64,000 nt of DNA from Siphonodentalium dalli (Eukaryota > Mollusca > Scaphopoda > Gadilida > Siphonodentaliidae): the NCBI GenBank assembly GCA_032622095.1, contig CP136061.1, forward strand, positions 190,780,369-190,844,368. The letters run 5' to 3'. Within the stretch, counting starts at the first letter, position 1. Every line of letters starts with the position of its first letter. Shown here one piece after another: positions 1-64,000 of the stretch. Made by a program: the position numbers and the translations under genes. The notes under the pieces are model-generated. The model was not told where the DNA came from and ran no database searches. It worked only from the letters and a program-made list of their open reading frames with translations.

Positions 1-1199
1 CACACCGACACGGAAGTGACGACTAGAAAGGTTTAATATACATTCCGGAATATTTTATTGATTATTCCGCAATTTCCGGTAGCTGGGTGGGCGAACAATT
101 ATTATTTATTCTTAATGAAATACTTACATATACGTTGGTATGTGATGTTGTCCGGCGGGGGGATGGATTGAAGGGCCGGGAGTCTCAAGAAATAACTAGT
201 CGTTGATAACAAAAACAATTATCTTCCTGATAATAATACTGAATACGAGTCATGCGATGTGACAATGTTGTAAGATCACACGTGTGCTGACCCTTTGATG
301 TTTCGTTTTGACGTCGGCAGGCTGTTAAATGTAGCCTTCAAAGAGCCAACACACCGCGTTTGATGTTGTTCCGTCAATCTCGGCTTCATTTTAATTGACG
401 GAGACAGATTAACCCTCTTATAGCCAGTTATAGCTGACCATCACAGTGATCATACACTATAATAGTGATGTTACGGTTAACCGACCACGGCAAATCCGTG
501 TCCGGTCACGGCCATAGTTGGTGGTTAACCGCATAACCGTCCCAGCTCTAGTTATAAACTTTCCTCGGGGCTTGTTATCAGGGGAATGGTATGAATCAAA
601 TTGGCCATATTTAGGTTAGACATTTTGACTGAGAGATAGTGTTTTATCGGGGATAAAAAAAACAGGCTAAATATATTTCAGAAATGTAATTCTGCTTGAA
701 TTGTACAACTCTGCTGCCTTTACCTGTATTATTACTAGTCTGTATCATTTATAGCATCATTTGAGCAACAGAACTATGTATATGAAATACAACTGGAAAT
801 GGCCAAAGAAAATGAATATATTTAGTATATCAACAATGGTGCGATATAACACCTCATTTCTCAGTTATGCTCAAACATGATATCGCATTGCGTAATTCAA
901 TATTCCCACTAATTACGGCACGTTTATATTTATAATCCTTAGTGCATTTTTTTATAAAGGCTATCACACTAAAAGCATTTTGGCGTGTTTGTTTGTTATT
1001 CTGCGCAAAATCCAAGCAATTAAAGACTACATACATGTACATGTATTATAAACCAAAAGGATTTACTGTATAATTTTGAACAATTAATTTACGGCCAGTT
1101 AATGGTCGCATAACATTTTAATGTGACAATCTCGTCCAAATTCACATGACTTCTATAGGCCTACATGTATGTGCAAATATGACGAGCAAACAACCTTTC
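1..1199. other. Non-coding stretch, nothing recognised
   Basis: No convincing coding region or named repeat was recognised in this stretch. Around 465-545 there is an imperfect inverted repeat of the type ACGGTTAACCG...GGTTAACCG, which may be the remnant of a small palindromic element. The remainder is AT-rich with short ORFs full of low-complexity residues. Confidence 0.5.
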
Positions 1200-1580
1200 G
1201 TGAATTAAAGACATATTATGGACTTGTTTGGGTGTGTGAAACTGATAAATTAGTACTCAGACGCTATGTCAACTGGGGGAATGTAGCATTCTACTAACAT
1301 CACCCAAAATCTCAAAGAAATTGACCATACAACCCTATAGAAAACACCGCCTGAACTACGCTCAAATGTAAATATTTACATCTCGATTCGGGACGCAACC
1401 ATCGGCGATAAACTAATGCAAATGATTTCGCCATCTATACTCATTGCATTTAATAAATATATAAGACTGATGGTGTATGTTGTAAATTTGGGTTAGTATT
1501 AATAAAAGTAACTACTTTCAGTAAGATTATTCTCCATTTCTATTTGATCACCCAACCGGAGTGTTTCACATCACTTTAAA
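1200..1580 (-). repeat. Dispersed repeat, copy 1 (inverted relative to 11.3 kb)
   Basis: The reverse complement of this block aligns along its whole length, with many substitutions and small indels, to 11305-11667. Shared landmarks are GTGAAACACTCCGG, GGGTGATCAAATAGAAA, GTAAATATTTACA and TAATATGTCTTTAA. It is about 370 bp, non-coding and diverged, and looks like an old non-autonomous element or LINE/SINE tail. The class is unknown. Confidence 0.75.
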
Positions 1581-2346
1581 CTATAGTTTATTCACAACAG
1601 ATAATCATTTATTGTGCACAACAAACATTCAATCTGCTGTTTTATTTATTTTCATATATAAAAACATACTAACGTATGCAATACAGTTTAGCATTAAACA
1701 ACCAAGTGAGGCCGTGATGTCACAAACTATAAAGGGAGAAAATATATTCTTCCAAAATGGGGGTATCAAGTTACTGGCGTAATTGCTTGTGCCGGTTAGT
1801 TTGAGATGCCATATCTCCGATCTTGTGTGATTTGCAGTTTGCTTAATACAGATGCCTTTTCATTACACGAGAGTTTCCTACCCGTTGAAATTAGTGCATT
1901 GCAATTTGCAACGAGACGAGAATAGGGCCAGACTTTTTTAATTAAATGGTTTACGGATTTTTTGGACCTTGTTTGGGTAGGGTCGGGAGGGAAAAAAATA
2001 CAAATAAAATTGAGTCAATTTTTTTTTTTGGACGTTCGTTAATAAGGTGACACTGGTAGAACAGTTTTCTTGAATGTATAGATCTGCTAAATATTACTGC
2101 ATTAATATCAGCATATCCATATATTAATAGTATTATTAAAGGTTCATAATTATAGATGGTTCCAGTATGTACTTTTATTAAATAGGTAAAGATATGGAAA
2201 ATCCATTCAATATTATACATGAATGGGTTTCGATATCATACTTTTATATATACTGATATTATAATTTATAAACTTGATACCTGATGACGAGTAGACACTT
2301 GGTGCCCATTTAATTAAGTTATTTGTGGTGCAGATGTTCATATAAT
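1581..2346. other. AT-rich non-coding stretch
   Basis: Nothing recognised. It is AT-rich with homopolymer runs near 2020-2030. The small minus-strand ORF here has no domain-like features. Confidence 0.5.
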
Positions 2347-2389
2347 AAGTCCAACAAACAGCCAAATACTAAGGCTGTTTGTTGGACTT
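2347..2389. repeat. Perfect 17-bp stem hairpin
   Basis: AAGTCCAACAAACAGCC (2347-2363) is followed by a 9-nt loop and the exact reverse complement GGCTGTTTGTTGGACTT (2373-2389). It overlaps the end of the minus-strand ORF that begins at 2935. It could be a small palindromic insertion or an RNA hairpin. No run of Ts supports a terminator role. Confidence 0.8.
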
Positions 2390-2935
2390 TTTATCTACAT
2401 CCAAACAAATGACTTTGAATAATTGGATATTTAAAAGGCATATTTTCTGGAGTCGGTCAGTCATTAATATGTGCAGATCTACCCGACCACAGTTGCTGGA
2501 GTTTCTGACCGAAAATGAGCTTTTCTGACAAAATGCAGTGATATAACAATAATAATGACAAGTAGTGTAAACATTTTTATTGATCGACATCAAGACATCG
2601 GTGATCGTTCTGGTAACCGGGCTTGGATCGTTTATCGCTTCCGTGACTGTTTGTACTGGTTCTTTTTCACGCAACACAACGTACTTGAGCTCGAAAGTTT
2701 GAAGTTGTTGCGTCGGAAAGTCCACGGCCAATAACATTCCAGAAGAATCTTTGACATTTGACTTGTCAGGATCATGAGTAAATCCCAGTATACTATATTC
2801 CTTCACCGTTCGTTCTATAAAGTTACGTTTAATAGTCTCCCCGATTGTCTCCGAACTTGCCTGCACAGTTTTTTTGATTAACGATCCGTCTCCGCATTTA
2901 AGCAGAATTGCGAACCACATAGTAGCAGACGCCAT
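2369..2935 (-). CDS. Putative first exon of an unrecognised gene (paralogue of the 6.6-kb exon)
   Basis: The ORF begins with an ATG in a good context (AAAATGGCG) and opens MASATMWFAILLKCGDG. About the first 85 residues look like a compact domain (an ILLKCGDGSLI strand, a helix around ETIGETIKRNF, then LKYVVLREKEP). The same layout occurs in the ORF at 6259-6640: ILLKCGD matches IVLKNGD, and YVVLREKEP matches FLVTESEP. Similarity stops soon after the EP motif, and the C-terminal 70-80 residues look like intron read-through, so the true exon probably ends near 2640-2690. No family was recognised. The paralogue makes real coding origin likely, but whether the gene is expressed is unknown. Further exons would lie below 2369 on this strand, and none was identified. 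Confidence 0.45.
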   Translation of the reverse strand: MASATMWFAILLKCGDGSLIKKTVQASSETIGETIKRNFIERTVKEYSILGFTHDPDKSNVKDSSGMLLAVDFPTQQLQTFELKYVVLREKEPVQTVTEAINDPSPVTRTITDVLMSINKNVYTTCHYYCYITAFCQKSSFSVRNSSNCGRVDLHILMTDRLQKICLLNIQLFKVICLDVDKKSNKQP

Positions 2936-3365
2936 TTTACACCGTGCATATTTGTAAACACGTGCTTTGTTCCCGATTGAAGCACCACCACACGGATAGT
3001 TTAAATACGTCGACCGGGAAATCCATAAAATCTATAGTCTGTATCAGATATATAGAGTAGATAATTCGAGTTGGCAATGCTTCCGGTCGTTGAACGAAAT
3101 TACAGTCGCCGGGGAGAATAATAAAAAAAAAATTAACTGAATTTTTCCCCCTGTCGGGGCTGCATAAACAGGGTCGGCGATTCCGTAAACCATTTAATAA
3201 AAAAAGGGTGGCCTAACTGTAACCATCACAATGTGGTCAATGAACCGGTATAACACCATATCCATATTTGTATGGTGTTATTGAGACAGACCGAAGGACT
3301 GGGAAGGATGATCCACAGAAGTAAAAAAGTTAATTATTCCACTTTCCTCGAGCCATTGGGCAGAA
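2936..3365. other. Upstream flank of the 2.9-kb exon, with a 10-bp stem hairpin
   Basis: Moderately GC-richer DNA upstream of the ATG at 2935. A perfect hairpin TAACACCATA / TATGGTGTTA lies at 3251-3280 with a 10-nt loop. No TATA-like element was recognised. Confidence 0.4.
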
Positions 3366-3617
3366 TTAAGCTTTCTCCTGTGTGACTGTTTTCGAGCACT
3401 TTAAATTCGCTGATGCTTCTAAAGCAAAAAGCACTGCTCTATTGTGGCTGCAAGATTCACCAAGGCCAGCCATACAGTTGCGTGTTCCCTCTTTCTCAGC
3501 AATAACCCATGGGAGGAGAGGAGCTTTATTCATTTGTGAGAATGCTTCATCTGAAATGAGAGACATGAATTTTTTTATTTTTACTCCAGTAAATAAAACC
3601 GATAAGTTAGTATCCAC
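3366..3617 (-). pseudogene. SWIM zinc-finger fragment (YqaJ-recombinase-associated type)
   Basis: The translation contains ALLPWVIAEKEGTRNCMAGL followed by GESCSHNRAVLFALEAS. This is the pattern of the SWIM zinc finger (CxC...CxH) that, in many marine-invertebrate proteins, precedes a YqaJ-like exonuclease domain. The second half of the motif (CMAGLGESCSH) is clear, but the first cysteine of the CxC pair is not visible and the spacing before it looks shortened. No YqaJ domain follows within the open frame. I therefore treat it as a decayed fragment. A Gln/Ser-rich ORF at 3705-3977 on the same strand could be upstream sequence of the same remnant but has no recognisable domain. Confidence 0.55.
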
Positions 3618-3704
3618 TGGAAGAGGGTGTCACCCCCCCTCCCCGCATTTTAGTATGCAGGTTTGAGGCCATTTCCAGGTGGTACGCATGATTCACACCG
3701 TCTG

Positions 3705-3977
3705 TTAACTAGTACTCGGGATTAGGCTGCATGTGTTCTGTGGTCGAATTTGGTGGCTGCATAAAGTTCCCGGCAGAGAACTGCTTGAATGTCTAACTTG
3801 AGAAAGTTTATCGACAAGCTGCTGATTGGCGGCTAGCAGGCTTGAGGTTTGCTGCTCCTGGGAAATCACTTCAGATGATTGAGAATGTTCGCAATTACTA
3901 GTAACTCCTTGTTTGTCCGTGACATTAGAATTAAAAATAGGGATTTGTTGCATGAAGCTGCTCTGTAAGGATGGCAC
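3705..3977 (-). other. Gln/Ser-rich ORF, unrecognised
   Basis: A 90-codon open frame rich in Gln and Ser, with a possible short helical segment (LLAANQQLVDKLSQV). No domain was recognised. It sits about 90 bp upstream, in the minus direction, of the SWIM fragment. It may be part of that remnant or a chance ORF. Confidence 0.2.
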
Positions 3978-4454
3978 TGAAGCGTTTCATGGCTGTGTAT
4001 TATCAGCTGTCAATGAAGCTGAAAATACATTGTTTGGCGGGTGGCACAGTTTAAGGTTCTCGCCATGGTGGGCTGACGCTCCGAAAGCATAGTTTATCAG
4101 TCGCCGCATTTTGACCTCTGGCATTGCGTACCACGAAGGAATACCGCACCCAATGTTTATCGATGACGTATTTTGACACAGGCACATTGTTTATATCGGA
4201 CCACGTGGAATATTTATTGTTTACCAAATTCACTACACACCACCCAGTTTTATTTTGAAAAGAATGAAGATATCCTGCCAAACCAAACTGTTAAACCAAA
4301 ATGAGTCAAAACCCTGACCTCGCAAAAATAGGGTTATCAAGTTTTCCAATCATAGCTTGAACCAGGATTTTGGTTCTACAGTGCTGCAATCAGGCTACCG
4401 CTCTGTGACTACTATATTTGAAACATAATTTACTTCCAATTTAAGAGATGCTGG
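3978..4454. other. Non-coding stretch
   Basis: Only short overlapping minus-strand ORFs without domain features are present. No repeat was recognised. Confidence 0.4.
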
Positions 4455-4645
4455 CTTCGGTTTTTCAAGCCTTTCACTCCTAAATACCACTTCATATACA
4501 GCTTGGTTTGGTGTTTCAAACCTTTGATAATTATGTACAATTTGGCTTGATATTTCAAACCTTACATGTACCAGACCCTGCCAGTATACAAACTATTGGA
4601 ATCAACGTATACCGCAGGCTGTTGACTTGGTTTTTCAAGTCATGC
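4455..4645. repeat. Short degenerate tandem repeat
   Basis: Four spaced occurrences of a motif resembling TTGGTTTTTCAAGCC or TTGGTGTTTCAAACC, about 40-60 bp apart. They lie just downstream (minus direction) of the TatD remnant. The function is unknown and the array is too degenerate to define a monomer. Confidence 0.5.
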
Positions 4646-5788
4646 TATAGAAGTACTTGGCATTCGTAGTAGTGTGCGCAAGTACCTCTCGGAGGGAACA
4701 CCCTTTAATGGTGGCGATGAATTCAGCAATATCTCCTATTAAAGATGGAGATGTATAAGGCTGTCCCATTTCTTTGCCAAAATAGGGTGCATCCGTTTCC
4801 AATAGAAGGCGGTTCATAGGAATTGATTTTATGCCTTTCTGTAAAGGGTTAAATTTAAAACATGACCCAGATATGCCGAAGTATGCATTGTTGAATTTAC
4901 GGGACCATGCCTCGACCATATCTCAGCTTCCCATGAAAGAATGGAGATGGAAGTGTTGGTCGGAATAACACTCCTTTTCACACAGGTGTAGCGTGGTGAA
5001 GGTTACATCCCTATTCATCTTATCAGTTTTTTCTCCTCTTATATGCAAGATGATCGGTTTCTCGATCTTTTTAGCATCTCTGAGGAGAGTTTGAAAGGCC
5101 ATGTCTTGTTCATATCGATCCTCGGAAGTCAGATCCATTGATCGATCTAATCCAATTTCACCAACAGCAGTTGTTGCCGGGTGGTGAATCATTTGATTCC
5201 ACTTAGTTCTGAGTGCCGGATTTGCTAGCAGTTTGAACTCTTTAGGGTGGAATCCTATGGCAGTTTTCCACATGGGCCCATTGGTGACCACATTTGGATA
5301 TTGTAAGGGGTCGCACATTACATTGACTCCGCCAATCACCTGCACAACGTTGTTCGGGGAAATGAACTTTGCTGCACTTAAAATTGCCTCGACCTGAGTG
5401 TTACATTAACCGGTTGAGGTGGAAGTGAGTATCTACCCCTACCGGAATCAAAGGGGGGATCAGAGGTGACGTGATTGTTGTCGGTTTCTGACCTCTTACA
5501 GCTGGCAAAATTGGCCTTATGAAACTTGGCGGGTGGATGGAACCCTGATTGATTGGTAAAGGTAATGGCACTTTAGTCATCTTTGGTTGCGGTATCATCG
5601 ACATTAGCTGTTGAACTGCATTGTCCCTGTCGGATGATGACGGTCCGTCCGCCTATAAATCCTGGGGGTGGTGGCAATGGACCTGATGTCCGAGCTGCCA
5701 CCCTTTGTGGTTTTGGTGGTGGTGGTGGTGGTGGTAATGGACATTTTGACCAAGCTGCCGCCTTTTGTGGTGGTTTTATTGAGGCCAC
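4635..5788 (-). pseudogene. Proline-rich TatD-family nuclease remnant (TATDN-like)
   Basis: TatD proteins are metal-dependent 3'-5' exonucleases. In minus-strand order one sees a proline-rich N-terminus (PLPPPPPPPKPQ near 5720), the HxH metal motif in GVDTHFHLNRL (about 5415-5435), VIGGVNVMCDP, the metal-ligand glutamate in VGEIGLD, the histidine in PIILHIR, the histidine in HLHSF, and the C-terminal LLETDAPYF (ETD) near 4800. So all the catalytic landmarks are present. Three breaks are visible: a frame change within the proline-rich part (about 5580-5600), a frameshift just after the HxH motif (about 5395-5415), and an in-frame TGA at 4920-4922 between HSF and the VEAW segment. No introns are evident. 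This looks like a decayed, apparently intronless copy. Sequencing error is possible but unlikely to explain three lesions. Confidence 0.8.
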
Positions 5789-6229
5789 ACTTATAAGATT
5801 TTGTTTCCCCTCTCCCTACCCTAAATTTTTTACTTGGGTAGGTAGGTAGGTAAAATATTATTTATTGTTTTTGCCAAAACTACAGTAGTTATATCGGAAA
5901 GTATTTAGGCCTTTGGAATATGGTTTGATTGTTAAAAGATCATGTCAGAACTGGTACTTCATGTTTTATTAAGTTTAAATGAATTAAATTAACAATTTAA
6001 GGTTTCACACACGAAGGTCAACAGTGTGAAATATTTGATATGAGACAAGTCATGGATGGAAAATTCATTTCTTAATTATTGGTTCTATAGGCACCTGTGA
6101 TGCATCAAATTCAAGGACTATCTACATTTAGTTCACTGGTGAGCATTGCGACATTTGGAGTCTTCAATTACTCTAAAGAACCTTTCCTGGAAGTCTGTTG
6201 GGTAGTCATACCACTTAAAATGTATCCAA
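5789..6229. other. Non-coding stretch
   Basis: Contains a GGTA microsatellite near 5837-5850 and otherwise AT-rich DNA. No gene or named repeat was recognised. Confidence 0.4.
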
Positions 6230-6258
6230 ATGGAGACCGACAGTCGAGCACGACTAAT

Positions 6259-6640
6259 TTATTTAGTTGAAATTATAGCACTCTGCAGTCCTGGTTCACT
6301 TTCAGTGACAAGAAATTTCACAAATTTCAATTTTGGGTCGAAGTCCATTATCACCCGAATAGCTTCGCCCGAATCGCACGAAAATACATTGACAGAGTCC
6401 GTTCCGGTTTGCGAATCGCTGACAGCTACCACGCTGTTTTTCAACTTCACCTCCGTGACCTCGTCATTGCCGGTTAGCAAACTTTCCAACACATCGGACC
6501 ACGTGCCATATTCGCCGATCCTATTCTTAATTAATGTCGTATTTTTGTCGCCATTTTTCAAAACGATGTTAACACAGAGTCTTGCAGATATTTTCTGCTT
6601 TTTAGCAGACTAATCCATCGCGAAATGTCAACAAACATCA
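6259..6640 (-). pseudogene. Paralogue of the 2.9-kb N-terminal exon, probably broken at its start
   Basis: The frame reads ARLCVNIVLKNGDKN, then a central region, then GEAIRVIMDFDP and KFVKFLVTESEP. It aligns with the ORF that starts at 2935 over roughly 85 residues. The only upstream ATG in frame (GCGATGGATTAG) is followed after one codon by a TAG stop, so translation from the homologous start would abort. Initiation elsewhere or a non-coding remnant are the alternatives. The homologous block ends near 6275, where the following sequence could hold a weak splice donor. The two paralogous exons on one strand suggest an old local duplication. No family was recognised. Confidence 0.45.
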
Positions 6641-6828
6641 CCCGGAAGTTTAACGTCGGTAAAGCGGAAAAGCAAAAACGCAGAATTAAAAAACACCGGA
6701 AATGGACCGGAGCAATGCCGATTTCCGGAACATGAATATAAATAATTTTTTACAAACGAGACGCAAATAATAATCTCAGTCGGCGGGTTTAAAATGGGGC
6801 GGTCGGGCGAGGGGAAACAAGCATATTA

Positions 6829-8370
6829 TTAATTATGGCCTGAGGAAGGTTGAGCTGCTTTACCCATTGTGGATGTTGTCGGCTCTTTAACGTTCCTTGG
6901 GAATAATAATAAGGCCACTGCGGTTTGAAGGTCAATAGCTCTTTCAGGGATGGTGTCTGGCGTTTCTGATGTTATCAGTTGCCTAACTGTATCCCTGACT
7001 TTAGCGTTAGTCTTAATCTCTTTGACCTTACTCAATATGAGGTGACGGCCTAATCCATTACATGGAGCTTTACAAATTTTTTTGAGACATTGCTCGGAGG
7101 TATCCCTATTGCACATGCCATTGTTTGGGTTTGTGATAAGATTTATAATTGTGGCATGGCACCTCCAGAAAATTAGACAGGCTGGGTGGTTCATAGGGTT
7201 TATTTTAAAGGAACTTGGGATCTTCCAGCCTTGCAATTTACAGATCCTAGTCATAGTGTTTATATAGATAGGGTTGAAGGATGTTGATCTGGGGAGTGCA
7301 GTCTGATTATTTGCTCCATTGACTGCAGCCAACAATGTATTTAATTTTTTCAGTAAGGGCAAGTTAGGGTCTGGACGACTGATGACCATTGCCATTTCTG
7401 ACAGATCCTCCAGCGTCTTTTGTAACCACTTGGGGTGTGGTACCTCATCCAAAACCCACCAGTAGGTTGGTAGGTGGTTTGTCATCACATGGGCTTTTAC
7501 CCCACCTTTACGTAACCATCTTTAACAATCATTGTAGGGGCATGGCGCACCTATCAGTTTGGGCGGCGTCGGCTTAGAATATATATTGCCTTGTGCCGGC
7601 CTTTTCAATGTTTTTGGTATCGCGTCCTGAGTTGTTGTGGTTGTTCGCGACTCCTTACTGAACACAGGAGGTACTACCCTTTTTATTTGAGGAGATTTGA
7701 CATAATGGAATTCATCGTCTATGATCTCCCCTTCTTCTAGTTCATGAGTATATCTTTTTAACTCATGTACTACGTTTGGGCTTGTTGGGTCACTAGAAAC
7801 AGATGCCTGGTGGCTAGAGGAGTCTTTACCTCTTTTCCTAAAGCCTTTAGCTTTTGGTCGCTGTTCTTTGGGGAGGGGTCCCATGTTTTCTTCTATCCAT
7901 TTGCGCGACAGACTCATGTGGTCATGTGCGCAAACCCGGCAGTCATACAGCCATTTGCTTTTTAGCTTGGATTGGGCCAATTGATATTGGGAGAGCAAAA
8001 TGCTTTGCATTTTTCTACTCTTCCAGCTAGTTCCCAATAGCTTAACTATTAGTTTCACTGGGTCTTCCAATAAACAGCCTTGGGTTACAGAGTATTCTAT
8101 TGCGTATTCCCTTTCAAGCTGTTCTTCATTTGGCTGACATGAGGAAGTTGACTCAGGTTCTGGGTCTTCACTTTCCTCTTTATTAATGTCAGCTATTTCT
8201 GCTGTACTTACCGGTAGAGAGGAAGTGGACTCGGTTATTAAGTCTCTATTTTCCTCTTTTGCCCTATTTGTATCACTTACTTCTACTGAGGAAGTTGACT
8301 TGGTATCCAGGTCTTTGATTTCCTCTTTGTTTATATTTAGAATATCGGTAATTTCACTAGTAATTTCCAT
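6829..8370 (-). pseudogene. Zinc-finger protein ORF with acidic STSS repeats, interrupted by one stop
   Basis: The first plausible ATG is at 8370, though the frame is open to 8412. The N-terminal part holds three degenerate acidic repeats ending in STSS (TKSTSS, TESTSS, PESTSS). Then come a basic/helical segment, RVCAHDH, a basic RPKAKGFRKRGKD patch and an ELEEGEI stretch. At the join, CPYNDC is followed by a TAA (7522-7524), and the same frame continues RWLRKGGVKAHVMTNH. Read across, this forms a C-x4-C-x11-H-x4-H finger, so the stop cuts a zinc finger in half. The C-terminal part (to 6829) contains cysteine-rich segments (CNRDTSEQCLKKICKAPC) and has no further break. The family was not recognised. 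One nonsense mutation in otherwise long open sequence suggests recent inactivation or a polymorphism. Confidence 0.5.
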
Positions 8371-8412
8371 TGATTCAGACAGTTTTAAAGCAGAGCCTGA
8401 CAACCTATACAA

Positions 8413-8877
8413 ATTTGAATTTGGTGTATGACAAATGTCCGTGTCAAACCACTTATTTTAAGCCTTGTTGCTCAGTATCCATCGATTCAGGTTCTGAATC
8501 TCTAAGAGAAAATCCGGAAAATTTATAAACAGAAATCAACTCTTTTTTGTTGTGTGTAAATTCTATGTTCCAATTGTACGTTAGTCAAGGTTTGTTGATT
8601 TTGTGATGGAATAAACACATACAATTAGTCTTCCATACTTTAAATGGACTTTAGACCACACTTTAACCAGTCACTTTTTATAAGGAATACCATTGTCTAT
8701 TACAAGAGGCATTATACCGGTAACTCCTAATATAAAGTTTTGGCAGGACTGTTTTTCAAAATAAAAAAATATCTATGACTGATTATGAGTATATAAGTAG
8801 AGAAATAAATTTGGTCAAAATTAGTTTCTTTTAGTTATCGTCGCAGAAAGACATCCAAACAGAATCTAGAAGGAATC
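8413..8877. other. Non-coding stretch
   Basis: AT-rich, with no recognised gene or repeat. It would hold the promoter of the minus-strand zinc-finger ORF, but no clear elements are visible. Confidence 0.35.
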
Positions 8878-9332
8878 AAGCCTGCAAATAGCGTGCCTGT
8901 CATTTGCAGAATGAGGTCCCCAGGGGGTGAATTTAGTGATGCTAATCCGCACAGCGGGCTAGCATCACCAAATTCACCCTCTGGGGATCTCATTCTTCTA
9001 AGGCCCTCAACTGCTACATATGGCAGACCTAGGATCAGATTGAAGTTCCGCAGTTGAAATTGGTGATGTTCACCCATTGGGCACCTCAATTGTGAATTTT
9101 ATCTTCTGCAAATTAGGGGATATACATGTAGAAACTTCATAGAAGGGAAATGTAACAAAAAACAATGTTATTTTGATACTATAGATACTTCCCAGAAGAT
9201 GGGGCCTAAGCAGAATGAGGTATCCAGAGGGTGAATTTGGTGATGCTAGCCCACTATGCGGGATAGCATCACTAAATTCACCCTCTGTGGACCTCATTCT
9301 GCAAATGACAGACACGCTATTTGCAGGCTTGG
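8878..9332. mobile_element. Nested inverted-repeat element (fold-back/MITE-like)
   Basis: The outer arms (8878-8921 and 9289-9332) are near-perfect inverted repeats beginning AAGCCTGCAAATAGCGTG. Each half also contains its own hairpin: a GGGTGAATTTAGTGATGCTA-type arm and its inverse, around 8925-8990 and again around 9225-9285. The structure is therefore a palindrome of palindromes. The spacer carries no coding capacity. A clean target duplication is not visible, although GGAAT occurs on both flanks. Confidence 0.75.
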
Positions 9333-9888
9333 AAGGAATAACTCCTGAAATAATATTTGGACAGGACTGATTTCCGCTAACATATAATATGAAAATACTA
9401 ATGAGTAGAAGCCATGCATAGACAAAATTTGTCAAAATCTAATTTTGTTTGAGAGTTGTTTGTGTGTGTATATGTCACAAAGTAGTCACCTGGGAAATAA
9501 TTCAGGAGGCACACAGGTACCTCCTGAAATAAAATTCAGACCAGATGTATTTTCGACCTCATTTAAGATATTCTTGAGTAGATATAATAAACAAAATTTG
9601 ATGAGAAACAGATTGGTTGCTGTAGTATCAAACATGGAACTGTCTAACACAACCTATCTGCCCCACCTATGTTTGTCTTTTCTGTTTACATGCACATGAA
9701 TTTGTATCTACCGATATAAATGAATTTGCTCCATATGCTTTATTCTCTGATCCAAGATAATATTATCTCTATTATCTCTTTAGGTAACAAGTCCCACCCC
9801 TATATGCACCACTTTGAGCATATTTCCAATCAGGGAATTTGGGTCTGGTTTTAGACTGAACTGATAATCTTGTTTATTATCACATGTT
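9333..9888. other. Non-coding stretch
   Basis: Nothing recognised. The short plus-strand ORF at 9445-9699 has no domain features. I looked here for upstream MANF exons and found none. Confidence 0.35.
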
Positions 9889-10487
9889 TACAGTACCCCC
9901 AAGACGAAGCAGCCTCATTCCGCTCACAGCTGCGGCCCTTTTTTTTTAAGCGACAAATCGCAGCGATTTGCCTACATTCATGTTTCCGCCGTGATTTGAA
10001 GCGACTGGGATTAGCAGGCATTCAAAGTTTGGCGATGATCCTCTGGAAATCTTCGCCGCAAAATGCCACAACCCTATATGAACAACACACAGATTGTTTC
10101 ATTATCTGTCTGTTTATCTGACTTCTCCCAGACCACTGGACAATTTTAACCGAATTTGGTGTGGTGAATCGGTGCCCCTACGGATGTTATAAGTGCGTTA
10201 GTTTTTCAAAATATTTATTAAAAAAAAAAAACCTTTGAGCAAGGAGTTTAATCTAAAAAAAAACATTCAAAAATAAAATAAAATATAAAAATCACAGTCT
10301 ATTTTACTTTTCGTCGCGGTATCCAGAGTCAATTTGTGTTAGTAGGCTAGTAGCATTTGCGGCGATGAAAGTAGCAATGGTCATTGGATACTAATCTTAA
10401 ATATTTTCCACTAAAAATAACAGTGTTTAGATGTCGCCGATCGCCTCGATGAGCGGAACGAGGCTGCTTTGCCTTGGGGGTGCTGTA
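9889..10487. mobile_element. TA-flanked non-autonomous DNA transposon (MITE)
   Basis: Terminal inverted repeats CAGTACCCCCAAGACGAAGC (from 9891) and, on the other strand, CAGCACCCCCAAGGCAAAGC (ending at 10485) continue for about 36 bp (…CTCATTCCGCTCA versus CTCGTTCCGCTCA). Both ends are flanked by TA (9889-9890 and 10486-10487), as expected for Tc1/mariner-type insertion. There is no transposase ORF in the 595-bp interior. It lies in the intron or upstream DNA of the MANF terminal exon. Confidence 0.8.
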
Positions 10488-10941
10488 TGTGCCATTATGT
10501 GCATCTTTGTAGTAATTTTACTTTACTATTTTCTCACTGTTGGATAATTGTCCTGACTATATTAAGTCAAGTTCATTTCCCCTAATATGGTATGGTACTT
10601 GACACTGAGTTTTGCATGCTTCTATTTGACAAAGTTGTCCATGCATACCAGCTGCCAATGTTTCAACGGAACTACTTGTAATTTTTCATTAACTTACATA
10701 TCACAGTCTGAGCAGAAAGCTAAAATTTCCATAATCTGTTTCATCATTGGATTTTTTTCGGTTTGATTTGAAACCAGGATTTCAGTTGGATTTGGGATTC
10801 GACTCCAACTAGAATATGAGACTTGATGGCCCCAAAGATGATGTGAAAGTCCAATCAATGTAGAAGGATATCTAGATGAAATTTCTTCAAGTATGATCTG
10901 ATTCAACATGAATGCATACTTTATTTGTTTATATTTTTCAG
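10488..10941 (+). other. Probable MANF intron sequence
   Basis: No exon was recognised. The stretch ends with a pyrimidine-rich acceptor (TTATATTTTTCAG) directly before the MANF terminal exon. Confidence 0.6.
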
Positions 10942-11132
10942 ACAAGCAAATTGATCTGAGTAAAGCAGATTTCAAGAAACTCAAAGTTAAGGACCTGAAG
11001 AAGATTCTGGCTGAGTGGGGTGAGGAGTCCGCATGTAGAGGATGTGCCGAGAAATCTGACTTTGTGAAAGTTATAAAAGAACTGATGCCAAAATATGCTC
11101 CAGAAGCTGCCAAGGCAAGACAAGAACTATAA
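10942..11132 (+). CDS. MANF: MANF/CDNF family neurotrophic factor, terminal exon
   Basis: MANF is an ER-resident, secretable protein that protects cells against ER stress. The exon follows a consensus acceptor (TATTTTTCAG at 10932-10941) and reads [20 protein letters not shown], then a CRGC (CxxC) motif inside [20 protein letters not shown]. That is the whole C-terminal SAP-like domain of the family. It ends ARQEL and a TAA at 11130-11132; RQEL fits the KDEL-like ER-retention tail of the family. The first codon is split by the intron. A polyadenylation hexamer AATAAA lies near 11155, giving a very short 3' UTR. The upstream exons (signal peptide and saposin-like domain) were not found between 1 and 10941, so they are probably beyond the window with a long intron holding the minus-strand remnants. 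Codon use and motif conservation suggest an active gene. Confidence 0.93.
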
Positions 11133-11154
11133 TGACTGTGATACTTAGTATTTG

Positions 11155-11160
11155 AATAAA
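11155..11160 (+). promoter_or_regulatory. MANF: Polyadenylation signal of MANF
   Basis: AATAAA in TTTGAATAAATTTG, about 23 bp after the stop codon. It is the first such hexamer downstream of the MANF terminal exon. Confidence 0.65.
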
Positions 11161-11304
11161 TTTGATTGAATGGTTGATTCTGAGTGATGACACATCGATG
11201 ATTTGTTTGTTAAAGTGCTGATGACTACATAAGGCTGAACCACTCAAGATTGTAAGTTATGCACAGTTATACCACGTGGGTTTGTTAAGTTACAAGATTA
11301 CCAA

Positions 11305-11667
11305 CACTTAAAGTTATGTGAAACACTCCGGTAGGGTGATCAAATAGAAACGGAGAAAAATATTGTTTAAAGTAGTTATTTTTACAAATATTATATCCAA
11401 ATTGACAGCACACACTGTTATTCTTATATATTAATTAAATGCAGCAACTGTCGATGGCAAAATTGGTTTCGTTAGTTATTGCCGATAGATGCGTCCCAAA
11501 TCGTGTAGTAAATATTTACAATTGTTCATAGTTCAGACGATGTTTTCTTTGGAGTGATACTGTCAATTTGCTTACGTTAATGTTACATTCCTCCAGTTGG
11601 CATAGCACCTGAGCACTAACTTATCAGTTTCATGCACCTGAACAAGACCGTAATATGTCTTTAAGTT
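11305..11667 (+). repeat. Dispersed repeat, copy 2
   Basis: Reverse-complement partner of 1200-1580. See the landmarks given there, including GTAAATATTTACA near 11510. It lies just downstream of the MANF 3' end. The two copies bracket the first 11 kb of the window in opposite orientation. Confidence 0.75.
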
Positions 11668-13602
11668 TTTGTACAAATTTCATTTACTCTGGTTTGGATA
11701 TTTTCAGTAATATACTGCTCTAAAATTTCTGAATCTTCATTCAGTATTAGCACAGCTTCACAAAATTTTAACTAATGATAAGATAGGTCTGCAAGTGTGA
11801 ATGGTTTTACAATAGACACAATGTGCATGATATAGAGGATAAATGCCATCTTCTAGGTTAACATAACCAGAACTTGAGGGGTTCAGCCTAGGTGTGTGTG
11901 CTGGTTCAGAGGGGCCTCTCTTGAATCGCACCAAACAGCTTAATTAACAGTGACAGTACCAAGTTCCACAGTGCATTCCAATCCAACTGTAATTTCACAA
12001 GCATCCTCTACCAAATCAGGGGCAGATTTCTAACAGTTGCTGACCTTATGTTACAAAGAGAAAATGTGGTGACTGAAACAAATTGTTCGTCAAACAATTC
12101 CTGCATTGTCATGTTAGTTCCTCTCTTAAATTTTATTAATCAATAACAAGAAAAAGTTGTTTTACTGAGAATAATCTGCTCAGTTTAGAATATAATTTGG
12201 AATAGTATGAACAGCAAGATGTATGTGTTTGGTGATCTGTTTATTCAACACATGTTACATCACAATTGGCATTCAGCACACTTTGTCACTATTGCTCATG
12301 AGGACGATTTGACAATGTTTTATACAGAAATTCACACCTGAGATAGAAATATTTCTGGAAATAATTGTTGTCTGTTTCCATTTCAAGTTATTTTCTTCAA
12401 ACTTTTGACTGCTAATGCCAACATTTGAAATTCACGTTCGCAGATCACACATCGATATTAAACTAAAAAATGTCTGTAAAATCTTATGGTTGTTTTGATG
12501 ACCAATGAGGCGGGACAGAAATAAATAAAATATTCACATGCTCATTTCTGAATAAAACATAACGACATCCATCCCATACGTTTCGCCATCTCATCACTGT
12601 TCTATCAGGCTTTTCTGATATGTTTGTGAACGAAATGGGCCTGATTCATTGACACTAATTGTGCTATATTTTTTCAAATTTGTTTTTTTTTTTTATATGA
12701 AGACGAAACCTGTTGATACTAAATACAGTATGCAGGTGAAGATTACAGTATTGTGAGAACACTTCAATTTAGCTTATGTCTTTGCTGTTTGAGAATCTCT
12801 TATCGAAATTTCAACTTGTCATCACAAAAATAAGTTTGGTTGTTTTTGATATTGCCGATTCTTACATTCAACACACTGAGAAAAATTACCAACTGCTGTA
12901 TGCAAAATGTATATGTGATTAATTACATGTTTTTGGTGAACTTTTTCCAATTGGAATGATTAAAATCAGGTTGCATATCCGTTTCTTGGGATTTTGATTG
13001 TTTTACAAATGTGTGTCAAAGCTCACATGACATATAATAGTAATGGAAACATTTCTCATACCATTTTCAAATCTTGAATTTATTGCATTGTATTTGAAAT
13101 CTGAGTATTATTGAAGATGACATTAACACTCAATTCATGTTTGATATGATCATATATGACAGTCAACATTCGAAAACTATAGGGAATTGCAGAGGAATTA
13201 AAATACAAAACAGTTTGTTAATGTCTTGTGCCATTAATAGATTATGTCAATTAGTATTTCATGGAATCCATCAACTGATAAATTAATTGCTATAAAGTAT
13301 TGTGTATGACATTGCAGATAAAAACATTTCTCTTCTGTTGCATATTACTTGTGTATGATCAGATCACCCTATGGATAATTAATGATATCTTGATATACAT
13401 GTATCTGTATTTAGTGCCCTTCTCCATATATCATTGTATTCATACCATATGTTGAAGTCACTTGATTTACACTGCATCAACTCACCATTTTGCAATCAGA
13501 CTAAACCACAGACTCTACATTGCCTGAACTAATTATGCAATTTAATTCCATGCAGACAGTTGGATTTCAAGCCAACTTTATATTACACGTTTCCCTGATA
13601 TA
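11668..13602. other. AT-rich non-coding stretch
   Basis: Almost 2 kb with no convincing ORF, repeat or RNA gene. There are poly-T runs near 12680. The sequence character is that of intergenic DNA. Confidence 0.5.
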
Positions 13603-13815
13603 CAGTAATACTCTAAATAATCGAATCCTTAACCACAGCAGAATTATGGGTAACTTTTCAGGATTTAGTCGGAAATATGGCTTGTTGCCATTCATCGGAA
13701 AGCTCTCACTGAGAGCATTCCAATGCATAGCAACAAGCCATATTTCTGACTAAATCCTGAAAAGTTACCCATAATTCTGCTGTGGTTAAGGAGTCGATTA
13801 CTTAGGGAATTACTG
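13603..13815. mobile_element. Near-perfect palindromic MITE
   Basis: The arms at about 13603-13688 and 13729-13815 are inverted copies with only a few mismatches (for example TTAACCACAGCAGAATTATG and its exact inverse). The centre carries a second hairpin GGAAAGCTCTC / GAGAGCATTCC. The ends read CAGTAAT...ATTACTG, resembling the CAGTACC...GGTGCTG ends of the 9.9-kb element. TA precedes the left end; the right TA appears mutated to TC. It has no coding capacity. Confidence 0.85.
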
Positions 13816-15749
13816 TCACAGACAGTTTTTTTGCTAGATATTCAGTCCTGTTAATTAGTGGACATTTTCCTAGGCTAAAATTAGGCTATTTTCCTCAGCT
13901 TAAAATACAATTGTATCTTGGTCAGTTGTTTATGGCAGAGTCTGTGTTAAAATTGCTGATGATCAAGAGAGTCTTGGTTATCTCAGTAGTCCTTTGTATT
14001 CAACAATGAATTTTGTTTGCTGTCTTTGGACTACATGTACCAGTGTGACACTTACAACAATATCTGCAGCAATTTGTTTCAATTTTGCCCAATACATTGG
14101 CAGGTTCTGAAAATTGCCTCCACTTAAAAATAGACTAAATTCTTGTTGCCTGCTCAGTTGATAATCAACACTACTTAACAGGGCTGGATATTTTACATCG
14201 TTTCTATTTATGCTTGAAATAAAATACTTGCATTTAGTTAAATTGTTAGTGCATTTGGGTTACAAAGCAGAATATATTTCTGTTGTTGAGAGAGATGTTT
14301 ATTTCTAAATATTTGGAGATACATGTGTCTGATTGGCTCAAAACATCAGCATAAAGCTGCGGCATACAATAATTGGCTAAACCAATATGTGGAAATAAAA
14401 TCAGATACTTACTATTCCAGAGCTGATTTTAGATATACTGAGTCTGTGCTTTAGTCACACCATTTTGAGTCCTTGTGTTCATTTGTTTATATTATTAGAT
14501 ATAGTTGGTATGGGAAAGAATGAGACACATATCAGTGTGTCTTATTTATAGAGAACATGAGGTCTGAAGAGAGAAACTAAGATTGTTCTGAGACACTCTT
14601 TATGAGATTTATTTATTAAAATATGTATTGTTTTAAGGTTTATTCGAGTACATCCATATATATGGAAGGAGAATATATATGGAAGGTGAATATATTTGTA
14701 CACTCATGTCATAAAGTAACGGACAAGAACATCTGTGTGTTTATGTGTAATAGATTGTTGATTTGGCAGAAATCATTCTTATTTATTAAAGCTATTGGAA
14801 ATAAACTGAAAATGATGCTTTCATACAGGTTACAAGCAACTAATTAAATAGCTCAATTTGTGTAGGGAAACTGGAATCCACATTAAAAAAATATGGCAGC
14901 TGATGCGTGGATTAACTGAGGGAAAAGAATATCATAACCTACGTAATTGTGGCAATCATTTTTGTATAATTACAACTACTTTCGCTTAAATACGTGCATT
15001 TGATTGGTCAATGCCCTTAGATTTGCATGGTAGCAACAATCTCTCTCAGCCAAGGGAAACGTTGTTTCCCACATCGCAATGTGCAGTGATACTTTAAGAA
15101 ATTGGGCAACATGCACCAACATGTGACGCCATTTCCCAAAAGCGTCCATAGTTACCATACCGTGAAAATAAAATTAACGAATTAGACAGATCAGTGAAAC
15201 TATGAAATGCGATAATTTAGTTTGGAATAACGGAATGTTTTACATAACTATTCCACCATTAGTATCAGCATTTATCCAGCTTATTGCCAATACTAACATG
15301 ACATGGCAGTGGTCATGAGAACATAGAATGCACCTTTGTGGCGATTGTTTACTTTTCGAGTTTGTCACCGGAGACCGCAAATTCGGTGGGGAAGTTTGGG
15401 AACGCCGCTTCGGAATTGCTATCGAATCGGATTGTCTTTATGACAATATATGTTCTGGAATCATTTTAAATAAGTGAAATTTACACAAGCAAGTACTGTT
15501 TAATAGTTTTTGTTGTGTCTTGCTTTTGTATAGTTGGAAACAGAGATCGAATTATGTGTGTTCATCTCGAACTTCTGGTCGGTTGCCCAATTTATTCTCG
15601 ACCCAATTTCCCATTTTCCGTTAAAAAGAGCAGCTGAAGTCCAGACACAAGTATCACTTGGGTAGTTTTACTATTTTAGTGTTTTTAATATAGTTTCTTT
15701 AAAAAAACTAGTTTAATCACCAACTAATATGCGGATTGTTGTAATTATA
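13816..15749. other. AT-rich non-coding stretch
   Basis: No gene or repeat was recognised over about 1.9 kb. The segment 15340-15440 is locally richer in CG dinucleotides, but nothing else marks it as a promoter. Confidence 0.45.
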
Positions 15750-15885
15750 AGCAATCAACGTCGTTTCAATGCATCTGTCGGCGTATAGAAGTGTCTGTTG
15801 CCGAACAACATACTTAGTATAATTTTGCTTCGCGCATCAGACACTTCTATACGCCGACAGATGCATCAAAAACGACGTTGATTGC
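15750..15885. mobile_element. Small palindromic MITE
   Basis: The left arm GCAATCAACGTCGTTT...GCATCTGTCGGCGTATAGAA (15751-15807) is matched by an inverted right arm ending AACGACGTTGATTGC (15837-15885), separated by about 30 bp. Arm identity is near perfect. The high identity suggests recent movement or gene conversion between the arms. Confidence 0.8.
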
Positions 15886-16419
15886 ATATATAAATGGTCA
15901 GGAAGAGTCTGGCAGGTATACCTACCCCAATGTTCAATGTTGAGGAAGGCATCTGGGTATATTTATGCTGCTGTTTTTTTGTGCAGAAAGTTGGGTAGTT
16001 GTGGCAATGCAAGATTTTAGTTTAGAAAAAATTCTGAAAAGGATTATTTAATTATCATTTGGCGGGACTTATAATTAGTTGTTTGTGACCTACAAGGCTC
16101 TGTTCTCAAAGTAATGATACCTAGTAATTAGAGTTACCCCTCTTACTTACCATAGATCATCAAAGCATCAGTTTTTACACTAATTTACCTGACATTCTGC
16201 TCAGTCAGAGAGAGTTCTGACTACTTTGAGCCGAGAATGAGTAAATTTAAGTTTATTTTCTTATCACGATGGTTCATCTGTTTATTGGCATGTTCATTTT
16301 CATCAGATAATGTAAATTGTGAATATTTACATCAACATCCATATTTATTTTGAATAAAATTTGTTGGATTTTGCATCTGCTTTGTCCTTTGTATGGGAAT
16401 ATTATGTGTACCCATACCA
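15886..16419. other. Non-coding stretch
   Basis: Nothing recognised. Confidence 0.4.
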
Positions 16420-16800
16420 TAGTATGGTACACATAGTGTTGACGTCTGGATTGACCACTCGTCGGTTGTTCATCTGTCCGTCCATCTGTGTCTAGCTGTC
16501 CGCCTGTCCATAGACACTTTACATTCACATGGTGTTTTTATTCGTTCGGAACAAAATTTTGTATATGTATTTCACTGTTTCTCAGCCCAAAATACAGATT
16601 GAGTTTACATATGGGTTTCATCAGAGTTGTTTTTACTGAATTGTGGCCCTGTTCGACTTAGAATTCACACATTCTGCGATAACTCAAACATGATTTATCT
16701 GATCAAAACCAAATTTGGTATGTGAGTTTCTCTCCCCAAAATACAGATCAAGTTCGAATATGGGTTTTTTTAACGGAGTTATGACACTTTTTAGCTCGAC
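16420..16800 (+). repeat. Dispersed repeat family B, copy 1
   Basis: Shares long blocks with 21680-22030 and, more weakly, 51370-51700: ATGGTACACATAGTGT, TCTGATC.AAACCAA, CAGCCCAAAATACAGAT, ATGGGTTTCATC and ACGGAGTTATG. Two internal subrepeats carry the CCCAAAATACAGAT..AGTT motif. It is non-coding. Confidence 0.7.
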
Positions 16801-16809
16801 TTTACTATG

Positions 16810-17575
16810 TAAAGTTTGAGCTATTGCCATGGCTTGGTATCCGTCGTCCGTGTGTGTGTGCGTGACTCGTCAACAATTTCCTTTAGCACGGGCTACAGGA
16901 CTTACCTTTGGTCGGATCATTATGATTCATATTGAGATGTAGATGGGAACTTTTTGGGGTCGTTCGGCCAAAAAACATGGCCGCCAGCAGCCATCTTGGA
17001 TTTTACTCTTTGCATGACTAAATCCTTTGGCATGGGCTACAGGTCGTACCTTTGGTCGGATCATCATGAAATTTGTCATGGATGTTAACAATGACATGTA
17101 GATGGGAACGAGTTATTTTGGGGTCATTTGGCAAAAAAACATGCCGCCAGCAGCCATCTTGGATTTTACTCTTTGCATAACTAAATCCTTTGTCACTGGC
17201 TACAGGTCGTACCTTTAGTCGGATCATTATGAAATTTGTCATGGCTGTTGACATTGACATGTAGATGGGAACGAGTTATTTTGGGGTCAATCGGCCAAAA
17301 AACATGGCCACCAGTGGCCATCTTAGATTTCAAAATTCAATCCATTAGCACGGGCTACAGACCATACTGTTTGTCTGATCATCATGAAATTTGTCATGGA
17401 TATTAATATTGAGATGTAGATGTGAACAAGTCATTTTGGGGTCATTCCCTCATCCATTCATCACCAAACTTCATATTAATCTTGATATTGATCTACTAGA
17501 TGGGAGCTACAACGTGTTTTTGAATTCCATTGGAAAACATAGCCATCAGCAACCTTCTTGGATTTTACTTTAGAT
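16810..17575 (+). repeat. Dispersed/tandem repeat family A (CCATCTTGG repeat), forward array
   Basis: About four tandem units of roughly 145-160 bp. Each contains GGGCTACAGG, GGTCGGATCAT, ATGTAGATGGGAAC, AACATGGCCGCCAGCAGCC and CATCTTGGATTTTACTC. The family recurs reversed at 17930-18345 and forward at 37370-37825 and 42493-43250. Confidence 0.8.
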
Positions 17576-17929
17576 ATCTCTTCATGTTGATAATCTAGTA
17601 TTACTTAGATATTTCAACTTTCCGCTTTCTAATCGCTCCATTGACACATGAAATTATTCCCTTTCCAAGTTGAGCTACAGTGTCATTGACACTTTCATTT
17701 CTTTAAAAAAAAAAAAATTTGTTTTAATCTTTGAAGATTAATATTGAATGTTACCGAATTTAGTGCCCAAGATGAAATAGCTAATTACTATCGCTAAGGT
17801 ATGGGTTAAACATCTGACGATCATGATCGGCCGATCGTTTTAATGGAGTTGTGACACTTTTTTTTTTTTTTTAACTTCTTGCTCAATTTAACAACAAAAT
17901 ATTATTTTCATTATTTTCATTTGAAACAT

Positions 17930-18345
17930 TTCACCAATAAATGTGGGCTGCAGGGTGTGTGTATGGATTCAAATTTGAAATCCAAGATGCAGCCATGTTT
18001 TATAACGTAGTTCATAAATAATTGATGGCTCCAATCTAGAGGACACCCCGAAGATCCAATGAAGTTTGGTGACTATCGAATGAGGGATGTGGCCTGTAGG
18101 ATCTGACGAAGGATTTAATCATGCAAAGAGTAAAATCCAAGATGGCTGCCGACGGCAATGTTTTTCATCAAAAATAGATAGCTCCCATCTAGAGATGATC
18201 CCAAACATGCCTGTAAATTTTCAAAACATTTCTCCAATAAAAGTGGGCTGCAGAGTGTGCCGATGGATTCAAATTTGAAATTCAAAATGGCTGTCGGGTG
18301 CCATGTTTTTTAATGAATTTCAGAAAAAAATTGATGGCTCGCTCC
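17930..18345 (-). repeat. Repeat family A, inverted array
   Basis: Inverse orientation of family A: GTGGGCTGCAGGGTGTG, ATGCAAAGAGTAAAATCC, AAGATGGCTGCC. About two units. With the forward array at 16810-17575 it forms a large, loose inverted repeat. Confidence 0.75.
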
Positions 18346-18360
18346 GAAGATCCATATAAA

Positions 18361-18800
18361 GGGGGGTGGGGGGTGGGGGGGGGGGGGGGCGGTCGCACAA
18401 AAGTTTTATCATACAGGGCCGGGGTGGGTGGGTCCGAAGAGGCCCGAAAAAATGAGTTTGTGCAAATTATTTTCTATTCACATTTTTGCCCTTGTTTTAA
18501 GTTGTTTTCAAATATATTCATTAATAATTGTGTTCTAAGGCAGGTTATGGCCTTTACAGACACTTAGGAACAGGGTAGGTACATGTATAAGATATAAGTA
18601 ATACAGGGGAGATCTTCCAAAAACATACCTATACCGGGCGGGGTGGGTGCATCTCAGAGGCCTGAAAAAAATTGTTTGTGCAAATTTTGTTCAACCCACA
18701 TTATGGACATTGTTTTAAGTTGTTTTCACTAATAAATGTGTTCTAACATAGATTATGACCTTATCCAACACTTAAGAACAAATGTAGGTATAAGATAAAG
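18361..18800 (+). repeat. Two-copy tandem duplication with G-rich heads
   Basis: Two copies (about 18361-18600 and 18603-18800) share GGGGTGGGTG, AGGCC.GAAAAAA, GTTTGTGCAAATT, TTGTTTTAAGTTGTTTTCA and GTGTTCTAA. The first copy begins with a run of more than 15 guanines, which could form a G-quadruplex and may also be a sequencing weak point. Confidence 0.7.
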
Positions 18801-19074
18801 CACTCTCTGGTGCCAAATAAAAGTGATGACTGAATAGGAGTGCTGGTTTGCATTTCACCTCAAATTAATATTCAATAGTGCCTGATAGTGCTGGCATTTT
18901 CACTCTGGCATGTCTAATGACCAAATAATACTAGTGCTGCAGTGTGCTGGCTAAGAAAATACCTCAAATTAAAAAATAAACATGCCAGCCTGTTTATTTG
19001 GCTCCAAAGAGTGATACTTATATACTATATAACTGTCATTGCAGGTATGGCTATAATGTGTTCTGATATGATGG

Positions 19075-19077
<3 letters not shown>

Positions 19078-19130
<53 letters not shown>
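19078..19130. repeat. (TA)n microsatellite
   Basis: Long uninterrupted TA dinucleotide tract that borders the first unit of the 430-bp tandem repeat. Similar TA tracts border the later units. Confidence 0.95.
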
Positions 19131-19134
<4 letters not shown>

Positions 19135-20100
19135 AGAGTTATGGAGGCACGGACTCAGTATGAGTTTTCATTGCTTCATATTTGCGTGAACAAATTCTCA
19201 TTTCTTATCGAAATGGCCATGTGTCGATCGGAATGGTACATCGAGATGTTCCTCAAACCAAATCAAGCTTGAAAACCGGTCCCGATTTTCATCCATGCCG
19301 GGGTTCGAACCCGCGCCAACCTCGTCTATAGCCCAGACTGTGATGATCTTATCCACGACCTAACCACCTCGGCTACGGGGACATCCTTAAAAAGGAAGCC
19401 CTTTCACCGAGAGTTAGGAGGCGTATCAGTCTGAACATGAGTTCGAACCCACTACCTTCGAAATTCTTGATCTGCCATTCTGGAAACATGTCAATCCACT
19501 TCCTCCGAAATTGCATCTGTGACCATTCGATTACTGGTACTGGCGTATAAATATATATATGTCAGAATTATGGAGGCACGGACTCATAATGAGTGTTCAT
19601 TGCTTCATATTTGCATGAACAAATTCTCATTTCTTATCGAAATGGCCATGTGTCGATCGGAATGGTACATCGAGATGTTCCTCAAACCAAATCAAGCTTG
19701 AAAACCGGTCCCGATTTTCATCCATGCCGGGGTTCTAACCCGCGCCAACATCGTCTAGCCCAGACTGTGATGATCTTATCCACGACCTAACCACATCGGC
19801 TACGGGGACATCCTTAAAAAGGAAGCCCTTTCACCGAGAGTTAGGAAGCGTATCAGTCTGAACATGGGTTCGAACTCACTACCTTCGAAATTCTTGATCT
19901 GCCATTCTGGAAACATGTCAATGCACTGCCTCCGAAATTGCATCTGTGACCATACGATTACTGGTACTGGCGTATATATATATATATATGTCAGAGTTAT
20001 GGAGGCACGGACTCAGTATGAGTGTTCATTGCTTCATATTTGCGTGAACAAATTCTCATTTCTTATCGAGATGACCATGTGTCGATCGGAATGGTACATC

Positions 20101-20104
<4 letters not shown>
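19131..20104 (-). repeat. Tandem 430-bp repeat carrying a tRNA-like SINE head
   Basis: Two full units and one partial unit start with GTCAG(A/G)..TATGGAGGCACGG at 19131, 19561 and 19989 (periods about 430 and 428), each beginning next to a TA tract. On the minus strand each full unit contains an RNA polymerase III-like promoter: box A-like GTAGCCGAGGTGGTTAGG and box B-like GGGTTCGAACCCC, about 60 bp apart (19295-19382 and 19724-19810). That marks a tRNA(Leu/Ser)-derived SINE. Unit 2 has a C-to-A type change in the box B core (GGTTAGAACCCC on the minus strand), probably disabling it. Confidence 0.75.

Positions 20105-20150
<46 letters not shown>
20105..20150. repeat. (TA)n microsatellite
   Basis: Truncates the third SINE-bearing unit within its first 116 bp. 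TA expansion or recombination between TA tracts probably generated the array. Confidence 0.95.
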
Positions 20151-20152
<2 letters not shown>

Positions 20153-20499
20153 GCCCCCTGGCCCTTTACTCAAATTCACTGCTTCTGCCACCCTGGTCCC
20201 AAAAATAATATTTACTCAAATTCTTGACAGAGAATCATTAATAAGAAGCATTTATTTTGGCTCTAACTGTATGCGGGGTATGCCTTCACATGTCAAGTTA
20301 AATCTGCCATTTTTATAAACATTCCCTGGAGATCTGCTAGAGGTAATTAATTCCCAATTACAACAACAATATATCATATGTATTGTTCAAATCTCTCAAC
20401 AGGACATTTAACACTCCCACATCCACCACTTCACTAGAACATATTTGGCAAACTTGAAAAGTGTTCTTTGAAAGAACCACCAGCTCTATTTAGCTCATA

Positions 20500-21175
20500 T
20501 TTATTATTGAGGCGCTCCTTTGGTGATTGTGATTCCGATTTGTTCAATCAGGGCCACCAGGTCAAGTAGGTGCAAGGCCAGCTACATTACTCTTTCTCTC
20601 CATAGTAATTCATGATATGTCTTCTATGCAAGAATCAAATGGCCTATTTTGCTTATATTTGGTATGAAATTACCTTGGATGACAGATTTGTGAAAATGGG
20701 ATCACAAAGTCGAATAAGGGCAGAGACATAATTATTTCACCACATAGTAATTCTTAAAAATACGTTTGCAAGAGCCAAGAACTAGTTGGCTTATTTAGCA
20801 TGGAATGTTCTTGTTTGACTGCAATTCAGATTTTTTTAATGGGGTCACCTGGTCAGATAGGGGACACGCGAAGGACAGTTTCCCTCTTAATATGCTTCCT
20901 TCTCAAGGACCATCAGGTCTATTTTACTGACATTTAGTATGAAGGGTTCTTTGGTGTCTGGGATTCAAATTTATTCAGATGGAGTCACCAGGTTAAATAG
21001 GGTGGGACCAGGGACATAACTGTATGTCTCTATAGTAATTCTTAAAATGTCTTCTCAAGAGATGTTGGACTATTTAGCTTACATATAGTATGGAGGATCC
21101 TTTAGTGACTGAGATTCAGATTTGTTAACATGAGGTCAACCTGTTAAGAAATGACGGGGCTATGGGGAGTTAACA
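20500..21175 (+). repeat. Tandem repeat, about 150-bp period, four degenerate units
   Basis: Recurring blocks include TTTGGTGATTGTGATTC or its variants, TCACCAGGTCAAATAGG, AGGGACATAA, CATAGTAATTCTTAAAA and TGTCTTCTCAAGAG, spaced about 130-180 bp apart. It is non-coding and strongly diverged. Confidence 0.7.
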
Positions 21176-21679
21176 CTTTAGTGTCTAAATAAAATCATTG
21201 AAATACCAAATTCATTAAAACATCTACTTGGAACTACCTGACTGATTAATCTGACATACATGTATGGTGTTTTGGGTCCATGGATAATTGGGCTTCAAAC
21301 ATGTCCTAATGGTTTTATAAAAAGGCGCTTGTGAGGTTGGAAATTTCCAACAATTGAGAAAGTTTGATATGTCGGTTGTGAAATTCCAACCTAAGACTTA
21401 GGAGTCTGGAGCCCGGTCGGGAGGGGACTTGTTGAGCTGGAGGAGGGGAGTGATCAATAACGTACAGTTGGTAATTTCAAGGTGGATATTCACCGATATA
21501 CACACATGAAGCCTCTCTAGCCACATATCCTGTTTAGATCTACTTATTTCAAAGTGATTATGAAAAGTTCTGACTGTTGTGGTCTCAGCGTCCCAGTCTT
21601 ATCAGTATTTGCAGTCATTGACTGTCTTGTTAATGAACACTATAACGCAAATATTTAATACTTCAAAGTGTACTCATAG

Positions 21680-22030
21680 CATTTTATGGTACACATAGTG
21701 TCTATGGCCGGATTGACCACTTGTAAATCCTCCCTCCGTCTGGCTGTAAACACTTTACGCATGTTGCGATAACTCAAAATTATCCGATCGGAACCAACTT
21801 TTGTATACAGCTTGAGTTCGAATATGGGTTTCATCCAAGTTTTTTTTACGGAGTTATGGCCCGTTTTTGACTTGGAATTCACACATGCTGCAATAACTCG
21901 AACATATTTTATCTGATCGAAACCAACTTTTGCATGTGAGTTTGTCAGCCCAAAATACAGATAAATTTTGAAATTGGGTTTGATCAGATTTTGTTTATGG
22001 AGTTATGGGTCTTTTTCAAATTTAAAAAAC
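21680..22030 (+). repeat. Dispersed repeat family B, copy 2
   Basis: Clear partner of 16420-16800 (ATGGTACACATAGTGTC, GATAACTCAAA, CCAACTTTTG.ATG, CAGCCCAAAATACAGAT, GGAGTTATGG). It has the same internal two-subrepeat layout. Confidence 0.75.
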
Positions 22031-23254
22031 ATTTTTTTTAAAGGGGTACTGTACGCCAAATGTTGTTGTTGGTTTCTATAGTCTCCGAGTCGGAGAATAA
22101 GGTAACAATTTTTTCATTATTTGAAAGTCTGTTGAGTACGAAGTAGTGTTACGGATGACAAATTTACCGGAATGCAAAAATACAAATTGTCGTTGTCGAG
22201 TAATATTTGTACAGTTTTCAACCAAATGAATCAAATAAAAGTTATATTATAGGCATACTAGTCCCATATAATCATGTATGTTATTGTATTGTCGCTAGTC
22301 AGTGAGTGGCTTGAGTGTTCTCCCCGTATCATCATAATATTTTTAAGCGATCGTGTGTGCGATCGGTTTAACAAGCCAGTATCCCTCAATTACTTTGTTT
22401 GATTACGGTAATTCGTAATTTAATTGACGCCATTTTATGGCTCCAGTCATAAATTCAATTTATATCAAATTATTAACTTTTAAATTATTAAATTTTAAGA
22501 TAGCCTATTAACCTGAGCGTTTACAGAATACATCTTCGACTCAAATTACTTATGTTTCTATATATTATCGATATTAGATCTGCTGTATACATTTTTGTGA
22601 AGATAAGATAAAATGCCACCTTTATATGGCAAAATTTGAACTCACCGTCCAAGATGGCAGCCGAAAGTTGAAAAATTGATGTTTGTTCACTAATACATGT
22701 GAAAAATCAACTTTTGGGTGCATCATAAATGTTAGTATGCAATGTATATAAGACAGAATAGTCATCAAACAAAACTTGTATGCAGTTGCATGGCACACTG
22801 GGGCAATGTTGACCCTTTTCCACATTTTGGCAGCCATTTTGAGCCAAAGTGACAATTTTGATATTAATGAGTTGGAATATGCATAAGAAATGGAATGCCA
22901 CACTTACATTGCACAGTTCTTCCCATTTCTTGTTGAAATATGAATATAAATCCCAATGGTGATTGTTGGTGACATTTTATACCGCGTTATGTAAAATCAA
23001 ATTTTTAAGGGATCGGAAGGGGCTGGGAGCATATTCGATTGCTCCAATGGCCAGTTAACATGACCAATACAAAATAAAGTCATAATTCTCAACCAGTTCC
23101 AAAAAGCAGAAAACTGATCTTAAAGATGTTAGTGAAAAAACATCGTTTTTTACTTTTAGCGTCCATTATGGTGGACAGTTTGGATTATTGTAGGGAAATT
23201 GGATGTGGATACATCCATGGTATCGATTCAACATTCTAGTGTCTATATATTCTT
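22031..23254. other. Non-coding stretch
   Basis: No gene was recognised. The phrase CCAAGATGGCAGCC near 22650 recalls repeat family A but in isolation. Confidence 0.4.
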
Positions 23255-23430
23255 TAAAGATGCATTATCCGAATTAAAGCTCATAAATTACTATTTCTTT
23301 TGCTTCGGGTGTAAAAATAGTTTATTCGAGTCGAGGAACCCACCCATCAAAGCTCAGAGTGATCAGATATCGATTTTTGAAGTTTGTTATTATTTGTGCA
23401 ATTACATGTGGCCCAGAAATCACAGGCACC
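23255..23430 (+). repeat. Dispersed repeat family C, copy 1
   Basis: Shares GCTCATAAATTACTATTTCTT, GCTTCGGGTGTAAAAA, TTCGAGTCGAGGAACCCACC and CATCAAAGCTCAGA with 37035-37170 (same strand) and 32030-32210 (opposite strand). It is a non-coding block of about 150 bp. Confidence 0.8.
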
Positions 23431-23589
23431 TGAGGAAAATTACTAAAATACCAATATAGACTATACCAGTGTAAAGGTTACAATCATCGATTTTGGCTAA
23501 AACCACACCCAACTAATAAAACCTACAAATTATAGAAATCGATCATTACAACCAAAATATCCCCCAGTGCGTCTTATTGGCAGTAAAAT

Positions 23590-23673
23590 TCCCTTTCATT
23601 TGACATATAACTCGGCGAAATCGAACGAAGCGAAGTCGAGATATAATATCGGAAAGTACAGAATTCTACCGAA
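23590..23673 (+). repeat. Partial unit of a 245-bp tandem repeat (left of the fold-back element)
   Basis: Ends GAATTCTACCGAACAAATCGGT, matching GAATTCTACCGAAAAAATCGG at 24826-24850. The unit continues after the fold-back insertion at 24606. Confidence 0.7.
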
Positions 23674-24605
23674 CAAATCGGTGGGAACATGTCTCTATTC
23701 CGAAGGTTCGCTATTCCGAAGGTTCACTAATCCGAAGGTTCACTAATCCGAAGGTTCACTATTCCGAAGGTTCACTATTCCGAAGGTTCGCTATTCCGAA
23801 GGTTTTTGTTATTTTAAAAGTTAATTCTATATTCTAAAGTATTGAGAGTGTTCTTTAGTACGAAGACTCTTTTTATGAAGGAAATAACTTAAAACATTAA
23901 AAAAATAAATGTGATTTTTGTTTTCGTGGGTTTCCTTGAGATTTAACCCTTTGGCGAGTAGAACGTACGACATATATGTCGTCTATCGGCGGAGGACTAA
24001 AACGACATATATGTCGTTTTAGGAAGTGTTATTTTACGTAGACATAACTTCAATAAATCATCTGATTTATAAATGATTTACATAGGAGTTATTTTGATTA
24101 ATATAATGTCCCAAATGCTAAAGGCGGACTATAATAATGGGGCTCTTACGGCCAATCAATACTGGAGCGCTATAACTTACCGTATAGCAGAATACCGCTG
24201 AATGGACCTAACTGCAATTCTGACTTTGTATTGATTTTAATGGTGATGTTTCTTTCAAGTAGAGATTGCCAGTTCGGGTAGAATGCATCTCTAACTCGTA
24301 GTTTATTTCAGTCATTGTGTTTTCAACTTTCTATAATATTAAAATGATAAACTGATACTGTCTTCTTGCTATTATTAACCGACATCTGGGACAAATTAGA
24401 TATTAGATTGGGGTGTATAAATGTACGGGGCGCAAATTTTGATTCATTTTTGGCTAAAAACTCCCATAATAGAAAACCTTCGGAATAGCGAACCTTCGGA
24501 ATAGTGAACCTTCGGATTAGTGAACCTTCGGATTAGTGAACCTTCGGATTAGTGAACCTTCGGAATAGCGAACCTTCGGAATAGAGAACCCTACCCCAAA
24601 TCGGT
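23674..24605. mobile_element. Fold-back transposon with tandem-repeat arms and 9-bp target duplication
   Basis: The 914-bp element (23683-24596) has arms made of about seven tandem copies of an approximately 17-bp motif, TATTCCGAAGGTTCAC/GC (23696-23812) on the left and its inverse (24475-24590) on the right. The outer ends read GGGAACATGTCTCTATTCC and, inverted, GGTAGGGTTCTCTATTCC. It is flanked by CAAATCGGT on both sides (23674-23682 and 24597-24605). The empty site is visible in a neighbouring tandem unit (ACCGAAAAAATCGGCTCG near 24840), confirming the insertion. The interior also has an ACGACATATATGTCG palindrome near 23965 and 24003. It has no coding capacity. Copies or parts of the family lie at 26340-26860 and 27060-27345. 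Confidence 0.85.
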
Positions 24606-25022
24606 TCGTCATCTGCCTGTCCGCGAATTAAAGCCCCTTGACCCCGTTATACATTCAATATTTTCGAGCTATACATTGTCGCGAGCGTGTACTTAAACGC
24701 GATGTCATAACGCACAAATGCTCATATATTCCACAAGTCATTCCGAAGCCACCAATACCTCTTGTATTTCACCCGGTGTGTTTGTGCTCGATATTTTCCA
24801 CTTTATTCATCAAACGAAAGAACCGAATTCTACCGAAAAAATCGGCTCGTCATCCTGCCTGTCCGCCGAAAGCCCTTTTACCTCGTTATAAAATCAATAT
24901 TTTCGAGCAACAAATTGTCGCGAGTACGCGATGTTATAACCTACAAATGCTCACATATATTCTACAAGTCATTCCGAAGCCACCAATACCTCTTTTATTT
25001 CACCCGGTGTTTCTTGGCTCAG
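24606..25022 (+). repeat. 245-bp tandem repeat (host of the fold-back element)
   Basis: One unit begins near 24606 and the next near 24851. They share TCGTCATC.TGCCTGTCCGC, CAATATTTTCGAGC, CACAAGTCATTCCGAAGCC and TATTTCACCCGGTGT. The long plus-strand ORF here (24638-25084) exists only because the duplicated units lack stops in one frame. Confidence 0.75.
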
Positions 25023-25136
25023 TAAAAAGGTCTGGGACAGACCGAGACACACTTATTTTTGAAGCGGTTCTTATTTGGGAATAATGGGACAAACTCATTT
25101 GACTGCATGGTACAGGATGTAATTGGGTTAACCGGG

Positions 25137-25406
25137 TTAAAACACCATTGTTGAACCGCACCCATGTGAACATCCGGATTTCAGGCCGGTGAACACCCGG
25201 ATTTGTTTCAGGGGGTCTCGATAGTCCGTGTCTTGGTGTTTAGATAGAGCACCGCGGGTATACTGTCCAATATCACTATATAGGCTGGATTTACCGGGGT
25301 GAATTTTTATCGGTATGGTATAGTTAATTGTCACCAACCCGCACTGCAGTAACAAGAAAACCATAGTCAGAAATGGTAACGCCACCAAGATCGTATTATT
25401 AGCCAT
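25137..25406 (-). CDS. Possible small exon encoding an N-terminal hydrophobic segment
   Basis: An ATG-initiated 89-codon frame opens MANNTILVALPFLTMVFLLL, which resembles a signal peptide or type II membrane anchor, and is followed by a polar region with three cysteines near the end. No family was recognised, no paralogue exists in the window and the splice context is not convincing. It may be a chance ORF. Confidence 0.2.
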   Translation of the reverse strand: MANNTILVALPFLTMVFLLLQCGLVTINYTIPIKIHPGKSSLYSDIGQYTRGALSKHQDTDYRDPLKQIRVFTGLKSGCSHGCGSTMVF

Positions 25407-25599
25407 AAATATAAATAATAATACAATTATTCTATAAACTAGCTTTCAAATTTTATGCGGGAAATTTGCGTACTTCCATATTTCAAGTTTTCCCGTTTCT
25501 CGTGGCATACATTACTTTCATCAAACTGTCTTCTTTATTACACAAGCTGATAGGCCCGACTTCACCCGGGCTGTTTCCCATCTGCTTTCCGGTGAAAGG

Positions 25600-26110
25600 T
25601 GCGATTTGACCTTCAATTGACTATTTCGAAAGTCAAGGTCAGGTCAGGGTCATGATTTGTCCAGTCCAAAACACCCCCACCCGTAGAAAACTACCCATAG
25701 GTATCAAATTTCGTCGAAATCCGTCCGTTTTACCCAACTTGACCTTTAATTAACAATTTTGAAGGTCAAGGTAAGGTCAGAGTCATGATTTGACCCGTCC
25801 AAAACACCCCCCCCCCGACAAAAGTACCCATAGGTATCAAATTTCGTCGAAATCTATCCGTTTTATCCGAGATGACCTTTGATTGGCCATATTGAAGGTC
25901 AAGGTCAGGCCGAGGTCACGATTTGACCCGTTCAAAACTCTCCTCGGACCAAAGTATCCCTAGGTATCAAATTTCGCCGAAATTTGTCCGTTTTACCCAA
26001 ATTGACCTTGCATTGACAGTTTTAATGGTCAAGGTCAGGTCGGGGTCACGATTTGACCCGTTCAAAACACTTCCCGGACACAAATACCCATAAGTATCAA
26101 ATTACGTTGA
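25600..26110 (+). repeat. Tandem repeat, about 131-bp period, four units, rich in AGGTCA half-sites
   Basis: Units start TGACCTT at 25608, 25740, 25873 and 26003. Each contains GAAGGTCAAGGTCAGGTC or a close variant, then CATGATTTGACCCGTCC, AAAACACCCCC, ACCCATAGGTATCAAATTTCG and TCCGTTTTACCC. The AAGGTCAAGGTCAGGTCA core is a run of direct AGGTCA half-sites of the type bound by nuclear receptors. Any regulatory role is speculation. Confidence 0.85.
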
Positions 26111-26339
26111 ATTCTATGGAAAGCCGAGGAGGACATGTTGGTTGCTAATTGCTAGATATACGACGCGGTATTTTGAAGGTGTTTCAAACTAGGAGATAGA
26201 AGTATTCTGCCTTTCAAATGGTGATGAATTATAGTAGTTTATTCAAATTTTATGGCATAAATTGTTATTAAAACCGTATATACTATAAAAAATTAATGAC
26301 TCGAAAATTAAGTGGGCCTTTAAACAAAGTCACAATTGC

Positions 26340-26860
26340 ATTTAGGCTCATCTCATACTCGTCCATTCAGCGATATTCTACTGCGCAGTTTGTTATAGCC
26401 TCCAGTATTTATTGAGCGTTATACCCCCAACTGTTATAATTCGCCTTTAGCAGGCGTACTCTTGCCTCAGATTATTGAGATATTAGGTCACACATAATCA
26501 CATTAAATCGCATCGTAACATAGCAATTGTGTGGGCTCCTTGGCGTGAATATGTAATGAGAAATAAGGTCATACGTAATGACATTAAACTCAAGAAAACC
26601 CTCGAAAACAAAACAAAATCACATTTAATGTTTTACGTTATTTCCTTCATAAAAAGAATCTTCGTGATAATGAACCCTCTCGTTACTTTAGAATATAGAA
26701 TTAACCTTAAAATAAAAAAAATCTTTGGAACACAAAACCTTCGGAATAACGAACCTTCGGATTGGTGAACCTTCGGAATAGCGAACATTCAGAGAAATTT
26801 CGGAATAGTGGACCTTCGGGATAGTGAACCTTCGGAATAGAGACATGCCCCCCAATATTC
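26340..26860 (-). mobile_element. Partial fold-back element, inverted copy
   Basis: In inverse orientation this block matches the interior and one arm of the 23.7-kb element: TCCATTCAGCG.TATTCT, TCCAGTATT.ATTG, CGCCTTTAGCA, TCACATTTAATGTTT, TTATTTCCTTCATAAAAAGA, then the CCTTCGGAATAG arm and terminal GAATAGAGACATGCCCCC. The other arm is missing, so the copy is truncated. Confidence 0.75.
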
Positions 26861-27059
26861 ATATTATATGCCCAGAGTTCAAAGGTATGGACCCATAAAA
26901 TTCTAAACTTGGCCCTTAAAATATTGAACTCCAAATTGGAGCACACACAGAACACCACTTAAGTCAACTGAACCTATGTCATGTCCCAATGCGGGAGGGT
27001 CCATATATACCACAACATTCATAGTATATGCCAAGAATTCAAAGGTATGGGCCCACGTA
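26861..27059 (+). repeat. Short tandem duplication between two fold-back fragments
   Basis: TATTCATATTATATGCCCAG..TTCAAAGGTATGGACCC recurs about 150 bp later as CATTCATAGTATATGCCAAG..TTCAAAGGTATGGGCCC. The second copy leads into the third fold-back fragment, suggesting that a compound block was duplicated. Confidence 0.6.
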
Positions 27060-27345
27060 ATGACATAAAATCTCAAGAAAACCAGCGAAAACAAAAAAAA
27101 ATCACATTTAATGTTCTAAGTTAAGTTATTTCCTCCTGTATCTGTATCGGTGTGCGCGCATGATCAGTTCGGATGTGAGCGCACACTCCATATAAAGAAT
27201 CTTTGTGAAAATGAACCCTCTCAAATTAGTCTCAATACTTTAAAATATAGAATTAACCTAAAAATAACAAACACCTTCGGAATAGAGAACCTTCGGAATA
27301 GCGGACCTTCGGGATAGCAAACCTTCATAATAGAAGCATGTCCCC
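27060..27345 (-). mobile_element. Third fold-back fragment
   Basis: Repeats the ATCACATTTAATGTTC, TTATTTCCTCC, AAAGAATCTTTGTG, ATGAACCCTCTC, TATAGAATTAACCT and CCTTCGGAATAG arm series of the 26.3-26.9-kb copy, and ends near GAAGCATGTCCCCAC. It has a short internal insertion near 27140-27195. Confidence 0.7.
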
Positions 27346-27359
27346 ACAATTACACCGGT

Positions 27360-27965
27360 GACGTAAACACATGTGCCAATCTTAGTTGTACTCTCGTAAT
27401 TATCGGTACGATGAAACGGTGACGGAATCTGACGAGGTTTGCCGAATGTACAATCACCCAGTGAATTATCGATCGACCATGCGATATCAAAAAACCAAAA
27501 GCTAGAAACACCACACTACGGTGGCGTAATAAGTGTGGGAATGCAGTGGGTGATGAATACCACTTTATTTTGATCTGCGATTCTCTTACTGAAGTACGCA
27601 AAAAGTACATTGATGCATATTTTTATACGAAACCAAATGAATTTAAGTTGTACGAATTATTTAACTCTGGACATGAAAAGATAAATGATGGTCTTGCACT
27701 TTTTATCAAACACGCGCTACTGAAACGCTGTAACCACCTCGAGAGCTTACACTCGTATGTGTGCATCCGGGGGGGGGGGGGTATGTGATGACTGATACAA
27801 CATTCATGATTATAATTGGAATCACATTTAAATAACAAAACAAAAAGATCATACATTTTTGCTTCCATGCTCATTCATTGATATCATCACATATGTTATT
27901 ACTTGTAATGATCTCTTATGTCAATTATGATAAGGAGAGATATTAATAATAAACTTGAAACTTGT
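27360..27965 (+). mobile_element. LINE C-terminal fragment (CR1/Jockey-like tail)
   Basis: One plus-strand frame shows NLTRFAECTITQ, then LRWRNKCGNAVGDEYHFILI and CDSLTEVRKKYIDAYFY. This is the cysteine/histidine-containing C-terminal segment following the reverse transcriptase of CR1/Jockey-type LINEs. A 3' UTR-like AT-rich tail ends AATAATAAACTTGAAACTTG. Stops and a frame change in the upstream part show that it is a 5'-truncated, dead copy. It directly follows the third fold-back fragment. Confidence 0.7.
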
Positions 27966-28356
27966 AATGCAGCAAACATATTATGACATCGCTTCAGTGG
28001 TTCGTACGTGTGACATCAGTGATTGGATATACTTTCGCGATTAGTGCGAAACGCTCTTCATATTTATATCTTTTTGTAAAGTATAATGAGTCCGTCTGTT
28101 TTAAAGTAGAAATGGTCTGTTTTCTCTTCGCTGATTTTTTTCCCATTTTCCTTCTATTTCCAGCCGGTTTGCTAAGTCCCAGAACTCGTGTCCGTATTCA
28201 CTTGATGGGTCCGTTCTTTCATTCCTGAAGGCCAAACAGATGACTCCTCCTACAAGAGAAACGACTATTTAAACATTTAACCGACGTGTTCTTGCACTTA
28301 CCGGGTGTTGTCTTATATATGAACGTTTTGGTATCATGCGGTGTGAGATATTCATT
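27966..28356. other. Non-coding stretch
   Basis: Nothing recognised. Confidence 0.35.
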
Positions 28357-28465
28357 TAAGGAATGACTGGAAGACCCATTAGGAACATTGAATTTTGACC
28401 GGCTGAGTAATTATACAAAGTGTGTGAATCTTAATAACCCCGATGGATCTTCCAGTCATTCATTA
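28357..28465. repeat. Hairpin-forming inverted repeat
   Basis: AAGGAATGACTGGAAGACCC (from 28358) is matched by GGATCTTCCAGTCATTCATT (from 28445) on the other strand, separated by about 67 bp. It may be a tiny MITE. Confidence 0.65.
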
Positions 28466-28979
28466 TAATCATACACCAGTACATTCACTGGCATCACTGA
28501 AAATAAAACTGGACGCTTCCTGAAATATCTGTAAGCAGGCCTTAAAATCCATAACATTTTACGAGACCAAAAGATAGCATTTATACAGCGAGTCATCTGC
28601 TTTTATGAGAATTAAACTAAGAATCATGATTTAAATTCGCGTCAGATTTTAAGCCGTTGTATGATTTTGCTCAAAATAAAATTAGGATTTCAATGGCCTC
28701 GTAAACAAATCGGCGTCAAAACAGCTGATTGGAAAACCCGACAACTGGGGTTGAAAGTGCGTCCAATTTAACAACACGCGGCGAGTGCTTGTTTGGCTTG
28801 AACGGCCGTACGTGGTTCATTGCTTTTTATGAAGTGGAAACTCCAGTTATTAAGTCATAAACGTCGGAAACGTTCGTGTAAACCGTATGGTGATTTGTAC
28901 CATTTTTACGAGCACTAATTGTGTGAATATAGAGGGTTTTTGATTATATCTGAATGTTCATAGGTATGATATTATATAT
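28466..28979. other. Non-coding stretch
   Basis: Nothing recognised. Confidence 0.35.
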
Positions 28980-29870
28980 TGGTATGATTATGGCGGGCCC
29001 TGCTGAATTACTATGATCTTGGTGGGTCCTGCTGATTTGCTATTATGTTGGTGGGTCCTGCTGATTTGCTATGATGTTGGTGGGTTCTGCTGATTTGCTA
29101 TGATGCTGGTAGGTCCTGCTGAATTAATATGATATTGGTTGGCGATGCTGTATTGCTATGATGTTAGTAGGTCCTGCTGAATTGTTATGATGCCGGTGGG
29201 TCCTGCTGAATTGATATGAAGTTGATGGGTCCAATGATTATATTGGTGGGTGGAGCTGCATTACAATGATGCTGGTGGGTCCTGCAGTATTGATATGATG
29301 ATGTTGGTGATGCTGCTTTCTTATGAAGCTGGTGGGTCATGCTGAATTGCTATGCTGTTGGTGGGTCCCGCTGAATTCATTTGTTGCTGGTGGATCCTGC
29401 TGAATTCATATGCTACTGGTGGATCATGCTGAACTGCTATGTTGTTGGTGGATCAATGCTGAACTGCTATGTTGTTGGTGGGTCCTGCTGAATAGCTATG
29501 ATGTTGGTGGGTCCTGCTAAATTCATATACTGCTGGTGGGTCCCTGTGAATCGCTTTGCTGTCGGTGGGTCCTGGTGAATTCGTATGATGCTGGAGGGTC
29601 CTGCTGAAAGGCTATGATGCTAATAGGTCCTGATGCTGATAGGTCCTGTTGGTTCCTATGATGTTGGTGGGTCCTGCTGAATTCCAATTATGTTGGTGGG
29701 TCATGTTGAATTCCTAAGATGCTGGTGGGTCCAGTTTATTCCCTATGGTGTTTGTGGGTCCAGTTGTATTCGTGTGATGCTGATGGATCCTGCTGCATTG
29801 TTGTGAAGCTGGTGAATCATGCTGCATTGTTATGCTGATGGAGGGTTTTGTAGCATTGCTATTTTGATAG
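28980..29870 (+). repeat. Minisatellite, about 29-30-bp period, block 1
   Basis: About 30 degenerate units around TTGGTGGGTCCTGCTGAATT with an intervening (C/G)TATGATG. The same array resumes at 30395 after roughly 520 bp of unrelated DNA. Confidence 0.85.
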
Positions 29871-30394
29871 AGCTGATTTCGGGTTGAATCAAGATTGAGT
29901 CTTTCTGGGGAATTAGCATTTATTTACACAATACAAATATACGGACATTCTGGTATAGTTGGAATCCACCAAACAATTGGACCTCCAGTTGTAATAGGTG
30001 AAACGTGACTGAATATTGGAATTCCAAACACAGTATATTACAAATTCTTATATACAAAGCATGAACAGGTGTGAATTAATGACGCATGATTAGATTAACA
30101 GATGTGTATTATAAATTATCCGATCACCACAATGGCATTAACAGTTCGACAAATAAGTTATTATTAAAAGTAAAGCTAAGAATACGTGCGATGAATGGTA
30201 ATTAACGAGCACATGCTTGGGCAGGAATTAACAAGTTGCATAAGAATAGCCAGCTGATTAATACAAAGAGATGTTGTAATTTCGAGAAAGCCTAATCTAA
30301 CAAAGAAACGAACCTAACGCGAATACTATAGAAACGAATATCGGCAAAATCAATGTAGATAAACAAGGTAATAATTATCAAAAAATTAGCACTG
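29871..30394. other. Unrelated DNA splitting the 29-bp minisatellite
   Basis: About 520 bp with no trace of the minisatellite motif, between two blocks of the same array. This suggests an insertion. No terminal repeats or target duplication were seen by eye. Confidence 0.55.
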
Positions 30395-30860
30395 ACACTA
30401 TGATGCTAGCGGTCCTGCTGCATTCCTATGGCGTTGGTGGGTGATGCAGCATTGCTTTGATGCTAGCTGAATTATTATGGCATTGTTAGGTGATGGGTTT
30501 TGCTATGATGATAGCGGGTCATGCTGCATCATATAGTGTTGGTGGGTGAAGCATCATTGCTATGATTCTAGCGGTGTTGGCAGGTGATGCTGGATTGCTA
30601 TTATATTGGTGTGGGTGATGCTAATTTGCTATGGGTCCTACTGAATTGATATGATGTTGGTGGATTCTGCTGAAACTCTATGGTATTTGTTGGTTCTGCA
30701 GAATTGCTATGATGTTGGTGGGTGATGCTAAATTTCTATGATTTTGATGGGTCCTACTGAATTGATATGATGTTGGTGGATTCTGCTGAAACTCTATGGT
30801 ATTTGTTGGTTCTGCTGAATTGCTATGATGTTGGTGGGTGATGCTAAACTGGTGCTGTTA
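30395..30860 (+). repeat. Minisatellite, about 29-30-bp period, block 2
   Basis: Continuation of the 28.98-kb array with the variant phrase TTGGTGGGTGATGCTAAATT. It contains a higher-order duplication of about 100 bp (GATATGATGTTGGTGGATTC... occurs twice, near 30645 and 30767). Confidence 0.8.
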
Positions 30861-32029
30861 CGAAAACAGTACATTTATGTTTTCCCTTTCGTTGCTTTTT
30901 GTTAATCTGGACGAATCGAGGAAAAGCCATTTCCTATATAAAACATTCAAGAACATATGTCGTGTAAACTAGTTAATTGTGGCTGTGTTAGCTCTTGCAA
31001 ACTGATTATATTCAAAATACTTGCCCTGTCGTTTAGTGAACACCATCGCGGCAATTATTAAAATATTTAAAAATAGAAATGTTTCTGAATCTATATCTAA
31101 TATATATTTGCGAATGTCGGTCGATCTGTCTGTCGGTCTGTCTGCATTCTGTGTTTATCTAGATAAAGTGGCGCTGCTCGAGTCGGAGATTGTGGAAGGC
31201 ACCGAAATTGATAAAATTATTTTTAGCACAGATTTACACCTAATTTATACATATTCTTCTCAATGTTATACACATAATCTACTCGTGTGGCTTAAAGACA
31301 CCACATTGATGGCGTTTGGGCAGGGGGCCGGGAGGGGGTACTAACATTTATACGAATATTTTAGTGGCCGTTTCCCACTAAAGTTAGACATAGTCATCTC
31401 CATTATATGAGAAGTATATAATGATGTGGTTTAAAGAAACCAAAGTGGCCCTATTCGAGTCAATGGCGGGGAAGGGAGGGGCACCATTGCAAAAGTTCAA
31501 GAAAAAAAATTTGTCACCTATTTTTACCAACCATATATAGTCATAACCTATACATAGAATCTAATAGTGCGAGCTTAACGGCGTCGTCGCAGCGACCAGG
31601 GATTATGGACAGAATGGCACCGGAATGCCGTGATAAAAAATTTATCGCCAATTATTACAAAAAATATATATAAATGTATAGGTATCCCCATTGGACTAAT
31701 GCTCTTTAAAAACACTTCTTCGAACATTTCCGTTATTTCGTCAAAAAAACTTCTTCAAATATCTCCGTTATTTCGTCAAAAACACTTCTTCTCATATACA
31801 AACCGCCGTTATTTAGTAAATTAACATTCTTTATAGAGTTATTGCCCTTCATATTAAATATGAAGCTAACATGCAGGATTAGCTATACATGTCGTCATTT
31901 AGTGGACAATCCCAAGCTCGCGTGCCACGCGTGGTCGGATTGTCCATTAATTAACGAACAGTCTAGGTACGGATTGTCCGTTTATAAATGACCAATCCTT
32001 GAAGAATTGCCTGAAAAAATTACACATCT
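30861..32029. other. Non-coding stretch with a degenerate repeat
   Basis: At 31150-31500 a phrase resembling GTGTGGCTTAAAGACACCAC / GATGTGGTTTAAAGAAACCA followed by CGAGTC..TGGCGGGG occurs about twice. Related phrases are at 56490-56560 (and its tandem copies) and at the window's right edge (63920-64000). This is probably another dispersed repeat. The plus-strand ORF at 31021-31344 is not convincing. Confidence 0.4.
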
Positions 32030-32210
32030 CAAGAAATAACAAATTTCAAAAATCGATATATGATCACTCTCTCAGAGAGCTTTGATGGGTGAGTTCCTCG
32101 ACTAGAATAAAATATTTGTTACACCCACCCCCCCCCCCCCCCCCCCGAAGCCAAAGAAATAGTAATTTGGCAGCGTTAATTCGGATTATGCATCTTTGAC
32201 CAGTTAACGG
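32030..32210 (-). repeat. Dispersed repeat family C, inverted copy
   Basis: Inverse of 23255-23430: GAGCTTTGATGGGTGAG, TTCCTCGACTAGAATAAA, GAAGCCAAAGAAATAGTAAT. It contains a run of about 20 cytosines at the position of the short G run in the other copies. Confidence 0.75.
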
Positions 32211-32485
32211 ACAATGATCGTGAAAACCTAAAACATATTATAGGTAGACAGATACACGAAATACTGGTATTTAGTTCTTATACACTGTGAAAAAATATAT
32301 TCCAATCCATAGCAAATTTCCAGCTCTTTTTAGTTTTCGCATAGGAGTATACGGTAATATATATATTAGTCAAGAAAAGACTATATATAAACGAACACTC
32401 TTCACTGCAAAAAAATCGATTATTCTAAATGAATGCTATGACTTCAACAACACATTGCGTAATCGATCCGAGGATTCGCTGTGAG

Positions 32486-32995
32486 CACGGAGGATTCGAT
32501 GTGATGCCAACGAGGGTTCGAGAATTTGTGGTGCATTTTTTATTATTAAAATGTGGTAACTCATATATACAAGGAGGTTCACTGCTTAATAATAAACATG
32601 TAAATGCTAACATTTAGTCGTTTGCCCAGTGGGAACTGGGAAGACCCTTATCACACATGTATAGGCCGTCGAATGGGTGTATATGGGACCGGGTATGTAT
32701 ATATACTGTCCACTATATAGCCAGACACAACTGTCAACAAAAAACTAGTGCACTTAATAAAACCCTCGATAGTTTCAACTACATTGTCAAGGTTTTGCAT
32801 TGGCTAAGAGATGTGCGTATATATAGGCGGATATACATGTGTCTCCCCACTGGGCAAACGACCACATGTTAGCAAGCATTTACATGTTTACTATCAAGCA
32901 GTAAACCTCATTATATCAGTTACCACATTTTAATAGCAAAAAAATTGCACCAAAAACGCTCGAAGGTTCGTTGGCATCACATGGAATCCGCCGCG
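32486..32995. mobile_element. Long-arm inverted-repeat element
   Basis: The arms at about 32486-32660 and 32810-32995 are diverged inverted copies. Landmarks are GATGTGATGCCAACGA, TTAAAATGTGGTAACT, AAACATGTAAATGCT and GTCGTTTGCCCAGTGGG, each found inverted on the other arm. The 150-bp spacer carries no ORF. It is probably a non-autonomous fold-back or MITE. Confidence 0.8.
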
Positions 32996-33465
32996 CTTAC
33001 ATTCAGCATAAACGGTCCCTTGTATATATACGGACATATACAATCGATGTTGACTCGGTTTCTGCTGGTGAGGAATACAAATAATTGTTTCATCACTAAC
33101 CTGATTTTATTAACCGTATCAGTTCATTAAGACTAGCTACTGGTAGGTGGCCCTCGGCGATGGCTGCTACCGCGATGACGCAATCATATGTGCCTGCAGA
33201 ATATATAAGAGAGGGATGGCTAAATATACGTCAGTTTGTTTGTCCATACAAAATTATCAAATCGGTTTAAGTTAAGTAAAAAAAAAAGCTGTAAGCTGTA
33301 ATACATGCAGAACTCATTGGACCGAACCTACATATATTCGAACCTGGCATGTATGTTTGGCGTGAAACACACCCTATATGTCTTAGTATAGTAGACGCAA
33401 GGTCTTAGTATAGTAGGCGCTTGTTAAAACTGTACAAACGAGAACTCCCTTCTTTCTGATCATAT
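32996..33465. other. Non-coding stretch before the LINE
   Basis: Nothing firmly recognised. A TATATAAGAGAGG phrase at about 33203 is TATA-like but has no associated gene. Confidence 0.35.
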
Positions 33466-36400
33466 ATATGTGGAACAAATAAAAGAAACAATCATAAAAA
33501 TTGTGGACCAATATACCATTGAAAACGCAGAAACCAAATATACAGTGGATGATCAAATGTTGTGGGAAATGATTAAACTGGGAGTGCGAGGAAAACCATT
33601 GCTTACTGCGCAAACAAAAAGAAATCTCAAATTAAGAAACAAAATGAGTTAGAACAAAAGTTACTTTATAATCAGAAAAAATTTGATGAAACTAAAGATG
33701 AACACTTTAAGCTATCAGCTGAAAAACTAGAAAATGAACTTTATACAATGAGACAAATACAAGTAAAAGGTTTAATGACTAGAGCAAAGGCCCAATGGTA
33801 TGCAGAAGGGGTAAAAAATACAAAATACTTTGCTTATTTAGAGAAAAGGCACTTTACTGAGAAGCTAATCCCAAAAGTAATACGAGAGGATGGTACATCA
33901 TTAACTGATATTACTGAAATTTTGGAAGAACAAAAACAATTTTATAAATTACTGTATAAAGCAGATACCAAAACAAACTGTGAAGAAATACAATATAACC
34001 AATTTCTAGATACCAAAAATCCTTATTTAGATACCAAATCTAGAGAAGAAACTAAATGTTGTGAGGGGTCTGTTGTATACAATGAACTGCTTACAGCATT
34101 GAAGTATGAAAAATAATAAGTCGCCAGGTGTCGATGGGTATACAGCCGAGTTCTATAAATTCTTCTGGAATGACATTTCAGATTATTTACTAAATACGGC
34201 CTATAGAAAGGGTCATATGTCACGGACACAGCGTCACGGTATGATTACTTGTTTACCTAAACCCGGAAAGGATAAATCGTATATAAAAAACTTGAGACCA
34301 ATCACACTTTTGAACGTCGATTATAAATTAGCTGCTACTGTAATAGCAAATAGATTGAAAACTCAATTGGGCTCAATGGTGAGCGATACACAGAAAGGAT
34401 TCATAAAGGGTCGTTCCATTGGAGAATGTACACGCCTAATATATTATTTGATTTTATAATGCGAGGAACATAAAATCCCTGGTTTAATGCTTCTTCTAGA
34501 TTATGAAAAAGCATTTGACTCTATAAAAGGGGACAGAAAACATTGGGTTTTTTTTGGCTTTGGCGATTCGATATGTAAATGGGTATCAACACTATACGGA
34601 GCAAACAGCTCAATCATCAACAATGGAAACTTATCACAATCTTTTAATATTGAAAAAGGGGTCAGACAAGGTAACCCATTGTCACCTTACATTTTCATAC
34701 TGTGTATTGAAACATTTGCAGCTACTTTCAAATATGATAACGACATTAAAGGTGTGAGAATAAATGATACAGAATACAAAATAAGCCAATATGCAGATGA
34801 TTCAACACTTTGGCTTGACGGTAGTGAATCATCGCTCAATGGAACTATAAATTTAATAAAATCCTTTGAAAGAGTATCAGGATTGAGAGCAAAGTTTGAA
34901 AAAACAGAAGCGGTGTGGTTTGGGAAAAGAAGGGGGTATACAAAATCATTACATACAAACACTAATTATAATGGAATCTCAGAGGAAAGTTCAAAACTCT
35001 TGGGGTGTTATTTAACTTGGAAGATCCCCTGTTAGTGTCTGAAAATTGGGAAGAAAAAAAATGTAAAATAGAGAACATATTAAAGCATTGGGCTTTAAGG
35101 ACACTGTCCCATATTGGGAAGGCCACTGTAATAAAAATGCTGGTACTCCCTATAATTATTCAAACAATGTCTGTGTTACCAGATCCGCAACCTAAGATAC
35201 TAAAGGAAATGCAGGGCTTGCTATTTGGGTTTTTTTGGAATGGAAAGCGCGATAAGATAAAACGAGATACTCTCATTCAAGATACAGAAAAGGGAGGCCT
35301 AAAAATTCCAGATATTAAATACTTCACAAAATCGCTGAAGGTCACATGGCTGAAGAAACTACTTGACCCCTTAAATTTTTCTGAATGGAAATTACTATTA
35401 TTTAACAAAATTTTTCAATACGGTGGTTTGGCCATGCTTAATTTAAATAAGCCCAGTTTGTTGAGAATATAAAAAGAACTGAATCCCTTCTGGAGAGATG
35501 TAATATCTGCATACGCATTGATAGCATCGGAACCCATAAATGTAGAAGATTATAAGAGTCAACCGATTTTCCATAATGTACATATGAAAATACAATATAA
35601 ACCCATATATTTTAGACAATGGATAGACAAACAGGTTTGATATATTAATGATATTTTGCGAGAGGATGGCACATTCATGAATACAGAAGAACTATCGAGC
35701 AAATACAGTTTGAAAGTGAACTATCTGACCCTTCAAGGAGTAATACACTCCATCCCTTCAACTTGGAAAAAAATAATAAAAGCCTCGAAAAATAAATTGG
35801 AGAATATTCAAAAAAGCGAACTTGTTGGAAAAATCATACAAGAAGACAAGTTGAATAAATACCTCTATTGGAAATTCATAAACTCGCTAGTTCCACACAA
35901 ACCGTGTGCGCAAGTTGGGTGGTGCCAAAAGCTAAATCTCGATCCAATGCAAATTAATTGGCAATTTAGCTATGCAAGGGTCTTTCAAGTTACAAAAAAC
36001 ACAAAACTGCAAGCCTTTCAATTCCAAATAAATCATAATACCTTGGTGACAAATGTATTCCTAGAAAAATGTAAAATTACTACATCAAACCTATGCACTT
36101 TTTGTGAGACAGAAAGGGAAAGTATACAACATTTACTTGTTACCTGTCAAAAGGTAAAACAAATATGGAACCAACTATCGGTACTGTTGGACTCAAAATG
36201 TCATTTACAACTTCCCTCAAAAACAGAAGATATACTCTTTGGGATAAGTACAGGAACAAATTTACTTGCAATAAATAGCATAATTCTGTTGACAAAGCGG
36301 TATATATACGTAACAAAATGCGGCAAAAACAATTTAAGTTTTGAAGCAGCCGTTCTTTTCTTTAACCAAGAGTATAACATTGAAAAACAAGCATGTAAAT

Positions 36401-36880
36401 GGAATGTCTCACTTAGAAATGCATTTGTGAAAAAATGGGACAGTGTCCTAGATATGTTCTCTTCACTCGATCATTGAGAAGTTTCCCCAAAGAGGTTTAA
36501 AAGCCCAACATTATTTATTAATCCCAATCAATATATTGTTGACATTTGTCCCAATTATGTTAAAAAAGATTATCTATTAAATCCCAAAACCATAGTGTAC
36601 ATAGCACAGCATAAAAGTCCAATATTACAGAACTTTGAACTTTCTTAAAACCTAGTTTCCTCTGCTGTTTCACAAAGTGTACGACCAAAATCATTAGACG
36701 AAACAAATTTCTGGCAAATATCGTGTAAAACACATTTGAGTGGCATGGCGACAAATTAATTTATACACAGGGTCTATGATTATTAATTTAGGTATGAATT
36801 ATGTATTTATGAAATACACCACTGTAATAATTGATAAATTGTATCAAAAATATGAATAAATGATAATAATAAAAAAAGTA
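33466..36880 (+). mobile_element. L1/Tx1-like LINE, 5'-truncated and inactivated
   Basis: The endonuclease half is absent. The copy starts in the linker (VEQIKETIIKIVDQYTI). Reverse-transcriptase blocks follow: NNKSPGVDGYTAEFYK, KPGKDKSYIKNLRPITLLN, DYEKAFDSI, EKGVRQGNPLSPYIF, and the catalytic YADDSTLWL at about 34793-34819. The distal part shows the zinc-knuckle CTFCETERESIQHLLVTC at about 36094-36147. Breaks seen: frame changes near 33660-33740, 34106-34116 and 35005-35035, and in-frame stops at 34457-34459, 35470-35472 and about 35638. The 3' end is an AT-rich tail with AATAAATGATAATAATAAAA. The order and motifs fit the L1/Tx1 group better than CR1 or RTE. Confidence 0.85.
34106..35035 (+). 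pseudogene. Reverse-transcriptase core of the LINE
   Basis: This segment holds the fingers and palm of the reverse transcriptase. It runs from NNKSPGVDG through QGNPLSPY to the catalytic YADD box and a following SGLRAKFEKTEAVWFG thumb-like motif. One in-frame TAA (34457-34459) separates the fingers from the DYEKAFD palm motif. All three catalytic aspartates (DYEKAFD and YADD) are present. It therefore decayed by a small number of lesions after insertion. Confidence 0.85.
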
Positions 36881-37034
36881 ATTATATGTTTCACCCCGTT
36901 TCATACATTACATATTGCATACTACACACTAGTCTGGTTTAATTCAATATCGCCCATCTATATATTCAGACGTTAAGGTCCGAATCGAGCCCATGATTGG
37001 ACTTATTTTTGGGATACCTTAAAGGTACTCAATC

Positions 37035-37170
37035 CGATCAGACGCTCATGAATTACTATTTCTTTGGCTTCGGGGGTAAAAAATATTTGATTCGAGCCGA
37101 GGAACCCACACATCAAAGCTCAGATTGATTAGATATCGATGTTTGAAATGTGTTGTTTCTATTGTTTGTG
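37035..37170 (+). repeat. Dispersed repeat family C, copy 3
   Basis: Same orientation as 23255-23430: GCTCATGAATTACTATTTCTT, GCTTCGGGGGTAAAAAAT, TTCGAGCCGAGGAACCCAC, CATCAAAGCTCAGATTG. Confidence 0.8.
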
Positions 37171-37227
37171 GCCCAATATTTTCGAGGACCACGTGCTAAA
37201 AATGGACAAATTGCGGCTGTAAGATGG

Positions 37228-37286
37228 ATAACTCTAAAATCAAGTTGTTACTGTTAACAATAATAACCACTTGATTTTAGAGTTAT
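37228..37286. repeat. 18-bp stem hairpin
   Basis: ATAACTCTAAAATCAAGT (37228-37245) and its exact inverse ACTTGATTTTAGAGTTAT (37269-37286). Loop of 23 nt. It may be a small palindromic insertion next to repeat family A. Confidence 0.8.
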
Positions 37287-37369
37287 TATGTGCTTAAGTT
37301 CCACCATTTTCAATGGAAGGGGAATAACTATATATGTTAAGATGAATAGCTTCATATGGATCTTAAATT

Positions 37370-37830
37370 CGGGGTGACCCCTAGATGGAGCCTATTTTGA
37401 CCGAATTGTTTTTGAATAACATGGCCGCCAGCGGCCATCTTGCAAATTACTCTTTGTATGACTAAATCCTTCGGCACACCGTACAGACCACATCTCTCAT
37501 CCGATCATCACCAAAAACATATGAATCTTCGGGATTACCTCTAGATGGGAGCCTCACATTTTTACCGAAATTTGTTAAATTACATGGCCGCCAGCAGCCA
37601 TCTTGGATTTCAAATATGAATCCATCGGCACATCCCGCAGCCCGCATTTATTGGAAAATTGATTTGAAATTTATAGGCATGTTTAGAATCACCTCTAGAT
37701 GGGAGCTCTTCGCATGACTAATTCCTTTAGCACACCCACCATACAGACCACATCCTCTGACCACATCTGATGATCACCACACTTCTAGTTGGGAGCCCCC
37801 TATTTTGACCGGAATTCGTTGAAAAACATT
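37370..37830 (+). repeat. Repeat family A, left part, interrupted by the copia element
   Basis: Units with CCTCTAGATGGGAGCC, ACATGGCCGCCAGCAGCC, CATCTTGGATTTCAAAT and CCATCGGCAC, about 150-bp period. The last unit is cut at TTGAAAAACATT (37830), and its remainder resumes at 42493 as ATATTGCCGCCAGCGGCC. Confidence 0.85.
37826..37830 (+). repeat. Target-site duplication, left
   Basis: ACATT immediately left of the LTR. The right-hand partner is ATATT at 42493-42497 (one mismatch). Five bases is the usual copia length. Confidence 0.6.
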
Positions 37831-37968
37831 TAATAAAGTAGTCGAGCTGCTCACCTCAGGCACATGTGCCAGCCACCATTTTGTCCTTCTTCCTTCCCTC
37901 AGGTCACATGTCAGTCATATGATGTCTGTCACATGGTGTAGTTAAAGTAGCATACCATGTTCATAACA
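37831..37968 (-). repeat. 3' LTR of the copia element
   Basis: 138 bp. On the element's strand it starts TGTTATGAACATGGTATGC and ends GACTACTTTATTA. It shares GTAGTCGAGCTGCTCACC, GGCACATGTGCCAGCCACC and TTGTCCT with the other LTR on the plus strand. It contains the palindrome GGCACATGTGCC. Confidence 0.9.
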
Positions 37969-37980
37969 ATCTCCCACTGT
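37969..37980 (-). other. Polypurine tract of the copia element
   Basis: On the element's strand, ACAGTGGGAGAT directly precedes the TG start of the 3' LTR. AGTGGGAGA is a typical copia plus-strand primer. Confidence 0.8.
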
Positions 37981-38031
37981 TTTCTAGAAGTCCCACATAT
38001 TTACATATATACAACGAATAGCCCATTTGGC

Positions 38032-38448
38032 TTACATCTGGATTGTTGAGTGCCTCAACACACCAAGGAGCTTACACCTTGATGCATTGTACTTTGTGAG
38101 GCAATCAGCTAACTGAATCTCTTTTGGAACATAGGTGACAGTGTCAATTTCTTTTTTCTGTAGCATCTCACGCAATATGCTGATATCTATCCTTAGCCGT
38201 TTGTCATGTACAGAATGAGTTGAAATCACTGAGTCAGCTAGAGATTTATTATCCGTAATACATGTTATAGGCAGTTCTGTGGTGAATCCAAAAAATTCTT
38301 GTATGATTGCTTTTAAGAAGAAACAGAATTCAGCTCCTTCCAATAGAGCAAGCGATTCAGCTGCCAATGTGCTCTTTACAACACGTTTAATTTTGGTTGA
38401 TTTCCACGCAATGGGAGAAACGAGTTGTTTTTCATTCATCAGAAACAC
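38032..38448 (-). pseudogene. copia RNase H domain
   Basis: The frame shows LVSPIAWKSTKIKRVVKSTL, AAESLALLEGAE (catalytic Glu), ITDNKSLADSV (catalytic Asp) and HSVHDKRLRIDISILREML, ending near the 3' LTR. This is the C-terminal domain of copia pol and removes RNA from the RNA-DNA hybrid. It is separated from the reverse transcriptase by a frameshift near 38450-38465, where the first RNase H aspartate segment (CYSDASF) lies in the upstream frame. Confidence 0.85.
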
Positions 38449-39365
38449 TATGAAGCTGCCTTGAGATATCCATCATCAGGTAAGTTACGAAATGAAGCAT
38501 CACTGTAGCAGACTATCTTATTACTGGTGATATCCCCTATATCAGGGAAGTTTATTGTCACTTGGTCACTTTTGAGTATCAGTAACTGTCCCACCACTGA
38601 CACTAATTTCACATGCATCATATGCCATATCAGGTCTTGTCTGGCTGTAACCCAAATTAACTGTCCTACAACACATCGAAGCTGCCTCATCTCTTTAACA
38701 GTTAATTTGTCCAATTTTTCATTACAATTGTTCAATGGAATCGGTTGAATGTCATTAATAGATTGGTTTTGATCAACAGAAATCAAATCAGTATTTTGAA
38801 CATGATTTAAGCCAAGATACTTAAATCCATCGCTCTCTTCTTTGCTGATCTTAAATTTGTTTTTGATCGCTTTAATGATTGTTTCTTTGAACAGGTGAGA
38901 TCCACTCCACAAGAAATCATCCACATGGCAAGCAATTACTCCATGAAGTTCGTTTTTGTGTTGCCAATAGAATAACGCTGGATCGTATTTGCACATTTTG
39001 ACACCAAGAGAAGATAATTCAGACTTCACAGTCAAATACCATACTCTCGATGCATCACCGAGGCCATATACAGCTGTCTTTAGTTTCCACAGTTTGTCAG
39101 TAGCTGCTTCTTTGGGAGGTTTAATGTACACTTCTCGCTCTATATTCTGTCATTGGAGAAATGCTGCCTTGAAATCTAATGAGTTCATTTTCCATTTCGT
39201 TGATGGAATAATCGCCAACATCAATCGTAAACTATCTTTCAGACAGGTTGGAGAATCTGTTTGTAATCCAGTATAATCTTCTTCATACCCTCGTGCTACA
39301 AGTCTAGCTTTCACAATTCTTTTGCCTTCTTTTACTTTTTCAGTCAATACCCAACGAACTGACAT
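38448..39365 (-). pseudogene. copia reverse transcriptase domain
   Basis: In minus-strand order: SVRWVLTEKVKEGKRIVKAR, LVARGYEE, NSLDFKAAFLQ (first catalytic aspartate), then after an in-frame TGA (about 39147-39149) VYIKPPKEAA, LKTAVYGLGDASRVWY, and the catalytic VDD in ACHVDDFLWSG (about 38910-38942). The connection and CYSDASF follow. The motifs are those of the copia-type RVT_2 domain. The stop and the flanking frameshifts show that the copy cannot make polymerase. Confidence 0.88.
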
Positions 39366-41312
39366 AGTATAGTATTCTGACCTTCATTGTATACTTCAAG
39401 ATAGACATTGTTGTTTTTCCAGTTGATGAGCTCTTGGTTCTTTGCACTAGATATTTCAGAAGCTTCGAACGAACATAAATCAATAAGAATTTCCTCAGTT
39501 TTAGGATGCCATGCTGCGAGATTATCAAAATCAACAGCCTTCTCTATGTCATCACTTATGTCTCTAATATTCAACCAATACTTATATTTTCCTGACGCCT
39601 TTCCACCACGTCCTAATACAGTAGCTTCTTTCCAATTTGAATCTTCAGTATCCTTGTACACAATAATGGAAGATTTATCAGGTAGTTCACCAGATGTGAT
39701 AGTATGATTAGTCGGATGTGAATCAGAAACTTTGTGTTCATCAACATTTTCTGCTGCATATAATTGTTCAGTCAGATTGTATGTAGAATCATATTCAACA
39801 GATTCATTTTCTGCTTGAGTTATTGGAATGTCATTTTCACATGAATTAGTCACTTTTTGTTCATGAACATGTTTCAAATTACAAGGATTTGTTCGATAAA
39901 ATTCACCTCCATGTGTAATGAATACTTGGTGAGCATCTTTGCCTATCACAACTGCTGGTCCTTGTCAGATTTTGGAACTCAGGCGCTTGTAGTACACTTT
40001 GTCCCCAGTCTCAAATATTAGTGCAGTTGAAGATCTGATGTTGTATCGCAATGCGCGCCTGATCTTTTCTGAAGCTTCACTTTTGATAAAAGATTCCCGT
40101 GCAGTATGCATGGCATTAAGATGATCACTTATAAGTCGACTGGATGTCCTACCTTCCAAATGCTGGTGGGTGATCAATAAGCACAGATGGAGTATTTGGG
40201 TTTTCCCCGAATACAAGTTGATTGGGACTAAATCCATAAACATTTTTGAGTGCGTTTTTGGAACTCACAGCCCAAGCCAGAGCAACATATATGGAGCATT
40301 TAGTGTTTTCAAGAATTTTCCCAACCATGTTGCCAATGACAGCATTATGACGCTCTGTTATTCCATTCTACCATGGAGATTCTGCTGGTGTGGTGAGTAC
40401 AGTTATATTTAAATTTCCACACATATCTCGAAATAATTTATTCTGAAATTCACGGCCATTGTCAGACAACAAACGAGCCGGAGGTCCAAATATGGATATC
40501 CAGTATTTGAATATATTGTCAATTATCGTTTCAGCCTTCTTATCCTCGTTAACTACTGCCGAACTGAAGCGTGTTGCATGATCAATCATGTGTAAGAAAT
40601 ATATGTCCTTGAAAACCTTCAGATCCATGGAAACACATTCATTAAATTTCTCAGCTAAAGACAAACCAACAACTGGTCGAGGATTCCTTCGCTTATACTT
40701 CATGCATACAGAGCACCCACTTTCAACAGACGCTATAGATTCATTGAATTCTTTGTCACAAACTCCACTGTCCTGCATGAGTTTGATAAGCTTATTGCTA
40801 TGAGCGTGTCCAAACTGTCTTTGTAATTTCCTGACAACTTTCATTTTCTCTTTTTCCGACATCTGTGTCAGATCATCAGAACATAATAGTAACATTTGTT
40901 TTTGACAATCACTGTGTGATGCACTGAGATTAGTATTACTCAGAGGCACAGCATAATGACCACTAGATGTAAATGTTAATTTTACATCTTCTCCAAGAAT
41001 ATTTGAAGTGTCTGAACGAAAGTGTATAGTTGTATTTGCTTTCTTCATTGAAGATTTGCTGAGTAGCAGTGGCAGGGCACAGACTATAAATTCAGTCTCT
41101 ATCAGAACAGATTGATTAGCAAGAGTTGCAGGAATGGTGACATGACGGAGTGATTTTACAATACGACCATCTCCAAACTGGAAACTTGTTGAACTCGGCG
41201 AATAAACCAATTTACGCTTATCCTCATCAGGAATGGAGTCTGAATAACAATACAGCCAGTCTTCACCACAGACAGTTTTAGTGCAACCACTGTCTAGTAT
41301 TGCAGAATTCAA
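39344..41312 (-). pseudogene. copia protease-integrase region
   Basis: Begins in the same frame as gag, one stop codon downstream. The aspartic protease motif is AILDSGCTKTVCGEDW. The integrase zinc-binding region (HAHSNKLIKLMQDSG...CSVCMKYKRR) is followed by the DDE core: MDLKVFKD, LLSDNGREF, and the glutamate in TPAESPW. A TAG (40368-40370) directly follows that tryptophan; the frame then continues and is shifted near 40170. A TGA at 39965-39967 interrupts the C-terminal part, and a frameshift at about 39360-39370 separates it from the reverse transcriptase. The integrase inserts cDNA; the protease cleaves the polyprotein. Confidence 0.85.
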
Positions 41313-41315
41313 AGT

Positions 41316-42191
41316 TTATCCAACTAAACTGTCAAGATAGATGGAGTCCAAACTTGACGAATAGAGTGTTACATAAACTGTTTCATTATTATTTGGACAT
41401 CGATTCGCCCAATGAAATATCGAATCACAAATAGCACACCTTGATATGTTGCCTCTTGAATCCAAAGGATTAGTTGCAGTCGAAGTTCTTGAAAACTGTC
41501 CAAAGTTTGAGCTTCGACCAGAACGTCGCAAATTTCTTTGATACCCCCGATTTTGCTGAAATCTGCGCACGTTATTTCCTCCACGGTTATACAGAAGTTG
41601 TTCCTCAGTTGCGGTATAAACTGGTTCAACTTTAACCTGCTGATCAACTTTGACTTCAATTTCAGATGTAACTGTCACAACAATTGCCTTCAATTGTTTT
41701 TTCATGTTGTCAAAAGTCAAATCTGTCAAGGTTGCTCTTGCAAGTTGTTGCTTTTCCAAGGAAATGTTAGCGCTCTTGAGAAGTCGGTATGCCCGAATAC
41801 TGTCCGGAAGCTCCATTTTGTGAGTTTTTAGTTTGTTGTATTTTCTTTCCAACTCATTGATGTATTCAACAATCGACATATCAGAAGGTCTTTGAAACGT
41901 CTCAAAACTTTCATATGCTATAAACGCAGCCTGATGAGCATCTGTTGCATACAATGTGTTGAGTTTGTCGATGAGTTTCTTCATCCCTTCATCAACAATT
42001 AGTTCATCAACTTTCAAGTCTGCACATGCATGTCGCGTTTTTCCATTCAACGCTAAATATACAGCAGGAGCTTGTTTCTTTTTATCCAGTGTAGTAAAAC
42101 ACTGCCATAATTCAATGTCCCGCAGCCACATTTCAAAGTCCGAGTCATCACTATAGACTGGCGGATTGAATACAGACTTGTTTGTCGCCAT
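41316..42191 (-). CDS. copia gag (capsid/nucleocapsid)
   Basis: An uninterrupted 291-residue frame begins MATNKSVFNPPVYSDDSDFE with ATG at 42191, about 160 bp inside the 5' LTR. The helical capsid part shows WLRDIELWQCFTTLDKKKQA and MSIVEYINELERKYNKLKTH. A basic, glycine-rich linker leads to the zinc knuckle CAICDSIFHWANRC (CX2CX4HX4C), which binds RNA. It ends in TAA at 41316-41318. The protease starts in the same frame right after, so the usual single gag-pol frame is cut by this one stop, either a mutation or a site of stop suppression. Gag is the only element ORF that remains intact. Confidence 0.88.
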   Translation of the reverse strand: MATNKSVFNPPVYSDDSDFEMWLRDIELWQCFTTLDKKKQAPAVYLALNGKTRHACADLKVDELIVDEGMKKLIDKLNTLYATDAHQAAFIAYESFETFQRPSDMSIVEYINELERKYNKLKTHKMELPDSIRAYRLLKSANISLEKQQLARATLTDLTFDNMKKQLKAIVVTVTSEIEVKVDQQVKVEPVYTATEEQLLYNRGGNNVRRFQQNRGYQRNLRRSGRSSNFGQFSRTSTATNPLDSRGNISRCAICDSIFHWANRCPNNNETVYVTLYSSSLDSIYLDSLVG

Positions 42192-42330
42192 GCTGGAAAA
42201 ATAATATTTCCTGTTTCCAACTTCAAGTAAAAAATTCCAACAAAATCTGTAATTTGTTCAGAAATAGAACACACACATTACATCTAGAAATGTCCATGGC
42301 ACATATTGAAATACTATTGGTATTTGTGTG

Positions 42331-42351
42331 AACAACCTGGCTCTGTTACCA
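42331..42351 (-). other. Primer-binding site of the copia element
   Basis: On the element's strand TGGTAACAGAGCCAGG directly follows the 5' LTR. It differs by one base from the TGGTATCAGAGC-type site of many copia elements, which pairs with initiator tRNA-Met. Confidence 0.8.
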
Positions 42352-42492
42352 TAATAAAGTAGTCGAGCTGCTCACCTCAGGCACATGTGCCAGCCACCAT
42401 TTTGTCCTCCTTCTTCCTTCCTTCAGGTCACATGTCAGTCACATGATGTCTGTCACACAAAGTAGTTAAAGTAGCATACCATGTTCATAACA
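42352..42492 (-). repeat. 5' LTR of the copia element
   Basis: 141 bp, partner of 37831-37968. Differences include TCCTCCTTCTTCC versus TCCTTCTTCC and ACACAAAGTAG versus ACATGGTGTAG. It presumably holds the element promoter. No TATA box is obvious. Confidence 0.9.
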
Positions 42493-43250
42493 ATATTGCC
42501 GCCAGCGGCCATCTTGGTGTCCGTCGTCCGTGCACCCGTCCGTCAACAATTTCCTTTGGCTCACCCTACAGGCCGCATCCCTCATCCGATCATCACCAAA
42601 CTTCATATGGATCTTTGGGGTGACCTCTAGATGGGAGCCATCGATTTTTTCCACAGGCCACATCCCTCATTGACGAAATTCGTTAAAAAACATGGCCGCC
42701 AGCAGCCATCTTGGATTTCAAATTTTAATCCATCGACACCGCCTGCAGTATCAGCCCGCATTTATTGGAGAATTATTTGAACATTTACAGTAATGTTTAG
42801 AATGACCCCTAGATGGGAGTCATCGGATTTGAACATTTTTCGATGAAAAAAATGGCCGTTGGCATCCATCTTGGATTTTACTGTTTGCATGACTAAATCC
42901 TTTGGAACACCCTACATACCACATCCTTCATCCGATCATCACCAAACTTTATATGGATCTTCATGGTGACTTTTAGATGGGAGCCATCGATGTTTTCCGA
43001 AATTCGTAGAAAAACATGGATGCCTGTGGCCATATTGGATTTTACTCTTTGTCTGACTAAATCCTTCGGCACACCGCACAGGCCACACCCTCACCCAATC
43101 GGCACCAAACTTCATATGGATCTTCGGGATAACCTCTAGATTGGAGCCGTCGATTATTTCCCAAATTCGTTATAAAACAGCAGTCATCTTGGATCCATCT
43201 GCACACCCTGCAACCCACATTTATTGGTGAAATGTTTGAAATGATAATAA
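42493..43250 (+). repeat. Repeat family A, right part
   Basis: Starts mid-unit at ATATTGCCGCCAGCGGCCAT, then about four more units (CATCCGATCATCACCAAAC, CTCTAGATGGGAGCC, AACATGGCCGCCAGCAGCC). It continues the array broken at 37830. Confidence 0.85.
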
Positions 43251-43583
43251 TTTCATCTACACAAACTTTACTGTAACTTTTTGGCTTTCCTTCTTCTTCA
43301 TCATTCTATTCATTGCTCAGCAAAAATTAACTCTTTCCCAAGTTGAGCCGCATTGTCATTGACACTTTCATTATTGATATATTGGGGTGTTTTTCTTCTG
43401 ATTTTCGTTGACAACGTGGTAAGAGACATATCCCCTTGACATTGACACCATTTAATTGCGAACAATAGTTCTAATTACGTATAACACAGACACAGGACGC
43501 CACTAGACCCTACGGTGCTACTACTGATGTTATTCAATCAGTAGAGCGCTAATTGGTTCCATTGACCTATTAAGTTTTATCTA
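43251..43583. other. Non-coding stretch
   Basis: Nothing recognised. Confidence 0.35.
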
Positions 43584-44080
43584 AACAAACACAAATTACT
43601 ACCAAATAAAAAAAAAGATCAACAAAATAAACCTTGGTATTTTCATATAGATATAATTATAATAAACATGACTGGTATAAATTTACCTTTGGTAAGCATA
43701 GCATAATCCAAAAAATTCTCAATGCTTACACATTACTTCCTAGAATGACACAGAGAAATGATGAATCCCTAAAAACATCCAAGGGTCTTCAGGTTAAGTT
43801 CCAGGGAATCCAGGGGAAATTTACAACTTTTTACCAATGACATGGCCTGATGACTTTTGACCTGGGCACTGAAGGTCACTGCCTAATGACATCACATCAG
43901 CTGTTTCGTGCACATGGCCATGATGGAAGTCCATTGTGGAAATTGGAAATACTGTTTTTATTTTGAATTATGCTATATGCTTACCAAAGGTAAATTTATG
44001 CCAGTCATGGTTATTATACATCCATAATAAAATATCATTCCTTATTTTGCTGATATTTTGGTAGTATTTTTTGTTGGTTC
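43584..44080. mobile_element. Non-autonomous element with about 120-bp terminal inverted repeats
   Basis: The left arm (AATTACTACCAAAT, ACATGACTGGTATAAATTTA, CCTTTGGTAAGCAT) is matched in inverse on the right (ATGCTTACCAAAGG, TAAATTTATGCCAGTCATGG, ATTTTGGTAGTATTTTTTGT). The interior of about 250 bp has no transposase ORF. Confidence 0.8.
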
Positions 44081-44509
44081 AGATACCCACTGTTATGGGC
44101 AATAGAACCAGGTGGAGGCTAAATACTTGTTAGTTTGGGTTTAGCCTCGTATGGTCTAGACGCCACGTCCGCGGTGAACTTTGGACACCGTACCTATAGG
44201 ACGTGACAACGTCATTATGTTAGACATATACATATGTATACCCTTGTATTAGACCTAACTGGTGGGTGGTATTATTGCATAAGACCTACTTGGCGCCGCG
44301 GAATACGTGTATCAGACTATAGTCCAAGTTTCCTTCGACGTAAACCAGCCATTGATATCAGCTGGGACAGTGCTGGCTTTACGCCGAAGTCCCGTACATA
44401 TATACCGCTCTATATCGGGGTTTAAGCGCTGTTGACCCGCTCACCCTGATTCTCCAAATTACTTTGATTAAAGGCACAACTGTTACAGTAAACTGGTTTA
44501 TTCCATAGA
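44081..44509. other. Non-coding stretch
   Basis: No recognised gene. The 63-codon ORF at 44234 has no domain features. Confidence 0.35.
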
Positions 44510-46560
44510 AGTCATGATATATGTTCTGATTATCAGATTACTTATTGTGACATATCAGATTACTTAATATGATATATCAGATTACTTAATGTTATATATC
44601 AGATTACTTAATGTGATTATCAGATTACTTAATGTTATATATCAGATTACTTAATGTGATTATCAGATTACTTAATGTTATATATCAGATTACTTATTGT
44701 TATATATCAGATGACTTAATGTGATATATCAGAATACTTAATGTGATATATCAGATTACTTAATGTTATATATCAGATTACTTAATGTTATATATCAGAT
44801 TACTTAATGTTATATATCAGATTACTTAATTTTATATATCAGATTACTTAATGTTATATATCAGATTACTTAATGTGATATATCAGATTACTTATTGTTA
44901 TATATCAGATTACTTAATGTTATATATCAGATTACTTAATGTTATATATCAGATTACTTAATGTGATACATCAGATTACTTATTGTTATATATCAGATCA
45001 CTTAATGTGATATATCAGATTACTTATTGTTATATATCAGATTACTTAATGTGATACATCAGATTATTTATTGTGATATATCAGATTACTTAATGTTATA
45101 TATCAGATTACTTAATGTGATATATCAGATTACTTAATGTGATATATCAGATTACTTAATGTGATATATCAGATTACTTAATGTTATATATCAGATTACT
45201 TAATGTGATGTATCATATTACTTAATGTGATATATCAGATTACTTAATGTGATATATCGGATTAATTAATGTGATATATCGGATTACTTAATGTGACATA
45301 TCAGGTTACTTAATATGATATATCAGATTACTTAATGTGATATATCAGATTACTTAATGTTATATATCAGATCACTTAATGTGATATATCTGATTACTTA
45401 TTGTTATATATCAGATTACTTAATGTGATATATCAGATTATTTATTGTGATATATCAGATTACTTAATGTTATATATCAGATTACTTAATGTGATATATC
45501 GGATTACTTAATGTGATATATCAGATTACTTAATGTGATATATCAGATTACTTAATGTTATACATCAGATTACTTAATGTGATATATCAGATTACTTAAT
45601 GTGATATATCAGATTACTAATCTGATATATCAGATTACTTAATGTGATATATCAGATTACTTAATGTGATACATCAGATTACTTAATGTGATATATCGGA
45701 TTACTTAATGTGATATATCAGATTACTTAATGTGATACATCAGATTACTTAATGTGATATATCAGATTACTTAATGTGATATATCAGATTACTAATCTGA
45801 TATATCGGATTACTTAATGTGATACATCAGATTACTTAATGTGATATATCAGATTACTTAATGTGATATATCAGATTACTAATCTGATATATCGGATTAC
45901 TTAATGTGATATATCAAATTACTTAATGTGATTATCATATTACTTAATGTGATATATCAGATTTCTTAATGTGATATATCAGGTTACTTATTGCTAAATA
46001 TCTGATTACTTAATGTGATATATCAGATTACTTAATGTGATATATCAGATTACTTATTGTGATATATCAGATTACTAATCTGATATATCGGATTACTTAA
46101 TGTGATATATCAAATTACTTAATGTGATTATCATATTACTTAATGTGATATATCAGATTTCTTAATGTGATATATCAGGTTACTTATTGCTAAATATCTG
46201 ATTACTTAATGTGATATATCAGATTACTTAATGTGATATATCAGATTACTTATTGTGATATACCAGATTACTTAATTGTGATATATCAGATTACTTAATG
46301 TGATATATCAGATTACTTAATGTGATATATCAGATTACTTAACGTTATATACCAGATTACTTAATGTGATATATCAGATTACTTAATGTGTTATATCAGA
46401 TTACTTATTGTTATATATCAGATTACTTAATGTGATATATCAGATTACTTAATGTGATATATCAGATTACTTAATGTGATATATCAGATTAGTAATGTAG
46501 TAATATGATATATCAGATTACATAACCTGATATATCAGAATAATAATCTGATATCTCATA
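44510..46560 (+). repeat. 22-bp minisatellite with palindromic core, about 90 copies
   Basis: Roughly 2 kb of tandem units, core TGATATATCAGATTACTTAA followed by TG. TGATATATCA is a perfect palindrome, and where units abut as ...ATTACTAATCTGATATATCAG the palindrome grows to the 20-mer TAATCTGATATATCAGATTA. There is variant structure: GTTATATATC and GTGATATATC alternate, and a block of about 196 bp is duplicated (45894-46089 and 46090-46285), marked by CAAATTACTTAATG, GATTATCATATT and TTGCTAAATATCTG. An outlying single unit lies near 48135. Confidence 0.95.
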
Positions 46561-47032
46561 TTAAAGGCAGGGCGGCGTTCGTTGCAGAAATATTCATATT
46601 TGTTCTAATCGTCATCAACAGAAAGAATATTCAAATATATATAGTTTTGTTCATATGCCAAACATAATCAGCGCGTAAATAGTATATTGTCGTCAATACG
46701 TACGATGGTGTACGTAAACAAGAGCCTGTTCGTGTTACAGAAGTTGTGCTTCTGTTTACATAACACAGCGCAATTCTATTGGTTAATCACACACAAATGA
46801 TATATATGCTCTTTATTATTTTCATATCAGGAAAACAGTAACAAATAACGCTCTTTATGTTTACCATATCCGGATCTAAACAAAAGCCAGGTAACGTAAC
46901 TTTTTTTGCTTTTGTTTACATAACAAAGGACAAATAATTGACAATAATTAACATACTGTTTATGCCATATTTCTGATTGGTATAAGAACAAGGTCTCTCT
47001 ATATTTACTTTTCTTTCTGTTTATGGCGGTGT
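46561..47032. other. Non-coding stretch
   Basis: Nothing certain. It may include 5' sequence of the LINE fragment that follows. Confidence 0.3.
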
Positions 47033-47830
47033 TTGACGGAGGTGATTATTTTAACAGCATACCCACCGCCAACTCCGCCCGTATCTTTAAGTAATCTGAG
47101 TTGTAGTAAAGAGGGCTTGCTCCACGAAACTGGGTGGGAGACACTTACGAATAGACGCCGAAAAACCAAGCTAACCCAATTTTTCAAAATGGTGAAAAAG
47201 TCAACACCCGCCTACCTATACATATATGTTCCCCCTATATCAGGGAGTCTAACAAATTACGACTTCAGACCTAAAGACATGGAACCGGTTTTTTGTAATA
47301 CTGAATCATATAAAAAATCCTTTTTACCTGCAGCTGTGAGTCTATGGAATGATCTACCACCGGAGGCTAAAAAATGTGAAACCATATCGGACTTCAAATC
47401 TTTTCTTAATACTGACCTCGTCGTGAGCCCCCGTTACATGGAATTTGCTTACACAAGACGAAGTCAAATTTTTCATTGTCGACTACGACTAGGGTGTAGC
47501 AATCTGAACTACGACTTATATCTCAATCATTTGCAAGACAATCAATATTGTATATGTGGCGAAGTTGAAACAGTATCACACTTCTTGCACTATTGCCCAG
47601 TCTTTGAAGCCGAGAGAGATATATGTCTCAGCAACCTTAATAATTTGGAAACAAAAACACTCTTAGAAGGTTCAAAATCACTTCCCTTATCCAAAAACAT
47701 ATTATTCGCTAACATTCAGAAATATATAGAACTAACTGGCAGATTCAAGCCATATTATGCACAGACCTGATGTATACGATCTTATGCTATGTATGGAACA
47801 AATTAAAAACGCATTAAAATCAAAATTAAA
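47033..47830 (+). mobile_element. LINE C-terminal fragment, open reading frame intact
   Basis: A 245-codon frame reads LLHETGWETLTNRRRKTKLT, FFKMVKKSTPAYLYIYVPP, SLWNDLPPEAKKCETISDFK, SFLNTDL, the LRLGCSNLNYDLYLNHL block, and the zinc-like CICGEVETVSHFLHYC. This is the characteristic tail following the reverse transcriptase in invertebrate non-LTR elements. The reverse transcriptase itself is absent, so the copy is 5'-truncated. The lack of any stop over 245 codons suggests a recent insertion. A tail with AAATTAAAAACGCATTAAAA follows the stop at 47768-47770. Confidence 0.75.
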
Positions 47831-48509
47831 CTAAGTGTAACATCAATCCCAAAAGTACCCTGCCAAAACCTGCTACGATTGAGGGGGGGGGGCACATTAT
47901 AATTAACAATAACAATAGTAATTTCTTGAGCTGTATACATTCATATACATCGAAATGTACATTCTAGTTTTGTCTGTATGAAACGGTCACCATTCATTAT
48001 TTCATACGTGTAGGAGATGGCTTAAGATAAGCATTATGCTTACTGCCAAATCCCATTATAACCACCAATATCTCTCATCATCATACCGTGAATTTTGTAC
48101 ATTATATTGGTTAAAATAAAATATGTTTAAACTAAGTAATCTGATATATCAGAATACGAAGTATATCAAATTAATAACTAAAGAGGGTGTGGTGGTTCCA
48201 CACCGCCGTACAATTCTATTATATATACCCGGCAGTTTGTAAATTGGAAATTACATATACACCGCGAGACGTCCAGTGTAAGAAATGTTGAACTAATAAT
48301 TAACATAGGATCACTCAAAATAAAAATAAAAACAACAAGTAATGGGACGTTGGAATAAAATAACAGCGCACCTGATCATAAAAGGTCACAAAAGTGTATG
48401 GGTGTTACCGTGTACTCGATTGCTGTTGGCATAGAAGCCGAACGTTACTGATTACACTTCGGAATAGATCGGGTATTTTTTCCTGCATGATGGTGTATAC
48501 ATGTTTCAG
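47831..48509. other. Non-coding stretch
   Basis: Contains a G-rich run near 47882-47891 and a single stray unit of the 22-bp minisatellite (GTAATCTGATATATCAG, near 48137). No METTL27 exon was recognised. Confidence 0.4.
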
Positions 48510-49452
48510 TCTTACCTGGTGGTATACTTGCTTCCGTCTTATACCTGGTGATATACTGGTATCAGACCTAGCTGGTGGTATACTTGTTCCAGTCTTACCT
48601 GGTGGTATACTTGCTTCAGTCTTACCTGGCGGTAAACTTGTTTCAGTCTTACCTGGCGGTATACATGTTTCAGTCTTATATGGCGGTATACTTGCTTCAG
48701 TCTTACCTGGTTGTATATTTGGTAACATACCTAGCTGGTGGTATAATTGCTTCTGTCTTACCAGGTGGTATACTTCTTCCAGTCTTTCCTGGTGGTATAC
48801 TTGTTTCAGTCTTAACTGGCGGTATACTTGTTCCAGTATTACCTGGCGTATACTTGTTCCTGACTTACCTGGTTGTATACTGGTGTCAGACCTAGCTGGC
48901 GGTATAATTGCTTCAGTCTTACCTGGTGGTGTACTTCTTCCAGTCTTACCTGGTGGTATACTTGTTTCAGTCTTAACTGGCGGTATACTTGTTCCAGTAT
49001 TACCTGGCGGTATACATGTTCCTGACTTACCTGGTTGTACACTGGTATCACACCTAGCTGGTGATATATTTGTTCCAGTCTTACCTTGCAGTATACTTGT
49101 TTCAGTCTTACTGGCGGCATATTTGTTCCAGTCTTACCTGGCGGTATATATTCTTCAGTCTTATCTGGTGGTATACTTGTTTCAGTCTTATCTGGTGGTA
49201 TACTAGTTTTAGTCGTATCTGGTGGTAAACATGTTTGAGTCTTATCTGGTGGCATACTTGTTCCAGTCTTTCCTGACGGTATACTTGTTTTAGTCTTACC
49301 TGGTTGTATACTTGTTTCAGTCTTACCTGGTTGTGTATAACTTGTTTCAGTCTTACCTGGTGGTATATATGTACTTGTTTCAGGCATGCCTGCATTGTGG
49401 TGTCCTTGTTTAAGTCTTGCCTGGCGATATACTTGTTTCAGTTTTCAGTTTG

Positions 49453-49484
<32 letters not shown>

Positions 49485-49860
49485 CTTGTTTCAGCCTTAT
49501 AGCTGCATGGCGGTTCAGTTGCTTCAGTCTTATACCTGGTGGAATACTGGTATCAGACCTAGCTGGTGGTACACTTGTTCCAGTCTTACCCGGTTGTATA
49601 CTTGTTCCAGTATTAGCTGTTGGTATACCTGTATTAGACCTACCTGGTGGTATACTTGTATCAGACATACCTGGTGGTATACTGTTTGGTATAATACCTA
49701 CCTGGTGATATACTTCCTTCAGTCTAACCTAGTGGTATACTGCAGGGTATCAGACGTACCTGGTGGTATACTTGTATCAGACCTACCTGGTGGTATACTT
49801 GTATCAGACCTACCTGGTGGTATACTTGTATCAGACCTACCTGGTGGTATACTTGTTTGA
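48510..49860 (-). repeat. 27-bp minisatellite whose units carry a 5' splice-site consensus
   Basis: About 45-50 units; on the minus strand each reads approximately ACAAGTATACCACCAG followed by GTAAGACTGA or GTAGGTCTGAT. The junction CCAG|GTAAGA closely fits the metazoan 5' splice-site consensus, and CCAG|GTAGGT fits well too. At least a dozen units have the first form and about five, next to METTL27 exon 3, have the second. The period is exactly nine codons, so frames stay open over long runs on both strands (minus-strand motif TSIPPG(R/K)(S/T)(D/E)). A TA tract (about 49455-49482) and some rearranged units interrupt the array. The four units nearest exon 3 are essentially identical, indicating the youngest end. 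Confidence 0.9.
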
Positions 49861-49976
49861 TCCCCCGTCACTGCTTCGTGGATGAGTCGTCGATAGATCC
49901 CTTTCTTCTCAGCAGCCGCTAACATGGTAGCTGATGGGTCGATGGCGTCGATCGTTTGGAACCCGCGCTTCAACAA
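49841..49976 (-). CDS. METTL27: METTL27-like methyltransferase, exon 3
   Basis: METTL27 is a putative S-adenosylmethionine-dependent methyltransferase. The exon follows a CCTATAG acceptor (49977 onward on the plus strand) and reads LLKRGFQTIDAIDPSATMLA, AAEKKGIYRRLIHEAVTGD, TSIPPG. It covers the second strand of the Rossmann fold with the acidic residues of the SAM pocket (IDAIDPS) and continues exactly from exon 2 in phase 0. The most upstream good donor is CCACCAG|GTAGGT at 49841, giving phase 1 after 45 codons. In family members a proline/glycine segment at this point is followed by the TFDA/YDA motif, which agrees with an exon end here. Beyond it the 27-bp array repeats the same exon end and donor many times. 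The exons encoding the rest of the fold were not found at lower coordinates. Confidence 0.8.
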
Positions 49977-50340
49977 CTATAGGACGAGAACGAAATGATC
50001 TGTTTTATCCCCTAACTAAATGAACATCTTACACACCGTGTATTAGTACTATATATTGAGCTGCATTGACACGTTTAACGCAGCTATGAACGAGATGGTA
50101 TAAAATCATGCATTAAGGTCAATAAGTATTATTAATTATCATCCGTAAAGATGGCATCTAATGGTGTGCCGTTTCGTTGATAATTGCATACAGTGTATAT
50201 TAATTTCAAATCCCTTTAAAATGCCAATCTGAATTGTTACCACAAAACTGCCATATCTACTCATTTGTTGAATAAAAGGCTGTTTGTTTCTCTTCTATGA
50301 CATTTGAATTGTTCTCTACTGGCATGTATCCTCTCTTTGT
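49977..50340 (-). other. METTL27: Intron 2 of the METTL27-like gene, start
   Basis: No repeat or ORF of note. It ends (in transcription sense) with the acceptor of exon 3. Confidence 0.5.
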
Positions 50341-50665
50341 TAATTGTTTTAATTTCTATTGAAATAGTAGTATGCACAGTGCATGAAATAGCATTCAGAA
50401 TAATAATCAAGCCAAAAAGCTCTCGATCTTCATTACATGTTTCAAGTCCGCAAACACCGAGTACGTCTCTGATCACACTTAGTCCATCCGAGTACGCAAA
50501 TACCTGTTCTAATTTCTATTGAAATAGAGGTCTGAAAAGTACACGAAATTGCCTGCAGGATAGTAATGTGGCCAAAATTGTCGATCTTCGTTACATGGTT
50601 CAAGTACACAAATACCGAGTACGTTTCTGATCACATTTAGTCCATCCAAGTTCGCAATTACCGTG
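50341..50665. repeat. Two-copy tandem duplication, about 165 bp
   Basis: Both copies contain TTCTAATTTCTATTGAAATAG or close to it, CGATCTTC.TTACATG.TTCAAGT, ACCGAGTACGT.TCTGATCACA and TTAGTCCATCC. The first spans about 50350-50510 and the second 50511-50665. They are diverged, non-coding and lie in intron 2. Confidence 0.8.
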
Positions 50666-50809
50666 TACGTTTAAATCACATTTAGTCATCACCTCCTACG
50701 ACAGGACCCGATATACTTGCCAATATACACCATAACAGGGCGTAATGATCTAAGAATGGCCTCAGGTAATGCACTCCTGATATCAACTGAAGATATGGTC
50801 TCTCAAGAG

Positions 50810-51270
50810 GGTTAATACAAATTAATTAAATTATGGTCACACCCGGAGAGGGTTAATTAAAATATGGTCACATGAGGGTAAATTAAAATATGTTCCAATG
50901 AGGGTTAATAAAAATATGGTTCCATGATGGTTAATTAAAATGGCACCATGATTGTTAATTAAAATATGGCCCCATAACTGATCAGGGTTAATTAGAAAAT
51001 GGTCCCATGAGGGTTAATACAAATATGGACCCGTGGGGGTTAATTGAAATATGGTCCAATGAATGTCAATTAAAATGTGGTAACATGGGGTTTAATTAAA
51101 GTTAAAATATGGTCCCATTACGGAGGTTAATTGAAATAAAAATATGGTGTCAATCAGTGTTGATTAACTACGGTCAAATGGGGTTAAATAAAATAGAATA
51201 CCATGAGGGTCAATTAGAATATTGTCAAATGAGGACTAATTAAAACATGGTCACAGGAGGATTAATTTCT
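50810..51270 (+). repeat. Tandem repeat, about 26-28-bp period
   Basis: About 15 degenerate units of GGTTAATTAAAATATGGTC followed by CCATGAG or variants. Intronic. Confidence 0.85.
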
Positions 51271-51369
51271 GAACATTATTCAATTCATATAGCTTTCTGA
51301 TATAAGTTTTAACCACCTCAGTCGCAAATGTCTTGGTTAAACGGTAAGAATTTGTTTTATACGTCCGTT

Positions 51370-51700
51370 TTGTAAAAACGGAACGTATTATGTTTTAGTC
51401 TGTCCATCCATTGGCTTTTTTCGAAAATGATGACTTTAGTAAGTATGAACGTCGTGGAATGAAATTTGTATGTCAGTTTACTTGCCCAAAATACAGGTCA
51501 ATTTCAAATGTTGGTTCCGCCCGCCAATTTTCTTCCCGAGTGATCAGCTGGAGTGATGGTCCTTGTCGAACTTGCCGATTATTTTTGTTTCTGCATGATA
51601 ATTTTTAGTTTTAATTATCTGATTGTTTTCAAATTTGTTATATGGATTACCCATATGAAAATACAGGTCAAGTTTGAATTTGGGTTCCTACCTTACTAAC
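51370..51700 (+). repeat. Dispersed repeat family B, diverged copy 3
   Basis: Two subrepeats of CCCAAAATACAGGTCAA / GAAAATACAGGTCAAGTTTG followed by TTGGGTTCC, matching the subrepeat layout at 16420-16800 and 21680-22030, and a TCTGTCCATCCAT head. Confidence 0.6.
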
Positions 51701-52835
51701 AAAGTAGGCTTTCAGCTATACAGTGTACCAAAAGACGCATGTGTTGCAATCAGTTCGCACTAACTGATTTGTTGCATGACAAGTTATGTTGTGATATTTG
51801 TCTCAACAATCGACTATATAAATATCACAAGTTATGTGGTACATAAAAATATTTCATATTTCAAACTGCTACAGTTTCCAAATAAGATATCGATATCCTT
51901 TTAAATAAACATTACCATGGAGCCTGAATTCCGGAGTTTACAAAATAGTGTTGGTGATCGCTATTTGTAATGAATCATAACCATGCAGGACGGTCGAACA
52001 TATCACTGCTATAACTGATAAAAATCCTTATTTTTAACAATGACCTTGACCTTTATGTGTGACCTTGACATGTCAAGGTCACCATGTATATGTGAAAATG
52101 TCGGCCACTACAAGTTTTTCCATAAACCAATGTACACGTTTAGGTCGTTATAAAATTAGTCACGATACGCATTATTTAATGTAAAATTTCCAAATACCCG
52201 ATTATTAGCCATCGTTGCCATGGAAACACAAATTTATATGGAAACACAAAAATTATATTCAAATGAAGTACATATTCAGCTATCCAGTAAACTAAAAGGC
52301 ATGTGTGTTGCAATTAGTTTAGGGTTGACCCCATTTTTCGGCTAGATCGCCTGTACTAATTAGCGTTACGCTATAGTGTAACATTCTTAAATAGGCCCTG
52401 TGCGAATCAGGAGATTCAAGTTGAATCGAATCTCGAATATTATCAGGGGTGAGATTCGCGAATCGAATTCCGAATCGAATATAGATATATTTATTGCAAT
52501 ACACCAATGTATGGCAGTTGCACAATTGATTATTACATACATATATGTCATAAACAACATGCATAATAACAAAATCAAACATAGTTCATTTCCTAATGAT
52601 ATAAGTTACGCCTTTTAAATTATCAACTACTGAGCTGTTTTTTCTCCGAATAAAGAATAACCGGGTCATGTTGGACATCTAAGCAGTAGTTTTCCATGAT
52701 TGTTTATCATGATAGTTTCACATTTGTTAGCTTCATTCATACTGCAAACATTTAGTTCAAATAACAGTTTGACCTGTTTCAGAAGCTGTTTTAATTGGGG
52801 AAAAAATGTTTTATAAATTGTTGATCGTCTGTAAA
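51701..52835. other. Intron stretch with a 22-bp palindrome of AGGTCA half-sites
   Basis: At 52060-52081 there is a perfect palindrome, TGACCTTGACA joined to TGTCAAGGTCA. At 52405-52490 a degenerate short tandem repeat of GAATCGAAT/GATTCGCGA phrases occurs. Otherwise nothing was recognised. Confidence 0.5.
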
Positions 52836-53930
52836 CATAGGTCATTTTGCAGGATACACACAATTTCATATTTTCTAACAATATCCTGATTAGTCTGTCA
52901 ACCAGCCCATTATCTAATATATTCCATACCACTTATGTTAGTCTGCGGGAGCAACTTACTTCTATTATACTAAACTAGCTGAAACAGGCTCCCTTCGGCG
53001 TTGTAGATATCTGTGGCTCCCTTTATGGGATTTCACGCATATTTTGATCTAAAACAGAGCCTTTATTTAGCGGCGGCCCCTTTGTGTGCTTCAAGCACAT
53101 TTTGATCATTAAAACATTTTGATTTATATATATTGTTTTAATTTTTTTTTTATTGAATTCGTTGCTCAATTTAACAGAACTATTTTATTTTATTTTTCTT
53201 AATTCAAAATTTTGAATAGCACCATTATAACATCCGCCAGGGTACCCTGAGTCACCATATCAAATTTGGTTGAACTCGATCCAGGGGCCTGAGAGAAAAA
53301 TCCGGACAGATCCTACTTGTTTATATATATAGATGACAAGCAGCTACAGCACCAGACTTGGATACTTTAGGTCTTGTGAGAGATCACCTGAGTTGGTAGA
53401 CATGCAAATAATTCACTGATTGGCTTGATGCACTGATGATGGGTATTTTCTACCCATTGATAGTCACATTAATGTTTGAGAGAGTTGCTCGCTCTTTTTC
53501 CATGCACACTATGATCAGGGCATTAGTTACATTAGGACAAGTTTATTTATATATGCAAACTTAGGTCATTGTACATGATACACACAATTCCATAATTTCT
53601 AACCATTTCCCGATTAGTCTGTTAACCAGCCCATTATCTAGCATTATGCCTTAACACTTTTGTTAGTCTACTGGAGCAATGTCTGTTAGAATAAATAACA
53701 AACAGTCACTATGCCAGACTTTAATATTTTATGTGTTTTGAGAGTAACATATGATATGAGTTGATAGACATGCACACAATTCACTAATAGGCTTGATTCA
53801 CCGATGAACAGTGTGATGAGTTATATTCTAGCCATTGATAGTCACATTAATGTTTGAGAGAGTTGCTCGCTCTTTTTCCATGCACACAATGATCTAGGCT
53901 TTAGTTGCATCAAGATAAGTTTATTTATTT
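52836..53930 (+). repeat. Two-copy tandem duplication interrupted by an insertion
   Basis: Copy 1 (52840-52965 plus 53334-53545) and copy 2 (53550-53930) share GATACACACAATT, GATTAGTCTGT.AACCAGCCCA, AGACATGCA.A.AATTCACT and CATTAATGTTTGAGAGAGTT, GCTCGCTCTTTTTCCATGCA. Copy 1 is split by about 368 bp absent from copy 2. Confidence 0.8.
52966..53333 (+). mobile_element. Short insertion, probable non-LTR retroelement tail
   Basis: Begins about AACTAGCTGAAACAGGCTCC and ends TTGTTTATATATATAGAT. The phrases CAAATTTGGTTGAACTCGAT and GGGGCCTGAGAGAAAAATCC followed by a TATATATAGAT terminus recall 3' ends of RTE- or Penelope-like elements in marine invertebrates, but no coding part is present. It is defined as an insertion by comparing the two flanking tandem copies. 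Confidence 0.55.
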
Positions 53931-54305
53931 CAGTTTTACATTTCTCGAAGCTTCTTTCCGAAGGGTGTCGAGAAGGAATGTTTTCACTCACTGTCCCATA
54001 GCTTAATGTCATCTCCACTAAGGCCCATATGAGGTCCTAGTAACATAAATATGGTGGGTTTTTTGGTTACAAATGTCAAATAAGGGCACAAAAGGTCTTC
54101 AGTAAAATATTTGCATGAGGTTGTAAAAACGCGTTTTTTGCCCCTCGGGCCGGCCACACACCCACCCCAGCATACCTTCCTGCAAATTGTGTATTACCCC
54201 CCCCCCCGGCTCATTTGATCTTTTGGAGCACCCTGCGCTAGTTCTGGCTACAACACAACTCGTTGCCACAGCCAGGAAATATCGTATCCCACATTCCAGG
54301 TTTAG

Positions 54306-54768
54306 ATGGGTAACGCTGGGTGCCGACTACGAGATATCTCGTACCTAAATTTTGACATATACAACCTTACATGTGTGATCGTGATACATCAAAATTGATG
54401 TCTGCTATTCAAATACACGAACTAACTCGTTATTCTGGAGTGCTGAATGTTAGGAGCTCTTGTGGAGCTTATCATAAAATGCTAATTCAGACGGCGAAAT
54501 GGAGTTAGGGGCCAATGCGTCAGTATAATAATACTTTCGGTCCAAATTAGGTTGCTTTATTACAGAGATGCAGTGGCACCACTCACGTCACATATATATT
54601 TGAGCTTCCTAAGATGGTTGAAATCATTATTATGTGGGGAACTCAATTTCTTAAATTTCAACAGCAGAATATCTAGACCCCATATAAAGCACGAGATAAC
54701 TCGTAGTGGCACCCTGAAATATATTGTAGTACGAGATAACTCATAGCCGGCACTCAACGTGTTAATTA
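54306..54768. mobile_element. MITE with TTAA-type ends (piggyBac-like)
   Basis: The right end (inverted) reads TTAACACGTTGAGTGCCGGC then TATGAGTTATCTCGTACT. The left reads GGTAACGCTGGGTGCCGAC then TACGAGATATCTCGTACC. TTAA at the right and TAA at the left suggest piggyBac-type targeting. An internal CTAACTCGTTATTCTGGAG and its partners add further subrepeats. There is no transposase. Confidence 0.65.
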
Positions 54769-54864
54769 CATTATAGCTTTTGTAAACTCAACGGGAATTT
54801 ACTCTAGAGAATGAAGTGGGTGTAATTATACGAAGATAATCCCTAAAGCCACCAGAAGCCACAC

Positions 54865-54993
54865 CTCTTCCCCAACGTGTCCAGTTCCTGCGGCGACGTC
54901 AAGCACAGCAACGTCGCCCGATTTATCTTCATAGAAGTTTGCGATTGCGTCTGCAGCGATGGCCGGCGCATCATACATACCGCGTGTGGTATC
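54865..54993 (-). CDS. METTL27: METTL27-like methyltransferase, exon 2
   Basis: Preceded by acceptor CTTCCACAG and followed by donor GAAGAG|GTGTGG, so the exon is exactly 43 codons and symmetric (phase 0-0). It reads DTTRGMYDAPAIAADAIANF, YEDKSGDVA, then the SAM-binding motif I VLDVAAGTGHVGEE, whose AGTG glycine loop binds the cofactor. The MYDAPAIAADAI part matches the helix before the fold in METTL27 proteins. Together with exons 1 and 3 it gives about 128 residues of continuous methyltransferase sequence. Intron 1 separates it from the nearest exon 1 copy by about 3.1 kb. Confidence 0.88.
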
Positions 54994-55139
54994 CTGTGGA
55001 AGATACGAACATCATAAAATGGGATGGTTGGTGCATCTGTAGCATCATCATTTGCCCATATATAGCTCTGGAAGGCACTACATCAATCACCATGAAATAA
55101 CTCAATCATGCATGTAAATATGTTCAGCTGTCATCTTGT

Positions 55140-55260
55140 AAACAGTTTGTATTTAAATCGACTGTATTGGGAGAGGGGCTTCATAAGTTGAAAAAACTTG
55201 TGCCCCGATCCCTTTTGTATTATTTACAAATAAAATACGTTTCAAGTCAAGTCATCATCA
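55140..55260 (+). repeat. Probable LINE 3' tail
   Basis: GAGAGGGGCTTCATAAGTTG, CTTGTGCCCCGATCCCTTTT and AAATAAAATACGTTTCAAGT read like the polyadenylated 3' end of an invertebrate non-LTR element. Coding sequence is absent. It lies in intron 1. Confidence 0.4.
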
Positions 55261-55742
55261 TTTGCTAAAATGTTGTTAAGAGTGCAATTTGGCTGTGCAC
55301 TGGGGTGAGCGATCCCATAATTGTCACACATAAAATAGAGAAATAGTGTAAAATTGAGCTGTACAGTTGAACTATAATAGGTAAATCCAGACCAAATGTG
55401 CCTGACCTGTTTAATGCATTAACATATATATATAAAGCGATTCCAATTTCGATGTGTACTTATCCAATAAAATATGCTGTTAAGTAAAACTGTCCTCGAA
55501 TTATTAAAACACCCCATGCAAAGCACAAATCACATGAGTGTATACGTGTGGATGACAGGGTGCGTGTACATTGCTGTATATGTATATGTATACAGTTCTA
55601 CACGTATACTAGTGTAAATGGGTTGATATAGAAATGCACACAGAAAGAAAACGGTATTCGTTCGTGTGAGCAAAAATATTGTTCGTTATAATTCACGGTC
55701 AACACCGAGGCATTGCGACAGGCAAAGCTGATTTGATTAATT
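55261..55742. other. METTL27: Intron 1 sequence between exon 2 and the triplication
   Basis: Nothing recognised. The array begins at GTTACCCGGG (55743). Confidence 0.5.
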
Positions 55743-58142
55743 GTTACCCGGGCTTGGCAAATGTGCGTAATCTTTCTTTGTCATTTAAACCCATGTATTC
55801 CTTATGGAATACAGCGAGCATTGAGACAATTGTCAGAAAATCCGGTGCGCTATCTTTCTGCAGCAGTAACACACGGTCGGGCCCACCATCTTCTGCTTCT
55901 CTTACACACAACTGGTGCCGACGCCACATAGATCAAATCGCTTTGGTCTGCTGATAGTTGATTCGTTATTTTTGTCTGGCCTAAACTGACACGACTCATA
56001 GTGAATTGTAAATTACCAGAGTACTGATGGGCGCACGTTCACTATCAGTAATCCGCGACACGTGACTTCACACAGATCTGTGTACAGATCTACACCAATG
56101 TGAACCTACCCTGAATGAAAAAGAGAGTACATATGCACATACCTCTATATTGCGAAACTATAACTTATAGCGTCGACTACCGCCCTTGTTGAATGGATTA
56201 AGCGACAGCCAGCGCAACACGCCCACCGTTGAGGGTTTTAGAACAACATTGATCACTGACATGCCTAAGCCCTTGTATGTGTGTATATCGTATTCCCACA
56301 ACAGTCCGATATATCACACACGAGTATACGTACAGCCTACAGGCTGAAGTAACTTGAATTACCACATAAAATCAACTACGATATAACCTGTGGAAATATC
56401 GAAACACCTGAACATGTTCTTCTTTATTGACCGTTCTTGCAGCTTATATGCGGGCTCATCTCCATGATATGGCGCCGATCGAGTCTAATCAGCATGATGA
56501 TGTGGTATAAAGATGTCAAAAGTGCAGCGCCATGCGAGTCACGAATGGGGGAGGGGCACCAAAACCTGATAAAAATATGTTTAGCGCCAATGTCTACCAA
56601 ATTCATATATACACGTTCTTCTCCAATGCTACGAGGAATTAAAACACGTGGGTTGAAGACGCCACATTTGGTGCCGCTTGGGTCAGGGATGGAGATGAGA
56701 AGGACACAAGCAATGACAATGTTATAGTCGCCGATATTCACCAAAGTTATATATATATATATAGTCATCTCCACAATTCGTTCAAAGGAGTTTTTGGCGT
56801 TCAAACTACACGATCTCGAAAATGGTGATCGAATTAAGTAACTTGAACAATTATATCTTCTCAACTGTCATATTTATATGGGGGCGGGAATCAGGGCATC
56901 CATGTAGGCCATTTCGTGCGCTAGGAATAACAGATACATATAAGAAAGCATTAACAGTATCATTCTATTTAAGAGATACATATATTCTTGCAAAATGAGG
57001 GACCTTGAACCGTCAGAGGATGTCATATTAGAATGGCTCACGTATATATTATAAAACAATTTAGTCTGTCCCACTAAAGATATTTTCCACAAAAAAGGAT
57101 ATCAATTTTGTCAAGAGAGATGGAAAAGTATAGAATTAAGGCCTGTTCAAAAACGTCTGAAGTACGCGCAGTTATAAATAAATAAATAAATAAATAAATA
57201 CTTCTTTATTGGTGGTTATTATAAAACACCAAAGCCAAATTCTGGACAAATTCTGCGCACCATTTGCCGATTTTCTTTATACTGTTATCAGTGGTGCAAC
57301 GATGACGATATTTTCCTACGTGTAACGTTTGTCACCCGTCATTTTTGACGGGCAATCTCCCATTATATAGATTTCATAAAAAGCGTGACGCTTTCTGACT
57401 GAAACCACACTATAACAATTCACTTGCATACGTTTCAATTAAATATCCGTTTTCTAATGTTTCCATGTTAAATTCATTTAAGAACATTACTGACATACAT
57501 ATAACTAATACTAATATTGTAGCAAAGCAATCAGTTTCAACTATCATATCACACTATATAGACGGTAAATCAATCCGCCTCTTCTGAAAATTGTCGGTGT
57601 TGGGGTTAGGGTAAGTTCTAGTCTCATTGCAAGATCAATTGATAACAGTCCCATCAGTGTCGTACAAAATTAACGATTTTTTTACAATAATTGCTTGACT
57701 TTTTTTCAATGCAGCACCCAGTATAATTTATTTAATCATATTATGTTTGGGCAATACATAATTGACATATTTAGCTCAAAAGAGATATCTATGTCAGACA
57801 TATTTAGTTTGCTATTATTTTACTATTTCGTGATATCGTATTTTGAACCAGTTTTTCCGCGAAAAATGTTGCCACATCGAAAAGGTGTTGTACAATGCCA
57901 TTATCAGGTACCTTTTGTGATACTGATTAGAAATAAATCGGAAGCACGTCATTTTGCTTCAGTGCCATGCTGACTTCAAAATGGCTGTGCATGCAACGGC
58001 ATGTGCCGTCTCCTATTTCCGAAGCAAACAGTGAAAACATGAATATAACTATAATAATAGATGGATATAACTATAATAGTTTAATTAGTATAGTTGAATC
58101 CAGGATGTGCCAGACCTGTAAACCTATAACATAATAACAAAC

Positions 58143-58262
58143 CTCGTGATAAGCACCACATTCGGCCCATTCGTCGTAACAAGAGACCACATCCATGTGG
58201 GTTACATCTTTCTTGAACAGCCGCTGTAAGTACTTTTCATTGGCCGCAATATTCTCCTCCAT
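58143..58262 (-). CDS. METTL27: METTL27-like exon 1, copy 1 (nearest to exon 2)
   Basis: ATG at 58262, forty codons: MEENIAANEKYLQRLFKKDV, THMDVVSCYDEWAECGAYHE, ending at donor CACGAG|GTTTGT in phase 0, which joins exon 2 in frame. VVSCYDEWAE is the family's N-terminal YD.WA motif. A cysteine-rich, slightly unusual AECGAYHE replaces the more common tyrosine/aspartate pattern. A TATA-like box lies 88 bp upstream of the ATG. Two further copies lie upstream at 60850-60969 and 63547-63666. Confidence 0.88.
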
Positions 58263-58343
58263 ATTTGTTATTTAAGAATAAGAAATTTTCTAAAATTACT
58301 CTGCGCACTGTCGCATGTGAAGTGATCTGTTTGTGTCTGGGTG

Positions 58344-58350
58344 TTATATA
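58344..58350 (-). promoter_or_regulatory. METTL27: TATA-like box of exon 1, copy 1
   Basis: TATATAA on the minus strand within GTCTTATATAACACCC, 82-88 bp upstream of the ATG. The identical spacing recurs in copies 2 (61051-61057) and 3 (63748-63754). A start site about 30 bp downstream would give a 5' UTR of roughly 55 nt. Confidence 0.5.
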
Positions 58351-60849
58351 AGACAGTAGTACGGTAGGTGTCGGCGGCCAGAAATAAAAACATATACGTG
58401 CAGAATAGCATAATTATCATAATGTTCACCGAGTCCTGTTACCCGGGCTTGGCAAATGTGCGTAATCTTTCTTTGTCATTTCAACCCATGTATTCCTTAT
58501 GGAATACAGCGAGCATTGAGACAATTGTCAGAAAATCCGGTGCGCTATCTTTCTGCAGCAGTAACACACGGTCGGGCCCACCATCTTCTGCTTCTCTTAC
58601 ACATATACGTGCACAACTGGTGCCGACGCCACATAGATCAAATCGCTTTGGTCTGCTGATAGTTGATTCGTTATTTTTGTCTGGCCTAAACTGACACGAC
58701 TCATAGTGAATTGTAAATTACCAGAGTACTGATGGGCGCACGTTCACTATCAGTAATCCGCGACACGTGACTTCACACAGATCTGTGTACAGATCTACAC
58801 CAATGTGAACCTACCCTGAATGAAAAAGAGAGTACATATGCACATACCTCTATATTGCGAAACTATAACTTATAGCGTCGACTACCGCCCTTGTTGAATG
58901 GATTAAGCGACAGCCAGCGCAACACGCCCACCGTTGAGGGTTTTAGAACAACATTGATCACTGACATGCCTAAGCCCTTGTATGTGTGTATATCGTATTC
59001 CCACAACAGTCAGATATATCACACACGAGTATACGTACAGCCTACAGGCTGAAGTAACTTGAATTACCACATAAAATCAACTACGATATAACCTGTGGAA
59101 ATATCGAAACACCTGAACATGTTCTTCTTTATTGACCGTTCTTGCAGCTTATATGCGGGCTCATCTCCATGATATGGCGCCGATCGAGTCTAATCAGCAT
59201 GATGATGTGGTATAAAGATGTCAAAAGTGCAGCGCCATGCGAGTCACGAATGGGGGAGGGGCACCAAAACCTGATACAAATATGTTTAGCGCCAATGTCT
59301 ACCAAATTCATATATACACGTTCTTCTCCAATGCTATACGAGGAATTAAAACACGTGGGTTGAAGACGCCACATTTGGTGCCGCTTGGGTCAGGGATGGA
59401 GATGAGAAGGACACAAGCAATGACAATGTTATAGTCGCCGATATTCACCAAAGTTATATATATATATATAGTCATCTCCACAATTCGTTCAAAGGAGTTT
59501 TTGGCGTTCGAACTACACGATCTCGAAAATGGTGATCGAATTAAGTAACTTGAACAATTATATCTTCTCAACTGTCATATTTATATGGGGGCGGGAATCA
59601 GGGCATCCATGTAGGCCATTTCGTGCGCTAGGAATAACAGATACATATAAGAAAGCATTAACAGTATCATTCTATTTAAGAGATACATATATTCTTGCAA
59701 AATGAGGGACCTTGAACCGTCAGAGGATGTCATATTAGAATGGCTCACGTATATATTATAAAACAATTTAGTCTGTCCCACTAAAGATATTTTCCACAAA
59801 AAAGGATATCAATTTTGTCAAGAGAGATGGAAAAGTATAGAATTAAGGCCTGTTCAAAAACGTCTGAAGTACGCGCAGTTATAAATAAATAAATAAATAA
59901 ATAAATACTTCTTTATTGGTGGTTATTATAAAACACCAAAGCCAAATTCTGGACAAATTCTGCGCACCATTTGCCGACTTTCTTTATACTGTTATCAGTG
60001 GTGCAACGATGACGATATTTTCCTACGTGTAACGTTTGTCACCCGTCATTTTTGACGGGCAATCTCCCATTATATAGATTTCATAAAAAGCGTGACGCTT
60101 TCTGACTGAAACCACACTATAACAATTCACTTGCATACGTTTCAATTAAATATCCGTTTTCTAATGTTTCCATGTTAAATTCATTTAAGAACATTACTGA
60201 CATACATATAACTAATACTAATATTGTAGCAAAGCAATCAGTTTCAACTATCATATCACACTATATAGACGGTAAATCAATCCGCCTCTTCTGAAAATTG
60301 TCGGTGTTGGGGTTAGGGTAAGTTCTAGTCTCATTGCAAGATCAATTGATAACAGTCCCATCAGTGTCGTACAAAATTAACGATTTTTTTACAATAATTG
60401 CTTGACTTTTTTTCAATGCAGCACCCAGTATAATTTATTTAATCATATTATGTTTGGGCAATACATAATTGACATATTTAGCTCAAAAGAGATATCTATG
60501 TCAGACATATTTAGTTTGCTATTATTTTACTATTTCGTGATATCGTATTTTGAACCAGTTTTTCCGCGAAAAATGTTGCCACATCGAAAAGGTGTTGTAC
60601 AATGCCATTATCAGGTACCTTTTGTGATACTGATTAGAAATAAATCGGAAGCACGTCATTTTGCTTCAGTGCCATGCTGACTTCAAAATGGCTGTGCATG
60701 CAACGGCATGTGCCGTCTCCTATTTCCGAAGCAAACAGTGAAAACATGAATATAACTATAATAATAGATGGATATAACTATAATAGTTTAATTAGTATAG
60801 TTGAATCCAGGATGTGCCAGACCTGTAAACCTATAACATAATAACAAAC

Positions 60850-60969
60850 CTCGTGATAAGCACCACATTCGGCCCATTCGTCGTAACAAGAGACCACATC
60901 CATGTGGGTTACATCTTTCTTGAACAGCCGCTGTAAGTACTTTTCATTGGCCGCAATATTCTCCTCCAT
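60850..60969 (-). CDS. METTL27: METTL27-like exon 1, copy 2
   Basis: Encodes the same forty residues as copy 1 with the same donor. It could act as an alternative first exon spliced over about 5.9 kb to exon 2, with copy 1 skipped, or be silent. Confidence 0.8.
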
Positions 60970-61050
60970 ATTTGTTATTTAAGAATAAGAAATTTTCTAA
61001 AATTACTCTGCGCACTGTCGCATGTGAAGTGATCTGTTTGTGTCTGGGTG

Positions 61051-61057
61051 TTATATA
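61051..61057 (-). promoter_or_regulatory. METTL27: TATA-like box of exon 1, copy 2
   Basis: Same sequence and spacing to the ATG as in copy 1. Confidence 0.5.
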
Positions 61058-63546
61058 AGACAGTAGTACGGTAGGTGTCGGCGGCCAGAAATAAAAACAT
61101 ATACGTGCAGAATAGCATAATTATCATAATGTTCACCGAGTCCTGTTACCCGGGCTTGGCAAATGTGCGTAATCTTTCTTTGTCATTTCAACCCATGTAT
61201 TCCTTATGGAATACAGCGAGCATTGAGACAATTGTCAGAAAATCCGGTGCGCTATCTTTCTGCAGCAGTAACACACGGTCGGGCCCACCATCTTCTGCTT
61301 CTCTTACACACAACTGGTGCCGACGCCACATAGATCAAATCGCTTTGGTCTGCTGATAGTTGATTCGTTATTTTTGTCTGGCCTAAACTGACACGACTCA
61401 TAGTGAATTGTAAATTACCAGAGTACTGATGGGCGCACGTTCACTATCAGTAATCCGCGACACGTGACTTCACACAGATCTGTGTACAGATCTACACCAA
61501 TGTGAACCTACCCTGAATGAAAAAGAGAGTACATATGCACATACCTCTATATTGCGAAACTATAACTTATAGCGTCGACTACCGCCCTTGTTGAATGGAT
61601 TAAGCGACAGCCAGCGCAACACGCCCACCGTTGAGGGTTTTAGAACAACATTGATCACTGACATGCCTAAGCCCTTGTATGTGTGTATATCGTATTCCCA
61701 CAACAGTCAGATATATCACACACGAGTATACGTACAGCCTACAGGCTGAAGTAACTTGAATTACCACATAAAATCAACTACGATATAACCTGTGGAAATA
61801 TCGAAACACCTGAACATGTTCTTCTTTATTGACCGTTCTTGCAGCTTATATGCGGGCTCATCTCCATGATATGGCGCCGATCGAGTCTAATCAGCATGAT
61901 GATGTGGTATAAAGATGTCAAAAGTGCAGCGCCATGCGAGTCACGAATGGGGGAGGGGCACCAAAACCTGATACAAATATGTTTAGCGCCAATGTCTACC
62001 AAATTCATATATACACGTTCTTCTCCAATGCTATACGAGGAATTAAAACACGTGGGTTGAAGACGCCACATTTGGTGCCGCTTGGGTCAGGGATGGAGAT
62101 GAGAAGGACACAAGCAATGACAATGTTATAGTCGCCGATATTCACCAAAGTTATATATATATATATAGTCATCTCCACAATTCGTTGAAAGGAGTTTTTG
62201 GCGTTCGAACTACACGATCTCGAAAATGGTGATCGAATTAAGTAACTTGAACAATTATATCTTCTCAACTGTCATATTTATATGGGGGCGGGAATCAGGG
62301 CATCCATGTAGGCCATTTCGTGTGCTAGGAATAACAGATACATATAAGAAAGCATTAACAGTATCATTCTATTTAAGAGATACATATATTCTTGCAAAAT
62401 GAGGGACCTTGAACCGTCAGAGGATGTCATATTAGAATGGCTCACGTATATATTATAAAACAATTTAGTCTGTCCCACTAAAGATATTTTCCACAAAAAA
62501 GGATATCAATTTTGTCAAGAGAGATGGAAAAGTATAGAATTAAGGCCTGTTCAAAAACGTCTGAAGTACGCGCAGTTATAAATAAATAAATAAATAAATA
62601 AATACTTCTTTATTGGTGGTTATTATAAAACACCAAAGCCAAATTCTGGACAAATTCTGCGCACCATTTGCCGACTTTCTTTATACTGTTATCAGTGGTG
62701 CAACGATGACGATATTTTCCTACGTGTAACGTTTGTCACCCGTCATTTTTGACGGGCAATCTCCCATTATATAGATTTCATAAAAAGCGTGACGCTTTCT
62801 GACTGAAACCACACTATAACAATTCACTTGCATACGTTTCAATTAAATATCCGTTTTCTAATGTTTCCATGTTAAATTCATTTAAGAACATTACTGACAT
62901 ACATATAACTAATACTAATATTGTAGCAAAGCAATCAGTTTCAACTATCATATCACACTATATAGACGGTAAATCAATCCGCCTCTTCTGAAAATTGTCG
63001 GTGTTGGGGTTAGGGTAAGTTCTAGTCTCATTGCAAGATCAATTGATAACAGTCCCATCAGTGTCGTACAAAATTAACGATTTTTTTACAATAATTGCTT
63101 GACTTTTTTTCAATGCAGCACCCAGTATCATTTATTTAATCATATTATGTTTGGGCAATACATAATTGACATATTTAGCTCAAAAGAGATATCTATGTCA
63201 GACATATTTAGTTTGCTATTATTTTACTATTTCGTGATATCGTATTTTGAACCAGTTTTTCCGCGAAAAATGTTGCCACATCGAAAAGGTGTTGTACAAT
63301 GCCATTATCAGGTACCTTTTGTGATACTGATTAGAAATAAATCGGAAGCACGTCAGTTTGCTTCAGTGCCATGCTGACTTCAAAATGGCTGTGCATGCAA
63401 CGGCATGTGCCGTCTCCTATTTCCGAAGCAAACAGTGAAAACATGAATATAACTATAATAATAGATGGATATAACTATAATAGTTTAATTAGTATAGTTG
63501 AATCCAGGATGTGCCAGACCTGTAAACCTATAACATAATAACAAAC

Positions 63547-63666
63547 CTCGTGATAAGCACCACATTCGGCCCATTCGTCGTAACAAGAGACCACATGCAT
63601 GTGGGTTACATCTTTCTTGAACAGCCGCTGTAAGTACTTTTCATTGGCCGCAATATTCTCCTCCAT
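63547..63666 (-). CDS. METTL27: METTL27-like exon 1, copy 3
   Basis: Identical to the other copies except aspartate-24 to histidine (THMHVV), from a C-to-G change in plus-strand ATCCATG. Donor and start codon are preserved. As the copy with the ancestral upstream flank it may be the original promoter-exon. Confidence 0.8.
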
Positions 63667-63747
63667 ATTTGTTATTTAAGAATAAGAAATTTTCTAAAAT
63701 TACTCTGCGCACTGTCGCATGTGAAGTGATCTGTTTGTGTCTAGGTG

Positions 63748-63754
63748 TTATATA
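63748..63754 (-). promoter_or_regulatory. METTL27: TATA-like box of exon 1, copy 3
   Basis: Same sequence and spacing to the ATG as in copies 1 and 2. Confidence 0.5.
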
Positions 63755-63841
63755 AGACAGTAGTACGGTAGGTGTCGGGGCCAGAAATAAAAACATATAC
63801 GTGCAGAATAGCATAATTATCATAATGTTCACCGAGTCCTG

Positions 63842-64000
63842 GTTAGGTCATGTACCCACTGGCGATGAACCAGCCGCATGCATGGTTGGTTGGCAATACC
63901 ACTCACAGCGCGTTAACATGGAGCTGCAAGACTATAATGGTGTCGTTTAAAGAAAGTTTTAGAAACCAAAGCGTCGCCATCCGAGCCAGGAACGGGAAAT
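63842..64000. other. Unique flank right of the triplication
   Basis: The end of the window. GTCGTTTAAAGAAAG..GAAACCAAAG and CCGAGCCAGGAACGGG recall the degenerate repeat seen at 31150-31500. Confidence 0.4.

What the first reader, a model, noticed from the sequence alone, without database searches (positions are those of the whole stretch)
48510..49976. Exon-3 splice donor amplified into a minisatellite of about 45-50 in-phase donors
METTL27 exon 3 (LLKRGF...TSIPPG) runs without a break into a 27-bp tandem array on its own transcribed strand. Many units reproduce the exon end and a near-consensus 5' splice site (ACCACCAG|GTAGGT or ACCGCCAG|GTAAGA). Because 27 bp is nine codons, using any donor within an open run would add whole multiples of nine residues (TSIPPG plus three) and keep the phase. 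The four units next to the exon are near-identical, the distal ones varied, suggesting growth from the exon side. Seen: the exon, the units and the period. Inference: the array arose by slippage of the exon-donor junction and offers a graded choice of 5' splice sites, or a U1 snRNP sink.
Basis: partly seen in the sequence, partly recalled or inferred. Interest (0 to 1): 0.85.

Follow-up and report, generated by a model that had tools for sequence, protein, structure and literature searches.

The report
Exon-end minisatellite in a METTL27 gene
The end of one exon of a methyltransferase gene, with its splice signal, has been copied about 50 times into the next intron; such "mirage" repeats are already known from lancelets, most copies here are probably ignored by splicing, but the first four could lengthen the protein by 0, 9, 18 or 27 residues.

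Summary
The minus strand holds a five-exon METTL27-like gene. Exon 3 (49976-49841) runs into a 27-bp array (48491-49858, 49.6 copies) whose first unit is the exon end plus donor. In 15 of 16 paralogs the donor sits at the same place; the nearest paralog has a single junction matching the unit at 20 of 27 bases, and all 32 genome matches to the unit lie in this array. So it grew in place. But 28 of 48 scored units keep GT, 15 of those 28 are in phase, and only the first four reach exon 4 without a stop (+0, +9, +18, +27 residues). The +1 G is among the least conserved positions.

A second METTL27 paralog carries an unrelated 33-bp array at the same exon end, again with four in-phase donors. Elsewhere, 6 of 30 donor-bearing arrays sampled start at recognisable exon ends. 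In those six and a motif-only seventh, no later donor examined keeps the frame. Best reading: a "mirage" minisatellite, as in lancelets, mostly silent. A short in-phase ladder, as in human IFI6, is possible but unproven: no RNA data were available.

The parts
49841..49976 (-). Exon 3 of the METTL27-like gene (136 nt, enters in phase 0, leaves in phase 1), acceptor CCTATAG, donor CAG|GTAGGT
   Evidence: 15 of 16 paralogous exon 3s have their donor at the same offset
48491..49858 (-). 27-bp minisatellite, about 50 units, each derived from the last 16 nt of exon 3 plus the first 11 nt of intron 3
   Evidence: TRF; unit dissection; private to this locus
49760..49841 (-). The four donors that keep phase and frame (last exonic bases 49841, 49814, 49787, 49760; +0, +9, +18, +27 residues of RSDTSIPPG)
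49719..49721 (-). First stop codon in the exon-3 frame on reading through the array; donors beyond it cannot give full-length protein in this frame
   Evidence: open frame ends at 49722
58143..58262 (-). Exon 1 (MEENIAANEKYLQRLF...); two more copies at 60850-60969 and 63547-63666
54865..54993 (-). Exon 2, with methyltransferase motif I (VLDVAAGTG)
33101..33193 (-). Exon 4 (TYDCVIAV...), acceptor TCTGCAG, fits the phase-1 end of exon 3
28104..28249 (-). Exon 5, last coding exon (GGVICLAF...RPFLL)
33194..49840 (-). Intron 3 (16,647 nt); the array forms its 5' end

Best explanation
This is a mirage-type minisatellite: a tandem duplication that spanned the exon 3/intron 3 junction of a METTL27-like gene and then grew in place to about 50 units. 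Duplicating a donor junction leaves one complete exon end with its donor at the 5' edge, so the new copies fall inside the intron and can pile up harmlessly. The ancestral, 5'-most donor (49841) most likely still ends exon 3. The next three units are near-identical, in phase and open, so occasional use of them would only add 9, 18 or 27 residues in the loop just before 'GTYDCV'. Later donors lead to a stop or a frameshift, and would be passed over by exon definition or their products removed by nonsense-mediated decay. Shown here: gene anatomy, homology of the junction, private origin of the array, the count of usable donors, similar arrays at other exon ends. Inferred: which donors are used, neutrality, decay of aberrant transcripts.
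For: Five exons in order on one strand with matching phases and an open frame of 208 codons; best solved match METTL27 7qcb, E 3.1e-27. Nearest paralog (C2:15.01 Mb) ends exon 3 as TCAAGTATAGCATTGG|GTAGGTC, one copy, nearest tandem repeat 369 nt further on and unrelated. 15 of 16 paralogs have the donor at the same offset. Unit private to the locus: 32 of 32 matches. +1 G kept in only 33 of 46 units, so donors are not being preserved across the array. Similar arrays sit at other exon ends: F-type lectin, USP47, ShK, carbamoyltransferase, peptidase M16 and MFS exons. In these six, plus a phosphatase-like exon known by motif only, 0 of 25 downstream donors within the roughly 200 bp of array fetched keep both phase and frame. 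[quoted passage not shown] passages in PMC3087553).
Against: No transcript data, so first-donor use is inferred. The first four units are strikingly uniform and all in phase, and the METTL27 paralog at C2:25.49 Mb has an independent 33-bp array at the same exon end, again with four in-phase open donors: more coincidence than a purely neutral account likes. The genome-wide contrast is weak as a statistic: by Pfam alone 5 of 30 donor arrays against 0 of 18 control arrays (one-sided Fisher 0.08; 6 of 30 with a PDB search that controls did not get, 0.05), and in the 18 arrays whose pattern the controls match, 1 against 0 by Pfam, 2 against 0 with PDB. The sampled arrays are not all independent. 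The exon-end claim rests on each locus's own protein match.
Confidence: 0.76

Rival explanations
1. Graded in-phase splicing: the exon-proximal block is a working ladder of four alternative donors that gives METTL27 isoforms with 0-3 extra nine-residue loops, as reported for the human IFI6 (6-16) minisatellite.
For: Four strong donors (recalled-matrix scores 6.06, 6.06, 6.06, 5.29) in phase and open; an independent 33-bp array at the same exon end of a paralog, also four in-phase donors; a 57-bp in-phase duplication of the exon-2 donor in a third paralog; IFI6 transcripts use downstream repeat units as donors (passage in PMC4526556).
Against: No expression evidence; 44 of 48 scored units cannot serve; seven other exon-end arrays of the genome have no usable ladder in the part read; 3 periods divisible by three among 10 junction arrays or duplications is what chance gives.
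Confidence: 0.14
2. U1 snRNP sink or intron protection: the dense donors bind U1 without splicing and protect the 16.6-kb intron from premature polyadenylation, or titrate U1 locally.
For: 23 strong donor matches in 1.37 kb, about 50 times the density of the rest of the intron, all on the transcribed strand; 12 AATAAA hexamers in the intron (no chance expectation computed).
Against: The +1 G varies more than most other columns, the opposite of selection for U1 pairing; no functional data.
Confidence: 0.04
3. The gene is a dead relic and the array an ordinary minisatellite without any splicing context.
For: Exon 5 reads to RPFLL* and shows another open frame (DHFYFKTDGLIILYKKI) after an A7 run, possibly a frameshift.
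Against: Exons 1-5 in order, all splice phases fit, 208 open codons, significant METTL27 match over residues 27-196. An assembly error in the A7 run would explain exon 5.
Confidence: 0.06

Closest known systems
Mirages: minisatellite-like tandem duplications of exon-intron boundaries in amphioxus (Adh3, globins, TnC; similar repeats in PGBD5)
   Same: Array of short units (10-72 bp at Adh3) spanning an exon-intron boundary; many but not all units hold AG/GT signals; several genes of one genome affected (passages in PMC3087553, PMC3902484).
   Different: The original report (Canestro 2002) is not held; only its reference line was seen.
Human IFI6 (6-16/G1P3) minisatellite with multiple splice donors (Turri 1995)
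   Same: Minisatellite at an exon end whose units offer donors; downstream units could be used as alternative 5' splice sites.
   Different: The unit is 12 nt in IFI6 (recalled), 27 nt here; use of downstream donors is reported for IFI6 (passage in PMC4526556) and unknown here. The original paper is not held; its title was seen in reference lists only.
Tandem repeats at exon-intron boundaries of human segmental-duplication genes
   Same: Minisatellites of about 30-bp units at exon-intron boundaries that can alter splicing (passages in PMC2812944).
   Different: There they are reported to form novel introns with transcript support; no new intron is shown here.
Intron gain by tandem genomic duplication of AGGT (Rogers model)
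   Same: Many units carry AG|GT, which could act as donor or acceptor (passages in PMC3443670).
   Different: Here an existing intron boundary was amplified; no new intron is shown.

Membership tests
Mirage minisatellite | Tandem units span an exon-intron boundary | tested here: met
   Unit = last 16 nt of exon 3 plus 11 nt of intron
Mirage minisatellite | Many but not all units carry a splice signal | tested here: met
   GT in 28 of 48 scored units
Mirage minisatellite | Recurs in several genes of the genome | tested here: met
   6 of 30 donor-bearing arrays sampled start at recognisable exon ends; METTL27 paralog L011
Mirage minisatellite | Regular splicing undisturbed | not testable with these tools
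   No RNA data for this genome
Mirage minisatellite | Length instability between alleles | not testable with these tools
   One assembly only
IFI6-type donor ladder | Units keep phase and frame when downstream donors are used | tested here: inconclusive
   True for the first 4 units only, of 48 scored
IFI6-type donor ladder | Transcripts use downstream units as donors | not testable with these tools
   No RNA data
METTL27 gene | Sequence match to METTL27 over the methyltransferase domain | tested here: met
   7qcb E 3.1e-27; Methyltransf_25 46.1 bits, cut-off 27

The most novel reading that the evidence does not exclude
The end of METTL27 exon 3 is a recurrent, selected site of loop-length evolution. 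Two paralogs independently built in-phase donor ladders there (27 and 33 nt, four usable donors each), and a third duplicated its exon-2 donor in phase (57 nt). Copy-number changes in these arrays would change both the isoform mix and the length of the loop before the GTYD strand. More broadly, exon-junction minisatellites in this genome would be a standing source of new splice forms.
Probability: 0.12. Interest if true: 0.78.

Novelty: new member of a known kind. Interest (0 to 1): 0.52.

Why it matters
In the passages read, mirages were described from a handful of lancelet genes, with one human parallel in which downstream units are used (IFI6). Here the same structure appears at several exon ends of one large genome, in seven of them with a period that is not a multiple of three, and twice independently at the same exon end of one gene family. 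That gives a natural experiment on donor choice: the spliceosome meets up to about 28 GT donors in a row and must keep choosing the first, or is allowed to choose among the first four. RNA reads from this one genome would test exon definition, proximal-donor preference and the harmlessness of junction duplications at several loci at once.

Tried and rejected
Other copies of the array: DNA search gave weak hits at C1:34.64 and 34.66 Mb; these are an unrelated 29-bp array without GT at the matching place. The 14-mer has 8 matches, 4 in the array and 4 elsewhere (C4, C5 twice, C9), against 7 control matches, so those elsewhere are at chance level. Units with at least 19 of 27 matches elsewhere in the window: none on either strand.

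Growth from the exon side: no gradient. Selection for donors: column conservation is against it.

Genome-wide excess of donor-bearing arrays: raw hits 3,673 against 2,138 reversed-control hits for the 8-mer and 756 against 154 for the 9-mer, but hits overlap within arrays and the lists are cut at about 100 rows. Among the listed rows on C1, control arrays were not rarer than donor arrays, so no array-level excess is claimed.

Rows dropped before counting; further copies of one 26-bp family at 231.99-232.06 Mb; three arrays already held and one at the end of the cut list (C3:229.05 Mb); the array shared (C1:50.09 Mb), and neighbouring or family copies at 60.89, 84.78-84.83 and 91.40 Mb. The sets are not independent: L057/L058 and L059/L060 share a family, and several controls share two families.

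Frames tested by Pfam: donor arrays, 20 of 20 frames of 20 aa or more in 12 of 18 loci of the first set (the other 6 had no such frame) and 14 of 15 frames of 18 aa or more in 10 of 12 loci of the second (one long repetitive frame of L064 was not sent, and 2 loci had no such frame); controls, 16 of 16 frames in 12 of 18 loci (earlier joined). Long frames were cut to their last 100-110 residues. PDB search was given to five donor frames only, not to controls; it is the only support for L021. Not counted: L023 DUF5471 (6.3e-5, below cut-off, repetitive frame, no stretch passing alone) and L022 Chlam_PMP (0.0014); MgtE 0.0088 and DegQ 0.018; frataxin 0.073; 4jiv 0.67. L038 is motif only: no database hit. 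Of the six counted, L062 (28.9 against 29.7 bits) and L065 (28.0 against 29.4) fall just under Pfam's curated cut-off.

Rfam: 0 matches in the window at gathering scores.

Full report
What is there. Tandem Repeats Finder reports a 27-bp array at 48491-49858, 49.6 copies. On the minus strand the open frame LLKRGF...GDQTSIPPG runs straight into it.

The gene. Using paralogs from the same genome, I located five coding exons in order on the minus strand: 58262-58143, 54993-54865, 49976-49841, 33193-33101 and from 28249. Phases fit at every junction and give 208 codons. The spliced protein matches METTL27 (7qcb, E 3.1e-27, residues 27-196) and Methyltransf_25 above its cut-off. Exon 3 leaves in phase 1, and exon 4 opens with GC-ACA-TAT, so the join reads ...TSIPPG-TYDCVIAV. 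In the 7qcb alignment this join falls at '...PDPEGTFDAVI', without a length change there.

The junction is ancestral. Seventeen exon-3 places were found, the window included. In 15 of the 16 paralogs a GT follows at exactly the same offset; the remaining one, L002, has a 1-nt deletion in the exon. The nearest paralog, L001, ends TCAAGTATAGCATTGG|GTAGGTCACAT, 20 of 27 bases identical to the array unit, and its intron then diverges with no array close by. A 25-mer of the unit with up to 3 mismatches has 32 matches in the searched genome, all in this array; the reversed control has 2. So the array is the exon-donor junction amplified in place.

How many donors. I cut the array into 51 unit segments, of which 48 could be scored. 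GT stands at the homologous place in 28 of 48, in 4 of the first 4 and 24 of the other 44. 15 of these 28 are in phase by length; 4 are in phase and reach exon 4 without a stop. The first stop in the frame lies at 49719-49721. The +1 position keeps G in 33 of 46 units, among the most variable of the 27 columns, while the preceding CCAG keeps 44 of 46 at each position. Across the array donors are thus being lost rather than kept. By a recalled donor matrix the array holds 23 strong sites, against 5 in the rest of intron 3 and 0 on its other strand. Identity to the first unit shows no trend along the array; only the first four units stand out, and a weak six-unit echo suggests block duplication.

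Recurrence in the family. Paralog L011 (C2:25.49 Mb) has an unrelated array over the same exon end: 33 bp, 4.7 copies, 99% matches, from 26 nt before to 128 nt after the donor. Donors at +0, +33, +66 and +99 are in phase and the frame is open; a fifth at +149 is out of phase. Paralog L003 has its exon-2 end and donor duplicated at 57 bp, in phase and open. The other 15 exon-3 places have no tandem repeat over the junction.

Recurrence in the genome. A pattern of three AGGTRAGT at minisatellite spacing was sampled: the 18 distinct arrays in the first rows listed (about 100 of 3,673 hits, all on C1) and 12 further arrays from a CAGGTGAGT pattern (about 100 of 756 hits listed). I read the frames that run into the first donor and could test a frame in 22 of the 30. 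Six of 30 are recognisable exons: F-type lectin (PDB search, 8.9e-8), USP47 (6.2e-12), MFS (2.7e-13), peptidase M16 (7.9e-7), carbamoyltransferase (2.6e-6) and ShK (2.6e-4) (the M16 and carbamoyltransferase matches are slightly under Pfam's cut-off). A seventh, L038, carries what I recall as a tyrosine phosphatase P-loop but has no database hit. Of 18 arrays found with the reversed 8-mer pattern, 12 had a testable frame and 0 gave a match below 0.05 when sent singly (0.015 at best in the joined). As a statistic this is weak: Pfam alone 5 of 30 against 0 of 18, Fisher 0.08; in the matched 18 against 18 only 1 against 0; and controls got no PDB search. The claim that arrays begin at exon ends therefore rests on the single matches, not on the contrast.

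Phase elsewhere. In the seven exon arrays (six plus L038) the period is never a multiple of three, and 0 of 25 downstream donors in the stretch fetched keep both phase and frame. Exon-end arrays therefore persist where only the first donor can work, which is the main reason to think that downstream donors are normally ignored. With the three METTL27 cases, 3 of 10 periods are multiples of three, as chance would give.

A rough argument (inference, not computed by a call): arrays born at random rarely contain a donor octamer, arrays born at an exon end often do, so a search for donor octamers picks out the exon-end ones. No junction-targeting process is needed.

What is known. Tandem repeats spanning exon-intron boundaries were named mirages in amphioxus; those at Adh3 (10-72 bp) and in globin genes do not appear to disturb regular splicing although many units carry AG/GT (passages in PMC3087553; PMC3902484). 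In human IFI6, downstream repeat units are used as donors (passage in PMC4526556; the original paper is not held). In human segmental duplications, tandem repeats at exon-intron boundaries can form novel introns (passages in PMC2812944). My searches for closer cases showed none in their listings; subscription journals are mostly not held, so this is not proof of absence.

Verdict. By anatomy it belongs with the mirages. A ladder of 45-50 in-phase donors is not there; a ladder of four is, and whether it is used is the open question.

Noticed in passing
C2:25488729-25489014 (L011, minus strand): A METTL27 paralog with an unrelated 33-bp (11-codon) array over the same exon-3 donor, 99% uniform, with four in-phase open donors.
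   Followed up: yes
L003 8487-8601 (C1:257.82 Mb, minus strand): Exon-2 end and donor of another METTL27 paralog duplicated in tandem at 57 bp, in phase.
   Followed up: partly
L021, L029, L057, L062, L065, L066, L038: Donor-bearing minisatellites of 38-49 bp that begin at exon ends of other genes (F-type lectin, USP47, ShK, peptidase M16, carbamoyltransferase, MFS; L038 phosphatase-like by motif only).
   Followed up: partly
58143-58262, 60850-60969, 63547-63666: Three near-identical copies of exon 1 at 2.7-kb spacing (third with one residue changed), apparently a tandem triplication.
   Followed up: partly
28104-28249: Exon 5 ends early at RPFLL*; another frame after an A7 run stays open (DHFYFKTDGLIILYKKI). 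A frameshift or an assembly error.
   Followed up: no
44236-44294, minus strand: Sequence resembling two decayed array units (CCACCAGTTAGGTCTAATACAAG), about 4 kb further into the intron; below 19 of 27 matches.
   Followed up: partly
44527-46563: A 22-bp array of about 93 copies with 90% matches in the same intron.
   Followed up: no
23695-23804, 24475-24590, 26716-26840, 27273-27334: Several 16-bp arrays of one unit (AACCTTCGGAATAG..) in both orientations; similar units occur in L004 and L007.
   Followed up: no
33428-36474 (+) and 38035-42257 (-): Open frames that look like a non-LTR reverse transcriptase and a copia-like polyprotein inside the gene's span (recognised from recall, not searched).
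   Followed up: no
L002 (C2:14.817 Mb): A close copy of paralog L001 with a 1-nt deletion in exon 3, probably a pseudogene.
   Followed up: no
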